This document shows positions 1-64,000 of a stretch of 64,000 bases of DNA, one piece after another (position 1 is the stretch's first letter; each line of letters opens with the position of its first letter). The notes under the pieces were generated by a model. That model did not search any database. It was given only the letters and a program-made list of their open reading frames with translations, and had not been told where the DNA came from. This DNA comes from Allacma fusca (Eukaryota; Arthropoda; Collembola; Symphypleona; Sminthuridae): the NCBI GenBank assembly GCA_947179485.1, contig OX359250.1:4671661-4735660 (forward strand), in the 5' to 3' direction. Made by a program: the position numbers and the translations under genes.

Positions 1-2556
1 GCTGTTGTCAAGCTCATGTATGTAGGGTTGTTTGTGAGCTGGGGAGAACCATGGTGAATATAACCCCCCCCTCCATATTGGTAGTCTGCTTATAGAGGAC
101 GTATGTACGTATTATATCCCAGACGTAAGGATAGTTGGTTGAGCGCAAACCCCTTAAAATATTTATTGTTCGGAGTCCAAACCTCACGGTGAAGTTACCA
201 AAGCTACCTTCTCGCCTCCTCATACACGCACACTTACATAAACGAGAAAAGAGTACGTCCCCTCCATCTTATCGATCAGGAGAGAAAGGGAGTGAAATAC
301 AGTGAGAGTTTGCGAGGACGAGGACGAGGAATATGCGCATGATATATTTTTTTTCTCTGATTTTAAGGTTTTCCTTTTAGGCAAACTTTCAGGGTACCTC
401 CAGTACTCAGACAGACAAGATATATTTCCTTGTCCTCCCCAAAAGGATCTGTGCGGGTATCCTATTTTGACATCCTCTATATAACATAATCATTCCTTCA
501 GATCTCGTCCTTAAATGTCAAGGAGAATCCGTGTATCTGTTTTCTGGGAGATCTTTGACAATCCAACTTCCTAACTACTTTTGTCCTTCTCACTCCTATA
601 CACCCTCCTCACCACCATCCTTACAAATCCACCCCCCCCCCTTTTTTTTCTTAACTTCACACAATCCCTTCGTTTAAAAACTTTTAGTTTAGTCACCGAT
701 TAATTCCCCGTCTAAATGTGTTAATAACCCCAACCTGTCTAGTCCATAGTCCACCAAGTTACACCAAAGGTCCCGCTCTCTTCAAAACTACTACTACAAC
801 TACAGAAACTGCGAATTATTTTCTCATACAATAATAATTTTAAAAGAAAAAGAAGGTAATAATCTGCAGAGACCGAAGGAACTTACTCCATAGAAAAAAC
901 CAAAGGACTACTAATTACAACGAAAGGAAGATTTACATTCAAAACCAAATTACAATATTACGAGTACGACTAAAGTAGGAACTTGTGCTCTCGATGTGAA
1001 AATATAAATGTTTTTGTACTCAAGACAAAAAGTCTAGTCTTCATCAAAAAAAAAATCTAGTCGTGTGTTAATTATTACGGTAACAAAAAAAAAACTTGTT
1101 TTGTTTAGAGCAATAACTGCAACAACGCTAACTGTATCTATAGTTGTCATTATCCCGGGGATTTCTACCACTTTCGTAATTTAAACAGGGGGAGACCAAA
1201 ACAGTTGGATCCCTTGATGCAGTTTGTCCCGGTCAAGGAAAATTCTCGGGACATATGAGTTGAGAGGACATTAGAAGAAGAGAAAAAAAAGATTTGAGTC
1301 AAATTAAATGTAAGAACTTTCCCCCTCAGAAGTGTGTACTCTAAAGAAGTGGACTGAGGGAGAGGTCAAGAGTTGAAGTTTGATTCGGACGCATGATTGG
1401 GAAAAAGTGTTACGACTCTCAACATATATAGTTGTTTGTATGTAAGGACAACACATCACGCTCTTATTCCTGCATATGGGCTAATGCAAGGGAAATATGT
1501 GCTTTGGGTACCCTTCCAGGATCGGAGGAGCGCCTCACGGCTCATAAGTTCATATTTTTTGACTACGTTTATGCATTTACCTGGTGCTACATATGCGCTG
1601 ATTGTGAGGATTGCAGAGGCAGGAAAGTTGTGCTGCAGCAAGAAGCTAAACAGGTGTCCGTACTACACGTGCAGCAGTGCTTCCTCCAACCAATACATGC
1701 GACCTTTCTACCTGCATCAACTGACTACTACCAACCAGAGACCCTACACATATAAGTAACAAATAGCGACAACGTCGACGCGGCTTTGGTTAGTTCTTCT
1801 TTCTCTTCCTCCTCTCTCTCTCAATCTATCTCCGCTTGTAAAAGCATGCTTGTGCTTGCAGTAGTCAAACTTGGAGTATTTACGAGGGCATAGCTACACT
1901 ATGGAGACTCTGCCTGTGTACTATGTAGTCTACTGTAAGTATACTGTACAAGTGTCCATAATCCACTACCGTACGCAATTATACATGTGTAGTGTACTTA
2001 TACTTAGTCCCTGTCATATTACAACAGTCAGAGCCCTTATTACAGATTTTTCCCTATTGTAGTAAAAACATTTCTAGACTTTCCTAGACAAACATATTTT
2101 TAATTTTTTTGATAATAATCCGAGCACACTAACTCTAACAAGGGGGACGCTCCTTTAGCATTTAAGTACTCTCTTATAACGTGAGTGCCCTGGACGTGTT
2201 CTATAGATATAGTGTGTACGTAACATTAACATTACAAAACCTGCTTTTACTGCCGCTTGATCTCTGGGGGAATGGATCCTGCATCAAATTACTTTGACTT
2301 TTATATATTAACACGGGGGTTTCCGGAAACCTGTCCAATGTATTGCTAATTACTCATAGCCATGTATGTAGATATGTATAGGCCCTAGACAGTTAGGACC
2401 CTGTCTCTTAGCCCCCTTGTCCCATATTAATGAAAGCAAGAATTTCTCAAATATTCAACTTTATTGACTCTCCTCCATCCAAGTTTGCGGAACTTTTGTG
2501 GCGGAAAAGTATTGAATGTTTAAAGTTGGGAAGGTTCTCATATACATACATACATA

Positions 2557-2560
<4 letters not shown>

Positions 2561-2603
<43 letters not shown>
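2561..2603. repeat. (TG)n microsatellite
   Basis: Uninterrupted TG dinucleotide run of about 21 units, preceded by a short CATA/CATG-rich stretch. It creates artificial Thr-His-rich frames on the minus strand. Confidence 0.95.
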
Positions 2604-2604
<1 letters not shown>

Positions 2605-2789
2605 CCTGAATAAAAAAAAAATGTATGGGTCTTTACTGCAGATGTGAAGGCTCATTCTAACTTTATGGCCTGCGTATATATTGTTTATACAGTGTCGCAC
2701 ATGGACGAATATAATTATAAGGTTATGGAGTTTCACAACAATATATTCTACTCTTGGGCCTGGGAACAAAACAGATACAGAAGGGACGG

Positions 2790-2793
<4 letters not shown>

Positions 2794-2827
<34 letters not shown>
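2794..2827. repeat. (AG)n microsatellite
   Basis: Uninterrupted AG dinucleotide run of about 17 units. It produces spurious Arg-Glu repeats on + and Ser-Leu repeats on -. Confidence 0.95.
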
Positions 2828-2830
<3 letters not shown>

Positions 2831-5800
2831 CTATAATACTTGAGAGCGATACCCATCTACAACTCATGGACAGCCTTCCCCATGGGACTCATGGGAGTTG
2901 GGTGCATTGCATAAGTATTTCAATCGATATCACATGGTGGACGTGTATAAATCGGTAGGTAGGTTTTTAGTAGGGAAGCATGTCTCCGTACTTTCCAAGG
3001 GGTTGAGGACGAGGATCAAGTTGATAGTAGTCAAGGCACAAACACCCTCACATTTCCACATTGGGAGGAATCATTCCATAAAAGTATGGACAGAGGAGCT
3101 TCATAATTATCTATATATATACGTAGATATTTAAAATTTGGGCGGAAAAAATTATTTCGAGGAACGTAGTTAAAGCATATGGAAGATGGAGTAGTAAAAT
3201 TTTATTTAAACTTGTATACTGTAGATGCGCACGTATAGGGATTTTTTACAGTATGTCAGTTGAATTAGCCTTCCTGGCCTGAGACTACTCTCAGTGCCCC
3301 AGACGGTTTCTATGTACAGGGATTAAGGAAATGTGCCGGAGAACATAAGTTGGGATGAGTCAGCTCGAGGCTAAAGTATGCCGAAGACCTCGTGTGCAGA
3401 GGGTCCCCAGGAAACCACTTGTCCCTTACACATTTGATGCCATTTATTAGGAGGAAAAGGTTATCCCTACCCTCGGAACACATGGCCTGATTTTCCGGGT
3501 TTTGTGTCCTGGCTGTTTTGTAACTTCTGCATAGTACATGGGATACATGTCGAGTGAAATTATACATGCTTCGTATAATTATATATAGATATGTATGTAC
3601 ACACTAGCTTTGGAAGACGGCTGTAAACCCCTGTACGTCCTGCAGGGCTTCATTGATCTCCCTCTCTCCCGCAGTTTTTTTTTTCCCCGAGTCCAAAGTT
3701 ATTCTTCGGTGTGCAGTTACAAGGAGCGTCGGTGTTGGAACGAAAATTTCCCTTCAGATTAGGGATCATATAGTACATGAACACACTGTTCTGAAGGCCT
3801 CATCGGAGGCCTTCTAATTTTTTTTCTTAACTTTTATCATTGGGCCAACATTTAACAATTTCTTTTGAATTTATCAGTGCAGATTATCACCCTTCTCTAT
3901 TTCATTTTTCCTATGTGTTAAAATATGACAATTTATTTTTATTATTATTTCATTATTTTTACTAATCCCCATTTCCATCAGTCTTAATGTAATTTTCAAA
4001 AACATGGAAATCCCACTTGAGCCATGTTCTATGTTCTCTGAGTACACATACATATTTCATTATAAAAATTCCCTCGCCGAAAAAGGTAAAGCTTAGGGAT
4101 GCGTTTGTTGGAACCTGAAAAATATACATATTTGAGGATGACCTCCAAACCCTTTAATTTAATTAACCACCATGTTATCTAACCCAAGGACTTAAAGTCA
4201 ATTAGCAGTTTTTTGCAACCTCCATTATTCTCATTTCCTCAGCACGTACATATGTATAGCTCACGATTTTTTTAGGTTTATACTGAATTTTTCACACGAG
4301 TCTACGATAATTACTGTCTATGTTCTGTGCAGGCTCTCCGGAACGTTCAAACAAGTCGGGCGGAGGGGACAACATTTTTTAATTAATTTTTGTTACTCGT
4401 TTAGAGTCCACATGGAAACACATGTACATACATCGAGGGCTACATACATACGTATGCAATTTTTCTCCCGCTAACTCGTAGAAGCAAGGGTGGTATTCAG
4501 CCTACCTTGTTTTGCTGATTTTTAACGTTCTAACGAAGGATTTTATTGCAAATAAAATAAGGAGCTTTCACGAAAGACAGCAAGTGAAGCTCTTTGAAAT
4601 TTCTGATTCGGACACCAAATTCCCGTTTGTAGAGAAGGAGCAATTTTTATAATACAAATAAAACCAGTAATTATTTGAGCATTTTGGAATAATCTTGAGA
4701 AGTGCCCTGTTTTGGTAACTATGTGCAGGATACTCCACAATAATTTTCTCCGTATGTGATTAACTTAATAAAGCAATAACAAAATTAAAATAATTGCAGA
4801 TATTTGTATGAAATTAATGTTAACTCTCCTTCCTTTTTCCTCCCGTTAGTGTCGTCAACCGTTCATTTTCTAGTTGCAATGTTCTCTTATATGCAAATTT
4901 AACACACATTAAAACACTACCAGGTAAACACTGAGGTATGAAATGCTCAATTTAGAGCACTGCGATACCCTAAAAAGAAATTTACACGAAGCTTTACTAC
5001 GATACCATTACGATTGTTTAGTGCCTGTTTAGTTAAATAGCAGGATTTAATACATTAGTAATACTAATTCCATGGAATACTCAATTTTGCTCCTTAAGCA
5101 CAGAGATAGATGGCTCTTCCTACATGCATCAACGCAATACGAGAATAGCATCTTTGCAATGTGCATTTAAGAAGTGTTGCCGAATATTCCCTGGATACAA
5201 ATAAAAAGGTGAAATCGGTTAGAATTTAAATTGTTTTTCATCCATGTATAAATACATAAAAATTATACTAACCCGTCAAATCAAAACATAATTACAACAA
5301 GTGAGGATTTGGAAATTTAAGTAATATGCCACATGACTTGGTACCGCTGGTACAAACGTAATCCAGTGGCACTATACATTTCAAATGATGGTACTATAAT
5401 AACGTACTTCCAAATCTAGTCGACATTTTCGAGTCAACGAGACCAGTAGATGTCGTATGAAGTCACACATGCGTGGTTATACAATTCAATTTCAAAACGT
5501 TTTCTCAAAAAAAAAATGCTTCCTAAAAATTATAGGTAAATATCTATGGATTATTTTGTCAATAAATTACTGGACCATGAATTATACAAGAAAAGCCATG
5601 GGAACAGGCACAGGAGCCGAGATACTCGTCTTTGCAGATGACGGTGACACTAATGACACCATACGTTCCCTTGGGACACGAATTATATCACTACGGTAAT
5701 TGATTCGTGCGTTTTAAGTTCGTTCCATTCATACCCAAAATAATAACTCAAACTGAATCTACGGACCTATCCAATATCCACAGATATGTATAAATCTACG

Positions 5801-6921
5801 GATAACTTTCGAACCCGTAAACCGATTGAGGTAATCCAGCGCATAAAGTCGATGTGAGAACAAACTACATATGTACCTTAACATGAATTTTCTGAGCCCC
5901 CTGCACCCCATACTTATCCACGTTTGATTCATTCTCAACAACTTTTTGCACTTGTTGCTAACAAGAGCACGCATAGATAGATACCGTTTAAAATACATTG
6001 AAAAAATATTTTCGTGTTCCTACAATCCCCGTTTCTTTCTAAAACATTGAGGGGTCTAAGGAAATACAAAATCCCAGCTTGCATTATTATGTTATCGGAT
6101 TTATTATTATGCTGTGACGTCAAAATTTCCTAAGAACCTAAAGAGAGTTTATTCCATAAGGAGTTTTAGTCTGAGTGAGTGGGAGCGCGCAGTCTTAAAT
6201 AGTCCAATCATCATGCTTCGTTCAAGCATAAATACTTGAAAGCCAATCAGGGCTCTTCTGTGCTATGACAATGCTAACAATACGTTTTCACTACGTATTT
6301 CATTACTCTAAACTCTTCCGGAAATTCCGTAGCACAAATCCTTGGGTTTTTTGGAACTCGTTATAAACACATCGTGGTTACATATATCTTTAGGATATTA
6401 AAGGATTTTTCCGAATAATTGGAGAAAGTCCCTCTCATAGACAGGCGAATGTCTGGACAGGACACAGGACTATATGAGATCCTGACATTTTCTGACATGT
6501 CTCAGTAGCAAGCATCAATTGGGAAATTGTTTTTTCAAAGAAATTATGTGTGCTGTTGACATTTAAACATTCCCGCTTCTTTCTTCCTGACTTGGTTTCC
6601 AAACTAATTTAAATTCGTCAGAATGACATTCTAAGGCTCGGAATCTCACAATCATTTATGACCGTCTGCTGTTTTTTGTTGCTTTGCTTTCAAATTTTTC
6701 CACTGCATGCGAGGAATTGTAATCAAGACTAGTGTGTCGGGCATTGAAGAGTTGGATGCGTAATAATTGTAACGGAGGTAATAATAAGGTACAAGAGGCA
6801 GATGAATAATTATTACATTTGAGATTTCTCTTTACTTCCAGGAAGGAAACTAAAAGGCGACTAGAATTTGAGCGGACTGAAATAATGTTCACAAGTGAAT
6901 AAAAAAAATACATTACGTACC

Positions 6922-7177
6922 ATGCCACGCTGCTATTTAGTGAAAAAGGTAAAATACTTTGGTATCCGAGATTGGGGACAGTTAGCTGGTGAGCCACAAT
7001 GTCCATCCGAGGCTTCTGTTGTTCCGTCATCACCCTTGTGCAGCAATCATTTCCGACCGGGTTCTTCACCAGCCTCAACAGCACCAACCATCCCACCCAG
7101 TCTTGCTCCGGCTATTTCTTCCTCCAGCAACAAATGTCATCCTCTCATAAACCAGGCCACTATTATCCAGTCGAACC
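6922..7177 (+). CDS. scrt: scratch coding exon 1 (SNAG domain)
   Basis: Encodes the SNAG N-terminus and a Ser/Pro-rich stretch, 85 codons plus one base. The donor is C|GTAAGT at 7178. A second GT after LVKK at 6949 would leave phase 0, which does not fit the next exon. The 7177 donor leaves one base that completes a codon with the AT opening exon 2, so it is chosen. Confidence 0.9.
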
Positions 7178-10100
7178 GTAAGTTTCCCAACCACATTTTA
7201 TTATATCCCAGCCTGTTTTTTTTTCTTCCTTATAAATCCTTCATGGAGATATATGTACGTGACAATTTTGAATTGGCCGTGGACTATCAGGCGATCACAG
7301 GTTTTTTTTTATACCATTATTTATTTAAATAAGCACATTCTCACAGCTACTTCATTGTGGTCTCAAGTCTCAAAGCTACCTGTAAAAATGAAGTCAATTT
7401 ATTAGCCTCCCCTTTTTAACAAGTACTCAACATTGTCGACCGTTTTTTCCCCTTTGATCTATCCTTTCCTTTGTAGCTCCAAATAATCTCCGTTCATTTG
7501 TTAGTATAAAATTTGACAGCTTTTTCCCAGTGGTAACTAGTTTTTAGATTGGTTTCAGCAGGTTGTAAAATAAAATTACTCACTTGTAATTACTCGTCCC
7601 ATGTCCTGTTTTTACGCCTTCACAATTTTCTAATCCTATTTTTGAACATTGTATCCGGGTATTAAAATATAATCTTTTATATATCTTGGGTCGATTTAGT
7701 ATCATTTTTTATTTTTATGAACATGACTTTACGTTTTCTATTTTGACTTGTTATTAAAATTTTAATTAAAACTCAGTCCCGTTTTTAATCCCGAAAGTTT
7801 TGTCTTGCTTCTGAATTCTTTTACAGTTTTAAGCAATTTTTACGAAGATGTTTTACTGTTTTCCAACTTTGTGAAACATTCGTGCTGCTGAAATTGCAGC
7901 TGGATATGCTACTGGTCATGCTTTGAAAACAACGATTTGTAATGAACACCCAAGCCAGGATGTTTAATCTTGTGAGGTTTCTGGGTATCGAGGATATTTA
8001 CTTTCAAACACTGGGACTTGGACTTTATAGGGCTTGTAAAACTTGATTGATAGCTGGCTATAGGTTGAAAAAGACAATACAATCCACCCTCACTATAGGA
8101 GATACTCAAGTGACCGACAAATTTTGTCCCTGACATGTATTCTCGGGAACATGAGGCAAATTGGAATCGGAACTGAGAACTTTTCGTGCTGCAGATAGGA
8201 GAAAAGAACTAGACGTTGCAAAAAATGCATTGACTTTAAGCCATTCATATTCAAATCAGGTTTCAGGGTTTGGAAGTTATATTTTTCAAAGGGGCAAAGG
8301 TTTACCTAAGCTTCGCTTTTTTTTTGCGGACGAATTTTCCAACGTTGAAAATCGACATTTCTGCGAATTAGTAAAATAGTATTTTTGTAAAAATGTGAAC
8401 TTAGCATTTTGATAGACCAGGGTGTATTGAGACCATAATTTGTATTATAGTATCTAGGTTTAGTTAGTTTAGGAAACATACATGCTTGGAATTTGATGGT
8501 TTTAAAAATTAAAAGAGTGTTTGCAGCCACGTTTAAAAAAAAGAGTAGTGTAAGAATTTTTTTGTCGTTTTATCTGTAATTCAATCAAATGATTGACAGG
8601 TTTGAAAAGTTTTCCGGAATTAATTTTGGGAACATTCTTGGGTGTAGCAAAGGGAAAGAGCTGTTGAAGCTGTAGTATTTGCCTTTGTCTTGTGTACTTT
8701 GCACACACAAGTGCAGATAGTTGTGTGTGTGTGTGTGTGTGTGCCAACAAGTGTTCAAGACAAGCCTTTGTTTTCGTATCGGATTTATTTGCCAGCCTCA
8801 GCACTATTGATCCAGGGAGTTTCTTTGTGGGAAAAGTGATGTCTTAAAGACTCACAAGCAAGTCTTTATTGGTGCTCCCTCTAGACTTTCAAAAGTCCGT
8901 CTAAACTTATAACCTGAGAAGCTAATCAAGTCATACCTGCCATCTGAAAGATGCAAGTGTTATTTACAAATTTGCACAAATATTAAATTTGCAGCGAAAT
9001 TTAAAAATTGCAAGTGCTGATTGATCGTTGCAAATTTTAAAATTCCCTTATCCATGATCTTTCCCAAAGTTCTGAAATATAATCTTCATCGCTTATTGTA
9101 ACAAAATTACAGCATTTGATTTTTATATCCATTTATTATTATTTGTACGGTCTGATTTAAAACAATAAGTTACAAACTAACGGGCCTTTGGGGTTCGTTA
9201 TTAATACTCAAAATTACTAGTTCAAAATAGCATTACAATTTTTGAATTCAATGAAGTGTTATAATTAAACTGGGTCCTTGAATTCGATATTTAAACGTAA
9301 ACTCTCAAAATATTCTGAAAATACCCCAAAAATTAACAAAATGCTCTGAAAATGCCCAAAATGCCAAGAACATCGTCAAAATACCTACATGCCCAAAATG
9401 TACTGAAACTGTCCAGATTTTGCTTACATAATTATGTATGTGTTCTGCGTTTTCCTTTAGAAACTAATTCCTTTCGGTCATATTTTCCAGACATATTTTT
9501 ACAAACGTCCTCCGGTAAAATTTGCCACCCTTTTTAGAAGGTCTTGGGAAATTTGAGGGGAGAAGTACAAAAAACGTTTGCTTGTCAGTTGTAAATGATA
9601 GGCCCTAGAAAAAAAATACCTTAGGTCTTCCCCTATTTTATCTCCACTCCTTCAATAATTTTGAATCCCTTCCCTGTCTGATGACTGTAATACATGAATG
9701 TTCCCCATGGATTTTATTCTACTCTCTTGGCACGACTCCCCTCTTCAGAGTCATTGTGAATGCCCCTTGTATTAATGTTCATTACCCATAGAGATATCCA
9801 AGTAGTAGTTTTTAATCAAATACATCCCATACATTTACTAGTCATGTTTCTACGTCGGTGAGAAAATCTTAAGGGGCATTGAATTCTCTCTGAGAAGGAC
9901 TCACTATCAGATAGGACGTAGTAAATGACACGAAGACAATTCTGAGCATCTCTCCTCTTTACAGTAACTAAACAACAAAAATACAGACAATGCCATTTTC
10001 TTCTATACCATCTCAGCATCCCATAAAAGTCATTGAAAAAAATCCAAGCCCAAATCAAGCTTAAAATAATGGCATTATTTTACCATATTTTAGATTTTCA

Positions 10101-10903
10101 AAACTTAAAATAAGTTACACAAACTACAAGGAAATGTCTGTATTCTTTTATGAAGTTCAATGTAGTTTTCAGAGTGGAGGAATTATGAATACTGCAATAA
10201 TTCAAGGATTTATGTATTATTTGTTGGCAATACATCAAATATATTCAAATATCCATTCTTTAAATCGGTCCTGCATACAATTCGGGGGAAAGGGAAACAG
10301 AAACAGTGGAAGGCCAGTTGATACCACAAGTTGATTGTGAAGATTGAAAGTCTCAATGAGGATTCACTCCGCAATTGTAACCCTGATCGGTTCATGGAAT
10401 GTTTTCAGAAATGATTTGATTTAACGTTAGTCATAAAAGGATGAGCGAGCAAAGAGATTTGAAACCACAGGCCAAAGTCGCTCAAAGTACTAGTAGTAAA
10501 GGGAGGGATATACAATATAGTTCCGCGGCTGACAAGTACTTACATATAAACGAGACTCTGAAGGACTGAGTTGAGGCTCTCTGACATGAATGAATTTTCC
10601 TCAAGAGGTTTCCTTGATAATAATTTGGCCGAGCTTGTAATTTCTTTTGTTATTTGTATACGACTTATAGATGGATACCAGATGTACATGTCAGCGATAG
10701 ACTCCGTCACGGATGACGAACACTGCGGGTTGGGTGTGAAAACAGAGATATATAGTCATGACGGAGGGATTCCAATCTTCCGCATCCGAACACCTGAAGA
10801 GACTGAGATAGCTCAAGATTTGCTGGAACTGTCAAGGTCCCTTCCACCCAGATGCAAAGCACCGAGGACGCCTCCATTACTTCCCAGCCTCCCCACACCG
10901 CAA

Positions 10904-10935
<32 letters not shown>

Positions 10936-13900
10936 GCAACAGAAAAGTCTCCCACCCGTGAAATCCTCTGTGACAACCCCAGCACCCATATCACACCTAG
11001 TCAGCAATTGTGACACAAGTCCCAATTCAATTTCATTACAGTCTACAGGTAGTCCGAGATTGTACAACCCAGGAGGAGGCAGCACGTTGGCTCCTCTGGT
11101 GGCAAATCAACCTCCAATGAGCCTTCCAAATTCCTATGACGTTCACCCGAGTCAGACGGAATTAAAATACACCACCCCCACGGAGTTGGATGAAGCACTG
11201 CACACTTCCCCCAGTTTACATCGTTTGGAAAATGTTCATGAATTAGAGACTAACGGTGGGATGTGTTGTCCGAAGTTGGAGAATTGCTCTTCCCATCTCC
11301 CCCTCACTCCCACTACATCCGAGTACTCATCTGATGCGGAGAACGTCTGTCCGAGTGAGTCTTACCTTTCAATTTCTTACCTCTTTTCCTCCTTTTCATT
11401 GTCCATTACTCGGGACGTCGGGACTCTACTCTCTTATAAATGCTCTCTCACTTTTCGTGTCTCCAGTCCTTCCCCCCTCCTTCCTTCCATCCTCATTTAA
11501 TTAGCTCTCCTCTTTCATCCTATTTACTCTCCTCCACTATGTCTCCGTCCTTCCTTCCCTTTTAAATTAAATGCCTAGCAGCTTATTTTTCCAACTCAAT
11601 AAATTCATCCAGGGAAAAGTACTTTGAGTAATTAGCTCAGCATTTCCACCAATTATCTTACGCTAACATTTTAGAATTTTATTGGGAGCGAAATGTCTAA
11701 GGAGTATATTTACTACAACTGAGGACAACTCTCATGATTATGTTTCTAGAATTTATCAAGGTTAGGAGGTATTAGTCCAGACCTGGAGATTTGTATATAT
11801 CGTATTAGTAATAATTTCAGAAACTACATAAGAGTGGAAATAATAATAATATTAATAATATTAATGTTGACAATATGGGGTTAATCTTTCCAAGTTTCAC
11901 TTGGAAAAGGTTAGTTTTTTTTAAGGCATATGTTTTTATACTGAGACAGTTATCATTAGCAAAGTCACCCAATAAGGGCCCTTCACAAACCCTTCAATGA
12001 GGATCTATAATGTAATTAATAATTTACAGCAAATAACAGGATGTATTTGTTTCGAAAACAGTCATGTGTGGGTCAGGTGAGTATGGGATAAAATGAAGGG
12101 AAATATTTAGTCCGTGTTTAACCTTAACATTCAAAGTGTGTTGAAATTATCCTACTGACCGACTAACCCGGAATCAAAGCCACTGAGTCAAGGCTGGACT
12201 TGAGTAAATACTTCAATTCGTAGTGTATACAGTGCCAAGAAATGATTATCCCCCTCCACAGCTCTTCAGCCCAGCCCATATAAGGGGCAACTGAAAAAAT
12301 GTTCAATTTCCATATGATTTACCATATATAATTATATTTTTCCAGATTTTTACAAATTTATTTCATCCCACTAGCTCAAAAACTCTGGATGCAGCGGTTC
12401 AGGAAATGGAGCAAAGTCAGGATATGTTTGGCATAGCGGACCAATTTTTAAATCCCTTATTCCTGCCTAAAGTATTTTTCAAAATATGCTTTGATACTAT
12501 TTAGTAGTAATTTTTAAGGGCGTACTGTTGAGCTATTATACATATTTATACGTTGAGAATTGTGGGCATGACCCGTAAGAACAGAGAACAAGGTTGGGGA
12601 ATTCATCTATAGGAGCAAAGATGTGGAAAAATAGTTTTTGACTTTTCCATTTTTTCTTGGACCGTCTGTGGTTTCTGTAAAAATAATTTGAAACAGTGTA
12701 TTTGTAGAAAATCTTACGGGCATTCATTTGATCTCAATATCATTCTCCTACGTCAAAAATGACGTTCTGTGGAACGGTTAATGTGAGACAAGATAGAAAC
12801 AAAAGAAAGAAATGTCACTCTTTTAAATCAATTCATTAGCAGTTCACTCAATCAGTTTGGATTGTTAAATTATTTTTATAAAGCACACAGTCCATGAAAA
12901 AATAGCAAAGTCTAAAACTACTTTCCCATATCTTTGTTCCTAAAGATGAATTTCCCAAACTTGTTCTCTGTTCTTACGGGTCATGCTCCCAATTCTCAAT
13001 ATATTGACCCGTGTCATAGCTCAACAGAAAGTCCTTAAAATTTGCGACTTAAAACAGTCTCAAAGAATAATTTAAAAAAATACTTTGGGCAGGAATACAG
13101 TGTCTAAAGGATTTTAAACTTTTCAGTTTTCCCTCAAAACAAAATCTGGAAAAAGATTTGGTAAATCATAGGGAAATTGGATATTTTGTCTCTTGTGTCC
13201 CTTATGTGGGCTGAGGGGGGGGGGGTGAGGGAATCATTTTTTGGGACCCCTTATAGTTGTACGTACGTATAGAAATACCAAAGTGCTTCATGTGATATTA
13301 TGTGAAAGTACATGACTACATACATGCATACGAAGCAATTCTGGTTACAGTACAAAGAGCAAAGGCTTACATGTAAAGTATATAGGTTTAAGAAAAGATT
13401 TTGGCTATGAAGGGGGCATTGCAGTACTCTTCCTTCCAAGAAATCAGTTGAGATGTTTCTTTGATGACGGGGACAAGAGAGAGACGGAATGCTCCGAGAT
13501 ATATTTATAAATTTACATGCGTCATTATTTCTGGACGGTGATCTGAAGGGAAGTTAATGTACGAGATGGTGATTATGCTAATGGGAGAAGGGCCTTGAGA
13601 AATGAATAGTGAAATTAAAACTAGGAGCGGGGAGAAAGTACGAAAGGAAAAGGAAATGTTGGAATGGGGACCAACATCTCTCCGTAGCATTTGGGATCAA
13701 AGTTGATAAATATAAATAGGATTAAGGAGAGCGATGATGTCCTCAGCTCCGGCTATCCATGAAGATGAAAGGGACAGGAATATACTAACCGAGGTTTTTC
13801 CTTCAAGTAGGTGAGGAGACGCTGGACGCCGGGTGTGAAGTGGTAGTGGAGACGGAGAGTAACCGTTCAAGTTGTGAAGTGCTTCCAAGTCGGGCGGAGA

Positions 13901-15248
13901 AAACTCCCATACCGTACACTTACGACGAGCTGCTGGTGACGGATGGAAGATCAAAACGGAGGGCGAGTAATCAGAGTCATTCGGGAGCCTTCACATCAAG
14001 TAGTAAGAGACAGTTGTTAAAGAAGAAATACAAGGAGCGACCAATGTCAATCGTGACTTCTGCAGAGCATCGAGCGAGAAGGTCTTCGACACGACTCCAG
14101 AAGCAACAACAACAGACTTTGCATTGCTTTCCTCTCCACTCACAGCAGCAGCGGTCGCCGCGCGGGAAGCCACGCCAGGTCCCACGTCCTGCCCAGCAAC
14201 AGGCCCGGTCCAGTCGGTATAAAAAGAATCGGAGGCAAGAGCAGGAGGAGGAGGAGGAGGAGGAGGATGAGGTGGAGTTGGAGGAGGAGGAAGATGAGGA
14301 GGGCCTCGATGAGAATGAGATGGATGTCTTTGAGATGGATGACGAGGAAGATGAGTACCCCGAGTCGAAGACAACTCGACAGCGCTATGTCTGCTCCGAG
14401 TGTGGCAAACACTACGCCACATCGTCCAACTTGTCGAGACACAAGCAAACGCATCGGAGTCTCGACTCTCAGAACGCGAAGCGCTGTCCGACTTGTGGCA
14501 AGGCTTATGTGAGCATGCCGGCTCTCTCCATGCACCTTCTCACCCACAACTTAACTCACAAGTGTGAGATTTGTGGGAAGGGCTTCTCTCGTCCATGGCT
14601 TCTGCAAGGTCACATGCGGTCCCACACGGGGGAGAAACCTTACGGATGTGCTCACTGTGGGAAAGCCTTTGCTGACAGGTGTGTCATCAGGACTGGGGCC
14701 TTTTCTTACATTATCTATGTATATTATTTCTTACGCATGTCATTACATGACATGGTCTCCCCCTCCCAGATTAACCTGTGAATTTAAGGATTCACACTTT
14801 TATAAAAGTAGGGACGACCCAACTTGATGAGCTTGTCATGGAAGTCTCACTTTTACTTGTTGATCAAATGTTTTTTTTTTTTGAACAAAACACGGGTTTT
14901 CTTAATGGAATTCTTCGTCCCCTTGAGATAATGTCATAAGTAAATGATCTGAAGTGGATTTTTTGTATGTGTTTCAGGTCCAATCTCCGTGCTCACATGC
15001 AGACTCATTCCTCAGCTAAGAATTATACTTGTAAGCGGTGTAATAAATCTTTCGCTCTTAAATCCTATCTAAACAAACACTCTGACTCGTCCTGTCTTAA
15101 AGACTCTTCCTCAGTTTCCGAAGGTGGTTGCTCATCCAACGAGGAAACTTCTGGTAGCACAAGTCCTGCCATGTTGGCAGACCAACTTACGGGAGGTGGT
15201 AACGCCTGCGAACAACAGACCGTGCCTGCACTGCTGGGCAATAAATAG
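6922..15248 (+). CDS. scrt: Scratch-family SNAG / five-C2H2-finger transcriptional repressor (four coding exons)
   Basis: Coding exons 6922-7177, 10671-11354, 13811-14678 and 14978-15248 join in phase to 692 codons plus a TAG stop. The protein starts [11 protein letters not shown], the SNAG motif, which in this family recruits co-repressors. A polyQ run lies near residues 165-177, and a [11 protein letters not shown] motif near 357-367 matches a segment conserved in Scratch but not Snail/Slug. A Glu/Asp tract spans about 457-499. Five zinc fingers follow at about 505-528, 537-560, 563-586, 591-613 and 619-641. The last is C2HC-type, ending H-x4-C. Signature strings such as [26 protein letters not shown] and [10 protein letters not shown] place it in Scratch. 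Family knowledge: nuclear, binds CAGGTG-type E-boxes, promotes neural fate. An upstream in-frame ATG at 6895 would add nine residues and bury the SNAG, so 6922 is preferred. Evidence for transcription is not available here. Confidence 0.95.
8722..8743. repeat. (TG)n microsatellite in scratch intron 1
   Basis: Short uninterrupted TG run of about 11 units. Confidence 0.9.
9305..9410. repeat. degenerate short repeats of AAAATGCCC/CTGAAA words
   Basis: Near-tandem words such as AAAATGCCCAAAATG and CTGAAAATACC recur six or so times over about 100 bases, consistent with a decayed low-complexity array. Confidence 0.45.
10671..11354 (+). CDS. scrt: scratch coding exon 2 (polyQ linker region)
   Basis: Acceptor CTTATAG|ATGG. 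The leading AT joins the C of exon 1 as a His codon and continues as [12 protein letters not shown]. It carries a CAA/CAG run at about 10906-10941 (polyQ) in a Pro/Ser/Thr-rich, probably disordered linker. It ends CCGA|GTGAGT with one base over, completed as Ser by exon 3. Confidence 0.9.
11355..13810 (+). other. scratch intron 2
   Basis: A 2.46-kb intron from GTGAGT to AAGTAG. It is largely occupied by an inverted-repeat transposon (12230-13251). The rest is AT-rich with pyrimidine-rich tracts just after the donor and no conserved open frame. Confidence 0.85.
12230..13251. mobile_element. ~1-kb inverted-repeat (MITE/fold-back-like) element flanked by TATA
   Basis: The left arm (12230 to about 12610) and right arm (about 12950-13251) are imperfect inverted copies. 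Both contain AGCCCATATAAGGGG-type and ATTGTGGGCATGACCCGTAAG-type words. The tips read CAGTGCCAAGAAATGATT and, inverted, AGGGGTCCCAAAAAATGATT. TATA lies on both sides (12226-12229 and 13252-13255), as expected of TA-targeting Tc1/mariner-type elements. No transposase is visible. Related copies or fragments lie at 28.2, 46.7, 54.1-54.9 and 61.55 kb. Confidence 0.75.
13811..14678 (+). CDS. scrt: scratch coding exon 3 (Scratch motif, acidic tract, fingers 1-4)
   Basis: Acceptor AAGTAG|GTGAGG, entered in phase 1. It encodes the [11 protein letters not shown] motif, a basic Ser/Gln-rich region, the Glu/Asp tract (about 14240-14365), fingers 1-3 and the first half of finger 4. The donor GACAG|GTGTGT splits an Arg codon inside finger 4. 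Confidence 0.95.
14679..14977 (+). other. scratch intron 3
   Basis: A 299-base intron splitting zinc finger 4 (ADR|SNLRAH). It runs from GTGTGT to TTTCAG and contains a T11 run near 14871. Confidence 0.9.
14978..15248 (+). CDS. scrt: scratch terminal coding exon (end of finger 4, finger 5)
   Basis: Starts G|TCCAATCTC and restores the finger-4 sequence [11 protein letters not shown]. Finger 5 follows (C-x2-C, then NKHSDSSC), then a short Ser/Gly-rich tail to TAG at 15246-15248. An AATAAA hexamer at 15240-15245 abuts the stop and is probably not the working polyadenylation signal. Confidence 0.93.
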
Positions 15249-18200
15249 CAGACCCCATCTGGACTCATTCCGCTAATACCCAGCCCGCTTCCATTCATTC
15301 CTCCTTTTTTCCCAACCTCATGTTTACACGTATTTTCTTTGTCTTTTTCTTCCCCATCTGTATCTTGCTCACTTCATTATACCTTCGTCACATTCACACT
15401 TGTCAACCTCACCCGCCCTTTCACATTTAATTTCGTACAAATAGAAATACGGACGTCGTGTTTCTTACCCATTTTCTTTCCCTGGTAAGTCTATAAGATG
15501 ACAATGAGGTGAAATATATATGTGATCCCCCCAATTTTTGAACATATTCTATTCCGGATTTTCCAAAATATGTTTTATTGACGTAGGTTAGGAATTACCG
15601 TCAGAGTCGTCAAAAACGAAGCGAAGTATAGTCAAGATTTCTCCCAGTTTAGAAATGGACTTCATGTTACTCATTTATGAGAGACCGGCTACTACTGTTT
15701 CCGGTACTACTCCCTTCATGGGGTCCTTTAAATTAGTAATGTGAACTAGAGGACGCAGTCTTAGCTACAGTTTGGAAAATTTTCGGATGACATTAACTCC
15801 ATGAAGAAAATTATATGGGGATGTAGGAGAAGTTTGTAAAACAATAATTGTTAACAATTTCGAATTAGGCGTGGATCGCATCCTGGGTTCATTATAAAGA
15901 ATAGTTATAGTACCCGAGTTGGCATATGTCCTAGTTGAGTGACGTCAGGATTGTACTGTACACATACACAGGTAGATAAAAACCATTTGGCTTTGGAAAT
16001 TTTGAAATTCACGGAGGATCTTGTGAGGAAACCCGGGACTCATGATTTCGGTTAGGGATTTTTCCAGCCCGTTTGTTCCAATTTACCAAAATGACCTCCT
16101 CAAATTTAAAATTACCTTCTCAAATTTCTTTTCGAAATAAAGGGAATGTTTGGTAATTTTTGAAGACCAGTGTAACCAAGCAAAATGTTTCATTTTTCTT
16201 GGTGCCGACAATCCCAGTTTCCAACAATGCTGTGAATAAATTTTGAAGGTAATATATACGACAATAATTATTATGAAAAAACATTCATGAAAAATGGGAT
16301 GATCAGCTCCGAAGATTCGAGGTTTCCTGGAGTTATAATTGGTCACTATACTATACCCGAGATAATTCATTTCCTTCTTAATTTCTTTGCTCTAATTTCT
16401 TCCACAGACATTCATAGTCCCATTTAATTTTCAGAGCAGTAAGAATCATATTTACTACCTTTTTTTCAAACTTTAATCATTACGTTCATTGAATTACTTA
16501 TTCTATGTACAGGCCCTCTGATACTCATAGGATTTGTATCTTGTAATGATTACCTGTATTGATTTGTTTGTCAACTGACGTCAACTCTTTTGACAGACTG
16601 AATCTTAATTGTGTACAATGTAAAGTATATACATATAATGTACACACAGTCAAAATGTAATGTATCTGTATTCATTACAATGAACCCTCCTCGGAACTCC
16701 GCACAGAGCAATCAGAAATGTCAGTTACATGTTATCGGAGATGCCCTGTGACTAGAACAACATCCTCTTTCTTTCGGATCCCAACACTTTTCCTAAGCTT
16801 TCAGACTGTTGGAGAGTTCTCGAGCAGTCCGGACGCTTTTGAAAATGTTTTGTTTCATATTAATAATTATCATATTTAAGAGATATTTAGACTCTCTTGC
16901 TTCCGGGGAGCTCAGTATTGTTTACCAAACCCAGTTGCTCCAAGCCCTTCCTCCAATTTTTCTACCCCAATTTGGAAGTAACTAATCCCAACCAGTATTT
17001 ATTTTAGCGTGATCCACACAAACTCTCTTTTCCTCTCCTTCGATAGTCTTTGCTTTGTATACCTAGAACAGAGAGCCTGGAAAGTTGAATGCGACTGAAG
17101 CTCTATCCTGGGCTCTAACCATTTATGCATTTTTGGTGTATGCTCCTGAACAAGATGTTCAAAAATGTCAAAACGTGGAGTTGTAAAATGTAAAAATATG
17201 CGACACAAAGAAGTCTACAGTAAAAAAAAAAAGAGGTGAAAGAGTAGGAGTTATTACTGTCCCTTATGGAGTGAGATAGTTACATGTAGAATGCATAGAG
17301 AAAGGAAATCGAGAGGGGAGTACGGGAAATATGACAAGTGGTCTCATCATATGTTAGGAGCAAGGAAATTTTGTGAGATATTGGAGTTGCCGTAAGCGCA
17401 AGACTTATTGTCAGATTTTAAATTCCCTGAGGTGAAAGGATATTCTTCAGTCTCAAACATCCACATGCTTTCTCCCAAAGCTTTAATCCACTTTAATTCA
17501 TTCCATCTTCTATTTCTATCTCTCTCTCTCTCTCTCTGAGGCCTGAAGCCTGATTGAATGGAATCATTAAGTTAGGAATTATAGGCACAGTCACCAATTT
17601 GTAAATAGAGTAAACCCTTCGGAAATATCCCTCTAGTCATCCTGCGAATCCCATAGCCTGGGAATACAAATTTCAAGTTGAAGCATTTATCAAATGAGTA
17701 GATATAAAAGTACCTTGGTTACGCATTGTTTAGGGTTAGAGACATTACAAATCTATTTTGTTCCTCATCATTATCATTATGTATTATAAGTCAGTACAAA
17801 AAAACATTTTCCCAAAAATCCTGCACGTTTTTGATTTGTATGAAGATGTTTGATCAAATAGACTTTCTTTGCTTACCTTATGAGCTTTAAGCATCGGAAA
17901 CACTACACAATAATAGTTATTGAGAAAGGCTATGTACAAATAAATACGTGAATGGATTGCGGCAAATTTCACTTTCGCAATATAAGTTCTCAGGTTGAGA
18001 TTGAGAGCTCCAGGGAAGATGAAATCTGCGGTTTCATCCTACTAATTTGAGCATGCATGAGTTATTATTGTTAATTCCGCTACTTCCGATGATTTGTTCA
18101 TACGAAGTTTTTATACCTCAGTTTGAGCAACCACTAGGAATATTTTGGTCCGAATGGGTGTTGGTTGGGTCTGCTATTGTACCAGCTCAAATTCCAACTA

Positions 18201-18900
18201 AATCTCAAAACGTAATTACTCAAGAATAAGAGTTGCATGTTTTATTGGAAAACCTTACACGTGCATCTAAATAGTGACCAGATGAGTAGGGATGAGACAG
18301 GATGGATCCGTCTCTATAGAATTATCCATTAATGAGTTAGCCAGAACACTGTTGAAAAAGTTGTCATAGCCAGAAGTAAGCGCAGCTAGAAAAATGACTC
18401 TGGAAAATGGGTGACAAGGTTTTGGGAACCTAGAATAAATCCGAGTATAATTGCTTTCATTCATAGCTAACAATAAGAGATGGTGAAGGTACACAGGCAT
18501 TATACTTATCCATATTGGAATAGAAAGGAAAGTTAGGAGTCGATCCAACTCTAACGTAGCTCTTACGTTGTAAATCAATGTGATTTTAAAGTACTAACAT
18601 ACAATGTTTGACTTAGCTTACCATAAATCCACTGAAGTTAATCCGAAGGCAGTTTGCAAAAGATCTCCTCAAAAATATACTATAGAAACGTTTTTATTTC
18701 CCGCCTCATAAATTACTATCGTATGTTATAATATACGAATAGCTATATTAGTCTCCCGTGAGTGAAAAAAAATCTCCAGTTTAATTATTTAGAGGTACTT
18801 TTTGAGACCCAAGTCATGCATGATGCTATTCTTAGAGAGACACAAGGGAGAAGAAGTCCAGGAAGGTCTTCTTACCTCCTTACATATTTGAGGAAACATT
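15249..18900. other. 3' flank of scratch, presumed 3' UTR followed by non-coding DNA
   Basis: No credible coding frame. Candidate AATAAA sites on + include 16136-16141, but the real 3' end of the transcript cannot be placed. A short (TC)n run lies at 17519-17537. Confidence 0.5.
17519..17537. repeat. (TC)n microsatellite
   Basis: About nine uninterrupted TC units. Confidence 0.85.
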
Positions 18901-21900
18901 TTCTGAATTTCTCTCGAAATGAAGTTTCTAGTCATTACTCTTTTTAGAATCCTACGGTTTGATTTAGTGTGTGAGATCTCCGTGGTGTAGGTAATTTGAA
19001 GTTACAATAAAAATAGTCTGTAAAAAAAAAAATATTATAACTGAATTGTGTCAGTGAACACTTTCGGACAACTGCTCAAAAATTTACTTAAGTAGCTTTA
19101 CATATAGTACCTATATTAATTGTAAGGTACACTGAGAGAGTAGCACTAGGCACATGAGACAAGATTCTTACAAAAACTTATTCACATGGATGTTATATTG
19201 CAGGAAAAAAAAAATATACCACTAATGCGAAGGTATTCTTGTAGGATAAACGTTTTTATACACATTTTACTTCTAAGGGAATGATATGGCTAACGTTTAT
19301 AGAAACATATTTATTATTGTAAACTGAGCAGGGACAGTCTGCACAAAACTCAATAAAATATCAACGAAAAACATGTACACATAGTGCATGAACTACATAA
19401 TTACATCGAAATAAAAAAAAACGAAATGTTTCACATTAAGTAAGTAAATATTTCTAAGTTGAAAGTAAGAGTATTTATATTTCAAATTTCAATGCAAATT
19501 ATTATATTCATGAATGGCAATTATTCAAGCGTATATAGAAACCCTGCTCCATCACACGTACTATGTATACTTATATAAATCAGTATATAATTATGTATAC
19601 TCCTATAACAATGTTAGTACTCGTGTCACTCACTATAGATATTGAGCAAAGCAGCCGAGCAATATGAAACTACTGTGACAACACTCAATCTATACCTAAA
19701 GAAGTTATTGTTGTAGGAGCCACAATTTTTGTTGAACTCTTTCTCTTTAACTACAAAAAAAATATTGTGTAAAAAAAAAAGGTATTATAATAATTTCAAA
19801 AGTCACACCTTTAGACAACCTGTAAGAAAATGAAAATCTATAGGGTCAGGTCACTCCCTTCAATAGGGGACGTACATACATCAATTCCTTGCTTATAGTT
19901 TTAGTGCCATGGAAAATGGTCAAGTTCGGTCGTGGTTAAGAATGCCGAGTCAGGAACAAGTAAATATCTGTAAAGATAAAAATATTGCAATAATTTGTAG
20001 ATTTGTATTCTTGTAACAATTCAAATGGTCGAACTCTTCCTACGATGGTAATACAGTTGGTGGTAACCAATAGTAATAATTACCCACTTGGCTACAAATA
20101 GTACCCCAAGATTTTGTTAATCTCCTGAATTCTCAAATGATTTCTGATATGTATCATTAATTATGTACATACATAATTTACACATGTCTGTAAAAGATAG
20201 TCACATGACTGTATAATCTTGCTACTACTACTTTGGGCAGAATCACTGTGAAATCTCATTCCTTTTTAATTTCCTGGGAATCAAAACAAAGCTTATTATG
20301 ACTTTCGAACGCATTACTTACTAAAGTCAGCGTATAAAAAAAATAGCAATAAATTGATTTTGTACTGGGCATCAAATTGATGAAAAAGAAACAATGTAAG
20401 CTATAATAATTATTATAGTTAATACGTAACGAAATCAGTGCTAAATACTGTTAATAGCTGGAAACAAATTTAAAGTTTAGGACTGAAGGCTGTAGCCTGC
20501 CCAGTAAATGTACTTATTTATTTAACACTAAGGGCTTACGTAGGAGTCACAAAAAGGTACTGTACTTAAATTTTGCGTATGATTATAGAAAGTTGCTGTT
20601 TAAATAATAACTATATATAATTATGTAAACATACACAGGGAGGATACCTATGGGAATATAGGGCATGGGAGGTAAGTTATACAACAGTAAGTCAAACTGC
20701 ACCATACTATACTCAATGGAAGGTTAAAATATATTCATAGATATACATATATCCAAAAAGGTATTTTTCTGTGCCCTACAATGCATTAATAACTAACATG
20801 CTAACTGAATAAATATACATTTAGGGGAAACGACTAGTCTAGTAATATTAAAAACTATAAAACGATAGCAATATTATCTGTGCTTCTATACTACGATTTC
20901 AAAACAAATAATATCTTGTATAGATACTTTTTTAATATTTTATATGAATGTAGATTTACGATCACTCCATAATTTTAAATTAAGCTGAGCGAGAGATTTA
21001 TTGCAAATAATTAATTCCTATCAACGATTTTCATCTCTTTTTTTCTCCATTTTTTCCATCTGCAAAGAATAATAATAATAATAATTCTAGTCATGTCATG
21101 GGTCACTAAACCGAACAATTGTCAGTAATAGTCCAATCTATTAGTTTTTATTAACTTACAGGCTTAAGGACCTATGCACTATCCAAAGTTAGGTCTTTTC
21201 CAGTAGTTCCTTCCTTAAAAAAAATACTGCCATTTATTCCTGAGTGGAAGTAATTTCCAGTAAAATTAGTTAAATGTTATGCAGTAAATACTTTCAAAGC
21301 ATCTCAGTGATCTGCTTTGTGACTAACTCTCCTTTTGTGATTCCCATAATTTTAACCAGCATATTTTACCCTAAAGCTCGTTTACAAAATGCTGGGCAAT
21401 GATACTGGGAACATGTTGGTTATTTACTTATGCTTCACGAGATTTTGTGAATGATTGACATTTGCTTGTTGATTTTTAGTGACTATATTTAATTAATTAA
21501 TTAATTACTTAAATTTGATTTAACTTATAAGTTGATACATTTTGATTTTTAATAATCAGCAGAACGATTTTAAGTCAGGACATCAGGAGACTGTATGAGA
21601 ACAAGATCCTACGAATAAATATGAAGCAATTTACATAGCAACTTCGTATCTCAGAATTTATGCATATCGGTATATAGCTCCCGAGTTCGATTAATATATT
21701 AATTATATGGAGGTAATGTATCTCTTAACTAAAATAATACTTAGAGTATCAACTACAATGAGACCAGGAACAACCTTAACAAAAAAAAAACAGTTTGCAA
21801 TAACGATTATTTTTACAATGCAATAAAATGTTGTGAGGTTTTTGTGGTTAGACCTAATTATATACATAAATAACTTTTACTTCTTTTCAGTGCTCATGAT

Positions 21901-23716
21901 GAAACTAAAATCTTTATCATCCGGTTTTATTCCTGTTCAAATTACTTTCCAATAATAATTATTGTAATAATTCAGGAAGTTAAATACTTGTTCAGATTAC
22001 TGAATTTCCGTAAATTTAGTTTGCGCGTAGAGTCATTTTCTACGAGTTGCAAACTTGGGGTAAGATAATAAAAGTTAGTTGCTCTGAAATATTGTTCACT
22101 AGTTCTGTTCCCAAGTTCTTTCATAGATCAAGTTATTTAATCTATTTACATATTTTCCTGTTTTACTGGAAATAATGAAGTATGAGACGAAGGTTGGGAA
22201 TATATATCCTATAATTTTTGTAGTTCGTAACCTATCAAAATATAAGAATTCTGACTTACGTAAATACGTACAAACAACCCAGCAAAATAGTTTTGCTATG
22301 ATCACCACGGAAGTGAAGTGACATAAAGGTTGTAATATCACCGTGTAAATAATTATTGCTTACAATTAGTCTGGAATTTTGCTGGATGATTAGCAAGAAC
22401 AAGAGTCATAGGTATGTATCTTGTACGTTAAGTTTAGTATTCATAGCTGTCACAAATTAATTGTAGGTACTTCAATGTTGTGCTTACCTTATTAAGACAT
22501 ACCTGTATTAGTTTTACTAATTATTAGTTGTGATGATCAATATCGCGTGACAATACGTCTTCTCACTGGTTCATTTTTGTGGGACATAATAACGAATATT
22601 CATAACATTTAAACCAAACTGTCACACTTGTATGCATAACACAAGACCAGCTGAACCGTAAATCGTAATGATGACACTTTGTAACACTACAGAATGCTTA
22701 AAAATTCATGGAAATTATAAAACTTTGCGATTGAAAGTTATGAGTGTATTTTCTCTTTGTGCACCGGTGTGTTTGTGAGAATTTTTGAAAATATAGATAC
22801 TAAAGTATAAAATGTCAAAATTAGTTGTGTAAATTTCCAAATAACAACAAAGTAATAATGCCTGATTCGTGATATTATTAAATTTCACTTCCTCATGAAA
22901 TTAACATCCTTCATCATAATCAACTCTCTACAAATGAACCATCCTCAAGGGAGTGCTTGGTAAATTTATCTAGTCCATTAATCTTTTTAATATATTCTCT
23001 TTCACTATCTATCGTCAAAAGGACAAGAAATGTGGGAAACTTACGTGAATAAAGTAATTTGCTGTGTTTCCATTAAATGCATTTGTATTTATTTTCTTAC
23101 ATTTATTTGATTTGAGTATAAATACCTACTACCGAGCTCCGGGGGTAGGATTTTTAAAATTCGCATTGCCCATTATATGTGAATTTTGGAAGAATACATT
23201 TTCTTAAAATTAGTTTCCAGTGGTCATCAAGACTCCTCTCTACCCATCACTGAGATGTTATGACAATTAGCATAGTCATTAAATTTCTCATTCAGTTACT
23301 TTTTCTTAAAGAGAATGTAGCCAATAAACAACTCGGATTGTCAGATAGATGCTATTTTGCCAATATGAAACATCGCCCAATAATTTCCCCGAAGTCATTT
23401 TGAGAATTGAATTTTCCTAATTATTTGGGAAGCCCTGCTTCGCAGGAGTAATGCTCAGTTTCGTCAATTTTGACTTTTACTTTTTTTCCGGATGTAGCTG
23501 AACCTAATGCAACATATGTAATTGCCCGTGTGTGAATATACTGGCGATGACAACGGTAAGTATATTCCAAAACTATCAAAAGTTTGTCCTTGATTTTTTT
23601 AATGGTCATTACAGAACTGACTTTGACAGGAATTATTATACATTGGTACATCCATTGTATTTATGGATTCACTTATTTCGAAATTTATGTATTATAATTA
23701 CAGGAAAAAGCATTAA
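18901..23716. other. gene-free, very AT-rich stretch
   Basis: About 4.8 kb with almost no open frame above 60 codons on either strand, many A/T homopolymers and a short (TTAA)n run near 21490-21510. No transposon ends, RNA gene or conserved motif was recognised. It resembles the 40.4-45.2 kb stretch in composition, so a long untranslated or regulatory region is possible but not shown. Confidence 0.5.
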
Positions 23717-24485
23717 TTCAATCATTTAATTTGGTTAAGATTTATTAACCTGTTCAGTGTTAATTGGAGTTGCGGTTATTTTTTTACTGAAGGAAGTGGA
23801 AGCACCTGTAAAAGTTATCCTGATTGTAAGAACCCGAAGAAGCATTTAATAATTGAAGTTGAAACAAAATCTAATTATGGGAAGGTAATTTTGGACTATG
23901 GACCAAGTGGATTGGTCATAGCGTCCGTAAATAATGACTATTTCTACAGATACAGGTAACACTGCCGAAATTCTGGAAGGAATAATAATATACTATTATA
24001 CTGTTGCCATTATTTTTATTCAAGCATGTGGGAAGTGGGAGTTACAGTTAAATTTTAATTCAGAGCATTTTTACAGTTATTTGTTGCTTATTATTAATTT
24101 CGAAATTATTCCAGAGCCCTGTGTTGTGTATGCACTTCACCTGGCAGACAATCCTTTCATAAAGCATTTCATGATCTCATCCTCGGAAAGTTTTTGCAAT
24201 CTTCAAGAACAGATCGGTAATTTTTAGAATATTAGTTGGAGTAAGGGGTTGAGTAGTATGCACGATGAGTCTTAAGTATAATTTATGAACTTTCGTTTGC
24301 TGTTTATTATAAATTAATGTATATAATTACTAATTATGTCTACCAAATTTGAAGTCATTCTGATTATAGTTGACGGCGAAAATCGACTCCCTTTGAAAGA
24401 CTTTCCGTTGATTTGGCACGTTAACCATTTAAGTTACATAAAAAATCTTCACATGGGTTTAAATGTTATTATAATGATTCATTGA
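23717..24485 (+). pseudogene. possible decayed coding fragments, family unknown
   Basis: Three neighbouring + frames look more protein-like than their AT-rich surroundings. One is an 80-codon open stretch (23717-23959) without ATG, containing GSGSTCKSYPDCKNPKK and GKVILDYGPSGLVIAS. It ends at AGG|TAA, where AG|GTAAC could also be a donor. The second is the frame 23934-24227. The third is a small ATG frame 24336-24485 starting MSTKFEVILIIVDGEN. I recognise no domain. They could be exons of an unknown gene, the remains of a mobile element, or chance. Confidence 0.25.
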
Positions 24486-24928
24486 TTTTTCTAGAACAAT
24501 TATTGGTGTTGCCTTACTACTCCGAATGGACCATCTGAATAATTTGTATTTATAATAATAATTAATTACTGAACGTTTACTTCTTTAGTTCATTTGTTTA
24601 GAAATTCTCGTATCACTACAGATACGGATGCGGGATTTTCTTTAAAACAGTAATATATAGTGTCATTTATTGCTACTTGTTAGTGTAGTGCTATAATGAT
24701 GTCTCTTAATGTATAAGTTTGGTTAAGACTGGCCGGAGGGAGGTACTGTTATATGCACTTACTTATTATTTTATATTATTACTTTATTGCAAGGTATTGA
24801 ATGGTATGGGCGCACGCGTTTCAAATTCTAAATACCTTCTAGAAGTTCACGTGTGGTTCACGGTCATTTACCACAGTTCTAGTTGGCAAATCCAAAATCA
24901 ATGCGCTTGCGTTCCCATTTTCCATTTG

Positions 24929-25603
24929 TCAACATGCGTGAATCCTGCAGTTGGAACTCTGATAGGACAATGAATTTACTGAGATTATACGCGACGCTAT
25001 TATAATGTCAATATTTGAATTAATTTTAATGTCAATAACCAACCCAGCGTTCACAAATGACACCCACAGTCTGATTAATTTCTGCGAAAATTCTTCTCGA
25101 TTGGACCCGAGTTCTGTACAAAATTTTTGAACAACATGTCCGTGGGAGACAACTGAATCAAAAGAATAAATAATCCACAGGCATCTGAACACACTAATTA
25201 AACGCGAATCAAAAATACGGGCCCAATGTAACTTTAAACTAAACTCTCATTTAAAATGCATACACACTTCTGGTAGGTTAAATAAACCGACGTAAAACTG
25301 AAATTGCCCTCAAAATTCAGTGCATAGTGTTACGTGGGAGCGTAGAGAATGTGTACCAGTTTCTTCATACGATCGGATACCGAAATACTGCAGATCAGTT
25401 TCCGCATCCACCAAATCTTACACCATTTCGGCACTTATGGTATTCTTGAAATAAAACGATTTCATTTCATTTGAAATTGAATCCCGCTGGTCTCTTGCGA
25501 GGTTCAAGTGGTCGAACCAAAATGATTTTGAGAATGAATCGTACATACCCTCGCAGAGGTCCTCTAATGCTGATGGTGTTCGTACTGTTTCTATAGGAAG
25601 CAT
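24929..25603 (-). pseudogene. possible decayed coding remnant, family unknown
   Basis: On the minus strand a frame beginning at 25603 (MLPIETVRTPSALEDLCEG) runs 61 codons to a stop. It then continues without another stop for ~40 codons, with plausible composition (DLVDAETDLQYFGIRSYEE). A second frame 25192-24929 lies downstream. There is no recognisable domain and no clear splice sites. It lies directly beside the fold-back element at 25.8 kb. Confidence 0.25.
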
Positions 25604-25808
25604 TTAATTCTCAATTATAACGAGTGATGCAGGAGTTCAATGAGAACCGCGATGTGACTCGAAGTTTCGACGTGATTGTGAGCTTCGGCATGATATCTTA
25701 TGGCCTATGTGTGAGGTCATTGAACTATTGAACTTCAATTTGAAAAATGAATTCGCGGAGTTTTTAATCAACGGACAGGTAGAGATCAATAATAATTAGT
25801 AAGCACTG

Positions 25809-25817
25809 GCTTGGCTC
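25809..25817 (+). repeat. target-site duplication (left) GCTTGGCTC
   Basis: A 9-bp direct repeat, identical to 27655-27663, bracketing the fold-back element. Confidence 0.75.
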
Positions 25818-27654
25818 GTGTTCGGAGAAAACTCCGCTGGGGATTTTTACGCCGAGATTTGTACGCCGCGAAAACTCCGCGGGAGTTATTTACGCCAAGG
25901 TGGAGATTCTTACGCGGAGAAAATTCCGCCGTAGATTTTTACGCCACGTGAGAGAAATTTACGCGGAGAAAATTCCTTCGGAGTAGGGCTCCTCACAATT
26001 TCAAGTAGTAATTGCAACTATCAATTTCAAATACAATTTCAATTCAATTTTAATTGATGATAATCTGCAAGTTGTAAATTGAAATCAATTTCAAATAAAA
26101 ATGGCTTTTTAGTTGTTGATTCAATTTCAATTACAAATCAACTATCAATACTGTCATTATAATTGGGAACTTCCACAATTTCAATTTCAAATAGCTGCGT
26201 TGCCAAAAATTGATAGTTGAAGTTGATGATTGACAACTAGTAAATGTTAAGGCAAGAATGCGCGCAAAGGGAGGAATGTGCAATGTGCAATCAAAGCGCG
26301 GAGATTACTCAACTTCCCAAAGCAAAGGACACCTTAATCTGCTTATTTCTTCTAATACAAAAGCAACGAAACACTGAAAAAGTAACTCCAATCCAAAACT
26401 AATGGGGAACCCACAATTACCGAATCTGAAAATCTGTTTGATATTCAAATGATTAGTTGTAAATACGATTCCAGGAACAAATTCGAGCGATATCTTTCAG
26501 AGCACCATGCTAAATCGACAGACCTGAAAATGGTGTTCTTAGTTTGCAGTTGGAAGGTGAATGAGTTTAGTTTAATTTCATAGCAAACAAATTGATCAGA
26601 TGTAGCAAACACTATTTTAGTCGAATTTATTTTCAATTCAATTTAATCCCAATTACAAGTCAATTTCAACTTGCTCATATTTTGAAAGTTGTAATTGACA
26701 ATTCAACTATTGACGCTGCTACTTGATTAATAAAAATTGATAATTTTTCAAGTATTTGATTGACAAATAATCAACTACAAATTACCACTATAAATTGAAT
26801 TGAAAATTCAATTTCAACTACAAATTCAATTTCAACTACAAATTCAATTTCAACTAGCTCAATAAATTGAGTTGTGAGGAGCCCTACTTCGGAGATTATT
26901 ATGCTGCAATTTTAACTACACCCAGAAAAACAATTTAACTACCAAGGGTAATATTTTCAGTATAATATTGTGAGACACTGTCAGTACAAATTGTGCCCGC
27001 GACTTCTGAAATGCCAAGTGAGAGAAAATTCCGCAGATTTTTCTGGAGTAATTGTCTGTAACACACGAATTTTATTCTTATACAAATGTTTTTTCAAAAC
27101 TGTAGTCATAAAATGCACTTGGTAACATACTACCAAACGTATGGTGACAGCATCCATAAAGCACTAGAGGAAGGCATTTTGAATTATGCTGCTGGGAAGA
27201 GTGACAAAGAATTTTATTTAATAAGAATCTGCTATGCGGATTTTTGTCACCGTTGTACCGCCTTTATTGATTGCGTTAATCGGTGACATTATTTATGGAA
27301 AGTTACTAGTCGATGAATGTAACCCTGGGCTGAAATTTAATTTGTTGAAGTCACCTCATCTTTGATCCTCTCATCTTCATGTCACTATAGTGGTACCCAA
27401 TCATTATGGTTGGCATTATGAATTTAAAGAATTCGCTGACAGTTTGTACTGGCAGTGCCTCACAATATTCTGCTGAAAATATTAGCCTTGGCAGTTAAAT
27501 TGTTTTTTTATGTAATTTAAAATGCAGCGTAAAAATCTCCGGCGAAATTTTTTCCGGTTAATAATCTCCACCCGGGCGTAGTAATCTCCCGCGGAGTTTT
27601 CTCTGCGTAAATAACTCCGCGTAAAAATCCCCGGAGGAATTTTCTCGTAACTCC
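25818..27654. mobile_element. element A: fold-back transposon with long, sub-repeated inverted arms
   Basis: The left arm (25818-25983 continuing at 26895 to about 27000, interrupted by a hAT insertion) and right arm (about 27440-27654) are imperfect inverted copies of ~270 bp. The outer part of each arm consists of degenerate GC-rich units (GGAGATTNTTACGCC-like). The inner part matches over CAATTTAACTRCCAAGG and ATATTGTGAGRCACTG. The termini are GTGTTCGGAG (left) and, inverted, GGAGTTACGAG (right). Perfect 9-bp direct repeats flank it, as in Mutator-like and Drosophila FB-type fold-back elements. The loop (27.0-27.44 kb) holds only a short 66-codon frame of unknown meaning. Confidence 0.8.
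25984..26886. mobile_element. hAT-type non-autonomous element 1, nested in element A
   Basis: A 903-bp insertion with perfect 15-bp terminal inverted repeats TAGGGCTCCTCACAA, flanked by the identical 8-bp duplication CTTCGGAG (25976-25983 and 26887-26894). An 8-bp duplication with TAGGG tips is the hAT hallmark. Many CAATTTCAA-like sub-terminal repeats fill both ends, as hAT transposase binding arrays do. No transposase frame was found. Removing it restores the continuous left arm of element A. Confidence 0.92.
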
Positions 27655-27663
27655 GCTTGGCTC
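27655..27663 (+). repeat. target-site duplication (right) GCTTGGCTC
   Basis: Perfect copy of 25809-25817. Confidence 0.75.
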
Positions 27664-30022
27664 AGCAAAGCAAATGTAATTTGGGGAGGCAGTAAATAGT
27701 TGCATGCAATAGTAGGCTGCGCAGTGCAACTAGAGTGCGCGTAAATTTGATTCTCAAATCCGTATTACACCAAGACAACGACGGTCAACTCGTTTATTAG
27801 AAGAGAGGATAAGGATTTATTCAGGCTGGTTATACTTTGCAAATGAATTACCAAATGCTGTATATTTGCAATTAACAAAAGGGTTATTTTTAGTAAAACA
27901 AGTAAAAGCCGCCTTCAGGTAATGCGAACAGGCAGGTTTCATACTTTAGCTATTAGACATACAGGGTGACAAGAAACATCAAACCACCAAACCCTACTTA
28001 ATGAGGTGTAATAAACAGCATTTCCCGATGATGTAGCAAATCTTCACCTATATTTATTAGAATTTGTTTCATCACCCTGGCCCAAAACCTCCAGACATAG
28101 TGGTCCAGGAAGAAACAGTCAGCATTTTTTTAAAGTTCGACTTTTGACCCGTAATTTCTTAAAAATATTTTTTACCTTAATTATAGGCATTAGGCAATTT
28201 TTCAAAGAACTGTCACATAGGTTCCTATGTTGAAAATTGTGGGCATGGCCCATAGAGCTAGAGAGTAAGGTTGGGAAAAGCAAAATGTAGTGCAAAGTTT
28301 ATCACAGGTGAACGCGCATGACTACTTAATTGTTTTAAGAAGTACATATTTTTTGTTTTCCACTGTTTCTTGATTCGCATGGTAGATATTCCTTCTTTGT
28401 ATATTTCAGTAATTTTGGAAATTTTTGAAAATTCATTCAAAATTTTTGATTGCAAAATTCCCAACAAATGTTATAAATTTTCATTCCGGTGGTCATAATA
28501 TCAGTGAATTTTTGCATGGAGGTGCAGAATAAATGCAGTACTGCTGACATGTTCCAGTATTACTTGAGTTTTTAAGACAAGTCAAAGTTCGGGTCAAGTT
28601 CAAGTAGCCCAATTTATTTACTTGAATCATTCGGGTAAAGTTCAAGTAATCCCATTTATTTACTTGAATGAGTCGGGTCAAGTTAAAGCACGTACTCGTC
28701 GTGACAAGAATATTCTAAAACAAGTCAGGTTCATGTACATACAAGTAAGGCAAATTAACTTGAACCTCAAGTCAAGTTCAGGGACGAGCAGTCCCTGAAA
28801 GAAAAAACTTGACCATGAACTTGAGGTATCACGTCTAAGTTCAAGTAATATTGGATTGCACATGCCATGAAGGACGGATAACAACTCTTAATGTAGTGTT
28901 CACGGTAAAGTGATAAAATGAAGATACGTGACCATAAACGTGAGTTTGAGGACAAATTTTAAAAGCAGAATCCGTTTTATAAACGTTTTATGTTTACCTA
29001 ACAAACATGCGCGTTTACGCATTTGCTCATTGTTAGTTGCTGCAAAGGTCTCTCCTGCCAAGGTCAATCATTATCTTGACAATTCATTATTGCTTAGAAT
29101 TACCAGCTTAAACTGGAATACTTAGATTCCAATAGAAAATGAGCATTACAAACTGGGGAAATTACGACGTTAATACAGGAGATAGAAAGGTCAACAATGG
29201 GAAAGAAGAGAACCAGTCCACAATTCTGTCCAAAAGAGGGTAAATACCTGTGAACCCACTGTTCGTAAGTGGTTCTTTAATTTGGAAGCAATAAAGGAAA
29301 TAATGTATAGTAGATATCTTATTATTTAAGATCGTGGTTTCTTGCGATCACAAAACGTTTTTCTAAGGGAAAGGCGTCAGGAACCAGGAACTCGCTAAAG
29401 CACTTGAGAAGTCACCATCCCAGCAAATCAGAAAATGATAAACAATCCAGTTAGGTTATATGTGCTATTTCAAAAAGCATTTCATAATCAGGTAAACACT
29501 AGTTTGCTTTCAATATTAAGTTAAGAGTACCGGTAATACTTAAATGGATGAATGTATGAACATTAAATAAATCTTGACACCGACACCATGTAATACTCGT
29601 CAGATCTACAGTGAAAGTTGCTACAATGGATCAGGTTATGTGTGTTTGGCCCCACCCCCATTTGCAATTGTTTACACATTATGGGAAATTCCTATATCAG
29701 GGACTAAATTGTACGGTCCCTTGATCTTTCCTTATATCGGAATTTTACTGCATTCAGAATAAGCGTAAGATGTTATCAAATTTTTGTTACTATTATTTTT
29801 TAGAAATTCTCTTCGGATGAGCTTATCAAAATACTCGTTGAGTTCATTCTGATGACGGACCAACCGTTCAATAAAAATTAAACCGATTTTTAATTCGGAA
29901 AGGCTGAAGTAAATGAAATGACGAATGTAAGTATGACAACATTCGTTGAACAATTACCCCTCTTCTATAGCTAAAACAGAAGAGTCACAACTTTAATTCC
30001 CATATCTGAGTCTAATTATTTC
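27664..30022. other. repeat-rich non-coding stretch between elements A and B
   Basis: No firm gene. 28225-28280 is a fragment of the inverted-repeat family seen at 12.2 and 54 kb (GAAAATTGTGGGCATGGCCC). 28550-28860 is an ACTTGA-rich cluster. A minus frame at 29953-29732 (containing IRHFIYFSLSELKIGLIF) looks mildly protein-like but has no recognisable domain. Confidence 0.5.
28550..28860. repeat. TCAAGT/ACTTGA sub-repeat cluster, possible small MITE
   Basis: Dense copies of CAAGTTCAAGT and TTACTTGAA on both strands. The cluster opens CAGTATTACTTGAG and closes with the inverse of CAATATTACTTGAAC, suggesting imperfect inverted ends. The 8-base flanks do not match, so element status is uncertain. 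A second cluster with the same words lies at 32660-32840. Confidence 0.5.
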
Positions 30023-30555
30023 GTGTTCGGATATATTCCCTACGAATATTCTCCCTTCGGATATTATCCCTCGAACAGATTCGCTCCAAACTTATTGCCT
30101 CCTTGAGAGGGGATGTTTATTTATTTATTTTATGATTTACTATCACTGCACAGCCAGCTATTGCTGGATTCGAAAGGCTTCATACTTAGTTGGTTCAGAC
30201 ACTTTGCACATGGTACAGAAATAGCTAACTTTGCAGTGCTGTAATAAATAAACATTAACGTACGACACAGAGAAAGGGCTAATATCTTAATCGGCTAGTA
30301 TTAAAATATTCCAGACAAAATGTGGATTCTGAGATGCCTAAACAAGCTTCGGCTTCGCCAATGGAAAACACACGCCAATTGTGAATACACGCATGTTACA
30401 TACCGAAAAAAACCGGGTAGTTAGCCTTTAAGGTAATTGGTACTCTCAGTCGCAAACCAAGAGGAGTTTCTAACTTTCAAGAGGGAGAGCAAAGATTTAA
30501 TTTTCATCATCGTCAAATTATGTTATCAGATAACGGATCAAGCCACCGCCTGCGT

Positions 30556-31385
30556 TAGTGGTCGGACCAATTCAGTTTAAATTGCAATTTTACAATTCAA
30601 TTCAATTCAGTTCAGTTCAATTCAGGGATTTTTCAATTCAATTCGATCGTTTACTGAACCGAATAATTCAATTCACCTGTTGAATCGAATTGAATTGTTT
30701 TCTTTGAATTCCAATTCAAAACAATTCCAGGCTGAATAAAAAACGATATTGTACGGATAAGTTTAACACCATCTTTGCGTCAATGTAACCAGCATTATAA
30801 ACGTATGTGTTAATATTTTTAGGGTGGCGTCAGCCCCCTCATAAGATACTGTTGTCCGTGGATGCTTGATGCTATTTGTCCCGACGTATTTCTCCGACCC
30901 GATTTTGTTCAAACTTTTTGTGAAAGTTCTTTAGGCCACTCTCTAGAAGGAGTTCGTTATTGGTTGAAGTTGAAGTCGTAATGCGTTTTCGTACGTAAAA
31001 AAACGACAAGCTGTTCCACCGATTCCAATGGATTTTTTTTACACTTACCAGTCTATACACTAGCTTATTTTTTTTAAATTAACAAAATTTTATTTTTTCA
31101 AAATTTGGCATTTTTATTTTTTAAATGAGGTCAACATAATACTACAAAAAGGGTAAGAAGAGATGGCCTTAGCTGAAGCGCCACCCTAGCCAGTTTGCAG
31201 TATTTATGTGTAAATATGCTCGGCGAACCAAATGGTTTAAAATTCAGTTCAGTTAGTAGACTGAACTGAATTGAATTGAATTGTTTTTTTCTGAACCGAA
31301 TTGAAAAACCAGTTTTAATTCAGTTCAGTATTCGAACTGGATTGAATTGTAAATTTTGAATTGAATTGAATTGTTCCGACCACTA
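30556..31385. mobile_element. hAT-type non-autonomous element 2, nested in element B
   Basis: An 830-bp insertion with inverted tips TAGTGGTCGGA(C/A)CAATTCA and a perfect 8-bp duplication GCCTGCGT (30548-30555 and 31386-31393). Its ends are packed with AATTCAATTCA sub-terminal repeats. It contains a further 365-bp TA-flanked element and no transposase frame. Confidence 0.92.
30822..31186. mobile_element. TA-flanked MITE inside hAT element 2
   Basis: Inverted tips GGGTGGCG-TCAGC and GGGTGGCGCTTCAGC, with TA on both sides (30820-30821 and 31187-31188), as left by Tc1/mariner-type insertion. This is the third nesting level. A 62-codon minus frame inside has no recognisable domain. Confidence 0.75.
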
Positions 31386-31691
31386 GCCTGCGTCGGTGGA
31401 TAACCGCAATTTCCCAATGACAGCACCGACGCAGTCTAGTGGCTTGATCCGCCAGTATTAAAATTCTATTGCCGAAATACGTTTTTTAAATAGAATATTT
31501 TTTTTACATAATGGCCGTTTTTTCTGAAATACAAATTCGTATGTTATAGTCTAACAGTACAGAACTTCTTTCAACACACAATTTGCAAATTGTACTCGCG
31601 AACCTAGATGATTTAGGAGAAATTAGCCAATAGCCTCAGTAAAGCCTTTTTAATTACTCCAATATATTTTAGCAATTAAAAATCCAACAAA

Positions 31692-32012
31692 TTAAAAAAC
31701 ATCTTCTAAAACACAATTACTTGTGTATGTACCTTTGTCCATTATTTCACCTTGTTTGGCAGTATCAGTTACAACAACCTTGATATTTTCTTTAGACTTA
31801 CCCCTCGAGAAAGCAACATACACATAAAGTCCATGTGAAAATAAATCCCAACTTTACCACAACTTTGTCTCTGACATTTATTGACTGTCTTTGCAAATAA
31901 TATTCTAGTAGGAAGCTGTCTTCTCTTTAATATAAATGTGTAGTCACTGCTGATGTTGTTATAAATGTAGCCCGTGATAATATCCCCACCCTTGGTACTG
32001 TATAGTGCTTTG
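31692..32012 (-). pseudogene. C-terminal remnant of a Pif1/Helitron-type helicase
   Basis: Read on the minus strand, it shows RRQLPTRILFAKTVNKCQ, the motif preceding the Q-G of superfamily-1B helicase motif V, then VGIYF. After a +1/-1 frame break come VAFSRGKSKENIKVVV (the VALSR motif VI) and a typical terminus TYTSNCVLEDVF then TAA at 31692-31694. The usual G of the SQGQ motif is changed and the frame is broken, so it is inactive. Pif1-like helicases unwind DNA in telomere and replication roles, and as the helicase half of Helitron Rep-Hel proteins. No Rep domain is seen. The upstream end (32012) is approximate. Confidence 0.75.
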
Positions 32013-32400
32013 GTATACCAGTAAGCTTAGCCTTAATGGTAAACTGAACGCAACGCAAAATCCAATGACCAGACTAATCAAATTGCTGTAACGCATTGTT
32101 TTGCATTTTTAAATAACATTGCCGTAAAGAATAAACTTCCTTGGTGCGAAGAGTTCTAGGCGAGTTTTTGTCAACAATAAACGAATGTTTACTATGCCAA
32201 CTGGTGTGCGAGTTATTTGTTGAGACGAGTCACCATACGATCTGCATTGCCTTTTCTGCTTTGTTGGCATAGTAACGTACATTTATTGCATATGTGAGCG
32301 GCAAATATTTGTATGAAGGATTATTTCCAATGTAGCGGGGGATAATATATACGGAGGGAATATTACCGGAGGGATTGTGTCGGAGGGATGTCTTAACGCC

Positions 32401-33839
32401 TGGCTCAATTGAAAAGATTGGAAAGTTGCGCGCAGAAACTTTGGACAAAGAAAATGCTCAGCCAGGCTTGCAATTACCAGCACTATAACTGTTACTATTT
32501 TAAAAAAATGTCCTCAAATGGTTTTAAATAATAAATAGTAACATTGTTTTCTGAAAATGTTTTGGATTTCAGTCTTGGTAAAATAATTTGGTGATGCAAG
32601 GTCAACAATTTATTGTGCCCATAATTTATTTTTTGTGATACTTAACTTAAATTAACAAGTTACAGCCGCGTTCAAGTCAAGTGTGGAACTGTAAATACTT
32701 GATCCAGTTGGTGTGTTGGAAAATTTACTTGATTACTTGAACTTGACAAGTCAAGTAATTAACGCGAATTCTTAATATCATGTTGTCTTGCGAATTACTT
32801 GAAGTTTCATGGTCAAGTAAAGTTCCAAGGTCGAGTTTTGAAATTTCTTCTTTGCGGTATATTTTAATATTCTTGAAAAGCTTCAGGAAAAAGTTTCAAA
32901 ATTTTCAATGTTAAGTACAGTATCATCAACGGCTTACGTGACTATCAGTACGACTACGATTCAAGCTCCTTGAATCGTAGCTAAGCTCCGAGAATCAAAT
33001 TACTAATCTCTACGCTGAATATACGATACGATTGTATGGTGTACTATAAGGAAAAATTTGCGTTGTTGCAGTTTTAGTTTGTTCCCATGAGGGCACCATT
33101 TTATTTATCGTAGATACAAAGGACAAATTGTGTGCAATTGATCCAATAATTGAAGATAATCCATGGCATTACAATTGCTAATATCATTCACAGCATTCTT
33201 AATACGATAATCGAGTAGGCGATAATTTCTCGTTGACGGCGGTGGATTCTCGCCTGACCTGGTCAATGTGGGGTTCCAACATAATTTTCCTCGAAATACC
33301 GAATGAAGTCGTGCTTACCATGCATGTTTTCGTTTAATATGCGGGTTTTCAGAATCTATCATCAAAACATTGTGAACATCTGGAACTTGAAGTAGTAAAC
33401 CATGTGGCCGTCCGATGTACTACAAACTTACACGTAATAAGTTCTCACTTGATCAAACGGAACAAATGTCAGTGAGGGTAAACGACGTATCAACCCTGAA
33501 AAATTAGCGCTTATTCTATATCTGAAACACCAAATAACAATCAATCATAAAACTCTGAAAATCTATGCTATGCTAAGCTCTGAAAATCCAATGGTTTCAG
33601 TAAATTTTCACATGGGAAGCTTTATATGTATAGTGAAGTGTAACACTAATTCATGTTTTTCACTTAAAGAATATATTTGTAATGGCGAACATAGACGACG
33701 AACCTTCTTTGGAGAAACGTTTTTCTGCTCCGTGGTGGTTTCTTGACTAAAGGATGCTTGATTTTCTGTTTTTCAGTATTCAAAAAATGTTCTGGTTAAA
33801 AGATAAACAAATAGGCTATTTTACAAAAACTCCTAAACT
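32401..33839. other. non-coding stretch between element B and the transposase remnant
   Basis: No gene recognised. It includes a second ACTTGA-rich cluster (32660-32840). Its sequence near 32701-32840 repeats the words of the 28.55-28.86 kb cluster in both orientations. Confidence 0.5.
32660..32840. repeat. second TCAAGT/ACTTGA sub-repeat cluster
   Basis: Words such as GTTCAAGTCAAGT, TTACTTGA and TTGACAAGTCAAG recur on both strands. Same word family as 28550-28860. Confidence 0.5.
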
Positions 33840-33859
33840 GACAGCAAAAATACTTACTA

Positions 33860-34465
33860 GTTGCCAGTTTCTTGGATTGTGTAACTTTAGATAGTAAAAC
33901 TTCGGTAGCTTTAAGCGCCTCTTCTGCTTCCAAAATAGTCTTTTAAAACGCCGCAACCTCAGGATCTGGAATGTTACTGGAACCTCCAGGAAGTACAACT
34001 TTATACCAAGGGCGCTCAATGACTTCTCTTTTGATAACTACGAATTTTTCGCGATCCAATACCATGACATTTCTTGAAATACACCAACCAAGCCGGAGAT
34101 GCTTTGAAGGAAAAGTTTGGGATCACCTGTGCATACTGAAGTGCCCATCTTCTGATATCCAAATCTTGGACAATTTTACAGTCCTCTCGGGCTTCTTTAA
34201 ATCGTCCATACACATAAGTATCAATTTCTACAAGTTTGTCATAGCGACTCCCACAATTTTTTACCTGCTGTATCCATCGTTGTTTGTAGCAAGGCTGCTT
34301 GAATGTACTGCACTTGGATCGGAGTGTCTTGAATTTCCAGCTCGGATTTTTCTCAATCAGCTTAACCAATTTTACTTTGGTCTCAAATGGAACGTACGCA
34401 TTATCATCGTATATGGTCACATAAAACGGAGCCGTCGTCATCCACAAAACTTGTGTCAAGGCCAT
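33860..34465 (-). pseudogene. CENP-B/Tc5-type helix-turn-helix transposase-like remnant
   Basis: The 149-codon minus frame from 34465 shows two DNA-binding blocks. One is a basic psq-like segment (YVPFETKVKLVKLIEKNP). The other is a CENP-B/Tc5-type helix-turn-helix (IRRWALQYAQVIPNFSFKAS, then AWLVYFKKCHGIGSRKI). The frame then stops. A different frame continues with IERPWYKVVLPGGSSNIPDP and, after an in-frame stop, a charged helix (ILEAEEALKATEVLLSKV) before a good GTAAGT donor. Such domains bind transposon ends in the Tigger/pogo group or are domesticated as CENP-B-like proteins. No DDE catalytic domain is visible. The 170-codon + frame on top of it is an antisense shadow. Confidence 0.6.
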
Positions 34466-34935
34466 CGTCGCCTGATTTTTTAAAAAGAGTAATTATTAAC
34501 CACAGTAAATATGTGATCAATGTGTTCATACTTGGGCTTTTGCTCGGGATGTTATGGTGACGGTACAGTATACTATTGTTGTAAAGTGAATGTGTATAGG
34601 AGTTATTTCGTTTAAAATTGAATATTGTATACACTAGCTTTTTAAAAGTGAACTTTTGCTATTATTACACGTGCTCATATAGAAATAGTGAAATTTGGAG
34701 CATTTTTAAGATTGGAATTCGGATGGGGTTTTGATGTTCGTAGGACAGCATAGTTTCGGGAAAACAATTTATTGATATCTTTTTTCGTTCATTATCTGTC
34801 CTCTGTGCAGCAAATTATTTTTTCCCTTTTTTCAGTAGGTTACCTTAAATACATACAGGTTACCTTAAATCTATTATTGTTTAAAATAGGAGCCACTTTG
34901 CAAAACGACGATTTAAACAAGCAAGCCACACCAAA

Positions 34936-34968
34936 ACGGGTTGCAGAGTTAAATTTGCTCGTTGCAGG
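34936..34968 (+). repeat. candidate left target duplication of element C
   Basis: ACGGGTTGCAG (34936-34946) is identical to 37497-37507. A second GTTGCAG ends at 34968, immediately before the terminus-like GGAGTTAAGAG. Which copy is the true duplication is unresolved. Confidence 0.5.
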
Positions 34969-35195
34969 GAGTTAAGAGCTAATCCCGCCGCGATAATCCT
35001 GCTGGTATTATTCCCGCGAACAGTATCCCGCTGTCAGTTTGATCGATGAATATAATCCAGTGTCTGGGGAACAGCCACACCCACAACCGCCACCGCGGCC
35101 AACTGCCCTATGACCAACTGCCACCAGCTCACGAATTCGCGGCAAACTGCCCATAGACCAACTGTCTCATAATTCCTCAAGTCACATGTTAGTCC

Positions 35196-35337
35196 TATAC
35201 TCAGTCACATTATAAAATCATATGCTCAGTCAAATTATAAAATCATATGCTCAGTCAAATTATAAAATCATATGCTCAGTCCAATTATAAAATTATATGA
35301 TCAGTCACATTAAAAAGCCCTATACTCAGTCACAATC
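35196..35337. repeat. 25-bp tandem repeat, about 5.6 copies
   Basis: Units of the form TATGCTCAGTCAAATTATAA followed by AATCA begin at 35196, 35221, 35246, 35271 and 35296, and a partial unit begins near 35320. The central copies are identical and the outer ones vary at a few bases. It lies downstream of the RING/C2H2 remnant within element C. Confidence 0.9.
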
Positions 35338-35416
35338 AAACAATTAATACTACTATGTAGATATCTTGTCTTTAAATTATATTTATTTGTAATTAATAAT
35401 AATACAAACAGTATTA

Positions 35417-36189
35417 TTAATACGCATGGAATATGCGAACATGCCGACGACGGGCCTGTCGTGAGTCAATAGGGGATCCCCAGAACTGGCATGGAGTCCT
35501 CCGGAAATGCGTCTCGCGATGCTGTGACTTGTGGCCAGTCGTATTAAAACTTCGGCCACAAATGTCACAAGTATACGCATTAAAAGGAGGCAACTGCTGA
35601 CCCGGTAACACTAATACTAATGGCGCATTCAACCAAGCAGCCTCTCCCTCGTCGTCGAACACCATTTGTCCAGTTGCGTTTCCTGTGCCATATGTCCATA
35701 CTGTCTCCACGGTCATTTGACCGGGTCTCACAGGTTGTCCCAAATGTACCGGTGTCTGTCGGGAAGATTCCGTCGGTGGAATCATTGGGTTCCGGTCGAC
35801 AACAACTGGCACCACGTCAACCTCAGCTGCTACCACGTAAACAACAACCGGCTCAAACTCTACTTAGCAACCAAGCTTTCTGTCACTTGGTCCTCCACAA
35901 TCGTGTACACCAGGTCAATATCCGGGATCTGAGTGCGACAAATCGGACATAGGTCCAAGGTGCGAACAGTATGTTTATCTAAAATATTAAATCAAATAAA
36001 TATAAAATCAAAAAATAGCAGTAGAAGAAACATTATAATAAGAAAAAAATCAAATGAACCTTAACAAGTTCATCTTCAATTGACGGATCCTGATCCCTCC
36101 ACTTCGTCACACAACTTGTACACTGTATGTCCACAGGGACCACTAGCGAAGACACCAGACACACTTTTGTAGCATATTACACATTCCAT
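35417..36189 (-). pseudogene. broken RING-finger plus C2H2 zinc-finger protein, cargo of element C
   Basis: From ATG at 36189 the minus strand reads MECVICYKSVSG...CGHTV, the first half of a C3HC4 RING. The next half, CTSCVTKWRDQDPS, is one frame off. A possible short intron (about 36065-35984) leads to LDLCPICRTQIPDIDL, the last RING zinc pair, which ends in a stop. A further frame shift gives the 139-codon stretch ending at 35417, with one C2H2 finger (CDICGRSFNTTGHKSQHRETH) and a degenerate second (CQFWG...RRRHVRIFH). RING domains usually recruit E2 enzymes in ubiquitin ligases. The breaks, seen directly, make this copy inactive unless splicing rescues it. Family outside the two domains is unknown. 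Confidence 0.6.
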
Positions 36190-37035
36190 TACGATTAATT
36201 TAATGATATAAACTCCTTTAAAAAGTCAACTCGCCAAAACATGTTCTCATAAACTCAAACCGAAAACGGCGCAAAAACGCACACGCGATTTAACACAAGG
36301 CAGTATATAGGCTGCCGTGTAATAAAACGCGAAAAGAATTCCCTCACGGTACCGTCTGGTCAGCCTCAAATAATTCCCTCGAAAACAATGATTGGAACAT
36401 TGAAGGAACGTATAAAGTTCCGCCACATCCATTTTGTCAGTTGTACACGATACATGGTTTCCGCTTACATGCATCTTTACCCACCTCGTTTGAATTGCTA
36501 CCAAATAAATCTTAAGAAACATTCAACCGGCTTTTCTCTACCATAAAAGAACTCCAGAATGGGCTTGCTCCGAGATCTCTGATGACGGATTTGGAACACG
36601 GGTCAATCAAAGCGTTTCTGGGAGCCTTTGCTCAAACTGAAGTTCGGGGATGCTTCTTTCACTTTCAACAGTGCTTATGGAGAAAAATCCAGTCTAGATA
36701 CGCTTTCCCAAAGGCTAATATTTATATAATGCGTTTATAAATGGTCGTTCATGATTTTAACAACTAAACGGTTATGGACTGCCTAAGATCAATTTCGTAA
36801 CTTGTTTTTTGCCGGATATATATTACATTAATACTACATAACCATAACATAATCTATGTAAGATATTGATTACATGATGTAATAATTATAATATTTTGGA
36901 GTCACTAAGCATAAGGCTTTACAATGTCACTGAGCATAGGACTTTACAATGTCAACTTTACAACAGTGAAGATACAACAGTTGAGCACTCAAGATCCGAA
37001 GTAATAAACAAATAATAAGCAAAGATAAGAAAAAG

Positions 37036-37210
37036 CAGGGGTGGATTAATAAAATAATTTTTACCCTGGCCCTAACCCTCCAAATAGTTTTGTGGGCCTT
37101 TACACATTATATCTACAATCTGAGGGCCTTAGTCAACATTTTTTTTACCCTGGCCCTAAATTTTTTACCCTGGCCGGGCCAGGGTGGGCCACCCCGTAAA
37201 TCCACCCCTG
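37036..37210. mobile_element. 175-bp hAT MITE (element 3), nested in element C
   Basis: Inverted tips CAGGGGTGGATT and CAGGGGTGGATTTA, with a perfect 8-bp duplication AGAAAAAG (37028-37035 and 37211-37218). Inside, the phrase TTTTTACCCTGGCCCTAA recurs. It is too short to encode anything. Confidence 0.93.
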
Positions 37211-37507
37211 AGAAAAAGAGTTCCTGTCCTGTTCCATTTAAATGTCATTTTAACGTTAATTTCAAAAAAAAGTTTTTATTTATAATTCTGAATAATGAAC
37301 AGAGTGCAGGCAAATATTAGCAAACAATTATTGTTTACTGAAGTTAATACAATAAAACCTGGGTCGGGAATATCGTGAGCGGAGCTATGGTTGGCGGGAT
37401 TACATACTTTTGAGATGGGGATTAAATCCTCGGGGTTGCTTCGGCGGAGTTATCACTGGCGGGATTGTCGAGGTGAGATTATCTCTGGACCTGGACACGG
37501 GTTGCAG

Positions 37508-38639
37508 CTTCGTCTTTGCAAAAAGTTTAAGCAATGAGTTCAAGCTCGGCTCGGACAATTTCGTACATGATAAAATTCAAATACGGGGTTTAAGTTGAGT
37601 ATTGACCACTATCTGTATTTATAATTTTACATACATGTGTATGAATTCGAGCGTCTGCAATAAAAGTCTTATGCTTTAGTACATTAATTTATCACTCTAA
37701 ATATCAATTTATTGAAAATTTGTTTTTGGTTAGTCAAACAAAATGTTTTTGTAATTTCAGATTCCGACAATACTGATTGGTTTAAACATTAAATATTTAC
37801 TCAATAAGAAAAAGAACACCATCCTTTTAGTCTTTAAATTGATTGAAAAACTCCAACAATTTTTGTTTTGTTAAACATGTTTTTCTAACTTTTATGGACG
37901 TATTCTGCTCCCGGATATGAAAATATTAACCATGTTAAGTACCGGGTAGACATGGATAAGAAAAGGTACTTATGTATGCACGAATACTATTTCATCGTAT
38001 ATTAATTTCGTTTGAAGCTAAATTAAGTAACTTATTGTGGATAATTGTGTTGGTTCTTTCAAGATTGATCTGGCGTTATCCCAATCGATAGAATGTTTCC
38101 GATTGTTACAAATGTGCCGAGCAACTGCTGATTTTTCACTTATTTTTAAAACTTATTGTGGAATAAAAACATTTTGGTACATATCATCAAGGTAAAATAT
38201 ATGACGGCAGAAATTAAAAATTTATAACAAATGTAGGCTTCAGAACATTTTCAATAAATTAATTAGTACACATTTGTATATATATATATATATATATACA
38301 AATGTGCATACATGCATTTATGCGTGACTGGCTTTACAGGGCATAAAATTTAATTGAATAATCATGTTTTGTGCAGTAATTTATTACCAAAAATCACATC
38401 TTTAACATGTCACTCGGGATTTCACTAAATCATCAATTTTATATCACACAATTGTAGGACCATGGTTCTGTGGTCTGGTCTTCACCTGGCATTATATACC
38501 AAATGTTGTCGTAGAAGACTTATAATGGACCATTACAAATATGGCCCGGACCAGACCGATGGCAACCCGAATTCCATTCCTGGCCTCGTGTACAGAGAAT
38601 AAATACTACTAGTTATTTAATTATTAATTAAAACCACGA
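37508..38639. other. non-coding AT-rich stretch
   Basis: No gene recognised. It contains a perfect (TA)-cored palindrome at 38269-38306 and a weak hairpin near 38459-38565 (GGTCTGGTC pairing with GACCAGACC). Confidence 0.5.
38269..38306. repeat. perfect 38-bp palindrome with (TA)11 core
   Basis: CACATTTG, eleven TA units and CAAATGTG form a perfect dyad centred between 38287 and 38288, able to extrude as a cruciform. Confidence 0.9.
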
Positions 38640-39665
38640 CAGCTTTTGTCGAAAATTTGAACACCAGTAGACATAAATTTAAATTTTTAAACTGTATTTG
38701 GAAACTTCATCTTAAGGGGGCCAAGTCTCAGATGATTCTTTCTCGGCAAGAAATAAGGCTAAATTTGTGACAATAAAAACGGTGAATTTGAATACCCCAA
38801 CCAAATTCTATTAGGATTTTGAAATTTCCGTTGAAATGGTTTTAGGTTTTAAAGCACTTAAGCATTTTTTAATGAGATATTATTGACTGAGATCCAAGTC
38901 CAAATTGATTTCAGTTTTTCGAATTTCACAATCGCTCCCAAAATGTGCTTTATCGAAATTTTGAACACCAATGAGCATGCATTTGGATTATTTAAATTTA
39001 TTCACAAACTTCCTCGAAAGACAAATTGTCCGGAGGAAGGACAATCAAGTCTCAGATGACTCCTTACTGACGATTTAAAAAAAAACATTTGCTCGAAAAA
39101 TTAATAAATTTGAATATCCTGCTAAAATTTCCACTAAGATTTCGAAATTTCAGTTGGCATTATTTTAGCCTTTAGATCACATAAGTACCTTTTAAATGAG
39201 GTATTAGTGAACGAGGTATTGCATATCAGTCAAAAGCTATTGCGATTTTTCAGAAGTCTCCATTGTCCCCAAAATCAGTTTTTTCGAAATTTTGAGTACG
39301 AGTCGGATTGAATCTGAAAATGTTTAATTGGTCAAAGTACAGCTTCAAAAGACAATTTGTCCTGGGAGTCCTTCTTGGCAAAATTAAAATGTTGCTCGAA
39401 AAATTTATGAATTTGAATACACCCCCAAAAATTTGGCTAGGATTTCGAGCTGTTGGTTGACATGATTTAGACTTGTAGAGCAATTAATTATCTTTTCAAT
39501 GAGCTAATATCCACGGAGTTGTGCCTTCCGAGACCAAACTTATTATAGTTTTTGAAATTACTTCGATGCCTGGAAATCAGTTTTTTCGATATTTTGAGTC
39601 GCTATCGATATTAATTAAGCAAATTTTTAATTATTTAAAAACTCTGTTATAAGATTATTACTCCT
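38640..39665. repeat. degenerate ~310-bp-period tandem repeat, about 3.3 units
   Basis: Units starting near 38646, 38957, 39279 and 39586 each open TCGAAATTTTGA(A/G). They then repeat in order: a TTTAAATTT stretch, AGACAAATTGTCC, a GATGACTCCTT-like word, GCTCGAAAAATT, TTTGAATA-CC and GGATTTCGA-type words. Spacings are roughly 311, 322 and 307 bp. Divergence between units is high, so the array is old. Confidence 0.8.
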
Positions 39666-42600
39666 GGGGAGCGCAGGTCTTTTAAGCGAAAAAATGTTGA
39701 AATTTTGGTCCGGGCGGCACCTTTGGGACACACAGTTACGACGAGGTGCCGCCTTTCTGACTTTGGCTCTCCTTTCCAGTCTGTACTAAACCTAACCGGA
39801 ACTTCCGAAACGGCGAACCAGCTTTTTCTAGCGGTGATATATAATTTACTGTGAACGACAAGGCTTTTATTTGACATCTCTTGAGGATACGTGTTGTGTG
39901 TGGCTAGATAAGAGCTCATGAAATTTAATTGCAAAACAACAAAAACTGCAATAATTGCAGTTCGCAAATTTACCACAACCTGAACTTTGGCTCTAGGGTA
40001 GCAAACAAGCCCCAAAGGGGCTTGTTTTTATTTTTATCGAGGAATCGATTAGTTTGTCACTAAAATAATAATAATTTTGTATTTGTATTTCATGTTATAA
40101 ATGTATCAGCTGTTGAGGGAATACTTCGCAATTTTATGCATTATACTACCGGGTAATCTCATAAATACGGTGCGAACGTAGAAAGGTACGACTTTGCCAT
40201 TATTTCGTATCTTTATAAAACTATTATTTGAATGAAGTTCATGCGAGCTCAGATCGCAACATTATATCTGTAGAACAAGACTTCGAAATTGGCCGCTGTA
40301 TGTATCCTTTCAAAGCCACGGATCCTGGAAACATTTGAAGTACTTCCCGAAAGTAAAATGTAAGTCAACGTCGAAACTGTTCCAGAGGAGACGAATCTAG
40401 AAAATGTTGAGCCATCCTTACTTTTAAGAACAGAATGGAGCAAAGTGTAAATAAAATGCAGACTACTACAGATGTCAACGCAAAAAAATCAACATTTATT
40501 TATTGCTCTCCATATTTTGTATGTAGTACCGTTCCGTATTCCACTCTTCCCTTTCTCAGCTTCCCCCATTTTTGTTATCTCGAGATCTCCAATATCACAC
40601 TGCATTATTTAATATATATTCTCTCTATATATATTTAATAATATTAATGTAGTATATCCTTAAAAAACATTTTTCATTTTTAAAATCACAGCATTAAAGA
40701 AATTCCATTATTCTTATATCCATTTTAACGTCAGGTCACACATTATCACAAACAATTCCCATTCACTATTTTTTACAATAATTAAAGGCTGCCTCTCTCA
40801 CAGATTCATGCTTTTTCCAGACGAAATCTAACAGAATCGAACTGATCTGCCTCAAGTGCGATACACATCTGCGAGAATTTGAATTGAACCTTCTTTACCC
40901 ATTACATGACACTCATCACCAAGCAACCACAGGTCACAATGTTTCAATTTCATATTTTTACCATCAGTTTCCCTTACAGTAGTGCAATTTACTTGTCAAA
41001 CAGGGTGGACTAACCAATATTACAATCAGGTTTCACCGGTCATATTCATACAGGTATATACAATTGGCTTGTCAGTAAAATACATCCATACATTCCGGTG
41101 TTATACAATTGAAAATTATTTCCAGTACGGTCAACGTACGGAATACCTTTGCAAGGTATTCCCTGGTAAGTTTATATAACCTCTATTACATAGGACTAAT
41201 AATTATAATACAGTCATCTCCACCTTGGCTGTGTAGCAAATATATTTCTTTATACTCAACTAAAACTTCCGGAAGCTGGAAATGGTCATTTATCCTAACA
41301 ACATTACATAATATTAAAACATTTGACTGGTCTCGAGTAACAACTCTTAGGTCATACTAAACTTGATTACTACAATACATTATCTATGGCATAATATACA
41401 TAGTAACAGTGACATGACAATCTCACGGTTTTGGATTTAGGATACTTTGGATCTTTCGCCTCTCCACCCACAATTTCACTGCCATGGCACCTGATCTCCT
41501 CGTAACAATAGAGAGCAAACTCTCTGTGAATGTTTATAATATTTTTCTACTTTCCATAGAAATAAATTGTATTACATCATGTATTCCAAAGCCACAAATT
41601 CCATTACAATAATGTCTATAATTTTGCAATAATTTATTAATTTCTCAGAGTATCAAGAGAAGAGAAACTCTCCCACCCCCACTGCTGTTTCGGAGTCGCA
41701 AGTTATTTTATCAGTCTAGCAATTACAAAAATGACCATTTCCAACAGAAAAATTTAAGAATATCCGAGTTGGGAATAAATCGGCTTTAAAGACTACATCC
41801 GACTCGTATCATAATTATTAATTACTATTTTACATAATACAAGGTACATAATGTCTCCGACAGGCGCCCTTAAGAACTTTCTACTATTAAAGTTGTTATC
41901 CCATCACAACAAGCAGTTTATTACTACCTTTGCCATACATACACCACGAGATTGACCCTTCTAACTCGGCAATGTTTGTTTATATCCTCTTGCAGTTTTT
42001 CACAATTACATTGCTCAAAACTGCAAGAATCGTTAATGGATTGTTCTTTATGTTTCTTGAACAATTAAAACATTTGAGTTCATAGTTACTTCACTGATTG
42101 ATTAATTTAAGGACAATAATTTCCTACTCTCCAAAGCCCTGCCGTCAGTTACTCAGATCATCGTTACATTTTGTAACAGTCCCGGGTTTTGCTCCTACTC
42201 AAAAATAATAGTCGATAAGTTACAGAAGCCAATGAGTACACGTAGGAATAAACATTTTCAGGTATGTATTTATAAAAAAATGCTGTTCGTATTGCTTTGC
42301 TAGCCAAATTTTTAAACACTTGTATATTTTCTTATAGTTGCAGAGCAAATATCCACTGAAGCCCTCAAATTGTTTGATTGAAAAGTTTTACCCAAGTATA
42401 TCATATGTACATATAGTAACCTCGTGTTTTGTGTCGTATTCCGTAAATCGTTTTAATAATTTGTTGCAGTAAATTTGCCTATTCTGTTCATCTAATTTCC
42501 AGTCCTACTAATTGGACATACACGACTGAATCCGATACAATGATGTTTTCAAAATTAATACCCATAGTCATTCACCTGCACATTATTCCTTAACACATTA

Positions 42601-45214
42601 CAATAATTCATTTGAATTATTATATTAAAGATAATTATGAATGACCTCAACTACCGTACAATAAGAAAACAACCCATAGTTTTAGAATGCAGCCTATGCA
42701 CACTCCGCTATAAGAGTACAGTGGTAATGATGATAATAACGAAAATCATATACGTAGCAGCAACAGTAAAACTCTACAGCTTTCCTATCTATCTTTGAAT
42801 ATTTTAAACAGAAGCTAAAACGATCTAGTGTAAGCATTAGTTAAAGCGTAGTTCGTATGTAACTACAAGTATTGTATTAGCCTTCAAACAGGGTTGACAT
42901 TTCACAGCTTTGTCATTGATAATTGGCATTTTTCAAACTACTGACACAAGGACAGTGCTCCCCAAATATCTCGAGAGGCACAATTCAGCTACACAACCTG
43001 GTTTACGACTATAATACAATGCTGTTTGACGATGCATTAAAGCTTTAGGTTTCAAAACATTTGCAAGATGCGGATCGAATCCACGGAGCCTTGCGAATTA
43101 TCTACTTTACGATGCATCGGCCTAATTACCTTGAACCTTGTTTACGTCTAAAACATTCATTTTCTTATTTTACCCCAAAATAAAATATTTTCGAATTTTC
43201 AATTAGCTCAAGACAAGAGAAAGAGGAGTAACTATCAATTTTACATGTCTATTTAACATACAGGCAAGTTCCAGTATAGAGTCCAACCACCATTCCGGCC
43301 AACTCTTCAATCTTTTTGCTAGTAGCTATGTGATACTATTAAACTGAAACTTATAAGTTTCAAAAACCAACTTTATGTACTGATAGTGAAGACACAGTGA
43401 GCTGAGAAGCCTCACAACAAAGTTCTAATAAAACCAGTTCAAAGAATCAATGCGTCGCCTTTACCTATTGTATTAGTTGATTAGTTGGCTCAATATACTC
43501 CCCAGAATCCAGACTTCAGAACAAAAAATTGGTAGCTCTTGGCCTACAAAAAGTCTAGGTAAACACGGAACGCACAAGGATATGAAATGAAACTTCGAGC
43601 TCAAATACTTTTGATGGAAAAAAAGAAGTAAACTAAAGAAATCTCATTTGCTGTGTAAACATTTGGTAAAATACATACAAACCTGATGTTATACAATAAT
43701 GAATATTTTTACCGGGAACTTAAATCAAACACTGTGTATACAAAGCTGTATTGATTTATGAAACAAATGTAAATCAACAATTTGCCATTATAATTCGTGT
43801 GTGGATTCTGTCCTAACTGTAATTAAATAAGTGTGAACAAGCAAAATACTTTGAAAATGCTTACGTAGTCGTGGAATTGTGTCCAAAAATTAACTATTAA
43901 TGATAATAGCATCATAATACTGCGTGTCGTCGAAAATCATAATATGTACATTTAAGCTTCCATTTTTCTTTTCATTTCCTCATCTATCAGGCATCTGCAA
44001 TTACTACCATAATGATATATATTATAACAACAGAAGGGACAATACGTGGTACAGTAACTAATACTATGGATTAGTCTGTAATAGCATTCTGTATATACTC
44101 TTTAAAAGGAAAAACCAACAAAAAACGAATTGTGTCCTATAGAGCAGTCGGTCAGCTTACACAATAAAATTCTTCGTACCCTCCTCTTCTTGCATATGTT
44201 CGATATAAATATATGACTGAAAAACCAGTCTAACGTTGCTTATTTCTCTTGTTGCAAATCTAGCTCTACATAGCCTATTTACACGAAATTCTACTCATCT
44301 ACAATCTACCTAATATGGCAAAATGGCATTGGTTGATTAAATTGTGAAACTATTTCATATTTTCTTTAGCAACAGTACACATACAAGAAATTTTCAAATT
44401 TAGGTACTCATGATCAGGCGAAAAATTGAATATACGAAATTCATGTTCAGCGTTTAAAAATTACACGTCTATAGATTTTAAATAGGATATAGCCGGCCAA
44501 ATTCCATTGCTCTAAGCTTGAATGTTTTTACTTGAGACAATTTAAGGTAATAACTATGTATGTTCTAATTATAAGAGCAGCAGTTGACAGCAGGTATCGT
44601 TGAAGTAACGTCGTAACTAGACCGTTGGCATACTGTTATCAAAATAAGAATTAATAATATGAAGAAGTTGGAGACTTTCGTAGTGCCGATAAAAATTGGA
44701 ACTGGAAAAACACCATAAAATCTCAACCCTATATCCGATACATTAGAATTCACTACTTGAAATTGTTTCCCTATACTTAAAAATAGTTACAATAATAATA
44801 TTAAAGGTAGACGAAATCTTTTTTGCATGTCTACCTATCGTACCTCTCACAATATTTGTAGCGGTTGCACACCTCAACTCCTAAAAATACTGCAAATATA
44901 ATATGTATTGTATAGTTACTCATTCAGTATTTTACATGAATACGATAACGCAAGTCGTTTTAAAGAAGGGAAAACAAACGAAACCTTTCGCAGAGATTCA
45001 AATTAAATATTGCATTATAAATTGTGCAAAGTAAACCACATGCGAACAAACGGCTCGCATTTAAGTGTACGTAAATTGAGGACGATGATTACTCATAATA
45101 ATTTTCATAATAACTATAAGAATTTAGAGTTACAATGTAAAATAATATAATGATAATGTAATAATATCAAACACAACAAAAGACCAAGGGAAATTTGGGA
45201 AAACGAGACTAGGA
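39666..45214. other. gene-free AT-rich stretch downstream of the BTB gene; possible long 3' UTR
   Basis: Almost no open frame above 65 codons between 41.4 and 44.5 kb on either strand. The minus-strand BTB gene stops at 45215, so its 3' UTR must lie in the high-coordinate part, but no unique polyadenylation site can be chosen among many TTTATT (minus AATAAA) words. A 12-bp perfect stem-loop lies at 41988-42028. The 122-codon frame at 39647-40015 (minus) matches no family I know. Confidence 0.5.
41988..42028. repeat. small perfect stem-loop
   Basis: TCTTGCAGTTTT pairs perfectly with AAAACTGCAAGA across a 17-base loop. It lies in the stretch downstream of the BTB gene. It is shorter than a typical pre-miRNA, and function is unknown. 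Confidence 0.5.
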
Positions 45215-45778
45215 CTAGACCCCTCCAGAACTATTCTTAGGGAAATGAGTTTTCTCATGAGCTTTAAGAATAGTACTCCGGCTAAATGTCTTGCCACATA
45301 AACCACAGCGAAAAGGTCTTTCACCCGTGTGAACCCTTGCATGATCCTTCATATGATGCCGTAACTTAAAAGCCTTCCCACAAAATTCACATTTAAATGG
45401 TCTCTCGCCGGTGTGTATCGGTAAATGTTGGATGAGCATACTTACTTCCGGAAATGGTTTACCACAAAATTTACATACAATTCCACCTTGTTGACTAACA
45501 TGTTCCTCCAAGTCACCAGGACCCGGGGGTGAATGATTCATTTCTTCTGAAGAGGGTCTACCACTACTTCGATAATGAGGCGGGGGTTCCGGCGGGGACT
45601 CTACAGGCTGGTCCATTGCTGAGGACGACGTCGTCGACGCTGACGGATTGCTGTACAGGGCTGAGTAGACTGTAGGATGAAGTAGCATTATGTGGCGGGA
45701 GAGGGCAGACTGGGACGGGAAATTAGTTGAACAATATATACAACAATAGCGGAGGCAGAGTGGCTCATTTTGGACGTC
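45215..45778 (-). CDS. BTB-ZF coding exon 5 (all four zinc fingers, stop)
   Basis: Acceptor TTTTTTAG|GAC at 45778, phase 0. The first finger begins just inside (YCCIYC...SRHIMLLH), upstream of the first Met of the open frame, which confirms the exon extends past 45688. Finger 4 is followed by FPKNSSGGV and the stop. Confidence 0.92.
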   Translation of the reverse strand, partial: DVQNEPLCLRYCCIYCSTNFPSQSALSRHIMLLHPTVYSALYSNPSASTTSSSAMDQPVESPPEPPPHYRSSGRPSSEEMNHSPPGPGDLEEHVSQQGGIVCKFCGKPFPEVSMLIQHLPIHTGERPFKCEFCGKAFKLRHHMKDHARVHTGERPFRCGLCGKTFSRSTILKAHEKTHFPKNSSGGV

Positions 45779-48700
45779 CTAAAAAATAAAAAATTGTTTT
45801 CTTTTCGTAGTTGAGGCACTTACATTTAGCGTATTAGCATCATCAATATAAATGGTGATCACGAAACTGTAATCAGGCTGGCCCAATCCCTTCAACATAT
45901 GTTATAAAATACCTCATTTTCGTTCGACGATTTCTGCTGCTGTTGTTGATGATCTGATCTACTGTCCCAGTCATCATCCTCCTTTTTGAGCGCCTGAAAT
46001 TTTACCCAACGTATTCATAAACATATTAGTACGCTTCAATGGGCTACCTTTATACGGATCCAGACACTGCTGTCAATTGTTCAGAAAAAGAAAAACTCAG
46101 AACTGTGACAATGTTTCTCAAAAGTATAAAACTAACTGAAACAAAATATTTGTAGTCGTGAATGACCCTAACGCTGTGTTTATAATCAAGTCGACATTTC
46201 ATTTCCATTTCACCGCTCATTTTGTTTCACAAAATCGTTTGTACATTAATAGTTTGCGGCATTACGCACTAATAATTGGCTCATACCTTTTACTTAATTT
46301 CCCTCCAAGAAAACTATAAGGACGATCAGGAAATACTTTTTATGGGAATTTAAACGTAAACAAAGGAATAGGCATCTGCTAAAACATTATGATGGTCCAT
46401 ACCGTTGTTTTTGAAGCAACGATATGATACGATATATAATGTTAATTTAGTATCTTGCAAAATATGTTCAATCCTCAACAACTTCACGCTTTAACCCTCA
46501 TTTTTTAATACAATTCACCTGGATAGATACAAAACAAGAATCGTAAAATTGCAATAGAAATACATAGTACCGCTCCTTTATACACATGGTGTTCGAATTA
46601 GGAACTACTAATCTGTAGCAATGTAACTACTCCAGGTACATATAACGAGGAAGTTCAAAAATTGTATACCCTTCCCCCCCCTTTTATATTACCCCCAGGT
46701 TTTAGCAAATCCTTTTTCAGATTTTGCAAACATTACTTCAATCATGTAGACCAAACTGTGAAAAAAGCGGCCAAAGTTGTGGAGCAAAGTCAGGATATTT
46801 TAGTAAAGCTGAAATTTCGAAACTTCTCAATTGTTTACTTTGTTTGAGTATTCAATGTTTTAAAAACATCCTTTTACCGCTCAGCTTTAGGAGCGAAAGT
46901 GAGAAAGATGTGGAATAAGGGGACTCCCATTAATTTATCATTAGAGATGTCGGGATCATAAAAATATTTCAAAACGCTGTGAGCTATCACTTGTTCAACA
47001 TTCATAGAAGGATAAAAAGTTTAGAGTTTTAAATGGTAAACGGTGCAGCAGGAATATACAAAAGGGAATACGTGAATTTTAATAGGAAAGTATTTTTTGT
47101 AGAATAAACTTTGTCACTAGTAAATTTAGATAACTCTTGAGACACTTTGCTGATGAAATAAATATTTCGGCATTTAAGTTTCATCTTCATCTTTTTTAAA
47201 AGTTCAATATCGTTAATGCGGTTCTTGCTTACCGTTATCGGGATTTATACTGAAAGATATCGACATTAAAAAAATAATAAACAATATTCAAAAATGAACG
47301 ATAAGCTCATGCTTACAAGGAACTACGATGACATCATTCAGTGGTTATTAGGTAAATTAACTGAAGTTAATTAATTAGGGACATATCTACCCACTTTACA
47401 GTTTGACAATTTATTCTATTTTCACTTTCCCAAAAGTTAAAACTGTTTTAACTTTAGGGAAAAGGAAAACGGAACGGAACTTTTCACATCCGTTTGGATA
47501 ATAAACCAGCGTGGGTTGTAAAATGAATGAGCGTGAAACTCGAAGACAAATTTTCATGAATGCGACATGCGACTATAAACACAGTCCAGTCGTGAAAATC
47601 CAAGGATTCTTGAATTAAATGAATAAAATCACCATTAAACACGGAATAAATGAACCACTATTTTATATGAAAGTAGGCCAATGTTAAATGTAATGAATAT
47701 CAGAGCTTCAGAATATTCTAAAATTCTGAAATAACACAAAGAAGCATTCAAAAAATAATCTCATTGTAAATAACCTAAAATAAAGAATACATGAGGCACA
47801 ACATAGGATAGTTCAGCTAAACGACCTGTAATTGCCTAATTTTAAAAATTCTTGTAGTACACTAAAATTTTGGAGATAGTTTGAATCAATATTTAGGGAT
47901 ACACTACAGAACGCAGCTACTACTATAGTTGCAGTTTGTAGTACCTAAATTAGGCACTCAATATACAATATAATAATTAATCAATACAGTAAATAAACTA
48001 TGCCATAAACCACGGCAAATACGTTGGTTGTAATGTATGGTTTATGGCAACCTAATAATCCCAATCGAGTATCTAATCCACAATCGCTAGTAAACTAGCG
48101 TATCTGATTCTAGAGAATTCAATTATTAAATCATACGTTACAATGCAGCACCACACATTTCTTTTACATACACATGAAGGAAGCATTAAACTTTTCAAAA
48201 TTAGGCAAACTTTTCCACTACCTAGACATCTACTTCTAACTCGGTTCGATTAAACGAAATAATTAACTTCTGCACCCTGAATGTATTGGGTAATCCTCAG
48301 GTTCTATTTCATCTGAATAGTCTCCAATATTAAAAATCTCCAAATTTTAGTTTGCTTTAGACGTAGTGACTATGGCAATATCATCAGGTACCACTGAATA
48401 AAATTGGAAACTAGAATATCTAAAACTTAAATCAGCAGCTTAACACAAGTAACACAGCCTTAATTGTTTAATATCTTAGCTCACCAAAGGACTGTCTTGT
48501 TCTTGTTCGTCGTAACTAGCAGGACTTTTGATCGGAGCTGGATTTGGAGGCTCCGAAATAACATCAGATTTGGAAACAGCACTAGTTGCATCCAGTATTC
48601 TCTGCTTTTTACTATATACTGTTGAGGTTTCCATGGTTTCACTTGTCGTGGCTGTCATTACTGAACTTGTATTTGATGTGGGAGCTACGAGTCGATGACA

Positions 48701-50398
48701 TGTCTGTTGACTCAATCCTATAATTTGCAGATTGTCAGCTGTCTTCAATAAACTATTCATTTCTTCAGGTGACACTGAGACTTCCCCTCTACATCATAAA
48801 TACAAAATAATGACGTTATTCTCCTGTACTCAAACTCGTCAATTTCTAAACACAAAATGTCATAAAAACATGATACTGGAAAATATCCTTTCCCCTACAA
48901 TTAACCAAAGCATATACACTCCTCCACAGTCAATATATTCTAGTTTCTCCGTCCCAAGGCAGTTTTCAACCAAGAAAGGGATTTTATCCACACAAATAAA
49001 TTCACTAGATCACAGCAGCAATTTTGGAACAAATGGAATTTACCAGTTATTTTTTATTTTTCACGGAACTTGATGTGCTGGCTTTTGTGGCTAGATTAAG
49101 AAACTAAGAGAATTTAGTCTCGGAAACTCATATTTCGGAGATTTGAGAGGACAAAGGTCATGTGGGGAATATGTTCTAATACATGGTTACGACACCCTGT
49201 ATAACATCAAACATTCTGAAATCAGCGATTAGTGAAAAATTAAATAGGCATAATCAATAAAGGAGACTCTAGGCATACATAACAGTTTAAATTAAATCAG
49301 TATAGTAGTATGTAGTGTACAAAAGGTACATTGCACACCCTTGACCTCTCAAATCTCCAGAACTATGAGTTTCGAAGATAAAATTCTTTCAGATTATTAA
49401 TCTGTACACGCACAGAACCCCTATTTCATTTTAAAAAATACAAAAAAATAGCTGGTAAACTGTATTTATACAACAACTTCATGCGTACAAGGAATTTTCC
49501 ACTTCCCTTAGTTCTCTTTGAAAAGACGTTCAGAAATTAAGGGTGGAGGACACAGACAGTCAAGGACCAACCTGTACATAAACGTGACGAGAAGCTTAAG
49601 CACGGAAAACCGAACATCTTGTAGAATAATTATTGGATGTGGATGACTCGAATAACTCGAAAGAATCGAACGGAAATAAGGTGAATTCGCAGACAAAACC
49701 ACTCGATGAACTTTGACCTGTTCTGTTGGACTGCAGGCCTGGAAAAAGAAAAATAAGCATAACCCTTAGTAATGATCAATTAAATATTAACAAGTCATTA
49801 AAAGAAGCACAAAATGTGCCCTGACATCATAGCTGTCAATATGTCTTAAAAACACAATTACTCGGACTGACCTATCTAATATGTATCTCATTCACTGCCA
49901 TGTCATACGTTCAAAAAATGTCACAAGTTTCTATTTTCTATTATTAAAAGGACTACTGAACCACAACATTGATGCACGCATTGTCCAAGCTACATATTTT
50001 TGAATTTTTGCCCGCAACAATATTATAAGTAACTGAAACAACCAACTTTTAACACATATCCCGAGAATATATCTCTCCCTCCAAAAATCAAAAGTTGCCT
50101 AGTATCAGTCCCAACCCCAGACCCAAGCATAATAATATCAATAATATCCCTATATCATTCTACTAATAATATAAATTAAATAATAATCCATCCTCACATC
50201 AAAGTTGTCAATCATTTCTAAATTTAATTTACAAATCCTTACCAACGTGCAGTCAACGAGTGACTCTTCAGTTAAAAGGGTCCATAGACTATCAACAACA
50301 ACTCGACGGAATTCATCCCATCTTAAATTAAATTCGGGAACTATATTTGAACTGCTCGAAGTTGCAGTCGTTCCGTCCAAATTATCTGATGTTTCCAT
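45215..50398 (-). CDS. BTB/POZ C2H2 zinc-finger transcription factor (five coding exons)
   Basis: Coding exons in order on minus: 50398-50243, 49738-49572, 48788-48485, 45993-45913 and 45778-45215. All phases agree (0, 2, 0, 0) and give 423 aa. The BTB domain covers about residues 22-133: FNLRWDEFRRVVVDSL, VDCTL, HRVVLSANSPYF, VTFMYRGEVSVSPEEMNS and LQIIGL. A Ser/Thr-rich linker and a short polyQ (DHQQQQQK) follow. C2H2 fingers lie at about 249-270, 337-358, 364-386 and 392-414; the last three have TGERPF linkers. The BTB fold mediates dimerisation and the fingers bind DNA. The layout is that of the arthropod TTK-type BTB-ZF group (broad, abrupt, tramtrack, lola, fruitless), but I cannot assign orthology. 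A conventional BTB segment between VDCTL and the VHRVVL block is only a short insert (ACSPTEQVK) here. Confidence 0.9.
45779..45912 (-). other. BTB-ZF intron 4
   Basis: A 134-base intron, GTATTT to TTTTAG on the minus strand. Confidence 0.85.
45913..45993 (-). CDS. BTB-ZF coding exon 4 (acidic/polyQ linker)
   Basis: 81 bases, 27 codons, phase 0 at both ends, reading ALKKEDDDWDSRSDHQQQQQ onward. Acceptor TTTCAG|GCG, donor GAG|GTATTT. It could be a cassette exon, since skipping it keeps the frame. Confidence 0.85.
45994..48484 (-). other. BTB-ZF intron 3
   Basis: A 2.5-kb AT-rich intron from GTGAGC to TTTCAG. A stretch near 46650-46930 shares words (GGAGCAAAGTCAGGATAT) with the 12.2-13.25 kb inverted-repeat element, so it is probably a decayed copy. 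Alternative zinc-finger exons, common in this gene class, were not found. Confidence 0.75.
46650..46930. mobile_element. fragment of the 12.2-kb inverted-repeat element family
   Basis: Shares GGAGCAAAGTCAGGATAT and a flanking CAGATTTT-type context with the left arm of the 12230-13251 element. No clear ends. Confidence 0.4.
48485..48788 (-). CDS. BTB-ZF coding exon 3 (end of BTB, Ser/Thr-rich linker)
   Basis: Acceptor GATGTAG|AGGGG. The first base completes an Arg codon to give MYRGEVSVSPEEMN. It ends the BTB fold with LQIIGLS and enters a Ser/Thr/Pro-rich linker ending DEQEQDSPL. Donor TTTG|GTGAGC. Confidence 0.9.
49108..49386. mobile_element. MITE-like element with ~50-bp inverted ends in BTB-ZF intron 2
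   Basis: The left arm (about 49108-49168) and right arm (about 49333-49386) are inverted copies sharing GAAACTCATA and GGAGATTTGAGAGG. Target duplication not identified. Confidence 0.65.
49572..49738 (-). CDS. BTB-ZF coding exon 2 (BTB core)
   Basis: Acceptor TTCCAG|GCC, donor TACAG|GTTGGT; 167 bases. It carries the diagnostic HRVVLSANSPYFRSIL and LKLLVTFMY of the BTB core. Confidence 0.92.
50243..50398 (-). CDS. BTB-ZF coding exon 1 (start, BTB N-terminus)
   Basis: ATG at 50398, 52 codons, ending VDCTL with donor TTG|GTAAGG. The start is the only Met before the BTB N-terminal helix. A short Ser/Thr leader precedes FNLRWDEF. Confidence 0.9.
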
Positions 50399-50455
50399 TT
50401 ATTGCTATATATGTCTGTGTGTCGCTCCTATATGCGACTAATCGTATTTCTAAAA

Positions 50456-50640
50456 TGTGTGTCAGTGTGTGTGTGACTTAGTGTGTATAAACGTGTGTGA
50501 CTTAAAGTGTGTGCCAGTGTGTGGTATGTGTGTGTGTGTATGGTGTGTGTGTGTGTGTGTGTGTCGTGTGGTGTGTCGTGTGGTGTGTGTGTGTAGTGTG
50601 TGTGTGTGTGTGTGAGTGTGTGACTATACGACTGTGTGTA
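50456..50640. repeat. imperfect (GT)n tract beside the BTB start codon
   Basis: About 185 bases of interrupted GT/GTGTGA/GTGTGGTGTGTC units just upstream of exon 1. It may lie in the 5' UTR or promoter. Confidence 0.9.
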
Positions 50641-50842
50641 TCTCTTGGGGAACCCTATACAACCAGAGCCTATACACTTTCCCCCTGATTCTGGTATCTT
50701 AAGATAAACGCTGAATAATATCATAAATTTCTGGCTGTATAAGAACCGTGCAAATTATTCCTGGTCTCACAAAAACACTCAATTCCAAACCAGATCCTTC
50801 GAAACTGTGTTTCCAGTTTCACGAAATTCAATTCATCACCCG

Positions 50843-50893
50843 CCACAACAACAACAACAACACCAACAACAACGACGACGACAACAACAACAG
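50843..50893. repeat. (AAC)n/(ACG)n trinucleotide tract
   Basis: Runs of CAA with a short CGA block, giving spurious polyAsn/Asp on + and polyVal on -. Confidence 0.9.
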
Positions 50894-52757
50894 TAACGAC
50901 CACCACAGGGCGGACCAGGTCACACCAGGGAATGAATTAACCCCACTAATTAAGGATCCAGATGAAATTTATATTTTTTCCCCCCAAAAATACAAAGTAA
51001 TCAATTCTTAGTCACATTAAAAACCAGTTTCAAAATTTATAATTGCATTAAGTACGAATCCTAAATATCGGAGCAATATTTACAGTCGTTGCAAGGAGTA
51101 CTAATTTACGTGGTTAGAGTCCCTACTACTAAATAATAATTATAATATTTTTTGGACTAATGTGAATTTAGTTCGGTGAGAGTGTTATCAACGTAGTTAT
51201 ATCGGGGACGATGATGATGATGTTAAAAAAAGAAGGACTCTGAGTAAGACTAATAATTGTGAGACACAATAATAATAATAGTATGTTAAAGACTCAATAA
51301 TAATTGCACGATTAACTAATAATAATTGGATAAAGACAAAGTAATTAATGTACAGATCTGGTGTAATCGGTAAGAATGGTAGAGTATTAAAGTAAAATGT
51401 GTCTGCCTTATTACTATATATTTTTTTTTTCTGATAATAACGTGGTGGTGTTCCGTTGATTTCCGTGTGCTTCACAGAGTCGTGTAAGTATTTGGTTCGG
51501 GTTTTTCGCGAATTGAAAATATTTCTGCAGAAAACTGGGATAGTTGCGAAAAAATGTATGGGAAAGAAGAGGTCCTGTACACACTATATCAGCTTTAAGA
51601 AGGTATCGGAGTCTCTTATACACAGTTGTTGTGGACCGACAGCGAGAGAAAAAAGTACACAATTGGGGGATGTGGGGAGTTTTTTTTTTAGGAAAAACCG
51701 ACACTTGCACTTTCCAAGGCGTGTGTGTTGATGTGTGAGATGAGTAAGTTGAATAATTTTTAGGATAATTTGGAAAAAAGAAAAAAATGACACAGAGAGA
51801 TGAAGGAGTATAAAGTAGTTCAAAAATTTGATTGTAAGACAAGAGGGGTGCGAGTGGAAACCAGACTGAAATTTTATCGTGAGCTCATTCGTAGGAGAAT
51901 GTCTAGACGCGTTCGATACGCAATGCAGGATGCACCGCATGCGTTCTTTTTACTTTTATAAGTCGTGCAATGGAAACACACAACTTTACTAAAAACTCAC
52001 GGACAAAACAACAAGTATATAGTGCTACTATGCCAAGCCTTTCTGCCTTCCCAACACAGCCACAAGGCAGGAGAGTAAGTAAGAAGAGCAGAAACCAACG
52101 AGAATGACTATACCAACGTTAAAATAAAATGTATTAAATCCGGGCAAGGTCATCGTCAGCCTTGCACGCATATATCTTCTATAGAAATATGCGCTTTTGC
52201 AAATCCCATTTCTAAGCCATACACACACAACACTCGAGTTATTGGGTATACACAGGGATAGGCAGGCAGGCCTTGCTGATTTTTTTTTTCCTCACTGGCT
52301 CACTCACTCACTCAACTCTACTACTGTCGTCTTATACTACTACTACTACTACTACATACGTACACGTACATAGTACATATACTACAGGATATAATACCTA
52401 TATACAGTGCAAACCCAGGAGAGTGAGTGTGCTAGTGCTCTGTGCTCTTCGCCACGATAGACGTTCAACTTCTCCCATACATCATTATATTATTCGCTAA
52501 AGCCGTCGCAAATTTTGCGAATGCGAATACTCCACTCCACGCTACTCACACTCACTACTCGCGTCTCCAAAATGCACATACAAGTCTACATTTTCAGTTC
52601 GTCCATAAAATATACCATCCTATATATTTTAAGTGAAGGCCTGCGTAGTGCCCCTGCCTCAATACCTCAACAAAATCTATAAGTAATTACTTGAATTAAA
52701 CATTGCTCCAGAGCGTCTATATACTTACTTGTATAAAGTCACTACATTGTCATAGCA

Positions 52758-52969
52758 GGGTTCGTTCAAGATTCAGCTTAGGGGTCCTAATGATTTACGG
52801 GTGCTTATTGGGTTGAGCGAGGGGGGGGAGGGGAGGTTGAGAAAATGGATGACCCTACGAAAATCCTTTTGACGTAAATAATTTTGCATGGTGAACATAG
52901 AGGGGGAAGGTGTGGGTGGTCTTGTAGCGTCATATGTGTGGTTCATAATGTTATATTTAAACGAATCAT
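52758..52969. mobile_element. MITE-like element, GGGTTCGTTCAA ends (copy 1)
   Basis: The left end GGGTTCGTTCAAG is mirrored by the inverse of ATGATTCGTTTAAATATAAC at the right. It shares TTCATAATGTTATATT near its right end with the copy at 53.6-53.9 kb. Target duplication not found. Confidence 0.5.
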
Positions 52970-53234
52970 TGTGCTTCAAATCTAGGGACGTACTTTCATA
53001 ACGTCATGCGAATTTTTCCCAGTTCCGACGCATTATACCTGCGTATACCCCACTCTGAATCATATTTGGGTTATGTATGGCCTATGTTGGAGTCCAAGGC
53101 AGATCACATTATGTTATCCTGACCCCTATACTATAGGTGCGTTATAACGTTATTAAAGTACGACCCCTAAGGTACACGTACATTCTGTTACTTGCATGGG
53201 GCTCAATTTTCACGCTATAATATAAACCTGCTGT

Positions 53235-53262
53235 ATATATATATATATATATCTATATATTG
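53235..53262. repeat. (TA)n microsatellite
   Basis: TA run with one interruption. Confidence 0.8.
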
Positions 53263-53597
53263 CATTATAGTCCTGTTCGATTATAAATTCTTGTGCTTAT
53301 ACCAAAATGTGTATGTATTTGTAGTTTTTGTATACTGGGAGTTCGCTTGGAAATGCATGGCATATGGTTGTACCACACTGGGACGTGTATAAGTAATTAT
53401 GTGTACAGTACAGTAAGTATAAATGCATCTCTGCTGTACTCTTGGACATGGACACTCACACTCACATTTCACTTGCGTCTTTTATATATATATGACTTAA
53501 TGCTTGTTCATAATGCTGAACGTACGGTGGGATGTTGTGACATACAGGCAGGATAGGAAACTGCCCTTGCTCCCCAAAGCTTATACATATGTATTAT

Positions 53598-53871
53598 GGG
53601 CTCGTTCAAAAATATGTAGGGATCTGCATCAAAAACGTTTTGGCATGTGTGGGTAAAGGATGATCTGATAATAAGGAATTGAGTAGGTTCGGAAAAACTG
53701 ACGACCATAGGAAAGCCATGTAACCGCCAATACTGTGTATTACTGGGAACTTAGGGTGAGGGTTCTATAAACTGACACGGTGAGGTGGGCAGGTGTGAAA
53801 TACAGGGATGAATAGGTTTGATGAAATTTTGTATCTTCAAGTACCTCATAATGTTATATTGGAATGAGCCC
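53598..53871. mobile_element. MITE-like element, GGGCTCGTTCAA ends (copy 2)
   Basis: Opens GGGCTCGTTCAAAAATAT and closes ATATTGGAATGAGCCC, an imperfect inverted pair, with CTCATAATGTTATATT shared with copy 1. Flanks do not show a clear duplication. Confidence 0.6.
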
Positions 53872-54089
53872 TTTGGAAGTGGTTCGTCTATGCATGTGCA
53901 TTTCTGCATATGCAGTATACAGCTTTTGCTAAAAAAGTAACAGGAACCAGACGGTGAAATCGTGTAATTCCAGTCCAGCACGGGAAACAGAGAATGTGGA
54001 AAACTTCAAACTTGAGCTGTACTGGCATGACCCTTACGTATTTACATGTTCCAATCTAACTTTGCCTATTGCCTCAGTGCTATTATATA

Positions 54090-54907
54090 GGGTGTTTCAT
54101 ATCCTTTCTCCACCACCCCCAGTTCATGTAAGGGACAATGATGCAAAATATGTTTACCCAATTTCATGTAAATTCTTTTCTATTTTTGCTAAGATTTGTT
54201 TGCACGACATCGGTCACGAATTTCGATCACGATCATCAAAATTCTGAAGCAGAGTCGAGAATTTTAAGGATTTTAAACACAGGTTTTTGTTCCCGGGCAA
54301 AATTTCTTCCCAAATATTTTCTTAGCTGGTATTTAGGAAATGATTTAATATATTATAAATAAAGGAGCTAGCCAACAGATCAATTCGTGGAAAATTGTGG
54401 GCATGACCGGGGAAATGAAGTCCAAGATTGGGGTAATTTAGCCTCCGGAGCACAAGTGATAAAAATTTGGAAAGCAGGAATTCACGTTGCCATTTTGTCA
54501 TGGACGATCTACTTAAAAATGAGCACATTGAAAATGTCTCCTTTTCTGCATCTACCTCACCTTCACTCCTAACGTTGAATTCCCTCAAAATTATTTTTAC
54601 TGGTCAATGTCATGGTCACAATTCCCAACCTAATGTCATGACGCTCTGTGATAAGCTAATTTCTAGAAACCAGCGGCAAAATATATTTGGGAAAATATTT
54701 TTGCCCGTGTGCATAAATTTTGATGCTAAAACACCCGACTTTGCCCCACACTTTTGATGCTTGTGTTCAAAATTATTGTTGACCTACGTCAAAGAAACAA
54801 ATCTTTAAAAATTTGGCAAAGAATTTTCTTGAGACTGGGGGGAAAATGTTTTGCATCATTGCCCCTTATATGGGCTAGGGAAGAGAAAAATGATATGAAA
54901 CACTCCG
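54090..54907. mobile_element. second copy of the 12.2-kb inverted-repeat family, TA-flanked
   Basis: Ends GGGTGTTTCATATC and, inverted, GGAGTGTTTCATATC, followed on both arms by (AAGG)GGCAATGATGCAAAA and GCCCATATAAG-type words. TA flanks at 54088-54089 and 54908-54909. The middle carries GAAAATTGTGGGCATGACC as in the 12.2-kb copy. No transposase; the many overlapping short frames here are repeat shadows. Confidence 0.75.
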
Positions 54908-54909
54908 TA

Positions 54910-57900
54910 CATTGCTATTTCTCTTGGCCACTCGACATTCAGAATCAGTGTGTGTCGTGTGGATTGTGAATCTTCCCTGTGCGCTGGTCTCATATATGCG
55001 AAAACGTTTTTTGCACTCACAATCAGCCGGGTTATATATAATGTGTCCGTATGGCAGTGCTTGTAAAGAATACATGTATGTGTCTGGCTGGAGACGAGAA
55101 GAGAGAACAGCATAGGTTCGAGAGAGAGAGATGCAGGAGTGGGAAAAAGTACTACACAAAAATAGTACGTTCAACTATAATGCTTATACGCTGTGTGTAC
55201 TCACGAAAGATGTAGTAGGACTGGTGGTGGTGAACTGTGAATGTGAAATATACACTGGTTCAAGTTGATACATACTGTCAGTAGTTTCTGGTATGGCAGC
55301 ATACTTACTTAAAATACGTAACGTTAATGCAGTGGGGGTACAAGTCAAGTAACATGGAGCATATAGGGAAAGGCCAGAGCATGTGCCTATACATAATAGT
55401 TGGAAACTATTTTTTGCCACTCTCCTCCACCCGCATGAGCATCTACACATCTTTTCGCGTATACATTGAGCGTGTTCAGGTAGCTGTTTTTGCGATTCGC
55501 AAAAAGATTTTGCACACATTCTCACATAAACACAAACACACACTCTCACACACATTCTCACAATTCCTCTACCCACATGAGTGGGATACGTGGTCGAATC
55601 AATCCCAGCTCTTATGATTTACTATAACGCTGATAATGTATCTCTCGCAATTATTACACGCGTTCACACACTCTCTATTAAATTGAACTTGAATTAAAAT
55701 TATTTTTGGTAGCAGGGACTCCTCAAATCGGATACATCTTTTACGCATGCATCTTTTCCCATCTCACTAAAAGCTTTTTGGACGGGACTCTCAACTCTCT
55801 GCATTTGCTATAACATTCGGATAATCCCCAATTTTTGCACTATACGCACAAAAGGTTTCAAGCGGAAATACTACCATGTTAGAAGAATAAAAAAAATGTG
55901 GGCTTTGCTTGTACTATGTCAAAAGTATTCCAGACTTTGCTGCTTGGTCATAGTAACAGGTACTGCGGTACCGCCTGTGGAAGGATTCACTCACTTTTTT
56001 CGCGTGCAAATTTCCCAAACTTACAATCAGACCAAAGGGTTATTCCCAAACTATACAGAGAGCACTGCAGTTTTGCGTAGCATTCAACTCCCTCCGAAAG
56101 TGTGTATATAGTACACATATATATCCATGTTTTTCTCTCGTGTCTAGTATCCTATCATGACTGATTATGTACCCTCAAATAGATACTCATCATGTTATAC
56201 TCACATATATCAAACCCAAGTTATTAAATCTATAACTTACTAAAGTTTTAGCTGACAGCAAACGTGACGCAGGAGTAATTATTTGTATTGTGTAGGGCTG
56301 TACAGCGAACCGTACTTATGCTCCGTATGTCATGATATAGATGAAAGCCCAGAAGAACAGCTTGGATGTAGTAGGTAGGGCAACTACGAAACTTTATGTT
56401 GTGTTTCATTTATGTAGATTATACGACTATGCGTCAATTTTTGGTTTACCTTCATCTTCCACTCGGAGATCGTTATTCCTTCTTCACATGCTAATCATTG
56501 GGAGGGAGAATTTTAACAAATGTTTCAGCTTCAAAAACCAACATCTTTAACTGGTATAGAGAGACATAATGAGCTGTCTCCTCATACTGGACTAATATCA
56601 ACTATAGTTGTTATTTTAGTTTAAAAATAATTACATGCATACTTCCACATGTAAATATTGGCGCTGTAAGTGAGTACTCAGGGGTCATGAAAAAGAAAGC
56701 AATGGATGAATCACATCCTCCGAAAATACTTTCATAGACACTACTTGAGTTTCTCGGAATCCTGTACCTCTCTAGGAATTTAAATACATACTATTACTAG
56801 TTTAATATACGTGCTCAAACATACACCATGGAAGGATTACGACATTCGTACGTTTCTTTCATTGAGCAAAGTACTTATCTGCTGTTGAGTTTACAATAAT
56901 TATTATTATGTTTGAATCATATAAATACATTTTACCACAGAGTATGAGGTATTTGTAGATTTTACCACGTAAATTACACTTTAAACTTGGATAAGAATAA
57001 ATTTGCTATGCATTTTAGGATGGACTGCCTCCTAAATTTATTTTCGTCTGGACGGATACTACTGTCAGAGTATGAACTCCTGACTTGTGTGGATCCTGCA
57101 TTTCTCATGTGTAAGGACTGACTTGAATGGAGTTACAATCAGTGGAGCTTTATCATTGCATCAGTTGAGTCAGTATATGGGAAACTTTAAATGTGTGAGA
57201 CCTCTTGCATATAAGTAGTCTACACGTAAAAGTAAGATTGGAGTAATGCATCCTGCAAGTATTACCAACAATGGTGCATCAGTGAGTAATTATATATGGC
57301 TATGTCGGCGATGATGCTGAAACCATGTTGTAAGTTTACTGACTGATTGTGACGTGACTGAGACTAAAAGTACCAGCATCATCCCACAGTACTGTTGTAG
57401 GGCTGAAAAATTGCTTTTGATTCCAGTCTGTCTGATGTGAGTGAGTACCTACCTACTTACATATCACAAGAGAATTTCCTATCCGCAGTGCACTCACACA
57501 GATATTCCAATGTTTGAAAAGATCACATTTATCTACGCCATAATTTAGCACTATGCAGTTTTCCGGCTGAGCAAAAGTAAAAGCATGTACTTACAGCATG
57601 ACCAATTGCATCATGACAAAAATCCCACTTGTTTCGCTACCCTAACCCACTACTGCTCACATTGTGGGAATTTTGGTTAAAACTCCCGGATTTCGTAATA
57701 TCCCGCCAAAATTGTGGGTAGGATTTCAAAATTTGTTCTTCTTTTGGAAAGCTCTGTTAGATTTTATTTTTGAACTTTCAAATCCTGCTCAACATGATCA
57801 CTAAAATGCAATCAATGAATATTTGGATAATTTGTTCTAGCTAGAAGAAAGAAAATGTGGGAGTATTTAATTATCCCGCCAAAAGTTTTACTGCAATACA

Positions 57901-59463
57901 GACGCGTCTCTCATCTATAGCGATATCCCAACGGCATGAATTTTTGGTCTCTTTAAGCGACGTATCATTATACAGATAGGGCTCTCTATGCCTTAGCATT
58001 TACATAAATGAATAATCTGGGGAGATATTCAGGGTGTCGTTCCAGAGGCAGTCGACTGTATCAACATTTCGTGTATCTACCTGGATTAAGTAACCTTTGA
58101 TGAGCTGTATTAAAAGGAAACACTCGGGGTCAAAAATTATTCTGGTATTTTAAAATATTAAAGACTGTTCTCAAATTCAGTTTTTTTTTAAATAATAAAA
58201 CCTGGCCAGCATGAAAAGGAAAATTGTTACTGCTTATATAAACTTCATCAAAAGACAACTTTGCCGGAGAGAGAGAGAGACAAGGCCTGCTGACATTGAA
58301 GTCTCTGACATTGTATATAAGATGATTTTGCCTATGAGAAAAAATTACTGATGTCTGGGTAGAAATTCATGTTTTTGAATTTTTGCAGTCTAAATTTTTA
58401 CAATAACTTGGCAATGTGATTCCTTTGTATATAACAATTAGATTTTGTATTTAGACTAGCTTTTGGATGACCTCTTAACCACTGAGGATGGTACTTCTCA
58501 TTGTCATCCCTGCCCAATTCAAAGTTTATTGAGGTATGCGTAATTATGCGTGTCCTCAAAATAGGCTTTTTAATAAATTTTGAACCCGTAGACATTTTTT
58601 TGAAAACTAAAAGAAATTGTAGGTTTCATGCTAATCCCTTTACCTCGTAATAATTGTGTCTTTCCTTAATGCACTAGCTTCGCATATGTTGGATTTCTAT
58701 CAAAGAATTGCAGGTCCTTAAAAACACCGCCTTCTAAATATTGAAAATCTGTTTGACAAAATCAAAAGTTGATTTTAGCACGACGGTCTATGAATGAGAT
58801 ACTTTACTTTGTTTTAGGTTCTCTGAGCTTCTGAAGTTACATGGAGCGTTTGTGCTGATACTATTATTGATTATATAGTTTTGAAGAATAATAATTATGT
58901 AATGCTAGAGGAAATGAAGAATTGGACGGGGAATCCGAGATCCGAATAAAAGAATAACAATGCTTTATTGCTTAATGACTCGAGATGTAGAGGCTGTGAC
59001 TGCCCTCTCCTCTAAGTAGTCTTATTGTTAGTTATAGTGCCACTCTCAGAGTCAACAATGTACGGAAGTGCATACAGAGAGTGTGGAGTTCGGTAGTTTA
59101 GTGTGTATGAGGAGGAAAGGAATGAGTTGGTTCAATGTAAAGTGTGTATTACAAGGTTGTTCCTTGTGAGTGTACGTCAAGCTCATATATTATCGCTGTG
59201 ACCCTCTCCTCACTTGCACGGTTGGTGTATCGGAAAATAAAAATATTCTGGAATGCAGATGGAGATGATGAGTATACTTTGTGAGTATTTCTCGTGAGAT
59301 CTCACAAGTACATGGTGCATTTTTCATTGCATTCCCACTGCACTACATCTAATTACAAGTCCATTTTAACTTGTTGGCACTATACCATGGAGAGGAGTTT
59401 ATTCCATGCATTTGTGACTATACCCTTTCTTTTGTATGGTACTTGGGTAGTCACTCAAGTACA
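54910..59463. other. non-coding stretch
   Basis: No gene recognised. Frames at 54.9-55.6 kb overlap heavily on both strands and contain CA-rich runs. A degenerate pair of TCCCGCCAAAA words lies near 57.70 and 57.88 kb. Confidence 0.5.
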
Positions 59464-59465
59464 TA

Positions 59466-60315
59466 TCGTCGGTGAAGAGGCAAAATGATCTAGGTGCATA
59501 ATCGATTAGAATCAAAATGATCTACATAACTTTTTCCCTAAACGCAAAATGAACTGGGTGCAAGCCTCTTTAAAAGCAAACTGATCTACATACAATTTTC
59601 CTTAAAAGCAAAATGATCTAAGTGCTGGTCTATTTTTTTTGTTTGTGAGAAAAATAGCATCTGTAAGGAGGACACGTGGCTTATAAGGGCTAACCATGAC
59701 TGTAATTGACCTAGGGTTGTGGGTTAATATTGTCTGAAGGGTTTGCTATTACTAAGGATCATTTGGGCAACTAAAGTTAATTTCACTTATTGCATCTAAT
59801 ACATTTTTAGTTACGAAAACTGTAACATTCATTTATTTTAAAATCGACGAATTAAAAGACGAATCAAAATCACAGTAAGCTCATGTTTCATTGTGCACAT
59901 TGAATTGGTTTTCCCTTTAATAATTCTTTACGTGGAGTTTTTTCAAATCGTATTTTACGATCATCACCATTATCATAACATTCGGAATCATTTTCAAATG
60001 TTAAATCATAATTGACAACATTTTTTTTCAATGTTACTGAAAGAAAGAAATGGAGGCATTGGGGAATTAAATGCATATATAAACGATTTTGAATACCTCG
60101 CATTTTTGTACACCGGCATTAGAATGTGTTTACTTATATTGTTTTTATTATAATTTGTATCTAGATCATTTTGCTTTTAGGAAAAGCTGCATCTAGATCA
60201 TTTTGCTTTTAAAATTCAATGCAAGTAGATCATTTTGCCTTTAGTGAAACTGCAAGTAGATCAATTTGATTCTAATCGATCATGCACCTAGATCATTTTG
60301 CCTCTTCACCGACGA
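59466..60315. mobile_element. 850-bp TA-flanked inverted-repeat element with sub-terminal repeats
   Basis: About 60 bp of near-perfect inverted ends starting TCGTCGGTGAAGAGGC and containing GCAAAATGATCTAGGTGC. TA lies on both sides (59464-59465 and 60316-60317). Each end has four to five spaced copies of (G/T)CAAAATGATCTA, the pattern of a transposase binding array. No transposase is encoded, so it is non-autonomous, probably Tc1/mariner-like. Confidence 0.85.
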
Positions 60316-60317
60316 TA

Positions 60318-62860
60318 TATCATTATCTCGTCCATCTCCGTCTGCATATACGGTATAAAGTCAGTGTGAGAAAAAGTTAAAAAATCTCCTTGCCATGGTT
60401 CTGGTTCTCTGGTTGAGACGGTAATAATTCTGTGGCATTATAAAAGAAAGGTTTGCAATTGCAACTTTATTTTGCCGTGTCAGTCGATGGACTCTTTTCA
60501 AATACGATATATATATCTATACATACATGTGCGAGTACTTTTGCACAGGGGAATGCAACTCTGGGATACAAGATACAAACTTTATGCTTCACCTTCACCA
60601 TGTTTCCATCCATTCCATCCTAGTCACAATTATCTATGCATATGCAGTCTATGCAGGCTGGCTGGCTGCAAATGTACATATGTACTTGCAACCTACCTAA
60701 AGTTATGCAATCAGTTGCATACCTCCGTACATAATTTATCAGTATTGAGTGATGCCAGTGAGTACACTCGACCAGTAAAATTACTTCAGATGAGGCTGTT
60801 CTGGCTATATTAGATATAAAATGGATATAATTATATAACCCGTATTCTCTACAAGTTTCATGTAAGTCTTGTCTTGTTCCTTCCCTTCCATTTTTTTTAA
60901 CGTGGTTTCCAGGCCAGCCATAAATGATAAATGCATTGGCTTAAACTCAACATATTTACTTCCAATTAGTAGAAGGATGTATGAACTCTAAATGGGAAGC
61001 GGATGGTTGGGCAGGAACCAGTGCTTGTCACTTGTCATGGGTATAGGTGACACTCGTGGAACGGGTATGGGCCTCTGGTGGTTCGGGAACAAAATTATTA
61101 TTGTTCCAAAATCGTTGAATCCTGGAATAGGGAAATTTATTTTGTGGGAACTGAAACAAATATTTTCATTTTAATCCCGTTTGGAACGGAAATGGTACAA
61201 GGTACATGCTATTTAGGAACCCGTTCCCGTACTTGGTGTTCCAGGGTTTCATTAGGTTCTCACACATAAACTAAATGATTGTACTTATACTTATGTATTT
61301 ATACGAGACCGTATTCCACTTGGTACTTGAAAATTTTGTACACCAGACAATCACTGGTGGGAAGACGAGTTACTGATTTCAACAAGTCTATCTTCCCAGT
61401 AGGCATGGACCTATCGTTCATTCTCAAACTCCCGAATATGATAACGATATTGAGTAAACTTTTGAAAAAGGGTGTGGATGGGTCTAAAGTTTTCTGAAAT
61501 AGCTGAAGTTTATATCAGTAAAATGCTGATGGTTTGTTAAATCTTGGGGAAATTGATTATTTTTGTCACCCTTTCTTATATGGGCTAGGGTAAGTAGGTG
61601 GTTTCTGGGTACCATATGTAAATAGTTACAACATTTTTACTTTCTAAACTGTATGAAGCAGTGGTACTACCACTACTTACGAGACATCAATTAAGTGGTC
61701 ACAGTTCTAATTTAAGACTATGTTCAGTTATGCATCCATTCAGGTGAACCACACTAAAAAAAATAATCGTGTAGATGGCTTCAACGTGACATTTCTGAGG
61801 ATTTAACTTAGTTTTAACGATATTGAATTAAAAAGATGTATATAGTTTTTGAAATTACGAGAAATATCGTATCATAAAAGGTTTCAAAAAGAACGATATA
61901 TGGACGACAACATCGCACCGTTATATCGTTATTCCCATGCCCACTTCGCAAACTGGCTCAAAGGTTGAACCATTTGGAATATTGTGTTCTTACATTTTGA
62001 CAAGTCTTTGAGACGATTTCACACATTTAAAAGATATACCTTTAGGAAGGTAGGATAAGAACGGGAATTTATTCGCATACAATAAGCTCGATACATTTTT
62101 CCTTGTAATTCTTAAAAACAAAGATTACCAAAGAACAGATAGTATGAAAACTTCTAACTTTAGCTAAAGGAATGTATTTAGATGAATTCAGCAACTTTTA
62201 ATTGTGCAATAAATTTGGATTGAGGGAATATTTGTTTAAAATAAGCCACCACAACTAATTTTTGGTCCCAATGGATGTTCCTAATTGTGAGAATGAACCC
62301 GACTAACTGGTTCTGTTCCAGGAAATCCACTGGATAATATTCGTTGGTCATTTGTTCAACGCACTGCATGCAGGGATGGGAAGCTGACGTAAAAGAAACG
62401 TTGGCTTACGGATTACGGACGGTTCGTACTTGAACGAGTTTTGCGGATTCCTCATGTGGATTATATTCCTAAAAATTTGGCAATGTTGGATTGTGATTTA
62501 CGAAATGCATTTGAAAATATTTGGAACTGGAGCTGTGATTGCAGATTGAAAATTTTAGCGTCGGATTAACGTATCCAGGATCACTTCACAAAATATTTAG
62601 AAGCGGATATAAAGGATTGCACATTGTGCTTATCTTTACAATAAAGGTTGCTGAAAATTAAACAGATGTATAACAATTTTTAAAGACCCCCTGGTGTTCG
62701 TCTACCTAACTCCCCCCCCCCCCGCTAAATGTTAACTAACCTCGAACCCAACTAACGTCTTCCCGGAGTGTCACATGCGGATGGTTGATGGCAATCTTAC
62801 AGTGCAGCCTAACCATTCTACGAACGACTGAAACAGAAAACTAAAATAATCATAAGCTTG
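60318..62860. other. non-coding stretch
   Basis: No gene recognised. 61540-61610 contains a lone end of the 12.2/54-kb inverted-repeat family (CTTATATGGGCTAGGG). Several words around 61000-61250 (GGGAAC, GGAACCCG, TTCGGGAAC) repeat irregularly. Confidence 0.45.
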
Positions 62861-62861
62861 A

Positions 62862-63127
62862 TTTTCGTTTCTTGCTTTAGTTACTTTGTGTATTTTGGAA
62901 AGATAAAATTAAACTCCGGATCGAATAGCAGTATCGAGATTACGACCGATAGTCGTTTCTTGCGACAATTACTTTGTGTATTTTGGAAAGATAAATTAAA
63001 CTCTCAATCGAAAGCAGTATTGAGATTACGACCAACAGTTGTTTCTTGCTACAATTAGTTTGTGTATTTTGGAAAGATAAATTAAACTCTCAATCGAAAA
63101 CAGTATTGAGATTACGACCAACAGTTG
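62862..63127. repeat. ~87-bp tandem repeat, three copies
   Basis: Units share CGTTTCTTGC, TTACTTTGTGTATTTTGGAA, AGATAAA, CAGTATTGAGATTACGACC. The TTTGTGTATTTTGG word recurs near 62884, 62972 and 63058. Units 2 and 3 are nearly identical and unit 1 is more diverged, suggesting a more recent duplication of the last unit. Confidence 0.9.
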
Positions 63128-64000
63128 ATAACGGCTGTGTCACCAGACAATTCAAATCTTTTGTAGTATGTACATTAGGTCAAAAGTAAATTGTTTTTGA
63201 AGGTGTTCAGGTGATCCGCTTGACCTCAGAAAATTAAATGAGATCACGTGCGAATACATATATGCAGAAACTGCAATCTTACGCTAAAGTTCTTGTCGTT
63301 TGTATTAAATTGTCTTTCTCATTAACCGGTAGATGTAGCACACGAACTCGCACATGCGTGTTTTGAATAGGAGTGCAAACGTTTTTCAAAAATAGTGTGT
63401 TAATACTTTTACGATTGTAAGGCGAACTGTGCGCACTTTGATGCGCACTGTGATTTATTGAAACGTTAAGCTATGTCCCGGGAACCCGCCTTACCGGGCC
63501 TTTGCGTACGCAGACCGCCGATATCGCGTCAAGTTGAGTTTTACACCAAAACCAAAAAGTCCCCCAGGTTATAGGGTAGTATGCATGTTCCAAAGAATAT
63601 GTGTCTCTAATAAGAGTTAAGAATTTGATACTTTGTGGAGATGAACATGAGAACAGATACAATGACATAAGCTTTTGACCACAGAGTTTTAGCCCTTTAG
63701 GAGAGTCAAAGCAAAATTGAATTACACAATAGTCCTTTCAAAGGAAAACTTTTGCACAAAGGTTTGGAGCGAAATGCCACTCAGAAATAATTAAATTAAC
63801 ACTCATTATCCATAATGACACGTACACAAATCATGACACAAGCACATTCATAATATATAAATTTTACCCAGATCTTCACTAAGCGACATTATTTAAAGGG
63901 ATATCTGACATAACAGGTGTCAGTTTGACACAGGATTATGAAATACAGGTGACACTTGCTCAATTATTTGAACTCATTTATTACATTATACTAATCCGAA
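63128..64000. other. non-coding end of window
   Basis: No gene, repeat or RNA recognised. A 65-codon minus frame at 63471-63668 has no recognisable domain. Confidence 0.45.

Follow-up and report, generated by a model that had tools for sequence, protein, structure and literature searches.

Foldback elements of Allacma fusca as probable remnants of Mutator-superfamily transposons with a two-gene autonomous form

Three elements, A, B and C, lie in a 64,000-nucleotide stretch of Allacma fusca DNA (the window; contig OX359250.1, positions 4,671,661 to 4,735,660). They are very probably remnants of foldback-type, cut-and-paste elements from the Mutator (MULE) superfamily, which have 8-bp target duplications and a two-gene autonomous form at L054, a locus elsewhere in the same genome. 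Their membership in one group of transposons with common tips is supported by the pairing of these tips, the 8-bp duplications and the existence of empty sites for A. Families of this kind are known, yet the second gene of the present one, encoding a RING-C2H2 protein, is unusual. The features of the window are collected in Table 1.

One tip of each element has the form CGTGTYC and is found as CGTGTTCGG at 25817 (+) in A and 30022 (+) in B, and as CGTGTCC at 37499 (-) in C; the opposite ends carry GGAGTTACGA (27654, -) in A, GGCGTTAAGA (32400, -) in B and GGAGTTAAGA (34968, +) in C. The two tips are unlike each other, the second being GG(A/C)GTTA-like, and the tandem units that follow them are common to both ends. 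The termini of the GTGTYC and GGMGTTAMGA type that an earlier note on this DNA had ascribed to all three elements were confirmed in this form, together with the degenerate, GC-rich tandem units inward of the tips. Long inverted termini composed of tandem sub-units, the hallmark of foldback elements, are present.

Searches of the genome with the element ends gave at least 41 matches for A, at least 40 for B and at least 40 for C, self counted, which is above chance. Among the matches listed, the alignment started right at the tip, with query base 1, in 41/41 cases for A and 39/40 for B; at the C end, 38 of the 40 listed began at base 10, one at base 11, and the window copy alone at the tip, an offset due to a 6-bp duplication beside the tip of the window copy (seen against L057, the single such copy examined). 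The termini are also paired in other copies, a point which the earlier note had left to be checked: a partner end was present for 22 of the 24 A-type left ends fetched, and none was found for the other two, L019 and L021. Exact 8-bp target duplications flank 21 of the 22 paired A copies (19 are distinct), the duplication of L011 scoring 4/8. For the B type, 7 or 8 of the 8 bases agree in six of the eight copies fetched and two have no duplication, while L057, L054 and L056 score 8/8 each. The duplications in the window were scored as 8/8 for A, 7/8 for C and 0/8 for B. Those formerly proposed for A and probably C do exist, but their length is 8 bp and not 9, as the ninth base varies among copies and matches by chance in A. 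The target site of A also occurs elsewhere in the genome with no A in it: with the joined flanks as the query, 21 of the 39 non-self matches span the join, although on the left they extend just 7 to 11 bases past the duplication, whereas the other 18 stop short of crossing it. No empty site was found for C, the joined flanks of which match their own flanks only (2/2 matches).

Table 1. Features of the window. Positions count from its first letter; a dot in the strand column means that no strand is given.
Feature	Position	Strand	Remarks
A target duplication, left copy, 8 bp	25809..25816	.	GCTTGGCT
Element A, non-autonomous foldback, probably MULE-type, 1838 bp	25817..27654	+	tips CGTGTTCGG / GGAGTTACG; paired ends, target duplication 8/8
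MITE nested in A	25984..26886	.	termini TAGGGCTCC
A target duplication, right copy, 8 bp	27655..27662	.	GCTTGGCT; joined site without A found elsewhere
Element B, B-type MITE ends ~2 kb apart	30022..32400	+	without target duplication
MITE nested within the insert of B	30556..31385	.	termini TAGTGGTCGG
85-aa open frame, claimed Pif1/Helitron tail	31769..32026	-	no helicase family found
FLYWCH-MULE transposase gene, 3' part, between B and C	33062..33534	-	decayed
Element C, MITE type of L057 enclosing 1.9 kb	34968..37499	+	duplication CGTTGCAG / GGTTGCAG, 7/8
Putative remnant of related two-gene element within C	35059..36959	-	degenerate CGTGTCC-like tip (AGTGTCT) at 35059, read by eye
25-bp array, 5.5 copies	35196..35332	-	
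RING-C2H2 gene, exon 2 (CPIC RING half, C2H2 end)	35417..35973	-	one frame break near 35863
RING-C2H2 gene, exon 1 (CVIC...CGH RING half)	36085..36189	-	
MULE transposase core	36372..36716	+	one in-frame stop
25-bp array, inverted partner, 2.2 copies	36901..36954	+	

Because L054 bears the tips, is flanked by an 8-bp duplication and encodes a FLYWCH+MULE transposase, the elements were assigned to the Mutator superfamily as Phantom-like, foldback members. L054 is 4,878 bp long, and its two genes encode a FLYWCH+MULE transposase of 469 aa and a RING-C2H2 protein of 396 aa, both frames being open once the introns, placed at GT-AG sites, are removed. The FLYWCH (E = 3e-11), MULE (6e-14) and RING (9e-7) domains are each over the Pfam cut-off: the MULE domain (PF10551) scores 52.8 bits against 27.6 and FLYWCH 43.7 bits against 23.6 (32.1 bits in L052), whereas the C2H2 score is under its cut-off in L054 and over it in L052. 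PF10551 over the cut-off inside a tip-bearing element and a duplication within the range of 8 to 11 bp are characteristic of Mutator elements, and an N-terminal FLYWCH finger together with a MULE domain is characteristic of Phantom. The transposase gene of L054 sits between inverted 20-bp arrays, and the search with its end gave at least 40 genome matches (40 of 175 candidates scored), all of which start at query base 1-3. An autonomous copy of the sort the earlier note had suggested looking for is thus available in L054, with its intact transposase, but no autonomous copy was found whose tandem units are of the A or B type, so that an L054-type transposase can only be presumed to mobilise A and B. 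In L052/L053 the right-hand tip is CGTGTCC and the left-hand one, read by eye, GGTTAC, with no matching duplication; for L046 and L051 no left end was found in the DNA around these loci. A PDB sequence search with the transposase returned five matches at E values of 1 or less, of which the strongest was to FLYWCH-type protein 1 (E 0.036) and the others were unrelated.

Judging by its recurrence beside transposases, the RING-C2H2 gene belongs to the transposon family itself and is not captured cargo. Of the 10 transposase loci with an identity of 50% or more, 7 have a RING or C2H2 match within 7 kb, a count that includes the window and L054, the source of the gene queries, and becomes 5 of 8 without both; the other three have no such match nearby, and near 7 of the 12 RING loci no transposase match lies. 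Among the 7 loci bearing this type of gene, 6 contain the core of the 25-bp unit. On its own this core is not specific: L052 also has scattered matches to it, five forward and three reverse, where shuffled sequence gives means of 0.8 and 1.0. The arrays consist of 25-bp units in one subtype and of 20-bp units in the other, and the RING-C2H2 protein also differs between the subtypes.

Element C was found to hold the RING plus C2H2 gene and the 25-bp array noticed before, although the RING and C2H2 scores are below the Pfam cut-offs; its MULE core reaches 36.4 bits, over the cut-off for PF10551 (27.6). Four segments of C align with L057 (34968-35058 at 96%, 36960-37035 at 97%, 37213-37317 at 85% and 37312-37490 at 95%), and the inner remnant matches L046 over 35230-35718 at 85.5%. 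C thus appears to be a short MITE type that holds a decayed relative with a RING-C2H2 gene and a MULE core. It is possible, but rather unlikely, that C is instead one autonomous element in decay, from which L057 arose by deletion; such a derivative would likewise keep like ends and differ in the middle. The 7/8 duplication at the outer ends and an inside from the same superfamily agree with such an origin; however, the inner segment opens with a second CGTGTCC-like tip, its units resemble the end of L046 and not the ends of C, and the core and the RING-C2H2 gene are oppositely oriented, in contrast to their common strand in L054 and four other loci.

The fold-back loop described as the sole content of A is present, but it is a nested MITE, not cargo. 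It has its own 8-bp duplication (CTTCGGAG at 25976-25983 and 26887-26894), its site is uninterrupted in 5/5 sister copies examined, and from its termini and duplication we take it to be hAT-like. Element B is a MITE broken by a ~2 kb insert; with its duplication of 0/8, B does not count as a verified insertion. Its ends equal bases 1-95 and 446-631 of the 646-bp B-type copy L036. The MITE nested in this insert, presumably also hAT-like, is flanked by the 8-bp duplication GCCTGCGT at 30548-30555 and 31386-31393. The Pif1/Helitron-like helicase tail reported in B was not upheld, since the family search gave one unrelated match (E 0.011) and no helicase family. Helitron capture in B was rejected. 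Membership in the Helitrons (Rep/helicase, no target duplication) is contradicted by the target duplications and the MULE transposase. Neither the transposase part between B and C nor the MULE core in C appears in the earlier note.

That note had also proposed one family which captures or carries different cargo. Capture of host genes or other sequence in Pack-MULE or Helitron style would account for three differing insides between like tips, and MULEs can pick up host gene pieces, as stated in the available parts of two accounts (PMC6446971, PMC5225508), which counts in its favour; nevertheless, it is very improbable here, because what lies inside A is a nested element flanked by a duplication of its own, the ends of B lack a duplication and enclose an insert, and the gene of C, which belongs to a related two-gene transposon, recurs beside transposases at other loci. 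The definition of a Pack-MULE, a host gene fragment in a non-autonomous MULE with a target duplication, does not fit these elements, the insides of A and C being explained otherwise and B having no duplication. Foldback MITEs of the hAT superfamily, moved by a hAT transposase, would fit the 8-bp duplications, which are typical of hAT, but this origin is very improbable and was rejected, since a FLYWCH-MULE transposase gene lies inside an element whose tips are of this kind, and such tips do not resemble hAT ends.

From the Mutator assignment, the following mechanism may be proposed: the transposase, with its FLYWCH zinc finger and MULE catalytic domain, would recognise the short asymmetric tips, CGTGTYC versus GG(A/C)GTTA or (G)GGTTAC, followed by tandem GC-rich units, and the element would be excised and reinserted, duplicating 8 bp of the target. 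L054, the autonomous form, has genes for both the transposase and the RING-C2H2 protein, and the A, B and C types are gene-less short forms, presumably mobilised in trans. A single transposase type may move all tip types, and the asymmetric tips may give the two ends different roles. In the window, the nested MITE entered A later, B is broken by its insert, and C probably holds the remnant of the RING-C2H2-bearing relative.

The earlier note did not recognise a named family; the elements fall among the Mutator/MULE, Phantom-like foldback elements, and the closest known systems, compared by description only, are Tm1, Phantom, Ghost and Spectre. Tm1, a Mutator/foldback element of Meloidogyne from the Phantom subclass, shares with the present family, in the available part of its description (PMC3169594), asymmetric 7-bp tips followed by GGA and tandem repeat units, a FLYWCH+MULE transposase and a prevalence of MITE-like copies, some with nested insertions. 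It differs in having CGGTTAA / CCTACCC tips, 13-15 bp units, 9-bp duplications and one protein described, against CGTGTYC / GG(M)GTTA tips, several unit types, 8-bp duplications and two genes here; with other tips and 8 bp, the elements are not Tm1 members. The Phantom MULEs, which include the Muta elements of Aedes aegypti, resemble the present family, in the parts available (PMC6446971, PMC5225508), in the FLYWCH of some MULE transposases, in long TIRs and duplications of 8-10 bp, in non-autonomous derivatives and in one or two open frames; most Muta families also have short tandem repeats in subterminal position, and for aphid members a minisatellite is described. Those parts mention no RING-C2H2 second protein. 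Ghost, likewise compared by description only, has a RING open frame adjoining the MULE transposase, but is not known to have TIRs or duplications, and the excerpt mentions no C2H2 part (PMC6446971). Spectre has an 8-bp duplication and a C2H2 open frame with its transposase, but perfect 74-bp TIRs and, in the same excerpt, no mention of RING (PMC6446971); the present transposase has FLYWCH. Tetris, a foldback element of Drosophila virilis, is similar in its TIR tandem units, 8-10 bp duplications and lack of conserved open frames, but its autonomous partner was not found, according to the available part of the report (PMC4079207), whereas here one was found for one tip type. Rehavkus was ruled out, as it needs a 9-bp duplication and a PHD finger, against 8 bp, FLYWCH and RING here; the L054 proteins gave no hit to PHD at E values of 0.01 or less.

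In this family a FLYWCH-MULE transposase is accompanied by a second gene of the RING-C2H2 type, and a function for the product of that gene may be suggested. The anti-silencing VANDAL/VANC system of Arabidopsis, likened here by description and not by sequence, has, in the part of the account available (PMC5735166), an extra gene beside the transposase, variable tandem repeats in the element and tandem peptide motifs in the protein. By this analogy, the RING-C2H2 protein might be a factor by which the transposon counters silencing or regulates itself, with zinc fingers that bind the element's own arrays and a RING that removes a host silencing protein from them, an animal VANC counterpart made from different parts, a role that we consider improbable. 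If the protein does counter silencing, the VANC system of plants has its equivalent in animals. Short foldback elements, the autonomous partner of which is often unknown, are here tied to a transposon whose two genes are open. Asymmetric tips, in the nematode Tm1 (PMC3169594, available part) and here, suggest that the two ends are non-equivalent. At L055, where neither tip was found within the 3.6 kb examined, an open MULE frame of 551 aa is present.

In all three elements of the window sharing the tips (A, B and C), motif placement confirmed the earlier note's positions for the three tips of each kind, and the GC-rich degenerate tandem units adjoin the tips as it had claimed. The genome searched (392.7 Mb, 91 contigs, window included) holds at least 41 matches to the left end of A (40 of 342 first-look candidates scored), at least 40 to an end of B (40 of 103) and at least 40 to the right end of C (40 of 117), each counted with itself. 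For the end of L054, a two-gene relative at another locus (L-numbers denote loci elsewhere in the genome), 40 of 175 candidates were scored; they give at least 40 matches to that end itself, and all 40 listed start at query base 1-3.

Twenty fetched stretches with A-type ends, taken together with the window, gave 24 left ends, of which 22 had a partner end and two (L019, L021) had none. The left tip was CGTGTTCGG in 21 of 24 left ends; among the 22 partner ends, 21 had CGTAACTCC as their right tip. The pairing search was for unlike tips only, so like-tipped elements would have appeared as unpaired ends. An exact 8-bp duplication was found in 21 of the 22 paired copies (19 distinct), and that of L011 matched at 4/8 only. 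The target duplication is 8 bp and not, as first proposed, 9 bp, the first base C of the tip having been mistaken for a ninth duplicated base. Of the 39 other listed B-type matches eight were fetched; with borders set at the tip-like sites giving the best duplication, five matched at 8/8 and one at 7/8, and two showed no duplication within the fetched sequence. The one C-type copy fetched (of 39 other listed matches), L057, is 624 bp long with an 8/8 duplication.

When the flanks of A were joined (70 + 70 bases, one duplication copy), 41 genome matches were obtained, two of them A's own flanks. Among the 39 others, 21 cross the join, extending at least 50 bases past it from a start at least 15 bases before it (7 to 11 bases outside the duplication); 18 start within the last five bases before the join. 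The target site of A is part of a repeat, of which copies lacking A are present in the genome. In the same test the joined flanks of C matched only themselves. A copy in L056 with duplication CTACTGCC (border placed at GGTTAC) interrupts one end of a related element, the uninterrupted form of which is present in L054.

The autonomous element found is the relative L054, with both tips and frames of 469 and 396 aa without stops, introns being placed by us at GT-AG sites. Its duplication, CCCTATAG, matches at 8/8, and a ninth base fits too if the tip is GGTTAC. Inverted CAACTGCCAC units lie at the ends, the transposase gene is flanked by two 20-bp arrays in inverted orientation, one of 17.6 and the other of 22.6 copies, and the RING-C2H2 gene follows downstream on the same strand. 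The MULE family search returned 49 genome matches, one within C. The transposases of L052 and L054 carry FLYWCH and MULE domains, both above Pfam cut-offs, and DGTF, ADFE and LEGWH, which we take to be the catalytic-residue motifs, are present. The L054 protein has its RING above cut-off and its C2H2 below (20.1 vs 25.2); the C2H2 of L052 is above (34.7). In L046 and L051 a CGTGTCC tip lies 3' of the C2H2 gene. Further MULE frames are open in L039, L043, L042 and L044; the 898-aa length recurs at three places, the C2H2 finger of L043 is above cut-off, and these frames are possibly Spectre-like and recently active. At L055 these tips were not found in the 3.6 kb examined. L050 is perhaps an internally deleted two-gene element.

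The C-type RING-C2H2 protein has 7 genome matches, window included, and the RING half of the L054 protein 13 at 12 loci, L054 included (14/14 candidates scored). A RING or C2H2 match lies within 7 kb of 7 of the 10 transposase loci, none being found that near at C5:49.98, C5:49.91 and C9:14.04; without the query-supplying loci (window, L054) the count is 5/8. In the reverse direction, a transposase match lies no more than 7 kb away at 5 of 12 RING loci (4/11 minus L054), upstream and on the same strand in each, and at 7 there is none. By our own arithmetic, the chance of any of 19 loci in 393 Mb falling within 7 kb of a given place is <0.001. With two mismatches allowed, the 25-bp core exceeded the mean of 20 shuffles at 6/7 C-type gene loci, L049 being the exception; it was absent from L054 and from the one A, one B and one C MITE copy examined. 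L052 has scattered core matches, and both L052 and L054 have 20-bp arrays in place of 25-bp ones.

Features in the window and at related loci
Feature	Position	Strand	Remarks
Nested element in A	25984-26886		termini TAGGGCTCC, duplication CTTCGGAG
Part of B	32068-32142		75 bases; 88% to B-type copy L030
Open frame between B and C	34016-34492	-	158 aa, Tc5-type transposase DNA-binding domain (PF03221, E 3e-5, above cut-off)
Parts of C matching L057	34968-35058; three pieces within 36960-37490		85-97%
Foldback-like element	59463-60318		inverted 32/64-bp tandem units
Host-like genes (C2H2 fingers, BTB domain)	45215-45778; 49508-49765; 13789-14781	-; -; +	
B-type element end	L054:67-188		~115 bp from two-gene element
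MULE-domain frames	L039:331-2217; L043:286-2979		629 and 898 aa
MULE transposase frame	L055:878-2530		551 aa, open
Composite	L050:704-1656		transposase N-terminus, GGTGGT-rich minisatellite, C2H2 end, then 25-bp array
Family elements	L056:1-2761		nested in each other's ends, one with a duplication
Transposase loci (match >=50% identity)	C1:28.73, C10:51.61, C5:4.66, C5:49.98, C5:49.91, C10:12.36, C8:46.83, C9:4.71 (window), C9:14.04, C5:54.05 Mb		

The nested-element site of A is uninterrupted in 5/5 sister copies examined. The ends of B align to L036, a 646-bp copy, at its bases 1-95 and 446-631; the ~2 kb separating them include a further nested MITE, whose duplication is GCCTGCGT. The L030 match means that part of these ~2 kb is B's own. 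Pfam gives no support for the frame that had been taken for a helicase in B. In C, 1.9 kb stand in place of L057 bases 92-177 (86 bases) and contain inverted 25-bp arrays, the RING-C2H2 gene on the minus strand and, on the plus strand, a MULE core interrupted by a stop. This segment starts, by eye, with a second, degenerate tip resembling CGTGTCC; over 498 bases the segment matches L046, a further locus with this type of gene, at 85.5%. We interpret it as a truncated relative inserted into the MITE; the rival explanation is that C itself is the longer ancestor of L057.

The borders are of cut-and-paste type, the source has two genes with open frames, and the short forms bear tips of the same kind. 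The A, B and C types may be mobilised in trans, the two tips may play different roles, and the RING-C2H2 protein might act in regulation or counter-silencing. In Galileo, tandem sub-units are regarded as extra transposase binding sites (as told in sections of PMC4079207). Tips that are asymmetric and lead into GGA and tandem units, as here, are described for Tm1 in the relevant part of PMC3169594, so this feature is already known. A RING-C2H2 protein in a FLYWCH-MULE is not described in the portions considered here of PMC4079207, PMC3169594, PMC6446971, PMC5225508, PMC3630058 and PMC5735166; in the corresponding portion of PMC6446971, a RING frame is given for Ghost and a C2H2 frame for Spectre.

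The outer arms of the other foldback-like element in the window are 97% complementary over 63 bp, and a clear target duplication was not found by eye. The host-like C2H2/BTB genes flank the transposon-rich stretch on both sides.
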